Program-made: the position numbers and the translations under genes
NCBI GenBank assembly: GCA_021234155.1
Contig: JAJEKV010000085.1
Coordinates: forward strand, 124,001-188,000
Direction: 5' to 3'
Length of the DNA: 64,000 nucleotides
Origin: Isoetes taiwanensis
Lineage: Eukaryota; Streptophyta; Lycopodiopsida; Isoetales; Isoetaceae
The notes under the pieces: model-generated
Database searches by the model: none
Told to the model about the DNA's origin: nothing
Seen by the model: only the letters and a program-made list of their open reading frames with translations
In this document: positions 1 through 64,000 of the stretch, one piece after another
Position numbering within the stretch: position 1 is the first letter of the stretch
Layout of the letters: every line of letters begins with the position of its first letter

Positions 1-314
1 CGTTAGTAGTAAGCACAAGATTATTTATATTAACAATTAGTACGGCAACTGCAAATACAACACTAACATTAACAGTTAGCAAACCATCACTTGCCCATTC
101 CAGTCCTACACTTATATGACTTGCCTCTACACCTTGAGGTTCCTCAAGTTGGAAGGGAAAGCATTATACATAACCGTATGCTACCCACTAGTGGATTGTC
201 CCCCACAACTATAGCTTCACTACTTAAGTTTCCACGGGTTCCACGGGTGCCACATATACGTCCAGCGTGTCCTATGTGTCCAATGTTTTGCTCCACTATA
301 ATCGTGTAAGGTCC

Positions 315-2241
315 ACATAGGCACAATTGTGGCAGAAGTCTTGTCCCAGCTCTTCTCCGTGGCTACCCAAGATGGCGTTATTCAAGGCCTCCCAATGGAC
401 GATGGTTCTCAAGAGGTATGTAACCAATATGCCGATGACACTTTTTTGTTCCTAATTGCCGAGGCTGAGAATCTTCGTAATGCTAAGCTATTATTAGACA
501 CATTCTCCTTAGCATCAGGAGTTCTTGTAGGGTGGCAAAAATGTACAGCTTTGTGGACGTTGGACAGTCCCATCCCTCCCCTCAGATTTTGGACTATCCT
601 TGGAAGATTCTTCTGCATGGCAATACCACAAAGTTGCTTGGTATCCCAGTTGGAATTCATGTCTCGCCGGATGCTTGGGATGAAATCATTAGTGGGTTGC
701 AAAAGCACTTGTTTTGGTGGAATACTGACTAAACCGTCCATGCCCTAGAATCAATCGTGGGCTAAATGTGTTCTTAGTAATACTCATGTCTACATGGCGT
801 CTCGCTTTACTAGCTCCGCAGATGTAAGATGGAGGAGATTGTGCGTATCGTCGAAATTTTATTTGGGGTGGAAATGAGTTAGGAGCATGGGTCAAGGTAG
901 CTTGGGCTAAATGCATTAGACCTAAAGGCACCGGTGGTCTTGGTATGTTGGACTTTCACCTCCAAAGCAAGGTGATGATATCAAAGTTCATTTGGAGGAT
1001 TTTCATTGGTAAGGATGATTCTCCGGCCCGAGGTTGTTGGTGCAAATCGATTCAGCATTGTCTCCCATTTCATAAGGCCTCCATTAAGCCCCTCCTTCCT
1101 TGGGCTTTGCTTTATCATATGCATCCGATCCTAATGCTTCTCCCTTTCTAAAGGGGTTGCTTTAAGCGCTTGGGACAATTGTCGGTCTCTTTTCCATATT
1201 AATCACGAGGCATGTCTTGCTTGTCCACTCCATCTTTGGTGGATTCCTTTTGCGGGACACTCCGAGAATGTGCCTCTAAGTGTGGTTGTTCATCCAAAGA
1301 CACAACGACGATGGGTAGCAAACCGTATCAATACTATTGCAGCTTGGTATGAGTCCGATCATCTCATGTCATGGGAAGCATTTAGAACAAAGTTCTTGTT
1401 GTACGATGGGACGAGTAACGGAATCATATTGTCGCATTGTTGCCACAGGATTCCAGTCCACGATTGAGGTAGTCATATGGGGTTGCCATCGGGATATCCG
1501 GCCGGGCATGCTTGTGTCTTCGTGTATAAATTGCTTGTGCATTCTGAATCCACGCCTCCATCTAATAGATGGCATCTTCAGGTCCCTCACCACAATGGAA
1601 AAGTGTTTGGATATGGGTATGGGATAAGCCGCTTCACCCCAAAGTAGTAGTTTTGTGGTGGCAAGTGATCCATAGATGCCTCGAGTCAACGGGTTAGTCC
1701 ATAAAATGGATAATCGGATTTCGAGCTCACCCTTTATGCCCGGCAAAGGGTTGAGAGTATTGAGCATTGTTTTTTTGTTGTGTGAGAGGCTTCGGCGGGC
1801 ATGGTCTTGGTTGTTGACCCTTTTGGCATCGCTCTCGATCTAGCCAGCAAATTTTGCTTGCTATCTATCCCGATGCTTGGCCCAAACAACGGAAACGAAG
1901 CTTTTCATCTCGCATGCGGTGGCTTTTATGGTCAATCTGGAAGAGAAGGAGGTTGTTTATCTTTAAGGGCATAGATCTGCCGGATGAGGTTGTTCTTCAA
2001 GGTGGCAAGATAAAATTGTTATGGCTTACAATTGTTCTTCTCTTTGATCAAGAGAAGAAAGTACCGATCCGCATACTTACCTTGATTCATTCTTTTGCAT
2101 AGGCGGTGGTTGTGCTTTCGGTTGGATCGGTTTGTCCACTTTGGGGTTATAATCTCGTCTTTTGCATTTATGTTGCTCGGTTTCTAGTTGGTGAATAAAG
2201 CTTGGCGTCCTTCAAAAAAAAAAAAAAAAAAAACATAGGCA
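315..2241 (+). mobile_element. 5'-truncated L1-type LINE with 9-bp target duplication
   Basis: The body runs from 324 to the end of a poly-A run (2214-2232). It is flanked by the direct repeat ACATAGGCA at 315-323 and 2233-2241, a target-site duplication typical of L1 retrotransposition. Translation starts inside the reverse transcriptase just before the catalytic motif QYADDTFLFL near 427-456, continues through the L1 thumb region (near 945-1150), and ends in a zf-RVT-like stretch around 1610-1850 (PLHPKVVVLWWQ, then CP and EHCFF). Endonuclease and most of the RT palm are missing, as expected for 5' truncation. The frame changes several times, so it is a dead copy. Confidence 0.9.
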
Positions 2242-2490
2242 TGTCCTATGTGTTTACAGTGATTATTGTTAATGGCAGTCATTCTAGGACAATTAAATAT
2301 CGGCTATAGTTTGTCATTTACATCTCAATATTGCAAGTCCATGTACAGAGAAAATATATATTAATCCAGAATTAGTTACTGAGAAAAACTTAGCGATCAT
2401 GTCATGGTTCTCCATCATGTCCTGGAAGCAATCGTTACGAACACAACTCCATTCAAATTTCTTTTTGTTTTTCTTTTTGTTTCAAATTAA

Positions 2491-2827
2491 AATCCCCCTT
2501 AAACCCCCTTTGGTTTGGGTACTCCGGTCAACGAGAGCTGTTGGATAGGCATATTCACCCCTTATTCCTTAATCTACACTGTACGTAAAGTTCACCCCTT
2601 ATTCCTTAATCTACACCGTACGTAAAGTTCCTCGTTTGTGGGGTATGCAAGTACAAAATTTACTATACTGTATAACAAGATTCGCAAAATACTATAAGAT
2701 TTCAAGCGGAATACTATATGGTGTTGATTTTATACGTGCAAAATACAATTATGAGAGCTCTTGCTGCCCTACGTCACCCCACGTGTGAATATGCACCCAA
2801 ACCAAAGGGGGTTTAAGGGGGATTTTA
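2491..2827. mobile_element. MITE, long-TIR family, copy 1
   Basis: The left arm reads AATCCCCCTTAAACCCCC and TTTGGTTTGGGT; the right arm is its inverse near 2795-2827. The interior matches copy 2 at 3942-4363: the shared blocks include CTTATTCCTTAATCTACAC and CGTACGTAAAGTTCCTCG. A 40-bp piece of the interior is duplicated here (near 2560-2630). There is no ORF. The right flank carries GTGTTGG-rich arm sequence to about 2940, but the left arm stops near 2480, so this copy has lost its outer left end. Confidence 0.7.
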
Positions 2828-2940
2828 ATTTAAATGTGTTGGACCCAATGGTTGTGTTAATTAATATCAATGGTAGTTATGTGTTGGTTGTTAATGTCAA
2901 TGGTTGTTATGTGTTGGTTTTTATGTGTTGGGGGGTTTAA

Positions 2941-3583
2941 TTTTTATATGTTGGATGAAATTTTAGAATTCAAACCAGAAAAAAACTAGAATTCATTTGA
3001 GGCTTTCATCACCTGTAGCTTTTGAATTTCATCACAATAAAACAAATAGAACATAAGTAAAAGTTACCATAAAGATAGAGCAGATTGATCCCATTATTCT
3101 GAAACTTATAAAGTTTGCAACACCCATACACAAACATTTTTCAACTGGAATTTAACAGCAGCCTTTGGCCTCCATGGATTCTTGTGGTGAGAAACCAAAG
3201 TGGGAAACTTTTTTGCTTGTTAGCACAAGGATCTAGAAGCCTTGGAATTTGCTTAATAACTGCCTCAAAATCTAAAAATGCATGGTAATTTTTTTGCAAG
3301 CTTCATTCGGAATGAGCCATAAAACAATATCCAATAGCGCAATCCTGTATTAATCAGCTGGTAGGTTGTGAAAGCCTACCAAACCCGGCTGAAAAATTGC
3401 TGTTTTAGCATAGATAACTTAACCAAACATATCCATATCATACACTTTCAAAAAGATCTCGGAGAGAGCTTTCTAAAGCAATAAAAATCATCTCAAACAG
3501 AGCGCTGGATCAAAAGTTATGATAAGAAATGTGTTGCCGGCGGGGAAACTGCACTACATGCGCCCTTCAAGCCTTTCATGTGC
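2941..3583. other. No gene seen
   Basis: AT-rich sequence between MITE copy 1 and a tandem duplication. I see no ORF of weight, RNA gene or clear repeat ends here. Confidence 0.5.
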
Positions 3584-3697
3584 CCATTATGCACCACACA
3601 CACAAAAAGAGGGCTTTTGTTGTGAGCCATTGGTTGTTGACCATTATGCACCACACGCACAAAAAAAGGGCTTTTGTTGTGAGCCATTGGTTGTTGA
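3584..3697 (+). repeat. 57-bp tandem duplication
   Basis: Two adjacent copies of a 57-bp unit (3584-3640 and 3641-3697) begin CCATTATGCACCACAC and end GCCATTGGTTGTTGA. They differ at only a few positions, so the duplication is fairly recent. The small ORFs over it are products of the repeat. Confidence 0.85.
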
Positions 3698-3719
3698 CCA
3701 TTGAAAAAAAAAAGGCTAA

Positions 3720-3870
3720 AATCAATGGCTCAGAAATGGTGCACTCTAGATGTACGCATTAGTACATCCATTTGAATACATCACGAAACCATAGGAAAAC
3801 CTTAGTAAAAAGCGTACAAAAACACAAAGAAAACCCCCTGTTATTATGCTACATATTTTCTAACAGTAAC
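3720..3870 (+). repeat. Dispersed repeat, copy 1 of 3
   Basis: Shares an ordered set of blocks with 5990-6150 (same strand) and 63230-63392 (opposite strand): GCACTCTAGA, a TTAGTACA block, ACCATAGGAAAA, and CCCCTGTTATTATGCTA at the end. Divergence is substantial. The element type is unknown; no coding potential. Confidence 0.65.
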
Positions 3871-3941
3871 TAGGTTCAACCCGTGATTAATTATGATACC
3901 AATTTTGTGATGGTCCTTTGCCCAGCATCGGCTAATAAAAG

Positions 3942-4363
3942 TACCAACACATAACTACCATTGAGACCATTGAATCCAACACATTTAAATTAAAATCCCC
4001 CTTAAACCCCCTTTGGTTTGGGTGCATATTCACACGGGGGTGACTCAAACAGAGAGAGCATTGGATAGGCATATTCACCCCTTATTCCTTAATCTACACC
4101 GTACGTAAAGTTCCTCGTTTGTGGGGTATGCAAGTACAAGATTTGCTATCTTTATATAACAACATTCACAAAATACTATAAGATTTCAAAGCGGAATACT
4201 ATATGGTGTTGATTTAAGATGCGTGCAAAATACAAATCTGAGGGCTCTCGGCTGCCCTCACGTCACCCCCGGTGTGAATATGCACCCAAACCAAAGGGGT
4301 TTAAGTGGGATTTTAATTTAAATGTGTTGGATTCAATGGTCTCAATGGTAGTTATGTGTTGGT
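3942..4363. mobile_element. MITE with about 100-bp TIRs, copy 2
   Basis: Best-preserved copy. The left arm (3942-4042) begins CCAACACATAACTACCATTG and the right arm (4262-4363) is its near-perfect inverse, so each terminal inverted repeat is about 100 bp. The interior of about 220 bp is non-coding and matches copy 1. I could not fix a target duplication. Long TIRs with no ORF suggest a non-autonomous DNA transposon of unassigned superfamily. Confidence 0.85.
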
Positions 4364-5989
4364 TATTATACTAAAAAATTTTGGGCCCTTGGGCCCCTAA
4401 AAAAAAAAAACAAGCGACGTAAGAATATTAATTAATGTTAATGGTTGTTATGTGTTGGTTGTTATGTGTTGGTTATGACATAAGAATATATCAATGTTGT
4501 ACTATAATTACATTTCTAAGTTTTCCAATTGCATCAAATTAGGAAAGGATGGTGGTTGGGCCATATTTAAAACCTCATAAAACTTGGATAACCACCATAT
4601 TCAATACCATATTGCAACGTATGAACATCAGAATTTCAAGTGCAACTATTGTGTAACAAAAGTACCAAGATGATTGCATCATTCCACACTAAGAATACTA
4701 TCCCCAATATGAAGTAATATCGCAAGATATTTGCAATGAGAAACAAATTCTATAATCCACATTCCACGTTGCGCAAAATGTTCGTATGGAGTTGGAGTTG
4801 TTCATATGGAGTTGAAGCATATGCATATATAACTAGCAAAAGTATTCCCACGGATTTTAAAGCTCACCACAAGTTGAAGCATATGCATATATAACTAGCA
4901 AAAGTATTCCCACCTGCTTTGATCAACAAATGCACTTGTCCGACCTTCCACGAAAAAGATAAATAGGTTGCGAAATCATAGAACTTTAAGGTGGATGATT
5001 ACATAATTACGAAACATGATTTGCGGAAACAACAATCTTAGTTTCTATGCAATGCAAAATAAATTGAACACGCAAATAAATTATGGAGCGGCCTTGTCCA
5101 AAACCAACGGATGTGAAGATGCCCTCGTTTGAAGCAACAAATGAATCGCCAAAATCTGCCGAGGAGCTTGAGAAGTGTTGTCCGAAAGTGGTTTGCCAAA
5201 AGCTCCGCTTTTAAGCTATCATCCGAGGTACATTCCAATGCTTTCCCAGTTGGCATCTCTAGACATCAACTCAATAATTTCATCCGACTTCATCGTTTCT
5301 TACATGTAAATAAATGAGCGGAAACACCCTTCTTCTAAAATAGAATAGATAAGCAATTACAACCACGAAATCCTCTTCTCATATACGTAAAAACCAAAAA
5401 TAAAAAATACCTTTGTTCTTCTTCTTTAAGCAATTTCAACGGATAAGCAATTACAACCACGGAATCCTCTTCTCTGCGTTACGTTGTAAAACCAAAAGAA
5501 AAATATCTTTGTTCTTTAAGCATTTTAGATGCATAAACCGCAATCGGACTTGTAAACATCTGCGGTTTTGAGCGGATAAAGTAGCCCCGATTTCATACAA
5601 AACCATCTTTGGTCCTTGGCTTGCATGAACATCTAATACAACTAGACGGGGTTTGAAATGCAAAGGGGCTAAAAAGGTAGATGGGCGATTCGAGCTAGTA
5701 ATAATGTGAGATACACTCTACACATTACGCAGAGCCCATCCCCCTGATTCCGAAAAATGCTATCCCCTGTTTACTCGCCATGTCTATCCGAGAAAAATGC
5801 TTCCCGAAGCTTCGGAAGGAGGTGTTGGGGGCCGTATCTGCTCCTTAATATGAGAGCGGAAGAAAGTCGATTCGAAGAGAGACCATATGCCTCGAACCCT
5901 AAAATATGCCCTTTCGACTCCTGCATGCAAAGGGAGGGTTGTACATATATTTTTCTTGTACATCTCGACAAATACATGGGTGCTAACCA
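4364..5989. other. Gene-poor repeats between MITE and dispersed repeat
   Basis: Contains a GTTATGTGTTGGTT-rich remnant near 4440-4480 that echoes the MITE arms, a 41-bp direct duplication at 4812-4852 and 4873-4913, and a diverged tandem pair of about 100 bp at 5353-5545 (both with GCAATTACAACCACG and CCTCTTCTC). ORFs at 5038-5256 and 5757-5993 have no recognisable domain. Confidence 0.5.
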
Positions 5990-6150
5990 TTAAAAAAGAG
6001 CAAAAAATCAATGCAGCATGTATGCGCACTCTAGAAATACTTATTAGTACACTCCATCAGATACATTCACCAAATCATAGCAAAACCATAGGAAAAAACA
6101 GTATAAAAATACAAAAGAAACCCCCTGTTATTATGCTACATATTCGTCCC
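5990..6150 (+). repeat. Dispersed repeat, copy 2 of 3
   Basis: Same block order as 3720-3870, ending AACCCCCTGTTATTATGCTA. The third copy lies inverted at the far end of the window. Confidence 0.65.
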
Positions 6151-6484
6151 AAACCCCAAAATAATATATTGCTCAAGAGATAAATTTCAACTAGATGCAA
6201 CTTGGCATGACCAACGTCAAGCCCTCACTAGCGAGCTTCATCAGCACCCACTCACTAGTATCGAGTGATTAGCACTCGTGGCCTCAGTTTTTGTTTAGTC
6301 TATTCTGAGTGTTGTGGGCAGTCCAAGGTGCAGCTAGGCTAGCAACATAATAAAATCTTGTCAAAATACCTAATAACAATGCAATACCTAAATAGTCCAA
6401 CACTAAGATTAAAATCAATATTGCAAAAGATCATAATGGGCTATAATTGTAAACCAATAACTAAAGATATTAATTTGATCTTGT

Positions 6485-6745
6485 AGCATAAACTAGAATG
6501 ACATGCAAAAGAATAAATTAAATCATGTCCCAGAAGAATTTGAACCTAAGCTAATAACTATAACTTAGTACGTGCAAAAAGAATAATTCAAATCATATCC
6601 CTAGATGAATTTGAACCTCAACATCATCTTTGGAAATAAGTATTCTAACCCTTATACTATAGTTTCATAAACTAGAATGACATGCAAAAGAATAATTCAA
6701 ATCATGTTCCTAGACAAATTTGAACCCTCAACATTAGCTTTGCAA
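6485..6745 (+). repeat. Three diverged tandem units
   Basis: A unit of about 75-100 bp recurs near 6487, 6570 and 6665. Each contains ATGCAAAAGAATAA (or close), TCAAATCAT and GAATTTGAACCT. Units differ by substitutions and small indels, so the array is old. Non-coding. Confidence 0.6.
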
Positions 6746-7089
6746 GATCAAGAATCGTAATTTGATATTAGCATTACATTCCACGCTGCCACAACTTCTC
6801 AAAGCACCATATTTGCATGACTTGGCATTATACATATTTGAGGTTCTAGATGTGAGTCTTCAATTGCTGAGTCATCAGCAGTCATCACAATCTTCTTTGT
6901 ATAAGCTTTGTTGTTACTGACTGTTTAGAATCATCAAAACTACAAAAGTGTTTCCCTTGCAAACCTTTCGAAGCAGGTTTTTTTTTTTAATCCTAGTGGT
7001 AATAGTTGTAATAGCCCATTGTATGAATCCCATGGTCTCTAAGTCTTCATGGACGTAAAAAACTCTAATCTTTTATATTTTCTTCTTAT

Positions 7090-7985
7090 ATGGATATCAA
7101 ACACAAGGTTTATAGGTCAGGAGAAACTTTTAAGGTAACTATCATCAAGCCTATGCAAGCATCTGCTTGCTGGCATTATAGTTACACGTACTCATCCACA
7201 GAATGGCCTGTAGCTATAGGGGTGAATATCACTAATCAGGAATTCCGAACATTAGAGAAAGGAAACTATTTTATTAGATGGAATTAACCCATGGAACACG
7301 TTTTCCCAAGTGACTAATGTGAATCGGCCGCTTGCTAGTAACTCTTTCCATTTCATGGAATGTTTTGGCAAGCTCATGAATAAATGAAACAAGCTTTGCG
7401 TAGACGTCGAAATCTAGCTTTACAACTTGAATGTAATATAAATCTAAGGCCCTTTTTTCCACACTAGTCGCAAAATATGGCTGTCATGTACAATATACGA
7501 CACCATTTGTGACTCCAGGGCTAAAAATGAGACACACAAATTTAAACTTACTTTTCCACTGCATGGTAGTCATAAAATATGACACCATTAAAATACTAGT
7601 GGAAAATCATGAAAAAATAAGACATGTCTTATTTTTAGTTACTTTTAGTTATATATTCAAATAAGACTAGGTGTCTTATTTTACTGCGAATCCCCTAATA
7701 AAATAAGACTTCATTTGGTATCCAAACATATTCCGAACCTAATAAGACATGTCTTATTTTTATAGTGGAAAAGTGATTTACTTTTAAGGCAATAGGTGGC
7801 CATAAATCATTGGATAAAATATGTGACTTCTAGAGATAAGACTACCATGGAAAAAGGGCCTTTTAAAAGAAGGCAAATATCCACCATATGGATGTCAAAT
7901 ATAAGGTTTGTAGGCTAGAAGAACCATATAGGGGAAGGGTCTACAAGCATGGTAGAGAACTGAAATGGGTTATATCCAAAAAGGA
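7090..7985 (+). pseudogene. Decayed fragment of SWIM zinc-finger protein gene (copy 2)
   Basis: The translation near 7195-7290 reads EWPVAIGVNITNQEF and LEKGNYF, matching DWPVAKGVNITSAEL and LERGNYS of the gene at 31.5-33.4 kb. The match continues near 7340-7440 (FHFMECFGK, then LALQLECN) and resumes at 7888 with KYKVCR and RVYKHG, the segment just before the SWIM cysteines of the intact relative. A MITE splits the fragment. Stops and frame changes make it non-functional. Its presence shows a second, older copy of the giant-element gene set near this spot. Confidence 0.7.
7447..7861. mobile_element. MITE inserted in SWIM gene fragment
   Basis: The ends are inverted: AAGGCCCTTTTTTCCA at 7447 and TGGAAAAAGGGCCTT near 7850-7862, with TAGTC conserved further in on both sides. 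The two parts of the SWIM-gene relative lie on either side, so this is an insertion. Internally the palindrome AATAAGACATGTCTTATT occurs twice (about 7617 and 7740). No ORF; the target duplication is unclear. Confidence 0.7.
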
Positions 7986-8530
7986 GCAAGAAAAAAGAAC
8001 CAAGGGAAAACAGGATGAAACTAATGAAGGAATGATATCAATAAATTCAAATAGAATGAGAATGAGAATGATTTTTTTATAAGCCAAAAAGAAGTTACTG
8101 AAGGAAATAATACACGAATAAAGAAATGATATCATGATAGAGAATTAAAAAACAAATATTAGACGATCAGAGAAGAACAAAAGGATGAGACCAAATGGAA
8201 TAATGGAGCAACTGGCAGAAATACTGGAGCAAATGGAAGGAGATATCTCTTCGAGACCGTTGGCGACAGAGAAAGCCAGATTAAAATGGAAAAAGGATGA
8301 ACTCGAGAAACCAACGAAGCCGAAGAGAGAAGATAATAACCAGAAATAAAATGGGTCAAAGGAAGTAATGAGATAACATCGATAAAAATGAGACAAAGGG
8401 ATAATACGACAATGGGCAAATGAAGTAGAAGAGGCAAGTAAGGGGTTCTAGAGTGCCGAAAGAGGTGGCTTATTAAAGCAAAAGAGCAACAGAGGTAATC
8501 AGAGCAAAAAGAAGGAAGATAAGAGATTAT
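7960..8530 (+). other. Purine-rich tract
   Basis: For about 570 bp the plus strand is dominated by A and G (runs such as AAAAGGAGCAAGAAAAAAG). The minus-strand ORFs here (8145-8396, 8159-8551) are low-complexity S/L/F-rich and I do not regard them as genes. Confidence 0.5.
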
Positions 8531-9719
8531 CTTTAATGTTTCCACACTCACACTCTATATCTTTACCATAGTTTACATTCACATGAGCGCACATATTAAT
8601 TCATTAGTTATATCTATATATTTATCAGACATCCAGATATTCTTACATTGACATCGCACAGATACGTTCGACGTGGCACTGCAAAGTTGATACCACCTGG
8701 GTCGCTATCCGGCAGTGCTATGGGCATGCAATCCTCCTGTATCATAGAAGGCCAGTTGTGACTACGGTGTCCACGGCAGAAGCATCGAAAACATGCATGA
8801 TCCGTCCTGAGCCTGTTATATAGTGATGGTTGAGCAGGTCCTGGACTCTTGCATGAAGTAGAAGTGTGGCACGTTGGGAATACAGAGTGGTAAGGTATCC
8901 TTATTTTGGATCAATAGTTGAGAGAATTGGTATAACGTAGAAAGAGACTGGATATAGCACCATATATCTGAGGGAGAAGTGGTATATGATTATCTGCCAT
9001 AGATCACATTAGAGAGGTACTATACTAAGGTGGAAACTGGATTATAAGTACCCAGTTCATGAAAGGGGGATCACTTTAGAAGTGTAGGTTTCGACAATGG
9101 TGGTGAAGGTATAGCATGTTGACCTAACAATGTATAGCTATTGCTACTTAAATCGAGGTATGATTTGCGGAAAGGTAGAGAATAATGGCGTATGAGGACG
9201 CGGATCCATAAACTACGGATTATAAAATTATGCATATATTGTGTTTCGTAAGGAAATTGATGTTCCTAAGGTGTGCAATAAAGATGCAAGCATATGCATG
9301 ATTAAGATGACCACGTAGCCATGTGGATACACTTATCTTGCTAGCAGAAGGTGCAACCGTTTGGAAGCTACAAGGTATGTTGGAGCTTTGGTGAAGCTAG
9401 ACTATGAAGGAAAGTTGACCTTCAACTAATGATACATTAGGGAGGCAAGTAATGTATCCACACGACAAATGAGAGACAAGAGGTGCTTGAAAGTTGTTGT
9501 AAACAACGTTTCAAATACAGAGAATTTGGAGGGACACTTTGAATAGACCAAAGTCTGGAGTAGGAACAAGGTAGGTGCCCCAATGAACATCTTAGCAAGG
9601 AGAATGTGCTCTGGACTTGGTATCATGTGTGCATCCCGAGGAGTAGCTCCACGTTGGTATATGCGTACGAGGACCATTTAATGGTAAAACATAACAAGAA
9701 AAAGAAAGGGTGTATAATA
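8531..9719. other. No gene identified
   Basis: Mixed-composition DNA, possibly decayed retroelement sequence. I see no convincing domain, terminal repeat or RNA gene. The minus ORF 9426-9677 has no recognisable features. Confidence 0.4.
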
Positions 9720-9794
9720 GAACTTTTAGTTCACATTTTTGTCATGGATTATTGGACAAACTACACAAGAGTTTTACCTAACTTCAAGGGCATT

Positions 9795-9990
9795 AGACGT
9801 GGTAGAGGAAAATACCCTAAGCATCCAACACATTACCTTGATGTGAGCCAAGTATACTATCTGTAGAAAAAGTTTCTTACTAAGTATTTTTCAGACGTGG
9901 TAGAGGAAAATACCCTAAGCATCCAACACATTACCTTGATGTGAGCCAGGTATACTATCTGTAGAAAAAGTTTCTTACTAAGTATTTTTC
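9795..9990 (+). repeat. 98-bp tandem duplication over exon end
   Basis: Two units, 9795-9892 and 9893-9990, begin AGACGTGGTAGAGGAAAATA and differ at about one base (CAAGTAT against CAGGTAT). The unit contains the coding piece with HPTHYLDVSQ and some following non-coding sequence of transposase copy 2. The near identity shows a recent event in an already dead gene. Confidence 0.9.
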
Positions 9991-10089
9991 ACGTTTATTA
10001 ATCACTAGTATTTTTTATAAGTTTTGAAGTATTGATTCTAATATGAATTGTGTATGCTAATCGAATTAATCTGCACGTTATTGTCGTGC

Positions 10090-10290
10090 TAGCAAGTTTT
10101 AATGCAAGTTTTGGTTGATAATGGAGCACTTTTTATGATAGTGCTAAGGTTTCTCACCTTTATAATGTTGGTGCCACTTTTAGTAATTGTGTTGATGTTA
10201 GTGTCAGTGTTAGTGATTTTGTTAATGATATTGCTAATGTTACCAATTTCGTTAATGTTGGTGCCACTGTTAGTAATTTTGTCAACGTTA
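10090..10290 (+). repeat. Degenerate GTTARTR-type simple repeat
   Basis: GTTAGTGTTAGT, TTAATGTTGGTG and close variants recur for about 200 bp with strong T/G bias on the plus strand. ORFs on both strands here are low-complexity and are not genes. It lies in an intron or spacer of transposase copy 2. Confidence 0.55.
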
Positions 10291-10887
10291 GCACCTGTAG
10301 TTAGTAAAGGCCACCTATCACTACAGATTAGCAATGCTTTCAGCCCAACATTCTGGCAATGGTTTGTTTTGCTAAGGGTTATATTGTAATGCTAATGGAA
10401 TCAGTAATTAGTTCTAAGTTGCTATTCATTAGCATTTGTTTCATAGTGATATTAGCATTAGCATTTACGAAGTAGTTTTCTATTCTTATTCTTCAGACAT
10501 AATTCTTCACTAGTTTCAAGCAAGACAATCCAAATGTTCAAATTAAGCAGAGAGCCTTTGAAAAATTAAAGCCTTACTTTGTTGTAAAGCTATCTGAATT
10601 CAATACCTGTTGTTGCATCTATCATGAGAGGGGTGAAGAACACGAGGAAAAAGTCCATGGTGCACGCTGCAGATTGCACCTGTGAGTACAAGATATGTGA
10701 CCACAAGGCAAGCGAGGTAGGGTGCAATGCAGCAAGTCATGTTTGGCAGTTTAACAGTGATATGTGGAGAAGCATGGTTTGCCCAAAGCCTGAAGGTGAG
10801 GAGTGGCACAATGAAGCATGCTTGTTAGAAACCTGCAGCAAATGTGGTGTGGACAAAATGGAAAGGTGTCCAAAAGAAGAAACAAAG

Positions 10888-13800
10888 GAAGGAAGGAAGG
10901 AAGTTTATTTTAACGTCCACGGAGGCCAGAGGCCTATGAGACGGTACATGCAGAGAACAGGCAAAAAAGCCAAAAACCCCAACACAAAAAACAAACAATG
11001 TAACTGTATAGTAGAACCCTACTACCGGGATGAAAAAACCCCCACTTGGGAGGAAAAACCCTAACAGTAGGCTCTCAAATACCATGCCCCCGAAGAGCAA
11101 GTTTGACCCGCCGAAATCTGCGAGGATGTAAGCTCCCGGTCCAGCTACCATAGGTGATGCGAAAGTAACTGATGTAGCGGTGTGTCGAGCATCTAAGATC
11201 GGTGTGCCTTTGCTTTCGGACATGGGCATATCTTTGGGCTTGCATTTGGAGGGCATGGTGCTCATCCTCTATCACTTGCATCTCACAACACCGACATATC
11301 CTCTCCTCCACAGGGGATCCCGTGCCGCCATTCACCCCCAAATGACTGTTTCAATTAAGGTAATAGGAACCCGTCCTTATGGCGGCAATAGCTCTCCGTT
11401 TCTTCCGCGAGATGTGTGCTTTCAAATGCCGATGGGGTCCATGCTCAAGGCGGGATATAATCTGGATAGTGCTTTCTGTCTTGGGCTTTGCAAGAGTAGA
11501 GGCATCCCCACGAGGTGGCGGCATAGCCCGCATCCAATTGCCCATTAGCGCGCGCCGAATGCGCCGGTGCCACCATCTCATTGGTAATCCATAGACCACC
11601 TCCTAAACCATCCCATACGATTGCTCGTGCCATACCCTCTTCAAATACCGGGGGCCTGCGTTAACAACACGGCCTGTGGAGGCAAGCGATGCTCATCCAT
11701 CCCATCCACCTTATGGAAGCAAGTAAGATGCCTGCGCATAGCAGAATGCTATAAAGGCCAGAACCCCGTCTCATACAACAAAATCTGATACGATACGATG
11801 TCCTTCACTCCCAAGCTATATGTCAAGGGGTAAAAGCATGTTAGGGTGTCCCTTAAAAAGTATTATTTAGTGACTAAAAAGGTACCTAAAAGGTAGCGGG
11901 GATTTGGACTTGGGTACCCGTGATAATATCTCAATATAAGGTATGTTTTAGAACTTTTTATATATATATATTGGTCTCCGATAGCATTATCTTTATCTTA
12001 ACTTTGAATATTACCACGTCCTTGACTTTTATTTTGGATTTTTGTATTAGTTTTAATGAAAAGAAAAATGAGAAAGTACCCAGTTCTGAAGTACCTAGTG
12101 TATGTACTTTTGCAGGTTCCAAAAGTGGTACACCCTAACATGCTTTTACCCCAAGAAAGCTTTCTGCACCCTTTCCAACCTATCCCACGTGTTTTTGCTA
12201 ACTGCTGGGCCCCAAACCTCCACCCCATATAGCAGCACCGGCTCGACCAAAGCCCTAAACAAGTGTGCTCTCCTCGCCTGATCCACAGATCTATCCGCAA
12301 TACAGCGTTTTGCCTTTGCATATAAAAGCCTTCCAAACATCGCGGCTCTCCTCTCCACACACTCATCCCAAAGATGTTAGTAGTGAAATCAATTCCCGGA
12401 TACTTGAAGCTCCGCACCATCTCCACTTCCCTCCCCTGTAATATAACTCCGGGATAGGGTGTTGCGAGGACAGGATCGCGAAGAAGCTTAGTTTTGTGCA
12501 AGTTCATTGTCATTCCGTTGCCCCACGGAACCCCCGAGGGCATCCAAATCTTTCTTGCATCTTTGGCGGTCGTGTGGGCTAGCAAAGCTACATCATTCGC
12601 ATATAGTAATCGGCTCCACGAGAGGGTCGCCTCGGATAATTGCACCCGGCTCCCCATGGTGCTGCATCCCGTCTCAAGCTATCAATGTACAACCCAAAAG
12701 CGTTGGAGACAGCGGGCAGCCCCAGCTTAACTCCCATAGTACTAGCTACCGCCCGATCTTCATAAAGGCGGTGCGGCATAAAATCCCATCATAAAGGCTG
12801 GTGCACCCCGATTACGCAACTCACATGGAACTTCGCAATTCTTGCAACCTCTGCCACGACATGTCCTGGGGGGCGGTATCATATGCGATCTTAAAATCTA
12901 CAAAGCGGCAATACAAGTCATCGCGCGTACGGCTTGCCTCCATCAACACTCTCAAAGTGAAGATATGGTTGGTCGAGTGGTGAGGCGAAACCCGCCTGGC
13001 CAATTGCGCCCCCACCCTCCTCGGCCCACTTAGTGAGTTTCTTCTCCACCACCCGCCAGAGCTTTGCAAGCGGTGAGCTTACCATAATCATCCGGTAATT
13101 CGCCGGCTCATCAGATTACCGGCTTTATGCCGCGGGAACAACCTTACTAACCATCCACTCTGGGGAGCCCCTGCGCTCGAGCACGGTTAATGATCACCGT
13201 CGGGGGCCCTACCCGCGGATGGGCCACCCATTTCAACAACTCGGCCTGCGGCCCTGTAAATCCTTTTGCCTTGCCATTCGCCCGGATGCACGAGACCTGG
13301 CTGGACATCCTCCCCGCGTGGAGCTGCAAACACCTCTCCTACCTGATCCAAAAGACCACGGCATTAGCTCACGGGGGTCATATAACTCCCCGCATGGCGG
13401 TGCATCCATTGCTCCACACTTACATTACCAGCCACACGGGCGGTATAACACCTTCGCCAAAAGCTTTTGGCTCTGCCATGAAACATATCAAGCGGTAGCT
13501 CTGGGTTTTACGCCATGTATCTCCCCTTCTTGGCTTTGAGGAAGGCTTATAGTCTTGCGGGGCTGTGGCGCAAGCGGGATCTATGACCAAAGCGCGGTGG
13601 CTCTTTAGAGCCTTGCAATCAACATCAAACCACGGGTTCTCGGGGGAAAATCTTGCGGTGTCCCTCCTGGAGGGCCCTTCCTCACAAAGGAAGCCCGGCC
13701 CAACAGCAGCGCCCTCACCAGCTATGCACACCTTGCCTTTGCGGTGTGTAGAAGCTATCAAACCCACAGAACTCCCGCACCAACACGATTCATCGCGTCA

Positions 13801-14990
13801 CATACGATGGCGTGGGATGTATGGTAACCCTCCACGACCCTTTGCGGTGTCTCCACTATTGAGTGCTCCCAATTCAAGCGTGACATAAAGCGGGTAGTGA
13901 TTTGACAAAGCCTCCTCATCCCATGTGCTTGTGCCCTTTGGAGAAGTGTGTAACCATGTCAAGTCTTTGCTACGGGCGAAGGTAATCCAACACACTAGCT
14001 CCCCATCCCGCCTATCACTCCTAGTAATACCCCCGACGAGTGTGGCCATCGCTACCATGTCAAAAACACGGCAGGAGCTGGACCAAATTGCACGCCAAAT
14101 GGTCTAGCCACCATATCACAGGAGTCACGTGTATGCTGAATAGCGGTACCTCTCAAACCAAAGCGGATCAGCATTAAGCGTCACCTTGGAAGGTCACCGA
14201 TCGCGAAGCTATTGCCCGTCACGAGCATTGAAATCTCTAGCAAAACACATGTCCTGCTGCCTATAGCGGTCTATGTCATCATCTGAGTTCCTATCGGCAT
14301 CACGGACATGCATTAATGCGCATCATGTACACGTAGAACTTCGAGCCACGCATGGGAAATGTAGCGGCTAGCAAGAAACAATGGAACATGACCGGGCTCT
14401 AATACCATTACCCACATGTAGCGGTTAAATGCATCGGACTTCTGAAGTGTGATCTTGCATGCTAAGGCATCCCTAAAGTAGCAAGCCACTCCCTTTGTAC
14501 CAGCGTCGCCATAGGCTCATTAGCAAGTCGGAAATCGCGATATCCTCGAATGTCGGCAATCGATGCCCTTCATACTCCCATGTCTCCTGGGGAAGACGAT
14601 GTCCATGTCTGTCGCGATCCCATTCAAGCCATTGCCCTTCTGCCACGGGAAGCCCCTACAATTCTAGGAAACAATGCGAAGACACTTTCCCTATGCTGAC
14701 TGCGGCTATGGACCCATCGAGTGCACGAGGGCGGCTAGCGTGGTTGGATAACTTCAGGCAGCCTTGCTCCACGGGACCCGATGGGCGTCTTGCGGTTGTG
14801 GAAGGCCTCAATCCGCCCTCTCCCTGGCCTGCCTGGCCTGATGCCCCTGGACCGCTCTGCCCCTGCGACGCAGCTGTTCGTGGGAGTGTTGCCTCCGCAA
14901 CTGTCTGACGAGGAGGCACATATACCATCATCTTGCCATTAACCAAACCAGCTGTTGCCCCTTTTTGGGCAACATGGACCATCATGATAC
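10888..14990 (-). mobile_element. Non-L1 LINE (RTE/CR1/Jockey-like), nearly complete, decayed
   Basis: Read on the minus strand from about 14990. A Pro/Ser/Gln-rich start (14656-14985) precedes endonuclease-like sequence (GGITRSDRRDGELVCWI, then LTWLHTSPKGTSTWDEEALSNHYPLYV near 13830-14040). Reverse transcriptase follows (FTLRVLMEASR, CRFVDFKIAYDTAPQDM near 12840-12960; LLYANDVALLA near 12580) and a C-terminus with LVEPVLLYGVEVWGP. It ends with a 3' UTR and a GGAAGG-type microsatellite tail at 10888-10906 rather than poly-A. The active-site motif reads YAND instead of YADD. Many frame changes. It sits between pieces 2 and 3 of transposase copy 2. Confidence 0.8.
11828..12151. mobile_element. 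324-bp MITE with giant-element-like ends, inside LINE
   Basis: Inverted ends of about 22 bp: GGGTAAAAGCATGTTAGGGT at 11828 and its inverse ending at 12151. Flanked by CAAG at 11824-11827 and 12152-12155, a 4-bp target duplication. The LINE coding frame is continuous across the site when the MITE and one CAAG are set aside (VQKAFL to LGVKD), which confirms the borders. The end matches the giant element at 26314 (GGGTAAAAGCACGC) at about 18 of 22 positions. AT-rich interior, no ORF. Confidence 0.9.
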
Positions 14991-14994
14991 CTAG

Positions 14995-17925
14995 AGTTTC
15001 AAGATTGGAAGATACTTGTCAGAGTTTGGAAGACTTGTGGTTTCTTTTGAGGTTTCATCTTAAGTTACTTTCCTATTACTCATATGGTAAGAGTTAGTGT
15101 TATTTTGATCCTGCTAGAGTTTGGAAGAAATTGGCTCAAGTTTGGAAGACCCTTGGGATCTTGGTTGTATAGCCTAATTCTTTCCTTTGAGGAAATTTTC
15201 TAGTTACATTCTTATTTCTTGAAGACCAGGCAAAGGATATAGCAAGCTATACAAGGAGTTATAAGCATGTTGCTCATATTCACTCATATGGAGCTAAATG
15301 GAGTTGCACCAATGGTTTGGAAGTCACACCTATGAAGATGTCACTTTAAAGGTGAATTTTGCTCTTGTTTAGGCCTTGAAGATTGGAAGACCTTTTTAGA
15401 AGTTTGGAAGACCCTAGGGCCTTGAGCAAAGTTATGAGGTATGATTTGAGCTTTGGAGATAAGATCATGTGCTACAGGGGTTTCCATCCTTTATCCATTT
15501 CATCCATTCCATATCCACTTTCCTTTCATCTTTTTATACCCCATTTCCACCTTGTCATGCCTTCTTTCATTACTTCACTACCTATATTTTTATTGGCCTC
15601 ACCTCCACTTGTGAATTGCTCTCAAGAGATCATGAAAAACTTCAAGAGCAAGGAGGCTTGAATTTTACTTTCATCTTATTTCCCTAAATCCTGCCATAGC
15701 CTTTTTTCCTATCTTTTCACCCTCTTCCTATGATTTTTTCACCATTCCCAAGGTTGAAAACTCATTGACCATGGTCAAAATGGGCAAAATTTCAAGTATC
15801 TCAATTTGACTTGAAAACACTCTAGATTTGGAGCTTGGCAAAAAATAGCTATGTTGGCCTTTCCAAAATTCAAAAAAGACCTTGGAAAATTCCTCAAATA
15901 TTATTTCTTGGGATGCGTGCCAAAAAAATAAAAAAAAAATAGCAAAAAAAACCTATTCTAGCCTATCTACCCTATTTTTCTATTTTCCACCTCAGCCCCC
16001 CCCATTGGTCCACGTGGCGCCAGGCGGGGCCTCCGAACCTAGCTGGCACAACCCATACTCGTGGCACATAAATTCAACATCTTGACTTCGGATTATTCAA
16101 TTTATATCCTTATCTTCCGGAATCATTCAGGGCTGTGGGATATATCGAGCTTTGAAAAAAACCCTAAACTTCGAGCACCTTCGGCAACTGGCAAATTCGG
16201 TGCCCAAATCTGATTGAATCCGCCCTTTTGCTCGAAATCATCTCCTGAACCTTTTCCGAGACCTCTGGAACCCCCAGGCACTTGATTCAAGGGAATTTGC
16301 TCAAATTAAGCCTAAAATCACTCAACCGAAATGGGTTTTTGGGAGGGACGATTTTATCCAAGAATGGACATCATTTTCTTCACCCCCCTCGGAGATATAC
16401 CTCTCGTGATCTGAAACTTTCTATATCTTTGATATTTTATTGATCTGTTCTACTCCAAATTCAGCTAATCCTCGCTCGAGATTGAAGATTGACTGTATTT
16501 TGATCGAAGACCCGGCGTGTTGTGACCTACGACACCAAAACTTCTCTTTGCAATTCAAAATTCCTTATTACTTTCTCTTCCGGACAATTTCTAGATTATC
16601 GAAAGCTTACTATGCTTTGGGAGTTACTCTCAAGCATTATTTTGGATATTTTCTCCTAGATTTCTGAACTCTGTGATATTTTATGATCTTAATGCATATT
16701 CTTTGCACGGAAAAATAGTGTTGCCATCTTCTCAAGTTATAAATGTTAATGCCCTGTCTAGACCAATAGAAATCAGATATTTTAAGTTGAATCCCAAAAA
16801 TAGTTGTGTCCCAGCCTTAAATAGGATTGAGTATTGTTTATATGCAAAGAAAACAAAGAAAAAATAGTTTTTCATATCGTCACAAAGCGTGATGAAATTC
16901 AAGACTTTGGTGCATCTCGATTAAATATCATAGTGTTTGCTTGTCAAGAAAACCCTATGCACGTGATTTAGAGTTCATTCTGAGGTCATTTGCACAAATT
17001 CCAACTCAAAATTCATCACCAAACTCCATTTGCAAATTTTGGCTCTCTGTTTTGGCATTGACCAATTTTTGACTGAACTTTGACATTGATTTTCTTGGTC
17101 TTCCCCTATCCAAATCGAGACAGACTTTCATCAGTAGTTCCCTCTACTTGTCTATAACTCATACCAAAAACCAAAACTCAAAAATCTTAAAGGGTGTGAC
17201 TGCAAGATTGATTTTTGTTCTGACAGTTTTTACGCTTCGGGGACCAGTGATTTTGACAAAACCAGCATTTGAAATTGAGTTCTTTTGCTTTATATGATTA
17301 AGGATTGATCACCCTAAGTGATCTGGAGGTCCTGACCAGTTTGTTTACACTTCCTTTGAGGTTAGGCTAAAATTCCAGGTTTTAGGCTAACACCAACCCC
17401 CTCGACTTGCCGAATCTCTCTTACCTTGACCAACTCTTGGCTTCTTTCCCGTTGTTGCAGTGGCGTGAGATCCGGATCCGGTATATGGGCGTACCTTTCA
17501 AGCGGCCCAGTGCGGTGCAACAACAAAGATTTTGCCTCCCAATCCAAGGCGCAAACTTAACTAGCCGGGGTCTCATGCTCGGTCCTCCGACCTGATTGGA
17601 CTCTTGATAACCAAATCGTAATTGAGCTTTGCAAGTACCGGGTGGTAAGCTTACGGCAAATCCTCGATTTGCTCCTCCCAAGCAATCCCCTGCACAATAA
17701 GGTTGAGGCGGGCGTGCACGGATGTCTTGCTCCTCACGAAGTACCGCTTTGATTCCCCTGAGCCACCTCGGCCTGCGGTATGGGGGTGCTGGTCGCGACG
17801 ATCGGGGTGCACTCCGGACTCGTTGCACCTCCATTCGGAGGTCCTGCATCTCTTGCTGTAAGTGGGCCATATGGTTCTCTATATGTGAGCATCTTCCTGA
17901 CATCTCCTGCCTGTCTGCCTTTGCT
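14995..17925. mobile_element. LTR-retroelement-like block (fossil)
   Basis: About 2.9 kb lying between the LINE and piece 3 of the transposase gene. The first part repeats GTTTGGAAGAC-like phrases (15005-15430); the middle is long, non-coding and has the feel of a long plant Ty3-type LTR. Next come CCGTTGTTGCAG near 17450 and a possible gag-like coiled-coil reading on the minus strand (17421-17903, HIENHMAHLQQEMQDL). No paired LTR was found. Family and borders are uncertain; it looks broken and old. Confidence 0.35.
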
Positions 17926-18636
17926 TCATCAAGGACATTACCTCAAAAATCACTTGGGAGAACATAGATTATATTGAAATTGGTAAGGATAAAAATGGAA
18001 AACCTAAAAAAATAATTGAGCATCAGTATTTACATACTTCACCCAATGTTTTGATGGAAACCTTCAGATCCAAAGCAAAGGAATTTGTGACACATAATTT
18101 CAGGTATAAATGGCAGCAAGCCATGTTTAGACAACTACTGAAGCGGGTTTGCTAATGATACCATTGTATCAGTGGTTGACTTTACAGAGAATTACTCTTT
18201 CAAGGAGCAGAACGAAGCCCAGTCCAAGCATTGGCATCATGAGCAGATCACTATTCTTGTGCACCTCACACATAGAAGGGATCCTGAGACACAAGAAATC
18301 ATCAAGAAAGAACATTTTTACATATCTGATGACAGAAAACATGATTCTTTGTTTGTGCAGCATTGCTTTCTCTTACACAATCAGTGGATGCAAGAGAAGG
18401 AAATCACTTTGAAAAAGCATTATGTCTTCTTAGATGATGCAGCCTCACAATTCAAAGGTAAAAAAATCATTTTACTTTGATGCTAGATTCAAGTCTTTAA
18501 CAGGTTTAGACATGATGTGGAACTTTTGGTACTCTGGCTATAGAAAGGAAGAACATGATAGTGCAGGAGCAGTAATAAAGAGGGCTTTGAGACAACAACA
18601 TGACCAATGCACACAAGGTGGAAAGCAGTACATGTC

Positions 18637-21600
18637 CCTTTTTTTTTTTTTTTTGGAATGAAGGCAGATGTTGTATTCATTATAACATGAAATACATTTA
18701 GAAAAGGAGCTTAAAAATCCCCTTTCTCAACAGAAATAGTTTCTCACAAAGGAGAGATCTCAAGTCCTAATATATATAACAACAAAAGGTGTAAACTGGA
18801 AAGAGCCTGATAAGTTTAAAACAGCAAAGATAGTCTTAGTTTCCTCCTGATCAGAATACTTCTGCTTCAGCTTGAATCAGATCTCCAAGATCGAATTCAT
18901 CTATCTTGTTCCTGCTAAGAATCTGGAGCCATTCATCCATCTCATGTATTGTGTGCATGGTGTTATCCAGCAGGCTAACAGATAGTGCCTCCCTCTGCCT
19001 TTGCTGCTCCTGAAACAGTTTTTTGAAGACGGGCTTGAGAGAGTTATGCTGCCACAGGTCATCCTGCTTCAGAATTATCCGTAAAGCTTTTGCCCTGATA
19101 ATGAACATCTTAAGTGAAACCAGTGTGTCTCCAACCTCGACCTGATTCATTTCAGCATCCGGATTGAACATCCTGAAAGAGCCTTGAGCCCTCAATTTGT
19201 CGAATTGAGCTGCAAGACAATAACAGAAAAAATAAATGATTAGATAATAGGCCAAGATGAAGTTTTAGATGCCAATGGTTCCAGACTGCCATCCCCATCC
19301 TGCAAGACCAACTTGAAAAAGTTAAACAGACCCTTGAATGCACCAACTTTATCCCACATTTTGTCATATTCTAGTCCCCCTTCTCTCCTATGAGCAATTG
19401 CAGTCTCAATCAGTTTTGCAATGAATTGTCCAGTTCATATTTGGAGGCAGATGCTGCATGGTGACCCTATTCCTGTGAAGCCAGATACTCCATAAGGCTA
19501 TGGATCTAATTGTGGACGTGAAGGGATTATTTTCATCAAGGAAAAGTAGGAAGCTACCACTTGTAGTACCCGGGCTTAAGATGGTTAGATTCTGCACCCA
19601 TTTCCAGAAAGGCAACAACCATGGGCACTGGAATATGTGTAGAGGAGTCTCTTCCTGTCCACAGCCCACCCCGCATGATGCATCTATAACATCATTATAT
19701 TTTGAAGCTGCCACATTGCAAGTAAGGCTTTGATTGAGGATAAGCCATCTAAAGATAACCAGCTTCCTTGCACAATACTGTTTCCAACCAGATCTAGCCA
19801 TCCTGATAGCCAAGTTTTCCTCACATCGCCATTTATCCGAGATTTTCAGATTGGAACTTTTAAGAAGCAGGGGTTAAATTCTCGCAACCCTATAGCCCTC
19901 CTTTCCTTTTACAGTCCAAATAGTTTGGGACTCCCTTAGCTCAGCTATATCTCCTACTTTTTCCATGATTTTTTTGAAGATCTTCCTATCTGTCCCACTA
20001 GTCCCCAAGGTTGTGCAGATTTCATCCCAAGTTATCCATCTGTTATGTATCCTTAAGTCTTCTAGAGTTTTTATCCCTGCCATGACCCATTTTTTGTATC
20101 TCTGTGGATGTTTAAGAGCAAGACAGCCATCGTGAGGATTGGAGAAGCCCATATGCCAGAAAAAGTGAAGATCTGGGCATTGTATATTGCTCTCACTTTC
20201 CCTGAAAACAAGAGACACCTGATTCCAAGCATTAAAAATCCTTCTCATCATTTGTGAGGTGTTCGGGGCCGCTTCAAATTGTATGAAGGCTGACTCGGGA
20301 AGCTGATGGGGTATCCTCTTACCTGCCGGTAAGGACTGCTCAAGCCAGTGCCTTATAAGGCCCATTGCAGGGGATTTAGATCCATTTATTGCCCTCCAAA
20401 CTAACTTAGTTGCTAGGGCTTGAGCCTGTTGGAAGAGATCCTTGCAACCCAACCCCCCTTCTTTCCTGGATCTGACCAGATTATGCCATGCCATCTTGTG
20501 GTGTTTGTTCCAAATAAAGTTTCTAACTGCTGCTTCAATTTCCCTGTACGATCTTTTGTCAGCAATTATGGCAGACGAGAAATAGACATGAGTGGCCATG
20601 ATAACACTGTTGGCAATTTCAATTCTCCCAGCCAATGAAAGGGTAGATGGATATTGAGTTAGTTTCCTTTTTATCCTGTTTACAATGCTTGCCCAGAGCC
20701 CGTGTATATTCATATCAATTGCCAAAGGGAGTCCCAGGAGTTTGGTAGCAGTCCCCTTAGCCAAGCATTGTACACCTTCAATGGTCTTATCTTCTGTCTC
20801 CATGATTGCTATGCATTTACTCATATTCAGGTGCACTCCAGAAGCATCCCCAAAGAGGCAGAGCCTTTCAATAAAATTCCTAATACTGTAGCCATCATTC
20901 TTGAGGAAACAAAATGTGTCATCTGCATACTGCATAGCTGTTAGATGTGACGAGCCTGCCGAGTTGACCCTCTAGGCAACTCGGGATCTTGTCAATACTG
21001 TGCTAATTCTAGGTTGGTGTGACAAACAATTGGATATGGTGAAGAATTGAATCTTCCTCTTACACAGTTGAAATGACACGCTCAAAACTCAATAAGCAAA
21101 ATACTTATGATCTCAATATATTCAGATAACATTAACATCCAAAGAATCCATATTCTTCAACAAATATAACATCTAATTGTGAACAATTCAACCCAGGAGC
21201 TTCGCTCAACCACGATCCTCAGCTGCACTGCTGCCATCCCTTGCTTATTCACTGCACATGCACTCACTGGGGTTAGTCCTCGTGACTAAGTGGGGATCCC
21301 TGGCTGCCACTGCATGCATGGAAATACTCTGGAAATCTCGGATAAGCATAAACACAGACGGAAAATCCTACGTGAGTACAGTGCTAAGACAATGACAACA
21401 TAATCCAAAGAAATATCAACATGAACATCAGAAGCAAGACATAGTCAAAAATACCAAACCATCATGATACATAGCTCCGGGACAATGGGAAGCTCAAATG
21501 ACCTACATGCGGGGCCCCGTTAGCGGCGAAATGCCCGGCCGCTCACATTCCGAGCCCCATGGCTATGGAGTTGGTGGGGTGAACCTCGTATCGATACCCT

Positions 21601-24600
21601 TCCCAGCCCGTCGGCCGGAGGACCTCTTACCATGGAGTCACAGAGGGTGACATAGCATCCCTGCCGGAGAACTATGCCCGGTGTCCGCGAGCACAAGAAC
21701 CACGATGAACATGAGCATGCCGAGCAACCTAGGCCACCCAAACCTAGAAGCCCGACCCAGGAGGTTCCAAGTACATAACAAAAGATCAAGATCAACAAAG
21801 TGGGACAATGCAAGACCATAACATGTGAAGTTCATTAGACAATCTACGATAAATGTGCCTAGATCATACTCTTGCCCGATGTTGCCCCTGTACAAACTTG
21901 CCCATGTTGAGGTAGCTAACTTCATGATCCAAACATGTTGAGGAAGTCACAAGCCTAACTATCATTGATGTAGCTCCCATACCTATGTACTTCGAACAAA
22001 GGAAAACAACATTCCAAACAATGCAAACTTACCTCGGAACCATTCTCCCATGAGGATAATCCATTAGCTACGATGCTTTTGTTAAAATATTGCAACAACT
22101 TAGAAACTTACAGGATATACACTTAGACGAATAGTGCTCCATGCCATAGCCTCATCTGGACACTCCATATACCTCATATATTACTCTCTCGGCCCAACTT
22201 CTCCTGGTCTCCAAAGTTCCAACATGCTTTCTTTCTTTAAAATTATTAGCTAAGGTTTTAATATTCCATATTAAAACCCCAAGTTCCTTAGCTTTCAATT
22301 TAATAGCACATCTAATGCATGTTCTCAAATCACGCCTTTGCCAGCTTAAAACCCACTCCGTCTCATGACCGTAAATGCATATAACATCTGTCAAAGGATT
22401 CCAGACCTAGGCCCCATCTCCGGGACATCCCCAAAAGCCCAAAATTACGATTAGCTTATTATTCTTATAAATGCATCATATATTCTCTTAGTTAAATTAT
22501 TTCCACCATTCATAGAATGCTAATTCTTACTGTTGTTATTATTATGCCCAGCTCTTCATGCTCAAATTTCCTATGCTGGCTAGGCCTTTCCTTAAGCCAA
22601 GGCACAACCCAATTCCTTCTATGATTACATAGCTTTATAGTTTTTAACATGCAAACAATGAATTCAAAGCAACAAATTGGCAATTCCAGATATAAACAAC
22701 AAATCAAGACCAAAACCCAAAAGTTACAGGAAACAAACGGACAGGAAGCAGCATAGACCTATTTCGGCCCCTTTGGCTCTGATTTTAGCATCGATTCTCC
22801 ACTTACTTACAGCCCACAACCCAAATCGATCTGCTCCCAACTCAAATCAACCCGATTCAACTGGTTTTGATGCATTTTGAGGCAGTTGGGTCGCTGGAGG
22901 ATCTCTTCAAACACTGCGGAACAGCCATGTCGACTCGTGATTCATTCCAACCAGCCCTGTAGCTTCAATTTCGGCCCATTTGGGTGCTATTGCAGCCCAT
23001 TTCCAGGAGTGTCGGAGCTGGATTATTGCTGCCTCAGAGCTGGACCAGCTTTTGGACTCTATCCATAAGCCTTGAAGTGATTCAAATTCGACTCTATTGT
23101 CTCAAATCTGACTGCTAGGCAGCAATTTCGGCCTTCCTAACTATGCCCAACTGCTTGGGAAGAGCCCATATGCTTCTATTAAGTTTCCTCCATCATTCCT
23201 CAGTTAGATCCAATGCTATCTATCAAACAAAGCCTGCAAATTCCATCTCTGAATCTAGGTTCACATCAATAGATAAGCAACACCCAATCCTTTATCAAAA
23301 AGCATGAGCCAATCATAGCAACAGCCATGTGATCCATAGAATCTACAGAAAAGCCCCCACCTGAAAGAGAAGAACGATCTGATGCAGTCTCTTCAAGCTC
23401 TTGCCTCCACAACTTGGATGCAATCCTCCTCCGGGTGCCTCTGCAACTCAATACCTTCTCGAGCTCCTCTCTTGCAAAAATTCCTCACGTACCACAAAAA
23501 GCCCTCTTTTCCAATATTGCCTTTTTTTTATAAACCCTTTGTTTACATGAGCTCATGCTGCATGGATGCCACAAGTACATATACAACTCATATACGTACC
23601 ATACACAAATGCGTATACTGAACCATTAAGTGGCCAGGTCCGTTACATTAGAGTATCATGATTGTTCGGCAGATTCAGACCTTGAATTTCTTTGTTCTCC
23701 AAGATAGCTTTGATAATTCTTGTCACCATTTCTGCAACAATCAGGAAAAGGTATGGTGCAAGAGGGCAGCCCTGCCTCACCCCTCTTTGGATTGGGAATG
23801 CTGGAGTTGGGGAGCCATTAATGAGAACTGCAGAACTTGCAGCGCAATTGAAGCCATGTATCTTCTGAATTACCCTGTCAGAGAAACCCATCTTACTCAT
23901 TGCCTTGTAGAGAAATGGCCATTTGATGGTGTCATAAGCCCTTTTAAAATCTAGTTTTAAAAGGATGCAGCCCTGTTTTGAAAGCTTATTCCAGTGTAAG
24001 CCCTCATAAGCTCCTATATAATTATCCAAGATACTTCTGTTAGGGAGAAAGCCTGATTGAACTGGATCGATGCTCTTCATTAGAATCATCTTTAGCCTGT
24101 CTGCCATGATCTTGACAATGAGCTTGTATGTGGTGTTTGTAAGGGAGATTGGTCTCCAATCCCCAAAAAGAATAGGATTCTCAACTTTAGGAATGAGGGT
24201 AATCAATCCTGCATTGATGGCTGGATGTAGAAACTGTGCAGACCAGGCTCCCTGCACCAATCACATCTCTTTTTAGGAATTTTCAGAAATGAATGAAGAA
24301 CTCCGGTGGTAGTCCATCCGGTCCCGGACTTTTCCCACTTTTCATACCCCTTAAAGTATCAAAAATTTCTTTCTCTGATGGCATTTCCAGCAACTCTTCA
24401 TCATCAATGCTGCCTGACTGCTTAACCAAGTCAAACAGTTCCTGAGCTCTATTTTCATCAATCTGCTCTTCCTTGAACATCTCCACATATTTCTCTCTGA
24501 AGAAGTTTTGGATATCTCTTCCTTTTTCCAAAATGAACCCATCTTCAGTTTGTACCTTTGTAATCCCATTGTTAGATAGCCTATTTTTGGCCACCCTAAA

Positions 24601-25285
24601 GAAAAAGGAATTATTCCCCTTATCCATGTAGCTGGTTAGCAGACATTTGGATTTGATGGCCAAGGATTTAGCTTCATCTTCCTCAATGTGCTTTACCTGA
24701 AGCTCCAGAACTTCCTCAGATTGTTGTAAGCCAGCATTGTTCTTGTCTGCAAATAATTTTTCTCTCACCTCCTTTATCTGTTTGTAGATTTCATCTTTTT
24801 CTGCTTTCTTCCCCTGAAACCATTTCTTCCCCCATTCTTTAATCCATCCTTTTATCTGTTTATACTTGGCTGTAAAGTTCTTCATGCATCCACTATTTCC
24901 TATAGGAGGAATAGTGTAAAAATAGGATTTAAAATCCTCATTGAAACCTTCAACTGCCAGCAAAGAAGTGTTCAGCTTAAAAGAAGTGTCATTTGCTATT
25001 CTGCTGTTCATTTCATTCCTTGTTTCCAAAACTTGAGGGAAGTGATCAGAGATTGAGTTCCCAAAATCTGAGGTGCTTGTAGCTCCTGCCCACATCTTGG
25101 AGAAAGGTTTTTGAATGTAAAATCTGTCAAGGAGGCAGAAAACCCTGTCATCCCCTTTTCTCTTATTGCTCCAGGAAAACACTTGAGAAGAGGATGGGGA
25201 CTGATCCACAAAAGGGGAAATGAAATTATTCCATTTTTCCCTTTCCCCCTTTGACATGTTTGATTTTTTACCCATTTTCTGCTCC
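18637..25285 (-). mobile_element. L1-type LINE, 5'-truncated, carrying a solo LTR
   Basis: The 3' poly-A lies at 18639-18654 (T-run on plus). CATGTC flanks it at 18631-18636 and 25286-25291, and the host reading GKQYM to STAPTTY is continuous across the site. Reading from 25285: end of the endonuclease (RLDRFYI-like LLDRFYIQKPF, SDHFPQVLE), linker, RT with KSGKSPGPDGLPPEF, LITLIPKVENP, KLDFKRAYDTI, RGVRQGCPLAPYLF, then QYADDTFCFLKN after the LTR, then a zf-RVT block (CGQEETPLHIFQCPW, 19406-19813). A further ORF at 18851-19255 (coiled, Q/E-rich) lies downstream and is unusual. Own length without the LTR is about 3.9 kb; few disabling changes, so fairly young. Confidence 0.92.
20946..23647. mobile_element. 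Solo LTR of about 2.7 kb (fossil)
   Basis: Begins TGTGACGAGCC and ends CCGTTACA, the TG...CA form of an LTR, and is flanked by TTAGA at 20941-20945 and 23648-23652, a perfect 5-bp target duplication. No internal retroviral-type genes and no second LTR are visible, so it is best read as a solo LTR left by recombination. It interrupts the reverse transcriptase of the LINE and is therefore younger than that LINE. Ty3 or copia membership cannot be decided from the LTR alone. Confidence 0.85.
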
Positions 25286-26166
25286 CATGTCAACGGCACC
25301 CACAACATATAAAAAGATTCAAACTGTAAGTAAAAACTTTTGGGAGATTGAAGTAGGACAAGTGGACAGAAAAAATCAATGGGAAGCACATCCTATTAAA
25401 GGATCTAGAAACCTTCATTGTTTCCATGGGTGCTCAAATCACATGACACATTTACAGGTCAGAAACCTCTCTTGCTTTTGCACATATTGTTTAGATTTGA
25501 ATTGGGAATCTTGCCCCAATTCATCATATACTACGAAGTTCGAATTAGTTGTGGTACAACCCATCAGAGCTATTATTGCAGAAGAAGTACATGATGAAGA
25601 ATAAGAAGCATATATTGGCAATGCTTACTTATGTAGCATGCAAGTATCTATAGGAGATGTCTTTGCACCAAAGCTAAGTACTTGGTGTTAGAAGACTTTA
25701 TAGATATGCAAGGACAGAAGTTTGTGAAAGGGGATGAGGTCACAGAAGGGACATACTCTGAGAAGTTGGTGAATTTTAAATCCAGCTACAAGTTTTGTAG
25801 AGGAAATAAAGCAATTGTTTATGCTACTCAAGTTGCAAAGAACAAAGTCAGGTTGGTTCAAGCAAAGTAAGTTGTTAAGCAGGGAGTGGTTTACACTCTA
25901 AGTGTCGACGAAGAACAAGATATTCTAGAGAGGCTTCCCAAGTTATTGGAGTAGTGGAAAGAGAAATTGTGTAACGGGTAGTGTATCACTACTTATATGT
26001 GTGCTCATGACTACTTTTATGGATATAAAGAAGTTTCCGTATTTTGCATTCTCATTTTTGATGCTTCAGTTCCAGAATTTTATACTTGAGTGTTGATTCA
26101 ATTCCAAAATTTCATACTTTTTTCAATTGCTAGTATTTTATATTATTTTAAATTGCTGGTTTACAG

Positions 26167-26313
26167 ACAGGGCACTAAGGCCAATTTACAAGGTAAAACA
26201 TCTAAGTACAAAAGAATTAAAAAAAAGCACAAGGCCATCATATTCATTGAAGGCACTAAGGCCATTACATTTTTAAGGCATAAGGCCATTACATTCAAAG
26301 GGCACAGTGGCCT
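26167..26313 (+). repeat. 24-25 bp minisatellite, left part
   Basis: Units of about 24 bp carry AAGGC followed by AAGGCC and ATTACAT. The array continues in register on the far side of the giant element (41225-41330), where units read AAGGCACAAGGCCTGGATT. The last left unit stops at GGCCT and the first right unit starts at GCCTGGATT, so the element cut a unit in two. Confidence 0.8.
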
Positions 26314-26400
26314 GGGTAAAAGCACGCTGTGGTGTTCCAATTCGGCTGTCCCCCCTGTCCCCCCAAAATGTGGCGTTGCATCCACCACTTTTGTGGTATG
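26314..26400 (+). repeat. Left terminal inverted repeat of giant element
   Basis: A 22-bp perfect core starting GGGTAAAAGCACGC, then CCAAAATGTGGCGT, then CCACCACTTTTGTGGTA. The CCAAAATGTGGCGT box is in direct, not inverted, orientation relative to the right end. Confidence 0.85.
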
Positions 26401-27819
26401 AAAGTATAATTATGGCACCGCTCAGCTGCCGGTATTTAAGAATAGAGTCCCGCTCAGTTGTGGGGGAAATTCTAATTTCAAAAACTAAAATTCAAATTCA
26501 AATTCCTATTCTTTGGCCCCTTCCTGTTCTTTGCCTACGTCCTGTTCTTTGGCTCCCTCCCTGCTGCGAGCTCCAATCCATTCTGGATATGGATGTCAAT
26601 GAGGTAATCTGTACACAAACCGGCATTTCAGACAGGAGAAAACGAAGAAGAACCAAGGAACAAGAAATGTTGAAGAAAAGACGCCAGAGGAAAAGAAGAA
26701 GAGAAGAAAAAATTGGAGCTTGCGTAATGGGCGAAAGGATCCGGTTCATCAAGAAGTGCAAGCGATGAACGCCGTTGTCCTTAATTTGCTAACGTCTTTC
26801 CATAAAATGGACCAAAAGAATGGAGGATAGCACAAAGAAAGAAATTTTACTTGATTTTTTGAGGGATAAAACATTGGAAAAATTCATAGGTGAAGAATTA
26901 AAGGATTTGGAAGCCAAGAGCATCGTTATAAGGAGCCTCTGGGACTCCATGCAGACTGTCAAACTCTCTACCAGCAATGACTGCCTAGCAGCCAAGAATA
27001 AAATTTGCCTTTGCAATGTACGTACCCACCGTGCAGATTCTCAAACAAGTGACAAAATCAGCTAGCGAGATCTTGGAAAGGTATTAGGTGTTCACCCAAG
27101 AAACCCGCAAAAAGGCAAAAAAAAAGAGGGAAGAGATCGATTACAATGGTGGAAAATGGGTTTCTTACAAGAGGGCTAAAAGATTCGATGCAATTTCGGA
27201 TGAACATATAGAAAAGATTCAAAATTTTGGATTGAGAACACCCGAGTGTCTCCTAACACAAAGGATGTTAGAACTAGAAGATTGGAGAAATGTAAGAGAA
27301 GAACATGATGCCCACTATCCGGAGGAATCACGAGGTTAGTTTATTTACATTATTCATGTTTTCTTAGTTATGGTGCTTAGTGTGGTGGTGCATGTGGTGG
27401 TTATTGTGTTGTCAAATGATTGTGGTGTATCTTGTATGCGATGTGAATTGTGTGTAGTTGACTCTAGTCCGAAATGCAATATTTAATGTTTGGAATATTA
27501 TTAGAACATGACAGAATTGAGTACTCCTTTCTTTGGGTGTGTGTACAGTCTAAAAAATACTTGAGCTATAACTAACTCGATCCCGAGATACAAATTTTTG
27601 TTCAATAAAGACAATTTTTGTCGATTCAAGCACTCTGTTGGAAAGTATGATATATTAAAAAGGATCTTACAAAATTTGGCTTTACAAAATTTGGCTTTCC
27701 ATTGAAAGCTCTGTGCCTGAGAACTAAATTTACATGCATGATCCTAAGCAACGAGAAATCTTTGGTATGATAGCTCGAACCGGTGCATCCAAAATTATTG
27801 TTTTACGCACTAAAGCATC

Positions 27820-28165
27820 TAAGCTTTCTGCGGCCATCCCAATTTAACAGATGAGGTTTGCCGATTGCTTCCCGCATCCCCTAGTGGTAAGTACGCAATT
27901 ACGCCAAGAAAACCCCGCTGCGCAGAGTCGAGCGGACAAGTGACGAAGAACAAATATACCAAATTGCCCTTGCAGCATGTAACATAAGGCGATGGACCTT
28001 GTCTAAGAGCTCTCTTCCCGCAATCGACTCCAAGCATAGCCATTGAAGGGCCAAACATCCGATCTCGTTGTATGCCTTTAGGTTGGATTCGAAATCAGCA
28101 AAGAAGGTGGATTTAGGCATATCCACCTTCGAGAAATTGATCACGAGCCCCGTTTAACATGTGCG
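27820..28165 (-). mobile_element. LINE reverse-transcriptase fragment
   Basis: The minus-strand translation reads GLVINFSKVDMPKSTFF (28095-28150), the segment that follows the YADD motif in L1-type reverse transcriptases, with further RT-like sequence to about 27820. Neither end of a LINE nor a tail is visible. It lies in the first long intron of the transposase-like gene. Confidence 0.5.
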
Positions 28166-28439
28166 AATGCCCTCCTCGCTCACCCTACAATAGCGTAATG
28201 ATCTCTCGAATATGGATCCTACCATGTTGCGGAATGAACTTCTTCGATTTGGCTTAATTGGGAATGAAACGCCAAAAATCGGGAGGCGTAGGAATGGGAT
28301 TTAGGACCCGATCCTTTTCTAATGATTAGAAGAGGAATGTAATTATTATCGGGTGTCAATTTTCGAAGTGTTTATGAGAGCGTGCTAGGCAGATTTTTTA
28401 TGTCGACGAAATAGGATAAAAGTGGATTGATGTGATGTG

Positions 28440-29125
28440 TGGTGTCGGATGGTGTGGTGTGGTGTGGTGTGGTGTGGTGTGGTGTGGTGTGGTGTGGTGT
28501 GGTGTGGTGTGGTGTGGTGTGGTGTGGGTTGCGTTATGTCCATGGTGTCATGTGGGTGTGTGCATGTTAATGTATGATATGTGTGGATTCAATTTTATTT
28601 ATTCTCCCCCCCCCACCACACCCCATCTATCCCACCACCATAGACTACCACCACATCTTTGCCCACCACATTACCACCACCACATGCACACACATCCCCC
28701 ACGCCACACCCTTCACCACCACCACCACACTCCACCACCACCACATCACACCACAATCCACAACACCACACCACACCCACACCACTACACCCCCCACCAC
28801 ACTCCACCACCACCACACACCACCACACACCACCACGACCACCACACCCCACCACCACCTCCACCACACCACATCATAGCACCACACACCACTACACACA
28901 CCACCACCACCACCCCCCCCACCACCACACACCACTCCACCACACTCCACCACCACACACCACTCCACCACACTCCACCACCACCCCCCACCACCACCAC
29001 ACACCACTCCACCACCCCCCCACCACCACAATCCACCACCACCACCCCCCCACCACCACCTCCACCACCACCACACTCCACCACCACTCCACACTCCACC
29101 ATTTGGTGTATGGTGTGTGGTGAAT
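28440..29125. repeat. GGTGT array followed by CCACCA-rich tract
   Basis: About 80 bp of uninterrupted 5-bp TGGTG repeats (28450-28525) are followed, after a 75-bp spacer, by about 490 bp of CCA/CACCA-rich sequence (28610-29100). The strand bias flips from G/T to C/A, so the two parts are inverted relative to each other and could pair. All long ORFs here are low-complexity (His/Thr/Pro or Val/Gly) and are rejected as genes. Confidence 0.9.
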
Positions 29126-31536
29126 GGTATGGTGTGTGGTGGGGTGGTGCGTGTGGTAATGTACACAACACTAAGGTGCTGGATTAAGTGAATATGATGA
29201 GTGTGGGGCATGGTATGGTGCATGGTTTGGTGTGGTATACACATCCTAACAGTTTAGTGTTCATTTCATGCGGATGCTATTGTTCAAGAGGTTTTACGGA
29301 CCAACATCCAAAATTAAGATTAGATCTTCGAGCTTTTGAGAAGCTAAAACCACAGTTTGTTGTGAAATTGAAGGACTTCAATAGTTGCTGTTGCATTCAA
29401 GCACGTGAGGATGCAAATGCTAGTGGATGGACTCAATGGGATGAGAACCAAACATCCAAGAATTGCACTTGCACTGCGATGTTTGTAGATCACATGAACT
29501 TGGTCAATGCGGGGACACCAAAGCATAAAATTGCAAAATCTGGGAAGCTTGTGGAGATCTATATTGTGTCCAAAGAGTGAATTAGATGAGTTTCACAAGA
29601 AGGCGTGCATCTTTGGAAATTGTGGTTGTGTGGAATCAAGAAGTTTCAGACTGTCCCATGGAAGGAAGTGGCGTTAGGAAAGTAAAATGGGAGTACATTG
29701 ACTATGAAAAAAGACAACGTCTCGAAGTTACTGGTAGGAGGCCCGACTCATCAAGACAATGAGACAAAACCCAAGGAGCTTCGGATAAACCGAAAGAGCG
29801 TCTAAAATCTTTCCAACTTGCATAATTTCAGGTACCAATGGCGGGCAAAACAGTTTTAGGAGCTTCGGAGAATCTCTCGGTAGATGCATGTCTCGGTGAG
29901 TGGATTTTCCGAGAGAACTATACATTCAAGGAACAAGAGGAGGTGCAGTCGATGCGCTGGGTCAATAACCAGATTACCATTTTGGTTCAAATAACATATC
30001 AGTATGACTCAGTGGCAGATGAGATTATCAAGGAAACACATTACTATGTATCAGATGATAGGGAACCGCGATACTTTGTTAGGTACAACAACTTCATGAA
30101 GCACCACAAAATCTGGAGCGAAAGGAAGGGTTCCAAGCAGGACATTATGTGTTTTCGGATGGTGCGAAGATCTCAATTCAAGGCTTCTAGACCATTTTAC
30201 TTTGTGGCTAGGTACACAAACGACACTGATGTCTATATGATGTGGAATTTTTTTTGTTCTAACCACGGGAAAGGTGAACACGATGGCAAAGCTGCTGAGT
30301 TGAAGAGATGGTTAAGACAACTGCAATTAAAATACAGCAGCATAAAATTGGGTAATGCTCATGAAGTGGTAGAAGTTGCCGAAGAGATGTTTACTTGTGG
30401 AACATCCGAGTGTATGAACACATCTGAAACCAGTAAGAGGAAGAATATTAAAAGGTTCTTTTGGGAAGTCAAGGTGGAGGATATAGATAGAAAGAAAGCA
30501 AGGGGTGCAGAAAGGATTTTGGACACTAGGGCAGATCCATTGTGTACATGCATTCAATCCTGAATCTCCATTGCGGTTGCACCGCGAGGGAACTTTCATG
30601 CTTCCTGCGACTCTTTTGCTTGGATGGCATGTGGGGCGGTTGTGTGAACAAGCACTACGTTGATGATTGGAAACTTCAAGTTATTGTACCATCCTCCAAT
30701 GTGCATGCTGACATTGAGGACCATAAATCCAGCAGGTCCTTGTTCTCCTCCAATCCCACGATGTTAGCAGATGCACTTAGAGTTGGTGATAATTTTGCTG
30801 TCATTGCTCCGAAAGGGAATGATGAGGGTTCTGAATTTTGGATTCTGATGTGCACAAAACCAAAATGGATAGTGGAGAAAGACTTCCAACTCAATGGAAC
30901 ATGGTACCTCGCCGGTGATAGTGTCATAGAAGGTTTACAAGAAGGGCGCAAGATCAACCGTCAGCTATGATCTTTGCAGTAAAGACGCCTTAGGCATAGT
31001 ATTCACAACACATATCTGTGCAATCAGACTTCACATGCCACCAACTAAACGTCAAAACAGGACTGTATATAGGCTGGATCCTTTAGATGAGGAGAAAATT
31101 TTACAGAATTTACCCGAAGTTCTTTCTGATGATGATGAAATGTAAAACCGATACGTAGTTTTAACTCATGTGAAGTCTTGTGCTTCAGCTGTGAAAATGA
31201 GTTTGTCTTGATTTCTTTTGAAGATTTGAATTCTTACAAACACTTGATTCCTTTGTTTGTGAGATGAATTGAATATGAATTTTCATTGAAATGAATCGAG
31301 GTTACAATAACAATTATGTACATAAGAAAGATATCTGATGATTTAAGTACGAGGTGACTCATGCACCTACATACTTCCCAATACATATGTTCCTCTCGGT
31401 TCCGGCTTTTGTTGCTTCTAATCTTAAAACTTCAAGCATGAACACTCTAACATCAACTAGATCACAGTCTGAAATGTCCACAACCTACGATTAACCACAC
31501 TTTATCAATAACGAGTTTGGTTTGTCTCTGCTGCAT

Positions 31537-33362
31537 TTAAGTTGACTTACTAGATCGGGCAACAATATATTCACTCCTTTTAAGTACCCCCTCACAAATT
31601 TGTGCATAAAAAGCGAACATACGGCGAGGGCCATGAATGACCATCGGTTTGAAGAGGCGCTTGGAAATTTTCACAACATCCGAGGTTGTAAAGCTGAAAT
31701 TATTGTGTTCAAGCAATTCCAGGAACCTGCACTCAAAGTTTGTTGTCATTGTGCCACAACAGCAAAATGCAATGAGCAAGCACTAACCTCTCAATATGTC
31801 TGCTTCTGCCATGCAAGCCCGAGCTATCAAAGTGATATATCCCTGGTTTATATCTGCAATGCGAGACACCGGTGTAACTACAATTAGAAAATGAATCCCA
31901 GTGATGTCCATCACAAGCAGGCAAAAACATGTACTGGCACTTATCCAGATTCACATGTTTCCTTATTGTTTTGTAACTATTTGTGTCCTTGGACAATGTC
32001 GAGTGAAAAAGAGGGTCAAAGAAATGAAGGGGATGGCTCATTCCTTGGAGAATCAAGTATCTGCAAACATATGCATATCATCTGGCACAATCCTGATGAT
32101 CACAAATCAGATGAAAGTATCACCTTGAGAAGAGGAGGATCAATTCATCATTGAACCACTGCGTATCAGCTTCCAAAATTTTGATGTCGGTGGAGCTAAT
32201 CACGACAGTTTCAGTTCCACTCAGCACCACTTCCAGATGTGTATTTGGCTTTAGATAGTCAGGGACTGCCGAAGCTCTATTATCTCTAGTTCTAAGCACA
32301 CACGAGAACATTTGCTCACAATCCATTCAAATATTTTAAATTGAAAAAGTAGGGGAATTTTATTTGGAGGGTTTTTTTGGAGATGGCTTGGAGGGTTCCA
32401 TGTGAGAATATTCCTTAGAATATTCTATTGTGGCATGTTGCACCAGTCGCCATTTTTTTTTTCATGTAGCAAAATTCACTATAAGACCTTTTAACATAAA
32501 ACAAATTTGCGTTCATCTAATGAACATGTGTAGTGCGAAGGTTATAACATATACCATAATGAAATCATTTTGAGTGAACATTTAGCGAAATCGCTAATTA
32601 CCACACTAATAACTATTATAAATTGATATGGAAATCTTCCTACCAAGAACTGTTGTTCTTCCTCAGGCGAGGACCCTTTGGAGAACATCCTCTGTCAATA
32701 CAGGCTGACTGATGTCCAAGAAAAACCTGGGGTCGTGGTTTAGGACTTTCACAAATACATACATCAGATGTTTGCATGGAATGTATATCCTTTTCAGTTC
32801 TCTACCCATGAAATCGGGCATGTGCAGGTGGGATGCTTGCATATCCTCACTGTATAAGTTTCATCTGGTTGACGCAACTGGTATGCAACATCCCTATTGG
32901 TGATATTGGCCTTTACAGACTCAATATCACACTCCAGTTGTAAAGCTTGATTAAGCTTTGTTTCAGCTTCTACACAAAGCTTCCCTCGTCTGTGCATGCG
33001 CTTGCCAAAACGTTCCATGAAGTGGACAGAGCTGTTAAAAGTAGAAGAATTCACACTAGTCATATTGGGCATTGAGTTCCGTGGGGTGATCCCTCTAACG
33101 GAATAGTTCCCTCTCTCCAATGTTTCCAATTCTGCACTAGTTATATTTACTCCTTTTGCCACAGGCCAATCTGCTGGACGAGTTGGTATGGCTATGATGC
33201 CTGCAGCTGGATAGTAGGTATGCTGCACATTTTGAGGGCAAAACCAAAACCTTTGTGTGACCTCTATCCCATTTACTTTCCTTTGTCCAGTGAAGCATGG
33301 TGCAATAGTAGACTCTGTACGAACTTTATTAATTTCAGCATTGCATCTTCGACATACTCCTG
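31537..33362 (-). CDS. SWIM zinc finger plus Ulp1/C48-type protease gene (frame changes)
   Basis: A first visible exon starts after an acceptor near 33362: CRRCNAEINKV, then FWFCP (a Cys-rich module), followed by DWPVAKGVNITSAEL and a SWIM finger (CTCP near 32815; CKHLMYVFVKVLNHDP near 32760). A single frame change separates the first and second SWIM Cys pairs. Later exons carry a Ulp1-like fold: WFNDE-type start (32120-32326), then FFDPLFHSTLSK, FLPACDGHHWDSF (candidate catalytic His near 31902), IYHFDSSG (candidate Asp near 31827) and a FEC motif (candidate Cys) in 31537-31779. SWIM fingers bind DNA or protein; Ulp1 proteases cut SUMO-like tags. Ulp1 genes are known transposon cargo. Upstream exons may lie in the tandem array. 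Confidence 0.7.
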
Positions 33363-33379
33363 TACAAGGTATGTAGCAT

Positions 33380-35635
33380 CATCAAAGATCATCCCTTATT
33401 TATTGCTTATTGTTTGTTAGCAATTTGCTCGGGTGTTTATTGCTTATTCATTGTTTATTGCTTATTGTTTGTTAGCAATTTGCTCGGCAGTTTATTGCTT
33501 ATTCATTGTTTATTGCTTATTGTTTGTTAGCAATTTGCTCGGCTGTATCTTATCTAGCAGAAGACAAAGATCTAAAACGGACACTAGACTACAGACCCAG
33601 TGTAGCGGCGCACCCCTTCCAAAAAGGTTGGCATTTTCATTCACAATGTTTTTTTTAAACCAAAAATAAGGTTCAATGCATTGTAAAATTATTGTTTGTT
33701 ATGGTCTTAGAGCCATTTGCTTATTCATGTTCATTGTTTATTGTTTGTTAGCAATTTGCTCGGCTGTATCTTATCTAGCTGAAGACAAAGATCTAAACCG
33801 GACACTAGACTACTGAGACCAGATTAAGGGCGGGCGCACCCCTTCCAAAAAGGTTGGCATTTTCATTCACAATGTTTTTTTTTAAACCAAAAATAAGGTT
33901 CAATGCATTATAAAATTATTGTTTGTTATGGTCTTAGAGCCATTTGCTTATTCATTGTTTATTGCTTATTGTTTGTTAGCAATTTGCTCGACTGTATCTT
34001 ATCTAGCAGAAGACAAAGATCTAAACTGGACACTAGACTACCGACCCAGTGTGGCGGCGCACCCCTTCCAAAAAGGCTGGCATTTTCATTCACAATGTTT
34101 TTTTTTAAACCAAAAATAAGGTTCAATGCATTATAAAATTATTGTTTGTTCATGTTCATTGTTTATTGTTTGTTAGCAATTTGCTCGGCTGTATCTTATC
34201 TAGCAGAAGACAAAGATCTAAACCGGACACTAGACTACGGACCCAGTGTGGCGGCGCACCCCTTCCAAAAAGGTTGGCATTTTCATTCACAATGTTTTTT
34301 TTAAACCAAAAATAAGGTTCAATGCATTATAAAATTATTGTTTGTTATGGTCTTAGAGCCATTTGCTTATTCATTGTTTATTGCTTATTGTTTGTTAGCA
34401 ATTTGCTCGGCTGTATCTTATATAGCAGAAGACAAAGATCTAAACCGGACACTAGACTACAGACCCAGTGTGGCGGTGCACCCCTTCCAAAAAGGTTGGC
34501 ATTTTCATTCACAATGTTTTTTTTTTTTTAACCAAAAATAAGGTTCAATGCATTATAAAATTATTGTTTGTTATGGTGTAGATAACGCCGGCACGAGCAA
34601 ATTTGAAAAAAAAAATTTGAGGCCATGTGGCCATGGCCAAAATGGCGAGGTGTCTTGTTTTGGCCAACATGGCCCGTCCGGTTTTTTTTTGCATGCCCGC
34701 CGAGGGCTGTGGCGATATCGCCTTAACACCTGTTCCAAGGGTTTACAGAAGGGTTTAATTATGGAAGATCTTCTTCTTGTTTTTGCGCGGTGGCGGTCTT
34801 GCCAATGGTTCTGTTTTCCTAAAACAGAGTTTCTTCTTTCAAAAGTTTTGTTAGTTTGAAGAAATATGAAGAAAACCGGAGGTAAAGAAGGATGTTGGAT
34901 CGGTAGAGGGATTTTTCAGCAAATGTTGCCGCAAATTGAGATCTTAGTGCAGAAATTTGCACAGCCCGGTCCCTGAATCAGTTAATTAAAGTCGAAAACA
35001 AAGATCTCATGGACGCGCAGAGAAGAAAAGCGAAAACGAGATGCTCTGTTGTGCCCGATCAGACAGGGCAAGGATCTTGTTGCCTTGACAAAAAGCAGCG
35101 ATGGCAGCGCCGCTTTTGTTTTAATAACGCCCTAGGAGAATCGGCGAGCTAAAAATGTTTTGGGACAGGTTGCGTTATTAGTGGGTAACAGCTGTCCAAG
35201 GGACGGTTGAGATTTAATCTAACCCTGTAAACCCGAGGAGCAGGGTGTTAAGGTCTTAGAGCCATTTGCTTATTCATGTTCATTGTTTATTGTTTGTTAG
35301 CAATTTGCTCGGCTGTATCTTATCTAGCAGAAGACAAAGATCTAAACCGGACACTAGACTACAGACCCAGTGTGGTGGCGCACCCCTGTTAAAAAGGTTG
35401 GCATTTTCATTCACAATGTTTTTTTTAAACAAAAAATAAGGTTCAACGCATTATAAAATTATTGTTTGTTATGGTCTTAGAGCCATTTGCTTATTCATCG
35501 TTTATTGCTTATTGTTTGTTAGCAATTTGCTCGGTTGTATCTTATATAGCAGAATACAAAGATCTAAACCGGACACTAGACTACAGACCCAGTGTGGCGG
35601 CGCACCCCTTCCAAAAAGGTTGGCAAGCATCTGGT
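33380..35635 (+). repeat. About 222-bp tandem array, seven units
   Basis: The landmark GCACCCC recurs at 33610, 33836, 34059, 34256, 34478, 35380 and 35602, giving spacings of about 197-226 bp, with one 902-bp gap caused by an insertion. Each unit has a T-rich stretch (TTATTGTTTGTTAG), then a coding-like stretch that in the better units reads LAEDKDL, RTLDYRPSVAAHPFQKGW, then CACAATG and a T-run. The array lies between the divergent SWIM/Ulp1 and methyltransferase genes. Confidence 0.9.
34578..35251. mobile_element. 674-bp insertion in tandem array
   Basis: Unrelated sequence splits unit 5 from unit 6 exactly within TTATGGT/CTTAG of the repeat; GGT occurs on both sides (34575-34577 and 35252-35254), a likely 3-bp target duplication. 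The ends are loosely inverted (GATAACGCCGGC against TTAACACCCTGC) and TAACRCC motifs recur inside. The ORF at 34548-34859 is not convincing. Probably a non-autonomous DNA transposon. Confidence 0.65.
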
Positions 35636-35709
35636 AATTAATTTTACTTATTTTTTTGCATTCATGTGAATATAGATCTTGAACAAACGTGTGACACTTT
35701 CTTAAACAT

Positions 35710-37010
35710 GTGGCAGCTACTGCAGCAATTGATTTGGATTTATCCGAGGCTACTTCAGAGGAAGATGTCCAACATTTTGACATTGCCAAGGTGATTACAA
35801 ACACTTCACTTGACTTGCATTGTGGAGACATTTTGCGTACGTATGAACAATATTCAAAGAAGGTAGAAGCCCCAGCTTTTCAAAATGTTCGAGATTTTGC
35901 AAAGAGAAATGCTAGGGAGTTGCATGAGTACAAGAGAGGTGGTAATGTCAGGGATTGGGGGTTTGAGTTAATAATTATTGATTTCCCTACAAATAACATG
36001 TCATGCGGGGAAGATTTTGAGATTCCTCCATGGAACGTATACAACACTTCTTTAATCCAAGCCTCTTTCTCGTTCGGCACATTGTGCCTTGATGATGATG
36101 GCTGGTTGGTCTCCATTTCTTCAGTTGAACAAGCAAGAATAGTGGAGAAGGATTAAAATGCTTGGAGACCTTTAGAACTTACTACTTGCATCAGGATGCC
36201 CCTTTTGGATACATGAAGGACAGAATTGGGAAGTTCACAAGCAACGTGTTGCTAGTGACTGTATGGTCAAGAAAGGGTACTTCACAAAGCATTCAGAGTA
36301 ATGTTCAGTTCTCAAGTAAGTGATCTTCAATTTTATCTATTACATTATAAGCTATCTTATTTCATGTATATTTATTTTATGTTTATCTTAGTTTTACTAT
36401 ATCTGGTTTCATGTTTTATTAATATTTGTCCATTTCAGACAAATGTCTTTCAATCTCCAGGCAATCTCTTGCTCATTTCTTCATGGAAGGCAGTAAACTT
36501 ACAGCAAGTCCTACTACGCCTGGTAGGAAATCCACCAAGAAGTCCATTTCTTTCATGGAGTTTATTATTGAGAATTTTAGTCCAACAGAAGGCTTGGTAT
36601 TGGACCTACTTAGCGGCACAGGTTCAGCATTGGTAGCGTCTGCTATTTTATCTCGTCACTGCTATGGATTTGACAATGATAAACTGTTAGTAGAACATGT
36701 AAAGGCATCTCGTCTATCAGCATTAGCAAGTGTTTCACAAAAGTTTGATGAAAGGAACATTGATCATCCCGAGGATTCAGACGACGAAGTGGCAGAGGAA
36801 GATGAAGAACCTTCATAATATGTCTGTTTTTTTCTACTGTAATTTTTTAGCATTTATGTCAATGCTACTTAACTTTTTTTACGTATTAGCATTCTTCCTG
36901 TGTATGCAGAATCAGCAGCATCACTATTGTCAACAAGGGAATCCCCAATTCAAGTGGAAAGGAGACGTCGACGTTGTCTGCTTGTAGATGATGAGTGTGA
37001 AGAAGGATGA
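35710..37010 (+). CDS. DNA amino-methyltransferase of beta motif order
   Basis: The first block (35710-36150) holds LDLHCGDIL and then FELIIIDFPTNNMS, at the place of the catalytic DPPY-type motif IV (degenerate here, IDFP), then LCLDDDGWLVSIS. A short piece (36165-36313; YYLHQDAPFGYMKD, NVLLVTVWSRKG) ends at a donor-like CAA/GTAAGT. After an intron ending in TTTCAG at 36439 comes FMEFIIENFSP then VLDLLSGTGSALVASAI and RHCYGFDND, a clear AdoMet-binding motif I with its acidic follow-up. Motif IV before motif I is the beta order of N6-adenine/N4-cytosine methyltransferases. An acidic tail and a final exon with ERRRRR (36910-37010) follow. One frame change near 36157 is likely. It could modify the element's DNA; activity is unproven given the altered motif IV. 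Confidence 0.7.
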
Positions 37011-37435
37011 CGACTTCTTGTGGCTGTATTTTTATAACATTATTGTTTTTCATAGTGTTTTGGCTTCCGTTGTTTACTTCAAACAATTTGCTTTACAATG
37101 CTCTCTTTTTCTATGCCTATACTGTGGACATGATAATAACAGTATGAACATTAGTATGATGTATGGATATAACATAGTAAGGAGTATGGTGTATTTATTA
37201 TAATGGTATGGACAATATACTACTTTGATGTAGTTATATTTATTATAATATGTAGTCTAAAAGTGCATCTTTTATACCTCAGAACCATTGACAAAATTAA
37301 AAAAAAGAAGACACAATCTAATAAACCCTCTAAACCCTTCCCAGAAAAACCCTCCAAAAATTCGCACTCAAAAAGTACAACACATATCATAGAAATTTTT
37401 TTACTTATATTGACTTTCAAAGAGTTTTACAAGAT
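37011..37435. other. AT-rich spacer between convergent genes
   Basis: Lies between the 3' ends of the methyltransferase (+) and HAD (-) genes. I see no gene; it probably holds both 3' UTRs. Confidence 0.5.
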
Positions 37436-38694
37436 TCATTTATGAAAATACTTGTCGAGCATTTTCATGCAGTTGCGCGACTCTTCAGAATCCCACATGT
37501 TCCACATTTGATGTTCCTTCACATAAGCTGGCACACTTTTTGCAGCCAGAAGTCCCTCCAGCCATGGTTTGAGTTGCTCCAAAAGGAAATTGGAATCCAA
37601 CCTGTCGGGAGCAAAACTATTTGGACATATCATTGTGTTCGGCTGGTTGGCAGAACCCTTATATCTGCTGTCATCTATCAACAATGTGTTTGTCACCTGG
37701 TATCTCCAAAATTTCTGGTACACTTTGGACAGATCCTTAAGGAAAATTGGCTTATTAACCACTTTTAATTTTGTGTTGGTGCAGTCATCCTGATTCCAAA
37801 TAAAAAGAAATCTGCCCTTATATTCCTGCAGCAACTTTCGTCCACCAAGTCAACATTACTCTTAGCCATGCTGGACCACAATGCAATCTCAAATTTTGAA
37901 AAACACCATTCTAAGAACTCCTGAAATCCAGGCCTGGAAACTGCGAACTTTTGATGGTTCAATTTCTGGATGGTCACTTCTGGCTCGGCCGATGCAGGGA
38001 TCCTCTCTTTCAAGTCATAAAACTTGCCTAAAACCCCATTAAAATCCAGAACAAGGAGAATTTCAGTTAACCTCTTGGTTTTTGTTGGTTGAGGTTGTAT
38101 TGGACTCGTTGAGCAGTCTGCATCTTGTCCAGGATCCGGGGTTTCTTTGTCAACTTCATCACCTGCATCCGCATTTGGCTCATATTCAAAGACCAAACTT
38201 TTTTCTGGTGAAGGACCCCGTACAGAATGAATCTCAAGGGAATTAATTTCCCCCCCTAAATCATATGCACTAGGAATCTCTTCGTGATGGCTTCCAGTTG
38301 CAGTAGCATTTATCTTTGCAACATAATTGAAATGAGGAAGACCACAGAAAAATACAAAAAAATAAATCATGTATGTGGAATCGGTACTTACTTGATAATG
38401 ATTTGCATTCGATTGACTATCCAAATTTCATTTTGGAGTCTCCACGCCGTCAGCAGCTGGGATTGACTTAGGAGTATCAAATGGGGTGAATTCTAGGTAC
38501 AACCGGGAGGTATCTTGCAGTCTCATAACTGATCGAGGCGTGGGTAACTGTTGGATATCCTTGGTCTCAAATTTTTGCAATTCTGCAAACACTAAGTCGA
38601 TGACAACATGACAAACATTAGTTAAGGCACTTGTTTGCGGCGAATCTATATTGTTTGCAAATAACAATATCAAGCCCGGTGAGTTGACAACCAT
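37436..38694 (-). CDS. FCP1/NLI-interacting-factor-like HAD phosphatase
   Basis: A short N-terminal exon (38428-38694) leads to the main ORF (37765-38424), with an acidic region and then TEILLVLDFNGVLGKFYD. The HAD nucleophile Asp is kept, but the second acid of DxD is Asn, as in the plant DLNG/DING subgroup of FCP1-like proteins. Next come RPGFQEFLEWCFSKFEIALW and FIWNQDDCT. The end, 37436-37834, has LKDLSKVYQKFW, NTLLIDDSRYKG (the conserved D-D of motif III) and LKPWLEGLLAA. The fold looks complete. Frame or exon joins near 37800 and 38420 were not resolved. A role in dephosphorylating a nuclear target, or a structural role, is only inference. Confidence 0.75.
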
Positions 38695-38908
38695 TCAAGA
38701 GGGTCACGCACCGGGCTTTTTACTCTCTTTTCGATGTTCTGTTTATATATATCTAAAGTGCCCCCTAAAATGAGCGGCGATCTCATCCCAAAGGGGCACT
38801 TTAGATACAATAAACGGACAAAAGAAGACTAAGTCAACCAGATGGAAGAGACTAAGCCGGGATGAAAGAGACACGAGTACAAGCATCGAGACTTCCCAAA
38901 CCTTGCTT

Positions 38909-40995
38909 TCACCCCTCTTTGGACTTACTTGTGTCTATTGGTTCTTGTGGTACCACTCGAACACCAAAAGCCAAAAGCCATGTCTCACTCATAATGTGGC
39001 CTGGCCGGGGGCTGCAAAGAGGTTCTAGAGTGTCTGCGCAAAACAAATTCAAAATCAATAGAGTCTTTAGACGAGGGTTAGAGATGATAATATTTACCTC
39101 AAATGGTGTGATAGACATGGAATGTGATACTGGTGACTGCATTCTGCTATCACAACTGGCACCATTTTACCCTCCCATTTTAGACAACGTCCACAAAATG
39201 GACAGCCTTCATCACCCTCTTCTTCTGCCTCAGGAAGCATTGGAAGTGCAGGATCTAAAGGAGTGTCATGACTACTACGCTCAGAAAAAATCTCAAATCT
39301 TTGCATTCGAGGTAGCAGCTCCAGCAGTAAGTCTTCACATGCCTTTAGCTCAATTTCAGTTTCTGTTAATTCCTTATTTAATTGTTTCAGCCCAGGCAAC
39401 ACTGTACCATTTAGCTCTTCATCCTTTAGTTCGCTTACAACCCGAACACCCTCTGCTGCTTTCGGATTTGCTGTCATGATTGATTGCCATCTGTGCAAAT
39501 CAGCTCTAATTTCTGATGCTTTATGCTCCATCAACTCAATCTTTCTTTTGATATCATTTTTCCTATCCTCGTTTGCTTGCAATCGTTGCTTGCATCTATC
39601 AAACCTAGCTGATGTTGCAGCCAACCATTCCTTCACAAGTCTGCCATAGTCTGCAAAACAAAACACTACGTATATGTCAGCCTCCTAACATAGTAAGCCA
39701 CGTACTGATGGAAAACCACAATCACACACCACACAACACAAGGTAGTCTCTACACACTACCACATACCACACACCACACAACATACGCTGCACAGTACAC
39801 ACCACACAACACGCTGTGGTGGTGGTGGTGGTGTGTGTGGTGGTGGTGGTTGTGGTGTGGTGTGGTTGTGGTTGTGGTGGTGTGGTGTGGTGTGGTGTGG
39901 TTGTGGTGGAGTGTGGTGGTGGTGGATTGTGGTGTGGGACATGGTGGGTGTCCGGGTTGTGTGGTGTGGTGGTGGTGGATGGAGTGTGGTGGTGGTGGAG
40001 GTGTGTGGTGGTGGTGGTGGGTGGAATGTGGTGGTGGTGGTGGGTGTGGTGGTGGTGGTGGTGGTGGTGTGTGTGTGGTGGTGGTGGAGTGTGGTGGTGG
40101 TGTGTGGTGTGGGAGTGTGGCGGTGGGAGATGGTAGAGTGTAGTGGTGGGAGATCGTGGGGTGTGGTGTGGGACATGGTGGATGCCAACAACTCACCACC
40201 ACCATACATACCTCATCTATCATTCTGGCATCCATTGCACGAAATGCCCCACAGACGGCATCATAGAGACACAACATGACAATACCGCCAACATGATGCA
40301 AAATGGTAGTAGACATACCTGATTCTTGAAGTGGATTTGATGTTACCTTTTCTGTGTTGATAGAAACAACTAGATCAAGCTTGAGATTTTTTTCTGTTGT
40401 AACACAACTAATAATTGAACATACCTGCAATGGCATGTTTTGGTCTCAGAACATTGCTCTGCTTTGCTGTTTTGATTGTGAGTTCAGATTGAATGTGTGG
40501 TCTAGAGGAACCTGATTTGGTTTTTTCCCTATCATCTTCATCATCCCTGTCACTTTTACTATTTTCCTCCTCGTCAGGTTGGATTTGCCTATGCTTTCTC
40601 TTGGGTCTAGAAGAACTGGCCTCTGCTTTCTCATCGGGAGTTTTATAATAATCCGAGAAGCTCTTCCAATTATGACCTCCCCTTTATATCGCGGATAATA
40701 AGCCAACGCCTGTGTTCCAGAGCCATTCCGCCCCATGTATGTGGCTTCCCTGTAATTCTTTTGTAAATTTGCATGAACTCTTTGTATTGATCATTGCTCA
40801 GATTCTTCAACCTGTACAAGAAAACATATGCCTTAATTTTTGCAGTTTGAACAAAACATTTGGGGGAAAATACCTGTAGCCAGATTTATTTGGAACTCTG
40901 TCACCCCAAAGCTTCTTTAGATCTTCGTGGGGCACAATCTCTTGTTTGAGGAGAGATTTCATCGTGTAACCAGTGGCGTTCAATTCTGACTCCAT
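38909..40995 (-). CDS. Coiled-coil RING-like zinc protein, five exons
   Basis: The start at 40995 (MESELNATG) lies 230 bp inside the right end. Exons as read: 40874-40995, 40425-40811, 40319-40393, 39098-39650, 38909-39033; the introns tested have GT and AG ends. Exon 2 has SNDQYKEFMQIYKRITGKP and an acidic/basic nuclear-type tract (KPKRKH-like, DRDDEDDREK). Exon 4 is a long helix (DYGRLVKEWLAATSARFDRC to LLPRMQRFE) followed by CPFCGRCLKWEG and ECSHQYHIPCLSHHLR, a RING-like Cys/His cluster. Exon 5 adds another Cys and ends SETWLLAFGVRV. One frame switch in exon 2 is possible. Intron 3 holds a satellite. A plausible role is a ubiquitin-ligase-like or DNA-complex factor. Confidence 0.7.
39725..40190. 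repeat. CACCACA/GTGGTGG satellite in RING gene intron
   Basis: About 90 bp of C/A-rich sequence (39725-39810) then about 380 bp of GTGGTGGTGG-type sequence on plus. It has the same composition as 28440-29125 in the opposite orientation. Long ORFs here are repeat artefacts. Confidence 0.9.
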
Positions 40996-41145
40996 TAGGG
41001 TTCAATCGGCAAGAAGCGGCAAAAAAACAGAGGAAGAGGTGATTCTTTCTTAATTCAAAAAGGTGGACAATGACGTGGCATAAAATTCAAAATAACCGAC
41101 GCTCATTAATTCGCACTCCCGCAATCTCCGCTTCCGTATGCACCA

Positions 41146-41224
41146 CCCGATTCTACCACAAAGGTGGTGCCAAAATGTGGCGTCAAAATGCACGTTTTTG
41201 ATACACCACAGCGTGCTTTTACCC
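41146..41224 (-). repeat. Right terminal inverted repeat of giant element
   Basis: The inverse of the left end: ACCACAGCGTGCTTTTACCC ends at 41224. Inward lie TACCACAAAGGTGGTG and a directly repeated CCAAAATGTGGCGT. GCCT follows at 41225. Confidence 0.85.
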
Positions 41225-41345
41225 GCCTGGATTCAGAAAGGCATACGACCTGGATTAAATAAAAGGCACAAGGCCTGGATTAAACAGAAGGCATGGCCTG
41301 GAGCAGGTGTATTCCACAGATTTACAAAGGCACAGAAGGCCTGTT
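41225..41345 (+). repeat. 24-25 bp minisatellite, right part
   Basis: Units of the form AAGGCACAAGGCCTGGATTA repeat about four times and degrade by about 41345. This continues the array of 26167-26313, interrupted by the giant element. Confidence 0.8.
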
Positions 41346-43603
41346 TCAACAAAGCTTGTAAAAAAAAAAAAAAAACAGCCTGAACTATTTAGACCAGACA
41401 TCTGCCTCGGTCAATCCCTTAGCATATTATCACCCTACATTTAATAGTGAGCCACATTAAACATAGTATCACTTTAGCCCTTGACATGAACATATGTTTA
41501 TATTTCAATATGTCTGATCAAGATCATGTTACATAGTACTGTTTTGTCTCATTTGAAATCATGTAGAATACATCTTGTCTTAGATCTAAAGACTCTAAAT
41601 ATATAATCTACATATGATCCAGAGATATATTTTCCAAAGTCATTTTGGGACGAGGCCCCCCCTTAAAAAAAAAAACCCTTATAACTACTATTATAGACTT
41701 GCTGTTTTTATACTAGGCTTTCTTGCATTCAATAACTGAAAGGATTTTTAACTTATTGAACTATTTTAATACATGATAAGTATGTATAGCCAATATCAAG
41801 TGATTTGGAAGGCCTCACATCTGACCTACAAACATTTTTATATATAAAAACCAAAGCCTGAAAAAGCAGTCAGTCTAAACCCATATTTGATATTATTATT
41901 ACTGCACTAGGTATGCCAGAATATTGAGGTCACTCAATCCAAGGCATTCTTTTTCAACTGTGTGATTGTTTATGAGGCTAGAAGATGATGGAATTCCACA
42001 ACCAAACATTGCAAACTGTACTATATCAGAAAAAGCAAGTATCATACTGCATTATGGAGATGAACCATCTATTAACATACTCAATTCATTAAATCCACTT
42101 ATATTTCCAAAAATTAGAGTATATTTATATGTATCAGTGTGAAACATCTCTAGAAAACTCGTCTGAGTATACTGAGGTCTAGTGGTGTAAGAAAACTCGG
42201 GTGTCATATGTAAATCAGTTATATGGTTTCGTTTCCAAGCCTAGATCTGTTTTAAACTAGCAAGATAAACTGAAATACTTTGTGTACCAATGACGAAGTG
42301 TCTAACAGCACAAACTGCCCAGAGATCATATCCAAAACAAAAGGACAGCAATACAAAACCTTGTTGGTGTACTGTAAGTATTTTTTGGAGAACCATTTTG
42401 AAAATAGTATCAGCAAGAAGAGAGCCACCGCTCCGAGATCCTTGTAAACCATTCAATTCTAGAAGCAAAAGAGACAATGAGAGTAAAATCCCGTACCTGT
42501 AGCCAAACATGTAGATATTAGCAATAATCTTGGTAATACTACAAGGGCCAAAAGGTACATTGGGATTTTCGGCTTATCGCCTGTCACCCACTGAATTACA
42601 AGAATCGAATGGCATACTGCCAATAATAAGTTACTATAAGAAAACCAGTTAACAAAATGATCTCAGCAAGATCTATATTAGATTACTTGTTTTCATTTGT
42701 TAAAGCACAGAAAGACACATTGTTGCTCCCTGATCTCAGCTCATTTAGATGGGGTGCCTTATAATATCATGTGTTATACTGTACTCCCTGTGTTTGATGA
42801 TGTGTTATAGAATTTCTCAACTTTACAACCTGTCATTTCTGCATCTACGTGGTACTTATTAACGTACCCGTATTCAGATGTACAGGTTTTGATCCCACCT
42901 AGATCATACTGTAATCATATAAAGCATTAAGATGGATTTATGAAAGCCTTTTGGATGTGTCTATGGATTTCAAAAAGATGGAATCTGATAACACTATCCA
43001 CTACATGAACTAGTTCATTATAAACATGGATAAACAGTTATGTTCATGGTTTAATAGACTGTAACTCAGACAATAGAAATTTCAGAAATTCTTAAGTTAC
43101 AAAACATGTAGGTCGTCCATGTCATCATTATACTCTTGCATCATCTTGACATTTTGTGCAGTTTGATGATCATCTTGGTTTTTCATGTACGATGACTTGT
43201 AGCCTTTTTGTAGCCGCTCCTCTCATCCCTACTATAGAAGGCCCGTTTCTGGCCATAGTCGCCCCTGTTTTGCTAAGGGTCCATGAAGAACTCTAGGTTG
43301 AGATCTTGCTCACAGCAGCAAGCTTCAAACTCCTTTCTAAGTGTTTCCGCTTCAAGTTTTTCTTCCTCACCGTGGAAGTTTCCCCTCCGTCTGAATCAAA
43401 GCCCATTTTTGAGAAGAAGGGCCCAAAGAAATCATATCCCATTATCCTTTGGAGATTTTAATTCAGTCTAGGGCATTAACTCTTGCCGGCCCATCATTAA
43501 AGCCAGTGGTTGGTGGTTCACATGATTAAATTAAAGGAATAAAACCCAATGCTAAATGTATTCCAAGAACCCATGGATATGATGTATTAAATGATAAATG
43601 CCT
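41346..43603. other. No gene identified
   Basis: AT-rich DNA. A minus-strand reading at 42241-42510 is hydrophobic and free of stops but matches nothing I recognise. CCCTTGTA-like phrases and an A-run near 41360 may be retroelement tails. No RNA gene seen. Confidence 0.45.
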
Positions 43604-43612
43604 AATTTAAGA

Positions 43613-44865
43613 TAAGATAAGAATTTTTAACGTCCATGAGAACCCTTTTGGGTTATGGCACCAGAACAGAGAAAGAGGGCATGAGCCCTAACAGAACTCG
43701 GGGGCTATGCCCCCTAACAAATCTCAAATACCAAGAATAAAACAAGCGGGCATAAGCCCAAGCAGAACTTGGGGGCTATGCCCCATATGAAATAACAATA
43801 TAACCAATAAAATGAAAGTGTGAAACCAAACTAAAACCAAACCAAAACATAGGTAGGAAGCACAGGGCTATAGAAAAACTGTCCATGGGTCAATCGGCCA
43901 GTGATCTTGGATGATAGCCTGGCATCCTCGATATACGGCCCACTCCATTGCAGATGAGCCTCGCGGACTCGACATAATTCTTCCTTCCGTCTGCAGAGCT
44001 GTGGGGGGGTAAGGTCTTCCTGGACGGAGAAGGCAGTTCCTTTCAAGTGATTGCCATGCCGTAGGATGTGTAATCTAGACAAGCCATCCCGAAAACGAAC
44101 TAGCAAGTGTCGGGGGCGATCGGGTCGTGCTGCTCCAACTCGGTGTGCGAAGAGGATGCCCTCTGCTTGTATGTGCATTACCTGAGTGAAAAAACTGTCC
44201 ACCTCAACTATAGCAGGAGTGTCACTCGCCTCTTCAAGACCTACAATGCGTAGTTTCAGGGCGGACGTGTGCTCTGTGGCTCTACCAGGCTCTGAAAGCA
44301 GGGCTTTCGCCTGCTCAATGGGCAAACAATCCTCCGCCAGTGGCTGTGTGGGCCTAGGTACTGTAGGGGGCATAGCATGTACATGCTCAGGTGCTGATGT
44401 TGTGCTAGACACTGGTGAAACATTACTGTGCCCTGCCGACTGTAGCAATATCTCTAGAAACTTTACCCAGCTTTCTAAGGGTAATTGAGCAGATGTCTCT
44501 GCGAGAGTGACAATAGATTGGACCGTGCAGAGCTTGATCAACAGTTCTGGGGGCATACAATAGATCCGAGCCGCAATTCTATCCAACGCTGTAACTGAGG
44601 ATGCATTGGGAGCAGATTGTGCCAGGATTGGGCACTGGGGCCCAAAGGAGGGGGCTGCCTGGAGGTAGGGCTCTATCGTGGGGTCATAGGGCTTATCATA
44701 AACTGGCATGGGCATCCTAATGAGGTTCTTTGCCTTGCGGGTCTTCCTGGCCATGCGCTTGATCTCACGGGTCATTTTGATGCTATATGAGACAGGAACT
44801 GAACAGGGCCAAAATGAGGAGTTTCAGATAGCTAGACAGAGGTAGGATCAGACCAAGGCAAGGAG
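43613..44865 (-). mobile_element. ORF1-only LINE derivative with 9-bp target duplication
   Basis: Flanked by AATTTAAGA at 43604-43612 and 44866-44874. Read on minus it has a 90-bp leader, a single intact ORF (43831-44775) and a 3' UTR ending CATGGACGTTAAAA plus TTATC repeats. The UTR contains a doubled hairpin-prone GGGGCATAGCCCCC block. No endonuclease or reverse transcriptase is present. A normal 5' truncation would keep ORF2 and lose ORF1, so this is a different kind of derivative, comparable to HAL1 (half-L1) elements of mammals. Confidence 0.85.
43831..44775 (-). CDS. LINE ORF1p-like protein, 314 aa
   Basis: Basic N-terminus (KRMARKTRKAKNLIRMP), a Pro/Ser/Ala-rich middle, then LKLRIVGLEEASDTPAIVEV, AHRVGAARPDRPRHLLVRF and LSRLHILRHGNHLKG, the arrangement of the L1 ORF1p RNA-binding domain (L.I.G.PE, HRVG, RP..I.V.F). 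The C-terminal helix-rich part contains RRKEELCRVREAHLQW. ORF1p coats LINE RNA and acts as a nucleic-acid chaperone. The start at 44775 is the first ATG of a long open frame, 90 bp inside the element. Intact over the whole length. No CCHC knuckle seen. Confidence 0.75.
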   Translation of the reverse strand: MTREIKRMARKTRKAKNLIRMPMPVYDKPYDPTIEPYLQAAPSFGPQCPILAQSAPNASSVTALDRIAARIYCMPPELLIKLCTVQSIVTLAETSAQLPLESWVKFLEILLQSAGHSNVSPVSSTTSAPEHVHAMPPTVPRPTQPLAEDCLPIEQAKALLSEPGRATEHTSALKLRIVGLEEASDTPAIVEVDSFFTQVMHIQAEGILFAHRVGAARPDRPRHLLVRFRDGLSRLHILRHGNHLKGTAFSVQEDLTPPQLCRRKEELCRVREAHLQWSGPYIEDARLSSKITGRLTHGQFFYSPVLPTYVLVWF

Positions 44866-45324
44866 AATTTAAGAGGGGACTAGAAATCAGTAGCTGGTTG
44901 GAAGAGATATGGAAAACATTTGAAAACTTTTTAATTGTTCCTTATAATCCATTGTTATATTCATTTGAAAGGTTCCATATTTTTAGGCTGGAGATGATGG
45001 TTATTCCATAAACTGCCTATATAGACATACAGAGTTAATTCCCACTGTTAGAGCAGCATAACTATAATGGATGTGAATACTCTGGACTTATATCTATATG
45101 ATCACTCTGTCATACTCCAGTGTTTAGCTAATCATAATATACTATTCATAAATATATGGATCAAACCAATCGTATAGGTATTAGAGATGCATTTTTCCTA
45201 TGTTCAGTCTATGAACAATCTTTAATAATTAAATAAATTAAAAAAAAAAAAAAAACTTCCACAACAAAAAGAAAGGTCCTTAGCTCTTGCCTCATCTGTA
45301 AGAATAATTCAGAAAGTTAGAAAG

Positions 45325-45804
45325 CTATAACATGAAATACAAAGCAAAAATTAATTGCTTACTTTCAAGCCAATTGTGAAAATTTACAAATTCTGCAGCA
45401 TCCACCAGGTCTTCTACCTCATCTTGGCTGGATCCAAAAAAGGCGCTTGTTGCCTCATCTTCATCGGATTCAGCTTCTTGCAGATACTCCCTCCACATTT
45501 CCCTAGAAAGAGCTTCACAGGAATCCAAAAGCTCTGTACCGGTTTCAGAAGCTTGAATTTCCAAGCTGGTTTCATTTGAGCTTGTGGAATCAGAGCTTGT
45601 CTCATCCAAGCTTTCTTCATCCTGGCTTGATTTAGACAATTCTAGGTCTTCTGCAGCACCTTCTTCATAATCTGCATGCAGTCCATATGTAGGCCATGAC
45701 CCTATCCCATATTGCACGAAAAGCTCTGGCAAGAGAAAGGAAATTAGAGTTCGGCGAGATTTTTTCGCAGGGGCAAGGGAGGCAGAGCGGGAGCGCTTCG
45801 GCAT
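45325..45804 (-). CDS. Unrecognised acidic nuclear-type protein, probable first exon
   Basis: 159 codons starting MPKRSRSASLAPAKKSRR, a bipartite-like nuclear signal, followed by a strongly acidic Ser/Glu/Asp region (SKSSQDEESLDETSSD, ESDEDEATSAF) and NFHNWLES. A donor-like AAA/GTAAGC occurs at about 45358, so the last residues are probably intron. I do not recognise the family. No downstream exon was found; the ORF1-only LINE lies below it. Confidence 0.45.
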   Translation of the reverse strand: MPKRSRSASLAPAKKSRRTLISFLLPELFVQYGIGSWPTYGLHADYEEGAAEDLELSKSSQDEESLDETSSDSTSSNETSLEIQASETGTELLDSCEALSREMWREYLQEAESDEDEATSAFFGSSQDEVEDLVDAAEFVNFHNWLESKQLIFALYFML

Positions 45805-45849
45805 TCCGTTGGAAGAATTGGATGAGATGTTTCTTCGTCACGACCAGAT

Positions 45850-47560
45850 AAAGGCTGGCGTGAAATAAATTTCGGAGGCTATAGTTTTAGGATTTTCATA
45901 CCATTGGAATCTTAATCGTAGTGATTTAGTAGGATACGAAGTGAAATGCAATTACCTTGAAATGACCATAATTTTATTTTCTAAAACATTAAAAAAAAAT
46001 ACTATTTATCTTGAAATGGCCATCATCTTTTTTGTACATCAATCATCTTATGTTGGCTTGGCATTTGTTTGGTAATTGTAATTGTAACTGGCTAGCTAAC
46101 AAACCACTTACTTACATTGAGTTAAAAATTCCATATAGCTAAAGAGTATAGAGGTAAAGGTTTTGAATTTTGATTAGTGTCATAATCCTGAAATGTCTAC
46201 AGAGCATGATAACGCCATACCATTTTTGTCTTTACCATGGGATATAATCATATTTGAGAAAATAGTACTCCCAAATACTTATGTGTGTCATTATGTTGCA
46301 TTCATGAAAACAATGCTATACGAGGATTTAGACATTGCCAAAAGTACTACCCAAGTACTTTGTGATTAACATCTATCGCCATATGCACTACACAAATTCT
46401 TAAATGGGCAAAATTCATCATCTTTCAAAAAAAAGCTGAATTTAAATTATTGCTAAAATACTGATACCCATATTACAATATAGTGCCACTAAAATCATCA
46501 CTGCCCTTTAGATATGCATCAAATATTGTGACATGGTCTAGGAACCATATCAACATGAACTGAATTATATAGATGTCTATTTTTTTACTATAGAAATGGT
46601 TGCATATTAAACGAGCGTGTTGCAACACCCATTTGAAGATTCCCTTTTGAAAAATATATTGACCATTTGAAATGGCCCTTTTAGGGATTGTGTCCAATCA
46701 TGGTGATTACAATTTAATATGTTCTATTTTAGTTAAAATTTAGTTTTCTACCACTGGCTCACATATCAACCACTTGAAATGACACTTTTAGGGATTAAGT
46801 CCTTCAGTATATGCTGCCATTAGATCATTCTGAATACATGTCAAAAATAGGTTAAATTTGTAACATATCACACGTTAAATTATAAACATTAAACAAAGAA
46901 CGCAATAAATTTATTGTCAGGAGATCTCTAGCTTACTTATAAAGTTTTCAATTCAAGGTTAAAGTGGATTTATCACATATGCTTTGCAATAGATAGTGAA
47001 GGATATTTGTATAGAAATACATAGAAAAGATGAGGTGGCGTGTGAGGCAAAGTTTTAGGGATTTAGGGTTATTTTTTTTATGCATATCTCGAGGATTTCA
47101 AGTATGCCGGATTTAGAAAGGAAGAGTCGAGTTTAAAAAGGAAGAGACGACTTTAGGTTTTGGAAGGCTGGTGGATGCCAGTTTGATCTTCGCAGTTGCT
47201 ACTTGGAGGTGGCTGCTTGTTGCTTTAACCCGCCTGTTTTATCCGCTTTTTTGAAGCAACCAGCTCCGACCGAGCTTTTGAAAGCGGGATGGTGCTGCTG
47301 GGGTTCAAAAGGCCGGGTTCAAAAAATGCATGTTTAATATGAAGAAGGCCAAGCTCAGACCATTTTTCTGCTTCTCTCTCTAGCGCCTCTCTCTCTAAGC
47401 GCTAGAGAACGATCCATATCGAAATTAGTGACAACAGATTTGATGTAGATCATGTTGTGGAGCAGATAGTTCTAGAATATTCTAGATGCTCATAGATAAG
47501 CACCTCAGTCTAAAAATAAAAAGTTTTTTTTAGGGTGTTCTAAAATGTTTTAAGATTATG
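45850..47560. other. No gene identified
   Basis: AT-rich sequence. A phrase near 46620-46690 recurs weakly at 46770-46800 (TTTGAAATG, CTTTTAGGGATT), a small dispersed duplication. Nothing coding was recognised. Confidence 0.45.
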
Positions 47561-47564
47561 TGTG

Positions 47565-48010
47565 ATACTTTAGAATTGACAATAAGTGTGAGTCAGCTTC
47601 TCATGGGTGAGACTTTGGAATTGATAGTAGGTGTGTGTAAGCTCCCAATGGGTAATATTTTGGAATTGGTAGCAGGTGTTAATATCAGGTGTGTGCAAGC
47701 TCCACATGGATGATACCTTGAAATTATAGTAGGTGTGAGACAGCTCCTCATGTGTGCTACTTTCAAATTGGCAGTAGGTGTGAGCTAGCTTTTCATGGAT
47801 GATACTTTGGAATTGGTAGTAAGTGTGAGTAAGCTTCCAATGGGAGATACTTTGGAATTGATAGCAGGTGTTGGTAGTAGGGGTATACAAGCTCCACATG
47901 GGTGATACTTTGAAATTGTAGTAGGCGTGAGTCAGCTCCTCATATCTGCTATTTTCAAATTGGCAATAAGTGTGAGTAAGCTCCTAATGGGTGATACTTT
48001 GGAATTGACA
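47565..48010 (+). repeat. Minisatellite of about 47 bp with higher-order pattern
   Basis: Around nine diverged units of the type GATACTTTGGAATTG, TAGTAGGTGTGAG, AGCTCC. A block of about 190 bp with variants CTTGAAATTATAGTAGG and TTTCAAATTGGCA (47697-47795) recurs at 47888-47975, so units are arranged in a higher-order repeat. The minus ORF 47570-47899 is a product of the repeat. Confidence 0.85.
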
Positions 48011-48099
48011 TCCTAAGGAAATGGCAAGAATAATATATGTCTGTATGCATGGGCGTGCATTTGTCCAAGTCGAGGCTGAGGCCAAGGAATAATGTAATA

Positions 48100-48180
48100 G
48101 TAGATAGATAAATAGACGGCTAGATAATATTATTTTAACATCCATAGGGCCAAGAGACAAAAGTACAAGAACCGTATAGT
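48100..48180 (-). mobile_element. Possible LINE 3' end remnant
   Basis: On minus it reads GGCCCTATGGATGTTAAAAT followed by a TATC-rich tail, similar to the ends at 10888, 43613 and 62905. Only the 3' end is recognisable. Confidence 0.4.
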
Positions 48181-49735
48181 GCGATGAAAAAGTCTCTTAT
48201 AAATTAACTGAGGGCCTAACAAAATTAACTTATGTTGAACTTGGGTGTGAAAGTATCCTATTTATAAAATGAAAAAGTTGGGAGAACTTTCTTCCCCTGT
48301 CCATGAAGGCAAGATTCCAAAGTTTCTAGCCAGTGCTCAACTAACCATCAGAGATCACTTTTGTGGGGCTAGACACTGATGGGAAAATTACCAAGTGCGT
48401 AATGCAAGGATTTGAAGGAGTCTTTCCTTGCCATGTAGAGGTTACAACTTGGTTGGAACCTCGGTTTGAACTCTGGCTAGGGGAACTATGAGTTGTATAT
48501 GTCCAGCTCCAGAGCTATATACCATGGTTGCATCAACTGCAAAAAAATATAATACTTGGTAGCTCCGTGGAACATCTCTCTTTCTGCACCAATGCAAAAT
48601 ACAAATCTCTATAACTCTGCTAAAGATAGTTGCTACTTTGTAGCTTAAGTATGAAACACACCAATGCAACACAAGCAAATCTAAATTTTAATCTTTGTCT
48701 AAGTACCAAAATTAAGAAGAAGAAGAAGAAGGAACATCATTGAAATATTTGGATTCGAAATTCTAGAGCAATAGTCTTGACCATAATTGCTTCTTAAATC
48801 CAAGTTATAGCTTTCCCTGAACAATGACAATCAAGCCTAAGCTTAAGTCCAAGCATAGTATCCAACACAAAAGAACGTTCACTTGGAAATAAATAATAAC
48901 AAAAAATATACCAAGTCAAGTCACAGAAGAACTTTCCGCTCAAGAAAAAATATTTTTTGCGAAATGCACAACGTAGAGCCCAGATCTAGAAGACAGGAAA
49001 AAGACACGAGAAATTGCAATGAGACTAAAATTGAAATAAGTCCAATTCTGAGGAAGTCCCAGAGTACTTGTAGTTTAGCCGTATTATATCCCGAGTACTG
49101 CTAGTTCACGACTAACTCTTGGTCGTGTCAAATCATATCTCCATGTCCATTTTAGCTCATTTTTTAATTTGCGTGGTTGTAATCTAAGGTATAGAGATCT
49201 AATAGTGTTAACATATACCACCTCAGACTTAGCCGAGTTAGAACTGGTAAGCGGATAGGCTAGAATTGCAGAAAGAAAACAGAAAAGCCCAATGAAACCC
49301 CTTCATCTGACACATGTAACAATGTTGTTTTACGACTAGAGAAAAGTATCCTATTACAATCGTGTGTTCTCATTGTTTCTTGACTATCAACTAAACCTTG
49401 ACTTGGACATATCACTAAAACCAAACCACAATTCGACAACTATTTTGGCAATCGAAAACCTCAAGATTGAAAAGAAACAAACTTCTCACAACGTAAAAAC
49501 CGCCTACTCTACTTTCAGCCTAATCTGCCAATCATATCTCGCCACCTAGCAGAGATTCAATCCAAGAAAATCGACCAGACAATTTTTACTCTCTTTTCTG
49601 ATTTTTCTACCCTGTGATTCCGGCAATTGCATGTTTTTACCCTTCTTTCTTTAGTGTGTTCTTGCAAGATCAAATCAAGGCCATCAGACAAGATCTGATC
49701 AGCGGCTGAAAGTAGAATAGTCGATTTTATGTTAG
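48181..49735. other. No gene identified
   Basis: No ORF with a recognisable domain, no repeat ends and no RNA genes that I can support. Confidence 0.4.
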
Positions 49736-49737
49736 GT

Positions 49738-50765
49738 GAAAGCCCCTCTGGGCTTGATTCTGGAGGGTCAAGCAGGCCTCCGCAGCAGGTCTCCGCACTC
49801 CGCACGTCAGCCAGCTTTCCCCTCTGAAATCAAGCCCGGAGGGGCTTTCTCTTATATAGGACAATATACAAGACGAACCTAGATGGATATAAAGTTTTCT
49901 CGCCCTTTTGAAATTCTCCATCATAATAAAACAAAGAAGAATGCTCAAGAAGAATGATGCCATGGCAAACCTTAAGTTGAGATTCCACTGGCGTCAATTG
50001 ATCCCTGAAAGTTGAACCAATTATGTTGGATGATTTCATGCTTCTCTTGTTTTTTGTGATTCCACTATCAGATGTGATTGAGCATCAGATTTTGCTTCAA
50101 GAGATGAGCATCAGATTTTGCTTCAAGAGATGACGTGTCGACCAATTATGTTGGACGATTTCATGCTTCTCTTGTTTTTTGTGATTCCACTATCAGAAGT
50201 GATTGAGCATCAGATTTTGCTTCAAGAGATGAGCATCAGATTTTGCTTCAAAAGATGATGTGGATGCTTGTGAAGGCCTGCTTAACCCTCCGGAATCAAG
50301 CCCGGAGGGGCTTTCTCTTATACAGGACAATATACAATATCACAGTTGGGTCGCTTGTATTTCCGGTGGTGCATTCTCAGGCATCCACGTCGCCCCTTCC
50401 GATTTCAAGGAATCAAATTTCCATTCTTCATGCTTCAAAGACCAATTCATAGCAAATTTTCATCATAGGATCTTGATATTGTAATATACAAGAATCCAAT
50501 CCCATTGTGCTACCCTTATACAAGACGAACCTAGACGAATATAAAGTTTTCTAGCACTTGAAATCCTCCATCGTAATAAAACAAAGAAGAATGCTCAAGA
50601 AGAATGGTGGCATGGCAAACCTTAGGTTGAGATTCTATTGGCGTCAATTGATCCCTGAAAGTTGAAAGTCAACCAATTGTGTTGAACAATTTCATACTTC
50701 TCTTGTTTTTTGTGATTCCACTAGCAGAAGTGATTTAGCATCAGATTTTGCTTCAAGAGATGATG
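49738..50765. repeat. Local duplications with inverted AAGCCC blocks
   Basis: A segment with ACAAGACGAACCTAGA, AAAGAAGAATGCTCAAGAAG and GGCGTCAATTGATCCCTG occurs at about 49868-50110 and again at 50519-50765. A part (TTTCATGCTTCTCTTG to GCATCAGATTTTGCTTC) is also tandemly duplicated at 50035-50250. GAAAGCCCCTCTGGGCTTGA (49738) is the inverse of a block at 49822-49848, which also appears at 50291. Probably a decayed hairpin-type element plus tandem duplication. Confidence 0.65.
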
Positions 50766-50799
50766 TGGATGCTACAAACAGCTGCTTATCAAGAGGTTC

Positions 50800-52250
50800 C
50801 CCCGTCTTTTTATAGCAGTTACGATTACCCCTCTCCAGATCTTGACACGAATCGGACCAACAAAATAGATTTCTTGTGGGAGAACTACCTTCGCCATAGT
50901 GGATTCCATACATCCATTCCATACATCCAGATAATCACCTAATGCCGAAATGTCACCTCTAGTGGTCCTTCGGGCCACATTCCACTTGACTCTGTCACTT
51001 AACAAACCAGTTGCGGTTCCACTTGAGGCAATTGGCAATTAACAAAACACTCAGTCTCAAAGCTAAACGCTGCAAAAACTCTCTGAGTCTAAAGGTACAG
51101 GCGTTTAGGATGGTTCAAACTACCAACTTTGGATCTGAAGCCAGTTGTTCGTATTTCTTCAGCTCATGGTCAGATTTTCAAATCCCATTTTCAGGTTAAC
51201 GCTGCTTAGTGAAATCGTAGATGATAGAAGCGGGATGGAGGTTAAGCAATTGCAGAGAACTACCATTACCACAAGTAATGAAAGCCAACTGGGTGAAAAT
51301 TGGCAAAGCTAGCAAAACTCAGGGCCAGATTTGACTAGAGAAGTCAAGGGCCTGTTACTTTGCTCAAGCCCAATCCTATGATGGCACGCCTTAACTGGCA
51401 CCTTTGCTCTGATTCCACAAACCAGTGCTGGCAATTAACAAAACACATTTTGAAACTAAAACACTCTAGAACGCTGCCACTTAACTTCCAAGCCTTCGAT
51501 TTAAATGACACAGATGATGTCCCCTGACCTTTTCAAAATAGTTGACTAGCTGCTGCAGGATTTCGACCACGTCCTCAGCATCGATCTACCATCGCCGTAG
51601 ATCTATGACACATAAAAAAATTGATAACTGCAGTGCCACTTCATGCCCCATCGCAGTTATGCGCTCAAAATAGAGAGCAGAAATTGAGTTTTTACAGCAA
51701 GCTTCCACTATGAGGGCCAGACTCCACATGCAGCAGTGGCTTTCAATCACTGTAGACAGAAGAGTTCAGAATTCTAGCCACCATTCGTCACAACGTAGAT
51801 TGCCTTGCTCCCTGCTCTTGGTCTGCTGCACTCCCCACCTAAGTTCCCCTATTCTTTTCCTTACATCTATGCAGCAGTCTCTTGAAATCTTGCGACAGTT
51901 GTGTATACATTATGGATGGGTTTTGTGCCTAACTTTCTGACTACACCTATTTGGATCCCGTACCTATTTAGTGCGGGGCTGGGATCCAATCTCTGTACAA
52001 ATACAAGCAACAATTTTTTGGGAGATAAATGATAATATGTTGAAAATGTCACCACAAAAATGATATTTCGTTTTGATAGTGGTTCAGTGCAGTGCTCCAT
52101 TTCAATTCTGTTCCATCTTATGCACTTTAAAGTCTCTGATCTGAAAAATAGGTTGCAGTAAGTCAATAACTAGCTGGCCAAATGATCAAAACACCCGCTT
52201 TCACCCCATACTTGGATGAGGCAGTACCTCTTCATGCCATAAAACTTTAT
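50800..52250. other. No gene identified downstream of oligopeptidase
   Basis: Holds the expected 3' UTR region of the oligopeptidase gene near 52100-52250. A TTAACAAAAC-containing phrase recurs near 51040 and 51435. No other gene seen. Confidence 0.4.
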
Positions 52251-55200
52251 CTATGCAGCTGCGACATGCAGTAGTCCATTATGCCTGAGAAGGGCATCTG
52301 TTGATGGTTCTCTCCCACGAAAATCTTTAAATACCTGCAAAGTATATCGAAACGAGATCAAGTCTTACAACTCTACTATTTTGCTACCACATTATCCTCG
52401 AAGTAGGTACTAAACAATCTAAGCCTTAAAAGTCCTTTGATTATCATCCAGGCATCCAAAGAGCATTATCCTTTACCTCCATGGGTGGTCGACCACCTCC
52501 AAGACCAAGAATAGTTTCTCGAAACCTCTTTCCTGTCTCTTTTATAGCCTACAAAAATGCCATTATTTGACTTGTAAATCCACTACAATATTGTTCTTAA
52601 CAGTTACAGTGATTATCGATACGTACATCTCTATTCTCAAGCCCTGCCTCCTCAAAGGCTGCAAATGCATCAGCTGAAAGGACTTCGGCCCACTGACCAA
52701 TAACAAGAAGTTTTTAAGAATGACAAGATGCCACTCGAATCTTAGACAAATGTACCTTCCTTACCTTGTAGCTATAGTATCCTGCAGAATATTCGGCTGC
52801 ATCAAAGCATGTTGTTACAAGTTATTTCTCGAGATATATAGCTAAGCTAAAAGAAAAATAACCTACATGATGTAAATATATGCAGAAAACTGCACAAAAA
52901 TCTATCTTCTGGCAATGGTGGTATGACTTGCGTTTTTTCTGCCACCCTTCTGTTCACATCATAGACCGTTTCACTCCCACCAGGCACAAACTTTGAATGC
53001 AACTCCAAATCAACAGTTGCAAAATGTATCTGCTTGGAGGCAATGAGTATCAATTACAATTGACTCCAAAATGACAGCTTTAAGCTTGTAGTTGTAACTA
53101 GAAAAAACATTTACTGGTAAAAAGGATTAACCTGGCGTAGCATCATGGAACCGGCGCGGAATGTGCGAGCAGCTTTGAGCTTGGAAAACACTTCCTCAGG
53201 CAAGGGCTCTCCAGTTTTATAGTGTTTTGCAATACCAAGTAATGTTTCCCTGAAAAAATAGCCAGTAATGTTTTACCAGTAATGTTTTGCAATAACAAGT
53301 AATTTCATTGATTTTAAACTATATGGATGTCGTGTATATCAAGTTCCTGAGCAGTATGCTTTGATATTTTAAACTACTGCAGCTTATTATGCTATGAAAA
53401 TTATAAAATGACCAATCACGAGCATGGGTACTGCCTAGAAATGCTACGCAGATACGAATTTTAGCTATTACAAGGATTAAAATAGGAAATTTTAACTATG
53501 TTCTTTTCTGGCAACGAATTACTAGTATGCTTTGCATCATAAGCTAAGGAATCAGACTGAACCTCTTGAAAAAATAGATGCTCCTGCTGCTAAAGCCAAT
53601 TCTCATCATGATTCACAGAAGTCCATTTCAGGAAAAGATTGGCCAGGAAAACATTGAAGCATAATAAGCTAACCGTTGAAAGCATTCGAACCATTTTCTT
53701 GAGGCCAATTTGTTTAATCCAACCAAACTATGATGCGGGGGGCAAGGAGAAAGCAGTAATACACAAAACACATTGCCAGCTATGCATTGCTCTGTGGTTT
53801 GATCATAAGAGTCATACTTGTGGTAACACCAATTCTCCATGAATTGTGAGGGAAGCTCCACAGCATCCCACTCAACACCTTGGATACCAGCGACCAGCCC
53901 TTCATCTTGCTTAGTTAACATATGCTGCAATGCATGTCCAAATTCATGGAACACAGTCTCAACCTGCACAGAGAAACCCATGTTGGTGAAAACAAAGATG
54001 CTGAGGATTTTCCATAAACTGAATGAAATCTGACCTCTCGAAATGTCATTAAGCTAGGTTCATCACCCACTGGGGGTGTCTGATTGCAGACCATATGTGC
54101 CACTGGTAACCGCACGAGACTATTCGCTGGAGCAAGCAGCCGACTACGACCAACAACAGAGTCCATCCAAGCACCACCACGTTTTTCAGCTGGCCTCGAG
54201 TATGGATCAAAATAGAAGTACGCCAATGGATTTCCTTCTTCATCCATAACTTTAAAAAATTGGACATCTTCATGCCACACCTAGACAGCAAGATGTTTTT
54301 ATAGAAGTAATCAAAACATATAAGACTGCAAAAATCTGCCTGCACAAAAACTTACTGGTGCTAGGCCATTTGCCCTATCTATCTTGACCCCAAACAATGT
54401 ATTGGCCAAACTAAATAAACCCTCCATGACCTTGGGCAACGAAAAGAATGGCCGTAATTCTTCCTAAGAAAAAACCAAGAAACAGTCAATCAAGTAGGTA
54501 AATCATCAAAAAATATCATAGGACACAATAATTAATCATAAACAACACATTGGTAGATAATTCACCTCATTGACATCGTATTTTGCTTCACGTAGCCTTT
54601 CACTCCAGAAAGTAACATCCCACAAGCACATATCATCCCCCTCAGGAGCACCCTGTTGTCTAGCAAATTCTTTCAGTTCTTCCAGATCTGCAACAAAGGT
54701 GTACTGTCACTTTCTGATGTTTCACTTTCTTAGATTTGGTTCCACTATAGTGCTTTTATGTATGTTGAGAAGATAATATAGATGGTCTAAGGAAGATTTT
54801 TCATATTATTAAAGACAACTACCTTTGACAGCTGCGTCCCATGAAGTAATACGAAGCTTTTCCAGTAGCTGGTCTGCCTTCTCTAAGGTTGCCATTTTTT
54901 GTGCCATACTCACCTGGAAGTAGCAACAGCAATATTGGAGAAAACAAATACTTAAAGTCATCCACAACTACTAAGAAAGAAATTGTAATGTTACCTCCGC
55001 ATGATTTTTATAACCAAGTAGTTTAGCCTTTTCTAATCGAAGTTCTAGAATCTTATTTATATTTGGTGTATTATCAAAATCTCCAGTCGATGCCACAGAT
55101 ATGTATGCACGATACAATTCTTCTCGTAAGGCTCGATTCTTTAGATGCTTCATTGCGGGCATATAGCTTGGGACATCTAGACCAATAATCCATGGTCCAT

Positions 55201-56852
55201 TCTCCGCAGTAGCATTTTCATGTCCCTTCATTTACAATAAAGACTGTCAATGAAATAGCTTCGAAAAGAATGTCATGAGGAAGGTACCTTAGAAACAGCC
55301 TTTTGTGCAGCAAGGCCTAAAGCAGTTGGTGGAAGACCGTCAATTTCATTACGGTCTGTTATCAGCTTTTCGTACTTCTTCGTCGAGTCAAGTACATTTT
55401 CACTGAACTTCAGTGACAGTTGTTCTATTTCCTGCATTATGTAATCACCTAAGATTATTTCTCTTAATTAACTTATGCTACTTTTCCTCTGCAGAAATAC
55501 ATGAAAAGCACCAAAGAACATCACATGCAAGGATCTCATTGAAATGCATAATGTTATGAAACTTAAATGCCATGCAAAATCAAACTTCCAAATTATTGTG
55601 AGACTTGGACTTGGACTTTCGGTTGCATATTTTTGCCCCATCTAATTTTTCTGTTTAAGATAAATGGCATTGTTTCCAAGCAAATTATACTAATATGAGA
55701 TCTACCAAAACTTATGTAATTCACATGCGTTTAGAAGTATCAGTAGCTAAGAAGCAAACATATTTAGAGTACCTGTTGAATTTCATTAAACCGTCTCTTC
55801 TTTTCACCATCTAATGCAACACCATTTAATTCGGCCTCCTTTAACTGTCCTGATATGTGAGTTGAACGATTTAAATTAAGCATACATGGAATGCTGAATA
55901 GAAATTCGGTTCCAATCTTGCAGTTTCAGTTACCTTCAACAACCCGTTTTTGAGCCTCATTTAGTGTCTCCCAAAGAGGCCCGCCTTGTATAGCTTTCAG
56001 AGCATCATAAAGTGCTCTGCTTTGTCCAACTCGTAACAGAAATGCAACTTTTTCTGGCTGTAAATTTAGATATGTCAGATACTGGGCCATTGCAGATGCA
56101 CCTCCCAATGCTGGTTTTTATTGCTCCATACCTACCCCCTTATCATTCAAGGATTTGTCCATAGTTTAAGGTTTTCTTTCATGAGTTTTTCTTTTCTAAG
56201 GCATAACCAATAATTTCTTACGTAAAGACAAGTCAACTTATCGATAATCAACTGCCCACGATGCTAGAAATTTGTGAAATTATCTTTACCTGCACTTCCT
56301 CTAGAGCTGCACGAATGTCAGGGGAGTCCTTGACAGCCTTAAGGTGGTTTACAACCCCCCAAGCGACATTGACACGATCCTGAATTCTTTCTAAAGGATG
56401 AATAAGTTTTTCCCAAGAGGGATGAGCATTTTCTTCGAGAGAAACAAGGCTGTTTTCCTGCAGGCATAAGACTTGTCATATTGTTGAGAAGAGGGAAGCC
56501 ACATAGTCAGGTGTTTAGTGTTGTTAAATAAGAAAAAACAACGTACAAGATCCTTGAGAAGAGATCGAATGCCAGGGACAATATGGCGAGCCTCAACAGC
56601 GTCAAATCTGGGGAAAGGAAGCTCTGCAAGAAGGGGATTCTCGTTTTGGGCGGCCATCCGATCAGAAGGAGGTGCCGATGATGAGATTGAAGCTCTGGGC
56701 ACTACAGCAGGGCTCCGTGGTGAGAGGGGGAATGCGATGCACCGTTGGTGCAGAGCACTAGGGTGTAAAACAAGCGCCCTGCTTTGGGTTCTTAAAAAAA
56801 GAAGAGAAGATTTTGGAAGTAACAGCAGACCCAAACTCTGTATCGCTGCCAT
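52251..56852 (-). CDS. Organellar oligopeptidase A, M3 family, 17 exons
   Basis: Exons as read on minus (high to low): 56547-56852, 56290-56457, 55934-56057, 55773-55849, 55288-55431, 54995-55225, 54823-54913, 54566-54687, 54356-54463, 54035-54280, 53818-53963, 53132-53249, 52867-53029, 52765-52796, 52627-52692, 52477-52548, 52251-52334. The sum is 2298 nt, a 765-aa protein with no frame break, close to Arabidopsis OOP/TOP proteins. Zinc motif HEFGH lies at residues 545-549 with the third ligand in GVEWD (Glu 570), followed by [11 protein letters not shown]-terminus AAGYYSYKW-type ([18 protein letters not shown]) and [16 protein letters not shown] are family hallmarks. Residues 1-60 are Ser/Arg/Ala-rich with few acids, a likely dual mitochondrion/chloroplast transit peptide. 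The family degrades cleaved targeting peptides and other short peptides. Intact and probably functional. Confidence 0.95.
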
Positions 56853-56903
56853 AGCCCCTCTAAGCCTTGTGGATAAATTCTGTGTATATACGTTCGGTGA
56901 AAA

Positions 56904-56923
56904 TAGATAGATAGATAGATAAA
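56904..56923 (+). repeat. Short GATA microsatellite 5' of oligopeptidase
   Basis: About five GATA units lie about 55 bp upstream of the start codon, in the probable 5' UTR. The duplicate at 60.5 kb has the same array expanded to about 150 bp. Confidence 0.85.
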
Positions 56924-56939
56924 TAATTTTTTTTTTATG

Positions 56940-57256
56940 CCACATTCCCATCATCCATGAGGACCACTCCCCTCCTATAGGTATTTGTACTCAGGTGGAT
57001 GAGGTTGCCTTCGGTTAACCCACGGGCAACACCATCCACAAGGGGCGTTATCGGGTGACCTCTAACACCCAGGTGGCTACTAGGCGTAACTCACCACTTG
57101 GTGGAAATTCTGCCATATGGAAGATGAGGTGAAACTACCCACTCTGAGGTTACCTAAAAGAAACAAAGTGGTAATTTGTAGGAATCTCCACCAAATGGTG
57201 GTTTACTCCAAATGGTGGTGGACGTTAAAAAACTATTCTATTCTATTCTATTTTAT
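56940..57256 (+). mobile_element. SINE-like element with LINE-type 3' end
   Basis: A non-coding block of about 310 bp starting CATTCCCATCATCCATGAGG ends in GTGGACGTTAAAA (57218-57230) followed by a TATTC-repeat tail. The end motif is shared with the LINE ends at 10888 and 43613. The copy upstream of the duplicate (60665-60990) lacks the last about 50 bp. Whether there is a tRNA- or 5S-derived head is unclear; no clean A and B boxes seen. Confidence 0.45.
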
Positions 57257-58880
57257 TCCTTTGCACTTTTCTTTCTTGCTTCACTGCATATATAATCCAC
57301 AGTTAATTTTTTTGTCATTCTAATCAAAAACTAAATATTCTTTTCAATTGCACCCGAGTCCATATTTGTCAATTGCGAAACTAATTTTGGCGATGGCTAT
57401 GTCGGCTTCTACATCGATTTAGTTATTCATGTTCTAATTGTGATTTCTTTGGTGCAAGAACCAGTACTCTGCAAGCTAAAAGCTTTGGATATGTTCATGT
57501 TCCTCATGATCTTCGATTGCTGCTTCTCTGAAAATGAGATTAACAGGTAGCATTCAATGCCGGGATGGATGGAAGGATTTATTTTTCGAGTGGCAGAACT
57601 ATGGTGTCAGGTGAACAAAGAACGGTGTGTGCAAGCGATTCCACATTATACGATTCCCTGCACAAAATGGCTGCAAATCCGGCTCTGTAGTTTAAGATTG
57701 GAATGTAGGTAAGTTTGAATTTCTATTTGAGAGCTTATTGGATTGTGGTTGTGTGTTTAGGGTTTAACCATTTTGTGTTTGCTTCTACGTACTAACGTAC
57801 TAACGGCAGTTGATTGAAGCTTGGCCAGCTTTGCATTACTGCTGTGTTTCACATATTTTATTTTTTGGCATTTTGGAATATTCTCCTATATATCAAAACA
57901 TATATAAAGCATTCACTTTCATTCTATTCTTCAAGATTCCTTGATGCTCCATTGCATGCGTGCCAAATGTCAAAAAAAATTTTGGGGGAACATTTTTGCA
58001 TTTTTGCATTCTTGCATTTATTGAGGAGGAGCCACAGCCACGTGACTCCCCTCACCTGTGTCTTTCTTCCTCCTTCCTTCTGCGTCTACTCTGACCGAGC
58101 TATGGTGGAGCTAGCAGAAAATGCCAGCCAGGAAAAACGGAGCCGCCCTCTGGACCCTTTCCTTCTACCGAGTTTGTTTCCTTTGTCTTTGCCGGATCTG
58201 TCCTCCGCCACCTTGGTCTAGTTGGTTCTTCACGGGTCTCAATTCCTTTTTTTTCAGAAGTATGAGCAACATGATCGTGGCGGAAGTTGGTTATTCTCTT
58301 CTTAGCACAAATAGCTAGGTCTGCCAAAAGATGGCAAGGTTTGTCTTGAAACACTCGCTTAAGTTGCTTTGAGTAGAATCTTAAATACCGGTCCAGATAT
58401 GCTAAATCTTTTGTGAAGCCAAAACATGGAAGCGAAGAAATTGGAGTGTAAATCTCAAGGAAGATGCCGTTGAAGAAGAAAAAGAATGATGAAGCTGAAG
58501 CCGCTGGTGGGTGAGCTCTTTCTTATTGCAAATCGGTAGGTGCATCCTAGTAAAAATCGCATTTCCCCTTTCTCAGCACATTTTCTTGTTGGCGGCCAAG
58601 GCGCCAAACAGATACGAGATTTTGGCCGGAGCTTTACCCACATTCGGGGTTTTCCTTCATGGATGCAGGTCCTTGAGATAAGTTGCAATGTCATTTGGGG
58701 GTGAATCCCACTACAATCTGCCACTGATGATTGTGCATTCACGCAGGGCAGCTTCAATTCAGTGGGGCTAACGTCATGGGCTTCATTGTTCATGTTTTTC
58801 TCTTCCTTTTGTGCAGCATTTCAAGTTTTGTCTTTTCAAAGCTGCATTTTGATTGTTCTTTCTATTTTCTTACCATATAG
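57257..58880. other. Intergenic, probable upstream region of SLC35F5-like gene
   Basis: 57257-57880 is also present in the duplicate at 60990-61620. ORFs at 57814-58221 and 58100-58354 show no domain. Upstream exons of the SLC35F5-like gene should lie here; none could be assigned with confidence (a basic KKKKNDEAEA stretch near 58465 is a candidate at best). Confidence 0.4.
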
Positions 58881-58884
58881 TTTT

Positions 58885-59992
58885 CGAATTTGTTTCAGAA
58901 GATTTATGTGTGTAGCAGTGAAACAGTCTTGCATTTCGTACCCAAAAAGGGCGTTTTCTTCTTTCTTGGGGAAAGATTCACATATGTAAAGCTTCTGAGC
59001 GTTATTCTATGCATGGTTGGGACCATTATTGTTGCGTTTGGAGATACAAATAATAAGAAAACAGACGTTGCACCTCGTCCAATATTAGGGGATCTGATTT
59101 GTTTGCTCTCTGCTTTATTCTATGCTACATGTACGACTTTGATACGCAAAAAGTTTCCAAAGGATGAAGATAATGGAGAAGTGAGCACTGCTCTCTTCCT
59201 AGGTTATGTTGGACTTTTCAATGCACTATTATTTTTCCCCATTATTCTTATATTGTACTTCACACGAGTGGAACCATTTCACAGGCTTTCACCAAAACAG
59301 TTTGGCATCATCATTGCAAAAGGTATGCAAAAACACACTTGTTGTATTATAGGTACTTAATCTTTCTAATCGAATGTAGCTGGGTAGAAGTGTTTCTTTG
59401 GTTAATTCTCCACACATACCTCCGCCTTTTTCATCTATACAGAAATACCTGCTACAGAACTTGGGAAAAAACATGCTGCAATGAGGCCTTTCTCTGAGAA
59501 CCCTTAAAAATGGTTGGCTCACCGTTTTGCAGCTTCCCATCCTTTTTGTTCTTTGGACATGATCAGATTCAGGTCATAAAGCATGGCATAAGGCATGGCA
59601 AGAAAAATGAAGCAGTGATCTAGAGTGTCCCATCCCAGAGGTACACAAGATCACACGATAGAATCCTTGGCAGTAAGACACACACCCCTTCAATTTCACA
59701 TCCGAGCGAGTTCTCGTCATGTCGCTCAGGTTTGGCACTGCAAAGAATGCCAAACATTTTGAGAATACCATGATAAAGAAACACTGACAAACTTAAAGAG
59801 AGTAACTGGTTCTTTTATAGCATCTAGAACTTCGATGCATTTTCAAGGCATGCGACTCATAAGTGATTGTTGATTCTGTAGGCTTCTTCGATAATATCGT
59901 TAGTGACTATCTGTGGGCAAAATCAGTGCTTCTGACCACCCCAACAGTTGCAACGGCAGGATTGACGCTTCAAGTTCCCATAGCAGCTATAG

Positions 59993-59993
<1 letters not shown>
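58885..59993 (+). pseudogene. SLC35F5-like membrane transporter, partial, 3'-truncated
   Basis: An exon with an acceptor-like TTTCAG before 58899 reads GVFFFLGERFTYVKLLSVIL, CMVGTIIVAFGD, ILGDLICLLSALFYATCTTL, IRKKFPKDED, FLGYVGLFNALLFFPIILIL and FTRVEPFHRLSPKQFGIIIAKG, ending at AAAG/GTATGC near 59321. After an intron (acceptor CTGTAG at 59881) comes FFDNIVSDYLWAKSVLLTTP and VATAGLTLQVPIAAIV. These are the EamA-type membrane segments of plant SLC35F5/AT3G07080-like drug/metabolite-superfamily proteins. The last segment and C-terminus are missing: at 59993 the sequence passes into duplicated oligopeptidase intron DNA. N-terminal helices were not found. Substrate of the family is not established. 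Confidence 0.75.
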
Positions 59994-61620
<1,627 letters not shown>

Positions 61621-62145
61621 GCATGTAGTAACAATCATTCATGTTCTTTGTTCTTCCCTTTTATTTTATGAATCTCATATCCTTCATATGATCGAGTTTT
61701 TGATATTTTGTTTGGTTTGAAGAAGCATAAAGATAGAAGTATAAATCTAGTAGCAACATGACATGCTCTATTCTCCTATTATATACAGTTGTAGAAGGAT
61801 TGTGACGTAGTGCTAGGTAAAGAGCATATTTTCTTTCAGATGTTCCAAGAAACTATTACTCTTGTAGAATTGCAGACAATGTAAGCTATAGTTACCAGCA
61901 GTAGAGCATTTGACTTGCTAATTTGACCCAAAAAATGAGAACATTCTAGAAGCTTAAGGACAATGCTGAAAGACACGAAAGGTGCAATTTGCCATAGATT
62001 TAAGCACATGTATATGTTGGAAAAGATCGTACCATGTTAGATAAAGTAGCTTGCTTGCCGTGTTTTACTGAGATCTCCACTTGGTTTAATGCCTTATGCT
62101 ATGATGAAGTCTCCACTAAATTTTATTTTCATTATATTTGACGCA
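61621..62145. other. No gene identified
   Basis: Unique-looking AT-rich sequence beyond the end of the duplication. Nothing supported. Confidence 0.4.
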
Positions 62146-62463
62146 TAGGAAGGAAGGAAGGAAGGAAGTTTATTTTAACGTCCACGGAGGCCAGAGGCCT
62201 ATGAGACGGTACATGCAGAGAACAGGCAAAAAAGCCAAAAACCCCAACACCAAAAACAAACAATGTAACTGTACAGTAGAACCCTACTACCGGGATGAAA
62301 AAACCCCCACTTGGGAGGAAAAACCCTAACAGTAGGCTCTCAAATACCATGCCCCTGAAGAGCAAGTCTGATGGCCGAAATCTGCAGGATGTAAGCTCCC
62401 AGTCACGCTACCATAGGTGATGCGAGTAACTGATGTAGCGGTGTGTCAGAGCATCTAAGATAT
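62146..62463 (-). mobile_element. 3' end fragment of the 10.9-kb-type LINE
   Basis: Matches 10888-11205 nearly base for base, from the GGAAGG tail through TTTATTTTAACGTCCACGG to GAGCATCTAAGAT, then similarity stops. This is a strongly 5'-truncated sister copy of the non-L1 LINE; the ORFs over it are UTR sequence. Confidence 0.9.
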
Positions 62464-62879
62464 GATGCTTATATTATCTCTATGATTCATTGGAAGCTTA
62501 ACAGACTTGCACCTAGCTGTCGCTGCTCTTGCTAAATGCCAGCTGCTTGTTCTTGCCAACATTGTCTACAATGATAAGCAACATTTGCTCTCAAAAACGA
62601 TTTTGTATCTTTTCAGCTTTATTTTAAAGCATCATCCTTATGCGCTGAGGTTGAGTTCTGATGTTTGCAGGCATTAAGGTTCCTCAATATTAGATGAATG
62701 TTGCTCAAATATTTGCCACTTATCATTTTCACGTATTACATTCCAACCCCCTACTATTTATCCACCTCTTATAATGTGTCTTCTATTAGAGGTAGTTCTA
62801 TCTGGAGCAATAATACGAAGATCTTTAAGCTTAAGATCTTTGTTTGCTCATTTTTTATCAAAATTGTTTGAGTGATAAT
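62464..62879. other. No gene identified
   Basis: No recognisable feature. Confidence 0.4.
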
Positions 62880-63010
62880 ATAGATAATAGAATGGAAGAG
62901 AACGTAGTGTATTTTTATCGTCCATGGAGACCAATAGGCATGTGGGACTAATAAAAAAAGCACAGCAAATGTATCCCCCTCCCCCCCCTCCCTCCCCCAC
63001 GGGGAAGGTT
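62880..63010 (-). mobile_element. LINE 3' end remnant
   Basis: On minus it reads GGTCTCCATGGACGATAAAA followed by a tail, as at the other LINE ends; the plus strand also shows a C-run (CCCCCTCCCCCCCCTCC) near 62974. Only the end is recognisable. Confidence 0.45.
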
Positions 63011-63229
63011 TTTGAGGGAAAAACCTTGGTAGCTTTAAGAATGCTGGTAAACCTTACAATGATACATCATGATACAAGCCATATGCAATTAAATTGAGAG
63101 AATTCCACTTCTCATTTTAAATTTAAGTGACTAGTTTCAAAGTGATTATTTTGACATTTACATTGTCAGACATGAAAAAGCAGTTGTTTTTGTTGCATGA
63201 CATGAGTATAAAGTAAGCATATTGACAAG

Positions 63230-63392
63230 ACAAGGTAAATATCTAGCATAATAACAGGGGATTATTTTGATATTTTTATACATTTTTTCACATGGTTTTT
63301 CTATGATTTCGTTGTTGTATTCGTGCAGGTGTACTAAATAGTATTTCTAAAGTGCGCTCTTTCTGGGCGGTTGATCTTAAATAAAAAAATCC
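63230..63392 (-). repeat. Dispersed repeat, copy 3 of 3
   Basis: Inverse of the repeats at 3720 and 5990: TAGCATAATAACAGGGGATT, then TATACATTTTTTC, TCTATGATTTCG, GTGTACTAAATAGTATTTCT and AAGTGCGCTCT. Confidence 0.65.
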
Positions 63393-63566
63393 AATCTTGC
63401 GGTCGTGGTCTCTAAAATTTTGGATCCATGCAGATGCTGATAAAATTATTTTAGGGTTCAATAGTCAGGACCTCCCATTCTTTTCCTAACAAAAAATTGT
63501 TTCGAGTTGTTTGGCTAAATTGTTTTTCAGGGTTTCTGTGCTTTAAGAGATGCACCCGGAGCTGCT

Positions 63567-63890
63567 TTGGTAGCAGAGCTAGGGTTAGTCAGAACTCTGT
63601 GCCTGCTTAGATTTCGAATATGGGAAGAAGGGCAGCAGGAACAGGTTCGGCCACAGAGCAACAGTGCTACTGTGACGCTCCCTGAATATGTACGGCGCTC
63701 CGGACGTATACTAAATTCCACAGCTCGGTGGGATCTTGTACACAGGCCGCATTTAATGGGTATTACTGGATCTAATAGAAGCATACTAAATAAACATCAG
63801 GTACAGAGGTCTCTACCCCCCCTTAATCCCTGTTTACAGGAGGAACTAACAGAGAGACTACCAAATACATCCATACATCACAGAACATGA
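63567..63890 (+). other. Unrecognised ORF at window end
   Basis: 107 codons, basic, with TLPEYVRRSGRILNSTARW. No family recognised. Composition and the neighbouring LINE ends suggest retroelement sequence, but nothing confirms it. The following sequence to 64000 shows no other feature. Confidence 0.25.
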
Positions 63891-64000
63891 ACAAGAACAG
63901 AGAACAGTTCTAACTATCAAACAAGGATTAATCAACAGCAAAAGATCAACAAAGAAGCCTAACAGAGGCGCTAGCCTACTAGAATCACAACTAAGCTAAC

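Follow-up and report, generated by a model that had tools for sequence, protein, structure and literature searches.

The window, the whole 64,000-nucleotide stretch of the Isoetes taiwanensis genome analysed here, contains two transposons, one within the other, a reading to which we give a probability of about 0.9. The outer transposon belongs to a high-copy family in which a DDE/D transposase is accompanied by Ulp1-like, HAD and RING cargo. A sequence-only reading had taken the locus for one giant transposon of 14.9 kb carrying five genes.

Ends and copies of the outer element

The outer DNA transposon (positions 26,314-41,224, + strand) has exact ends, a 4-bp duplication and 10 further copies with the same gene regions. 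Its left terminal inverted repeat, GGGTAAAAGCACGCTGTGGTGT (26,314-26,335, +), is identical to the right one (41,203-41,224, -), so the perfect 22-bp inverted core described earlier is present, and the weaker inverted similarity inward of it is also seen. The claimed GCCT target duplication flanks both sides (26,310-26,313 and 41,225-41,228), and the outer start codons, said to lie less than 300 bp from the termini, are 275 and 229 bp away. When the flanks are joined, a unit of a local tandem repeat of about 25 bp is regained, as judged by eye. A repeated flank as the sole source of GCCT was ruled out, as 10 further copies are flanked by 4-bp words other than GCCT.

The 22-bp pattern has 374 exact matches genome-wide and the reversed pattern has none; the ends are therefore not a product of chance. 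Among 100 of the 374 places, 42 form 21 convergent adjacent pairs (about 0.2 expected by chance) spaced 9.5-26.6 kb apart with a median of 10.6 kb; three other pairs are divergent and one is same-strand. A search for inverted ends 13-17 kb apart had been proposed, and convergent pairs do occur in the genome but at this wider range and smaller median. The window copy measures 14,911 bp, as claimed, but the spacing of these end pairs rules out 14.9 kb as the normal size; removal of a nested insertion leaves about 9-10 kb, which is the usual size.

Twelve end pairs besides the window were matched by eye between two lists of 40 rows each. Nine were taken for comparison, C1054, C1030 and C1018 (22.6-30.5 kb) were left out, and C970, in which the transposase frame is open, was included for that reason. 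These copies have both ends by construction, and the 4-bp duplications provide an independent test: they are exactly 4 bp in 11/11 full copies, window included, with ten different words among the 11. A MITE has the 4-bp duplication CAAG, and A+T is 56% over the 12 duplications (MITE included).

The transposase and its possible relationship to Sola elements

Exon 1 of the transposase (26,589-27,335, +; limits set by eye) encodes a basic N-terminal part. Its frame is broken here and open in copy C913, and its homolog in L047 is 53% identical. Intron 1 contains (TGGTG)n and (CCA)n repeats (28,437-29,101, +). Exon 2 (29,220-30,970, +) encodes the DDE/D core and is likewise broken in the window, with a 440-aa open frame in C970. 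Three Asp are conserved in 56/56, 58/60 and 52/54 aligned rows, and a nearby Glu in only 36/54. In a model of the homolog P0003 the three Asp fall at plausible places in an RNase H fold, and a second structural alignment, also on a homolog, matched the DDE/D (RNase H) fold.

Database searches returned little. The model gave no Foldseek match to PDB or viral structures at E up to 0.001, and no solved sequence relative was found at E up to 1. Pfam and NCBIfam yielded no transposase-core family, one of these scans covering two homologs only. Across Pfam searches (E up to 1) with 28 homologs, the best of the 25 families listed was DUF6597 (3/28, E 2.4e-4), and the helix-turn-helix of ISL3 transposases gave a single match (E 0.21). 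In viral contigs, 55 stretches fitted a search pattern and none was confirmed.

There is an even chance that the outer element is a lycophyte branch of the Sola superfamily with extra genes, which would refine the main reading and not oppose it. Sola elements have a DDD triad, duplicate 4 bp of target, end in inverted repeats of 11-1124 bp, measure mostly 2-9 kb (some >15 kb) and are found in moss (PMC10741241). These traits agree with those of the outer element: 4-bp duplications in all 11 copies, three conserved Asp at plausible RNase H positions that may form such a triad, with a less conserved Glu nearby, 22-bp inverted ends, a 9-10 kb size and a seed-free plant host. The Ulp1-like, FCP1/NIF-like HAD and RING genes are additional, and the 12 duplications, at 56% A+T, differ from the AT-rich ones of Sola2-type elements (PMC3627910). 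The transposase is likened to Sola by these described traits.

Cargo genes

The sequence-only reading was right that this is a cargo-bearing plant DNA transposon, given true ends, a transposase with a DDE fold, and the presence of Ulp1-like, HAD and RING regions in 10/10 other copies. The Ulp1 (C48 peptidase)-like gene has two exons (31,645-32,326, -); its match to Peptidase_C48 (16.4 bits) lies below the cut-off of 20.7, and the catalytic Cys was not recognised. A coiled-coil and RING-like exon (39,097-39,651, -) matches RING families weakly (best E 0.0046, below cut-offs). The right-end exons (40,408-40,995, -) are possibly the 5' part of this RING gene; (CCA)n repeats in inverted orientation (39,715-40,168, -) lie between them and the RING-like exon.

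The joined reading of the FCP1/NIF-like HAD gene (37,439-38,427, -) matches Pfam NIF with 54.9 bits (E 1.1e-14, cut-off 21.8), and each half taken singly exceeds the cut-off. Five database proteins match it, with identities of 49% for the nearest and of 30% and 34% for the two named proteins from plants. It resembles plant FCP1/NIF-like HAD proteins, such as that of Morus notabilis, but rides on a high-copy transposon. HAD sequences are read against the motif DxDxT, and at this position the cargo protein has DFNGVL; phosphatase activity is doubtful because the second Asp is Asn.

Evidence on selection and decay among copies

Purifying selection seems to have acted on the HAD gene over the history of the family, as suggested by point estimates of dN/dS of 0.41-0.72 in 28/28 pairs from eight copies picked for stop-free frames. 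Seven pairs with C1066, a copy 69% identical to the window in HAD and 76% in the transposase, gave 0.42-0.50. The eight comprised six of the 12 scored HAD rows without stops across the whole query and two more diverged rows (residues 74-292 and 8-293). Comparison of HAD and transposase loci covered the best 60 of 135 HAD rows and the best 60 of 150 transposase rows.

Across six coding stretches in the 11 copies, third-position change was not in excess, which argues against selection on recent branches. Several frames are broken in the window copy. Both the lack of third-position excess and the broken transposase frame would fit dead copies or errors in the assembly, and breaks seen in genes when methylated repeats are assembled from nanopore reads may be unreal. 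Base changes were counted with C970 as reference, and the motifs were therefore defined in that copy. Decay of methyl-cytosine as the only source of copy differences was rejected: the commonest changes at CAG/CTG turn CAG into CGG and CTG into CCG, with decay-type changes to CAA (75) and TTG (49) also common, and the decay-type share of differences is 17.8% at CAG/CTG versus 21.2% far away.

The cargo could instead be a passive hitch-hiker, captured host fragments that the transposase copies along although they do nothing for the element. Gene capture is common in plant transposons (PMC13317346). A diverged transposase locus (60% identical) shows no cargo proteins in the 12.6 kb compared, although its ends were not found, many HAD rows contain stops, and the third-position excess is absent. 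Against this stand the 12 HAD rows open over the entire query and the low dN/dS ratios in all pairs, and we consider passive carriage rather unlikely, at roughly one chance in four.

The nested transposon

A second transposon of 5,018 bp (32,352-37,369), not part of the outer element, is flanked by its own 8-bp duplication, AAAAAGTA (32,344-32,351 and 37,370-37,377). It is absent from 10/10 other outer copies, and the exact string of its empty site is present in 6/9 of these and also in C970. Five other copies of the nested family have both ends, of which three have an exact 8-bp duplication, one matches at 7/8 bases and one has none. The element contains a SWIM-type transposase fragment (32,794-33,378, -), with CxCx(n)CxH read by eye; Pfam SWIM reached only 11.5 bits (cut-off 19.6), in L035, one of eight frames scanned. 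An array of tandem repeats of about 220 bp with an inserted piece (33,399-35,640) is followed by a beta-order DNA methyltransferase-like gene (35,695-36,818, +) that matches N6_N4_Mtase (31.3 bits, E 2.6e-7, cut-off 26.7), has DFPTNN and not DPPY at the motif IV position, and also occurs in L035. No relative at E up to 1e-3 was found among 4713 candidates.

The outer element was also likened to Zisupton/KDZ transposons, a comparison that fails. Membership of the KDZ (Kyakuja-Dileera-Zisupton) group would suit a large element with a Ulp1-like gene, and both are DNA transposons with accessory genes, but it is very improbable. The SWIM frame lies outside the outer gene set, and the transposase is of another kind. 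Pfam includes a KDZ-type transposase family, and this domain was found neither in P0001 nor, up to an E of 1, among the 25 families listed for the 28 homologs. Some KDZ elements in fungi carry TET/JBP genes, whereas the outer element has no DNA-modifying gene. Target duplications are 7 bp in Kyakuja and 8 bp in Dileera (PMC12730594), against 4 bp here. The 4 bp also disagree with the 7-12-bp duplications of Mutator-like (MULE) elements (PMC10741241). The 8 bp of the nested element fit both ranges.

In the window, every frame of the proposed five-gene cargo is indeed enclosed by the ends, but they form two sets and not one, because the SWIM and methyltransferase frames sit in the nested transposon. 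When the same five genes were sought in the other copies, the HAD, RING and Ulp1-like regions recurred in all ten and the SWIM and methyltransferase genes in none. The supposed SWIM/Ulp1 unit thus joins exons of the outer element to a frame of the nested one, and the combination described as new is likewise not supported. A single giant element, whose ends would mobilise transposase, SWIM/Ulp1, methyltransferase, HAD and RING together, accounts for every frame in the window but is scarcely credible, with SWIM, array and methyltransferase missing from 10/10 other copies and their segment bearing its own duplication and empty sites.

Proposed mechanism and significance

In the two-transposon reading, the transposase would bind the 22-bp ends and excise the outer element together with its Ulp1-like, HAD and RING genes, and the excised DNA would be joined at 4-bp staggered cuts, consistent with the exact duplications. 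Within the nucleus, the HAD protein would likely be of help to the element, for instance via transposase stability, transcription or silencing. The 5-kb transposon would have inserted into the window copy later.

In plants, DNA transposons that carry genes are known mostly from the Mutator-like, Helitron and CACTA groups. The Mutator-like VANDAL/KIU elements of eudicots also have a Ulp1-like (VANC-type) gene beside the transposase; the outer element differs in its transposase, its shorter duplications, its inverted ends and its HAD and RING genes. Anti-silencing has been shown for VANDAL/KIU and is only a possibility for the outer element. The family at this locus, present in many copies, combines another kind of transposase and duplications of 4 bp with a plant FCP1/NIF-like HAD gene, accompanied by Ulp1-like and RING genes. 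Among the titles and abstract beginnings covered, none places these genes together in a single transposon of a plant; most subscription journals lay outside this scope, and absence from print is not implied.

The locus illustrates how a nested insertion can mimic novel cargo if one copy alone is read. We tentatively suggest, as a possibility a little under one in three, that a seed-free plant transposon lineage has kept HAD, Ulp1-like and RING genes under selection as a protein-modification kit, one that guards the transposase or works against silencing. We know of no such kit on this transposase lineage. Transposase protection and silencing have already been raised for Ulp1-carrying VANDAL elements, and the family described here makes it testable whether transposons use ubiquitin/SUMO and phosphatase-like factors of their own to shield the transposase or evade silencing.

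Terminal structure and abundance of the outer element

The outer element (26314-41224) had been read as a 14.9-kb plant DNA transposon, and this reading is correct, resting on 11 copies. Its terminal 22-mer, GGGTAAAAGCACGCTGTGGTGT, lies at 26314 (+) and 41203 (-) with zero mismatches, the perfect inverted core that had been claimed for it. Across the searched genome (1,658,258,908 bases, 1110 contigs) the exact 22-mer occurs 184 times in forward and 190 times in reverse orientation; the reversed 22-mer pattern, used as a control, occurs 0 times. Within the first 100 places listed there are 21 adjacent convergent pairs against about 0.2 expected by chance, together with 3 divergent pairs and 1 same-strand pair. 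The sequence-only reading had proposed a search for inverted ends 13-17 kb apart; the convergent pairs are spaced at 9.5-26.6 kb (median 10.6 kb). The left 387 bp of the element gave 536 first-look genome candidates and the right 387 bp gave 801, and the 40 scored for each were 97-100% and 98-100% identical, respectively. These ends are genuine.

Matching the left-end list to the right-end list gave 12 end pairs; nine of these were compared, together with the window copy and a copy on contig C970 added for its open transposase frame. All 11 are flanked by perfect duplications of exactly 4 bp, the window copy by GCCT as claimed, and ten different words are represented. With the element and one GCCT taken out of the window, the tandem repeat of about 25 bp at this site regains, as judged by eye, one of its units. 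The duplications are likewise real.

A second transposon nested within the first

The five genes had been taken as one set that included SWIM and methyltransferase genes. All ten other copies have the regions for transposase exon 2, the Ulp1-like protein, HAD (the FCP1/NIF-like gene), RING and the right-end exons, each covered to 96-100%, and transposase exon 1, covered to 38-100%; the SWIM frame, tandem array and methyltransferase frame occur in none. SWIM and Ulp1 are therefore not one cargo protein, as the Ulp1-like region is found in 10/10 of these copies and the SWIM frame in 0/10. In the nine copies first read and in C970 the sequence skips from window base 32348-32351 to 37370-37371. 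The segment missing from them is bordered by an 8-bp duplication, AAAAAGTA, and the uninterrupted 8-bp site is present as an exact string in six of the nine and also in C970. The segment (nested element, 32352-37369) belongs to another transposon family, one that has a SWIM-like frame. Its left end has 172 genome candidates, 40 of which were scored at 90-97% (excluding itself), and five of ten loci fetched have both ends, with an exact 8-bp duplication at three, 7 of 8 bases at one and no duplication at one. The nesting alone created the impression of a striking five-gene combination.

The methyltransferase-like gene (35695-36818) is found in the window's nested copy and at L035, one of the five loci with both ends, and partially at L040, L042 and L044 (the last cut by the locus end). 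Both the window copy and L035 have DFPTNN where a DPPY motif is expected, and no protein relatives were found at E up to 1e-3. Sequence related to the nested SWIM-type protein region (71% in DNA), but degraded, lies outside both elements at 7168-7439.

Cargo genes of the outer element

The joined HAD exons match Pfam NIF (54.9 bits), and plant FCP1-like proteins are among the five database relatives, the closest of which is 49% identical. The Ulp1-like exons score 16.4 bits against Peptidase_C48, below the cut-off, and a catalytic Cys was not recognised on reading; RING is matched weakly. Towards either end of the gene set there are long (CCA)n arrays (28437-29101 and 39715-40168), inverted relative to each other, and the copies with listed frames have such arrays too.

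HAD has 6104 candidates in the genome and 135 listed matches, 12 of them stop-free over the whole query. When the best 60 of these 135 were compared with the best 60 of 150 transposase matches, 17 pairs lay no more than 25 kb apart. The two partners are on opposite strands in every pair; the spacing is 2.15-2.63 kb in 15 pairs, and 11.9 and 17.4 kb in the other two. Among eight copies chosen for stop-free frames, pairwise dN/dS (Nei-Gojobori) was 0.41-0.72 in 28/28 pairs, and 0.42-0.50 in all seven pairs with C1066, the most distant copy. Counting against selection on HAD, six coding stretches in the 11 full copies showed no excess of third-position differences and changed about as much as two non-coding stretches. 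Selection on HAD is supported by the dN/dS values and apparently operates. DxDxT is the HAD motif, and an Asn at its second Asp position means that the protein may bind phosphate instead of cutting it.

Frame breaks and base-calling

The published Isoetes taiwanensis assembly (1658.30 Mb, 204 scaffolds, 909 contigs) is described as combining Oxford Nanopore (v9.4.1) with Illumina reads and Bionano maps, with polishing by Pilon (PMC8566536). The window's outer element and the copies in L011-L030 and L045-L046, stretches fetched from the same genome, differ at up to 24.8% of CAG/CTG bases (insertions counted) versus 4-6% three or more bases away. Without insertions, CAG/CTG (18.0%) and CCG/CGG (17.6%) are the highest of 32 trinucleotide pairs (overall 5.7%), and the next three all contain CG (12.1-15.9%). 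The most-changed trinucleotides are thus CHG and CG contexts, those methylated in plants. At CAG/CTG the commonest changes, CAG to CGG and CTG to CCG, are not methyl-cytosine decay, but decay-type changes are also common. The pattern probably reflects, in part, miscalled bases at methylated positions alongside genuine change. Some frame differences of the window transposase fall at such sites, so the damage to this copy may be overstated. If nanopore errors are the cause, transposon genes in this assembly look falsely broken.

Related copies and neighbouring genes

At a locus on contig C1064 (L047-L048) the transposase frame is intact and shares 60% identity with that of the outer element. Within the 12.6 kb fetched there, protein matches to Ulp1, HAD and RING at E up to 0.01 were absent and ends were not located; the cargo may not be universal. 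What the locus has instead is a gene (L047 9227-9496) sharing 31% identity with a window gene at 18854-19210 (-). Around this window gene lie pieces of an older, diverged copy of the same transposase gene (10672-10878, 17940-18595 and 25287-25774, all +), split by insertions. Inside this older copy lies an apparent large non-LTR retrotransposon (about 19300-25392, minus strand), named from reading frames.

A 324-bp MITE (11828-12151), a non-autonomous relative of the outer element, has perfect 22-bp ends, GGGTAAAAGCATGTTAGGGTGT, with 4 mismatches to the outer-element ends, and CAAG duplications. Its removal restores a reverse-transcriptase-like frame whose host reads as a non-LTR retrotransposon. 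Elsewhere, reading frames suggest a thimet/organellar oligopeptidase gene whose 5' end is partly duplicated in tandem (53631-56990 and 60164-61280) and, between them, a solute-carrier-like gene (about 58881-59357).

Comparison with known transposons

The published description of Sola elements gives 4-bp duplications, a DDD enzyme, inverted ends that vary and lengths that can exceed 15 kb (PMC10741241). The outer element resembles this description in its 4-bp duplications. They are not AT-rich, as those reported for Sola2-type elements are (PMC3627910). Its 4 bp also differ from the 7 bp given for Kyakuja and 8 bp for Dileera (PMC12730594). Ulp1 genes are already reported from plant Mutator-like elements (PMC13317346).

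The DDE fold is seen on a homolog of the transposase, and the outer element would move by cut-and-paste through its own transposase. The Ulp1-like, HAD and RING proteins might help it, for example via SUMO/ubiquitin or transcription. Once the nesting is set aside, what a seed-free plant carries here is a high-copy transposon family linked to a HAD gene that is apparently under selection.
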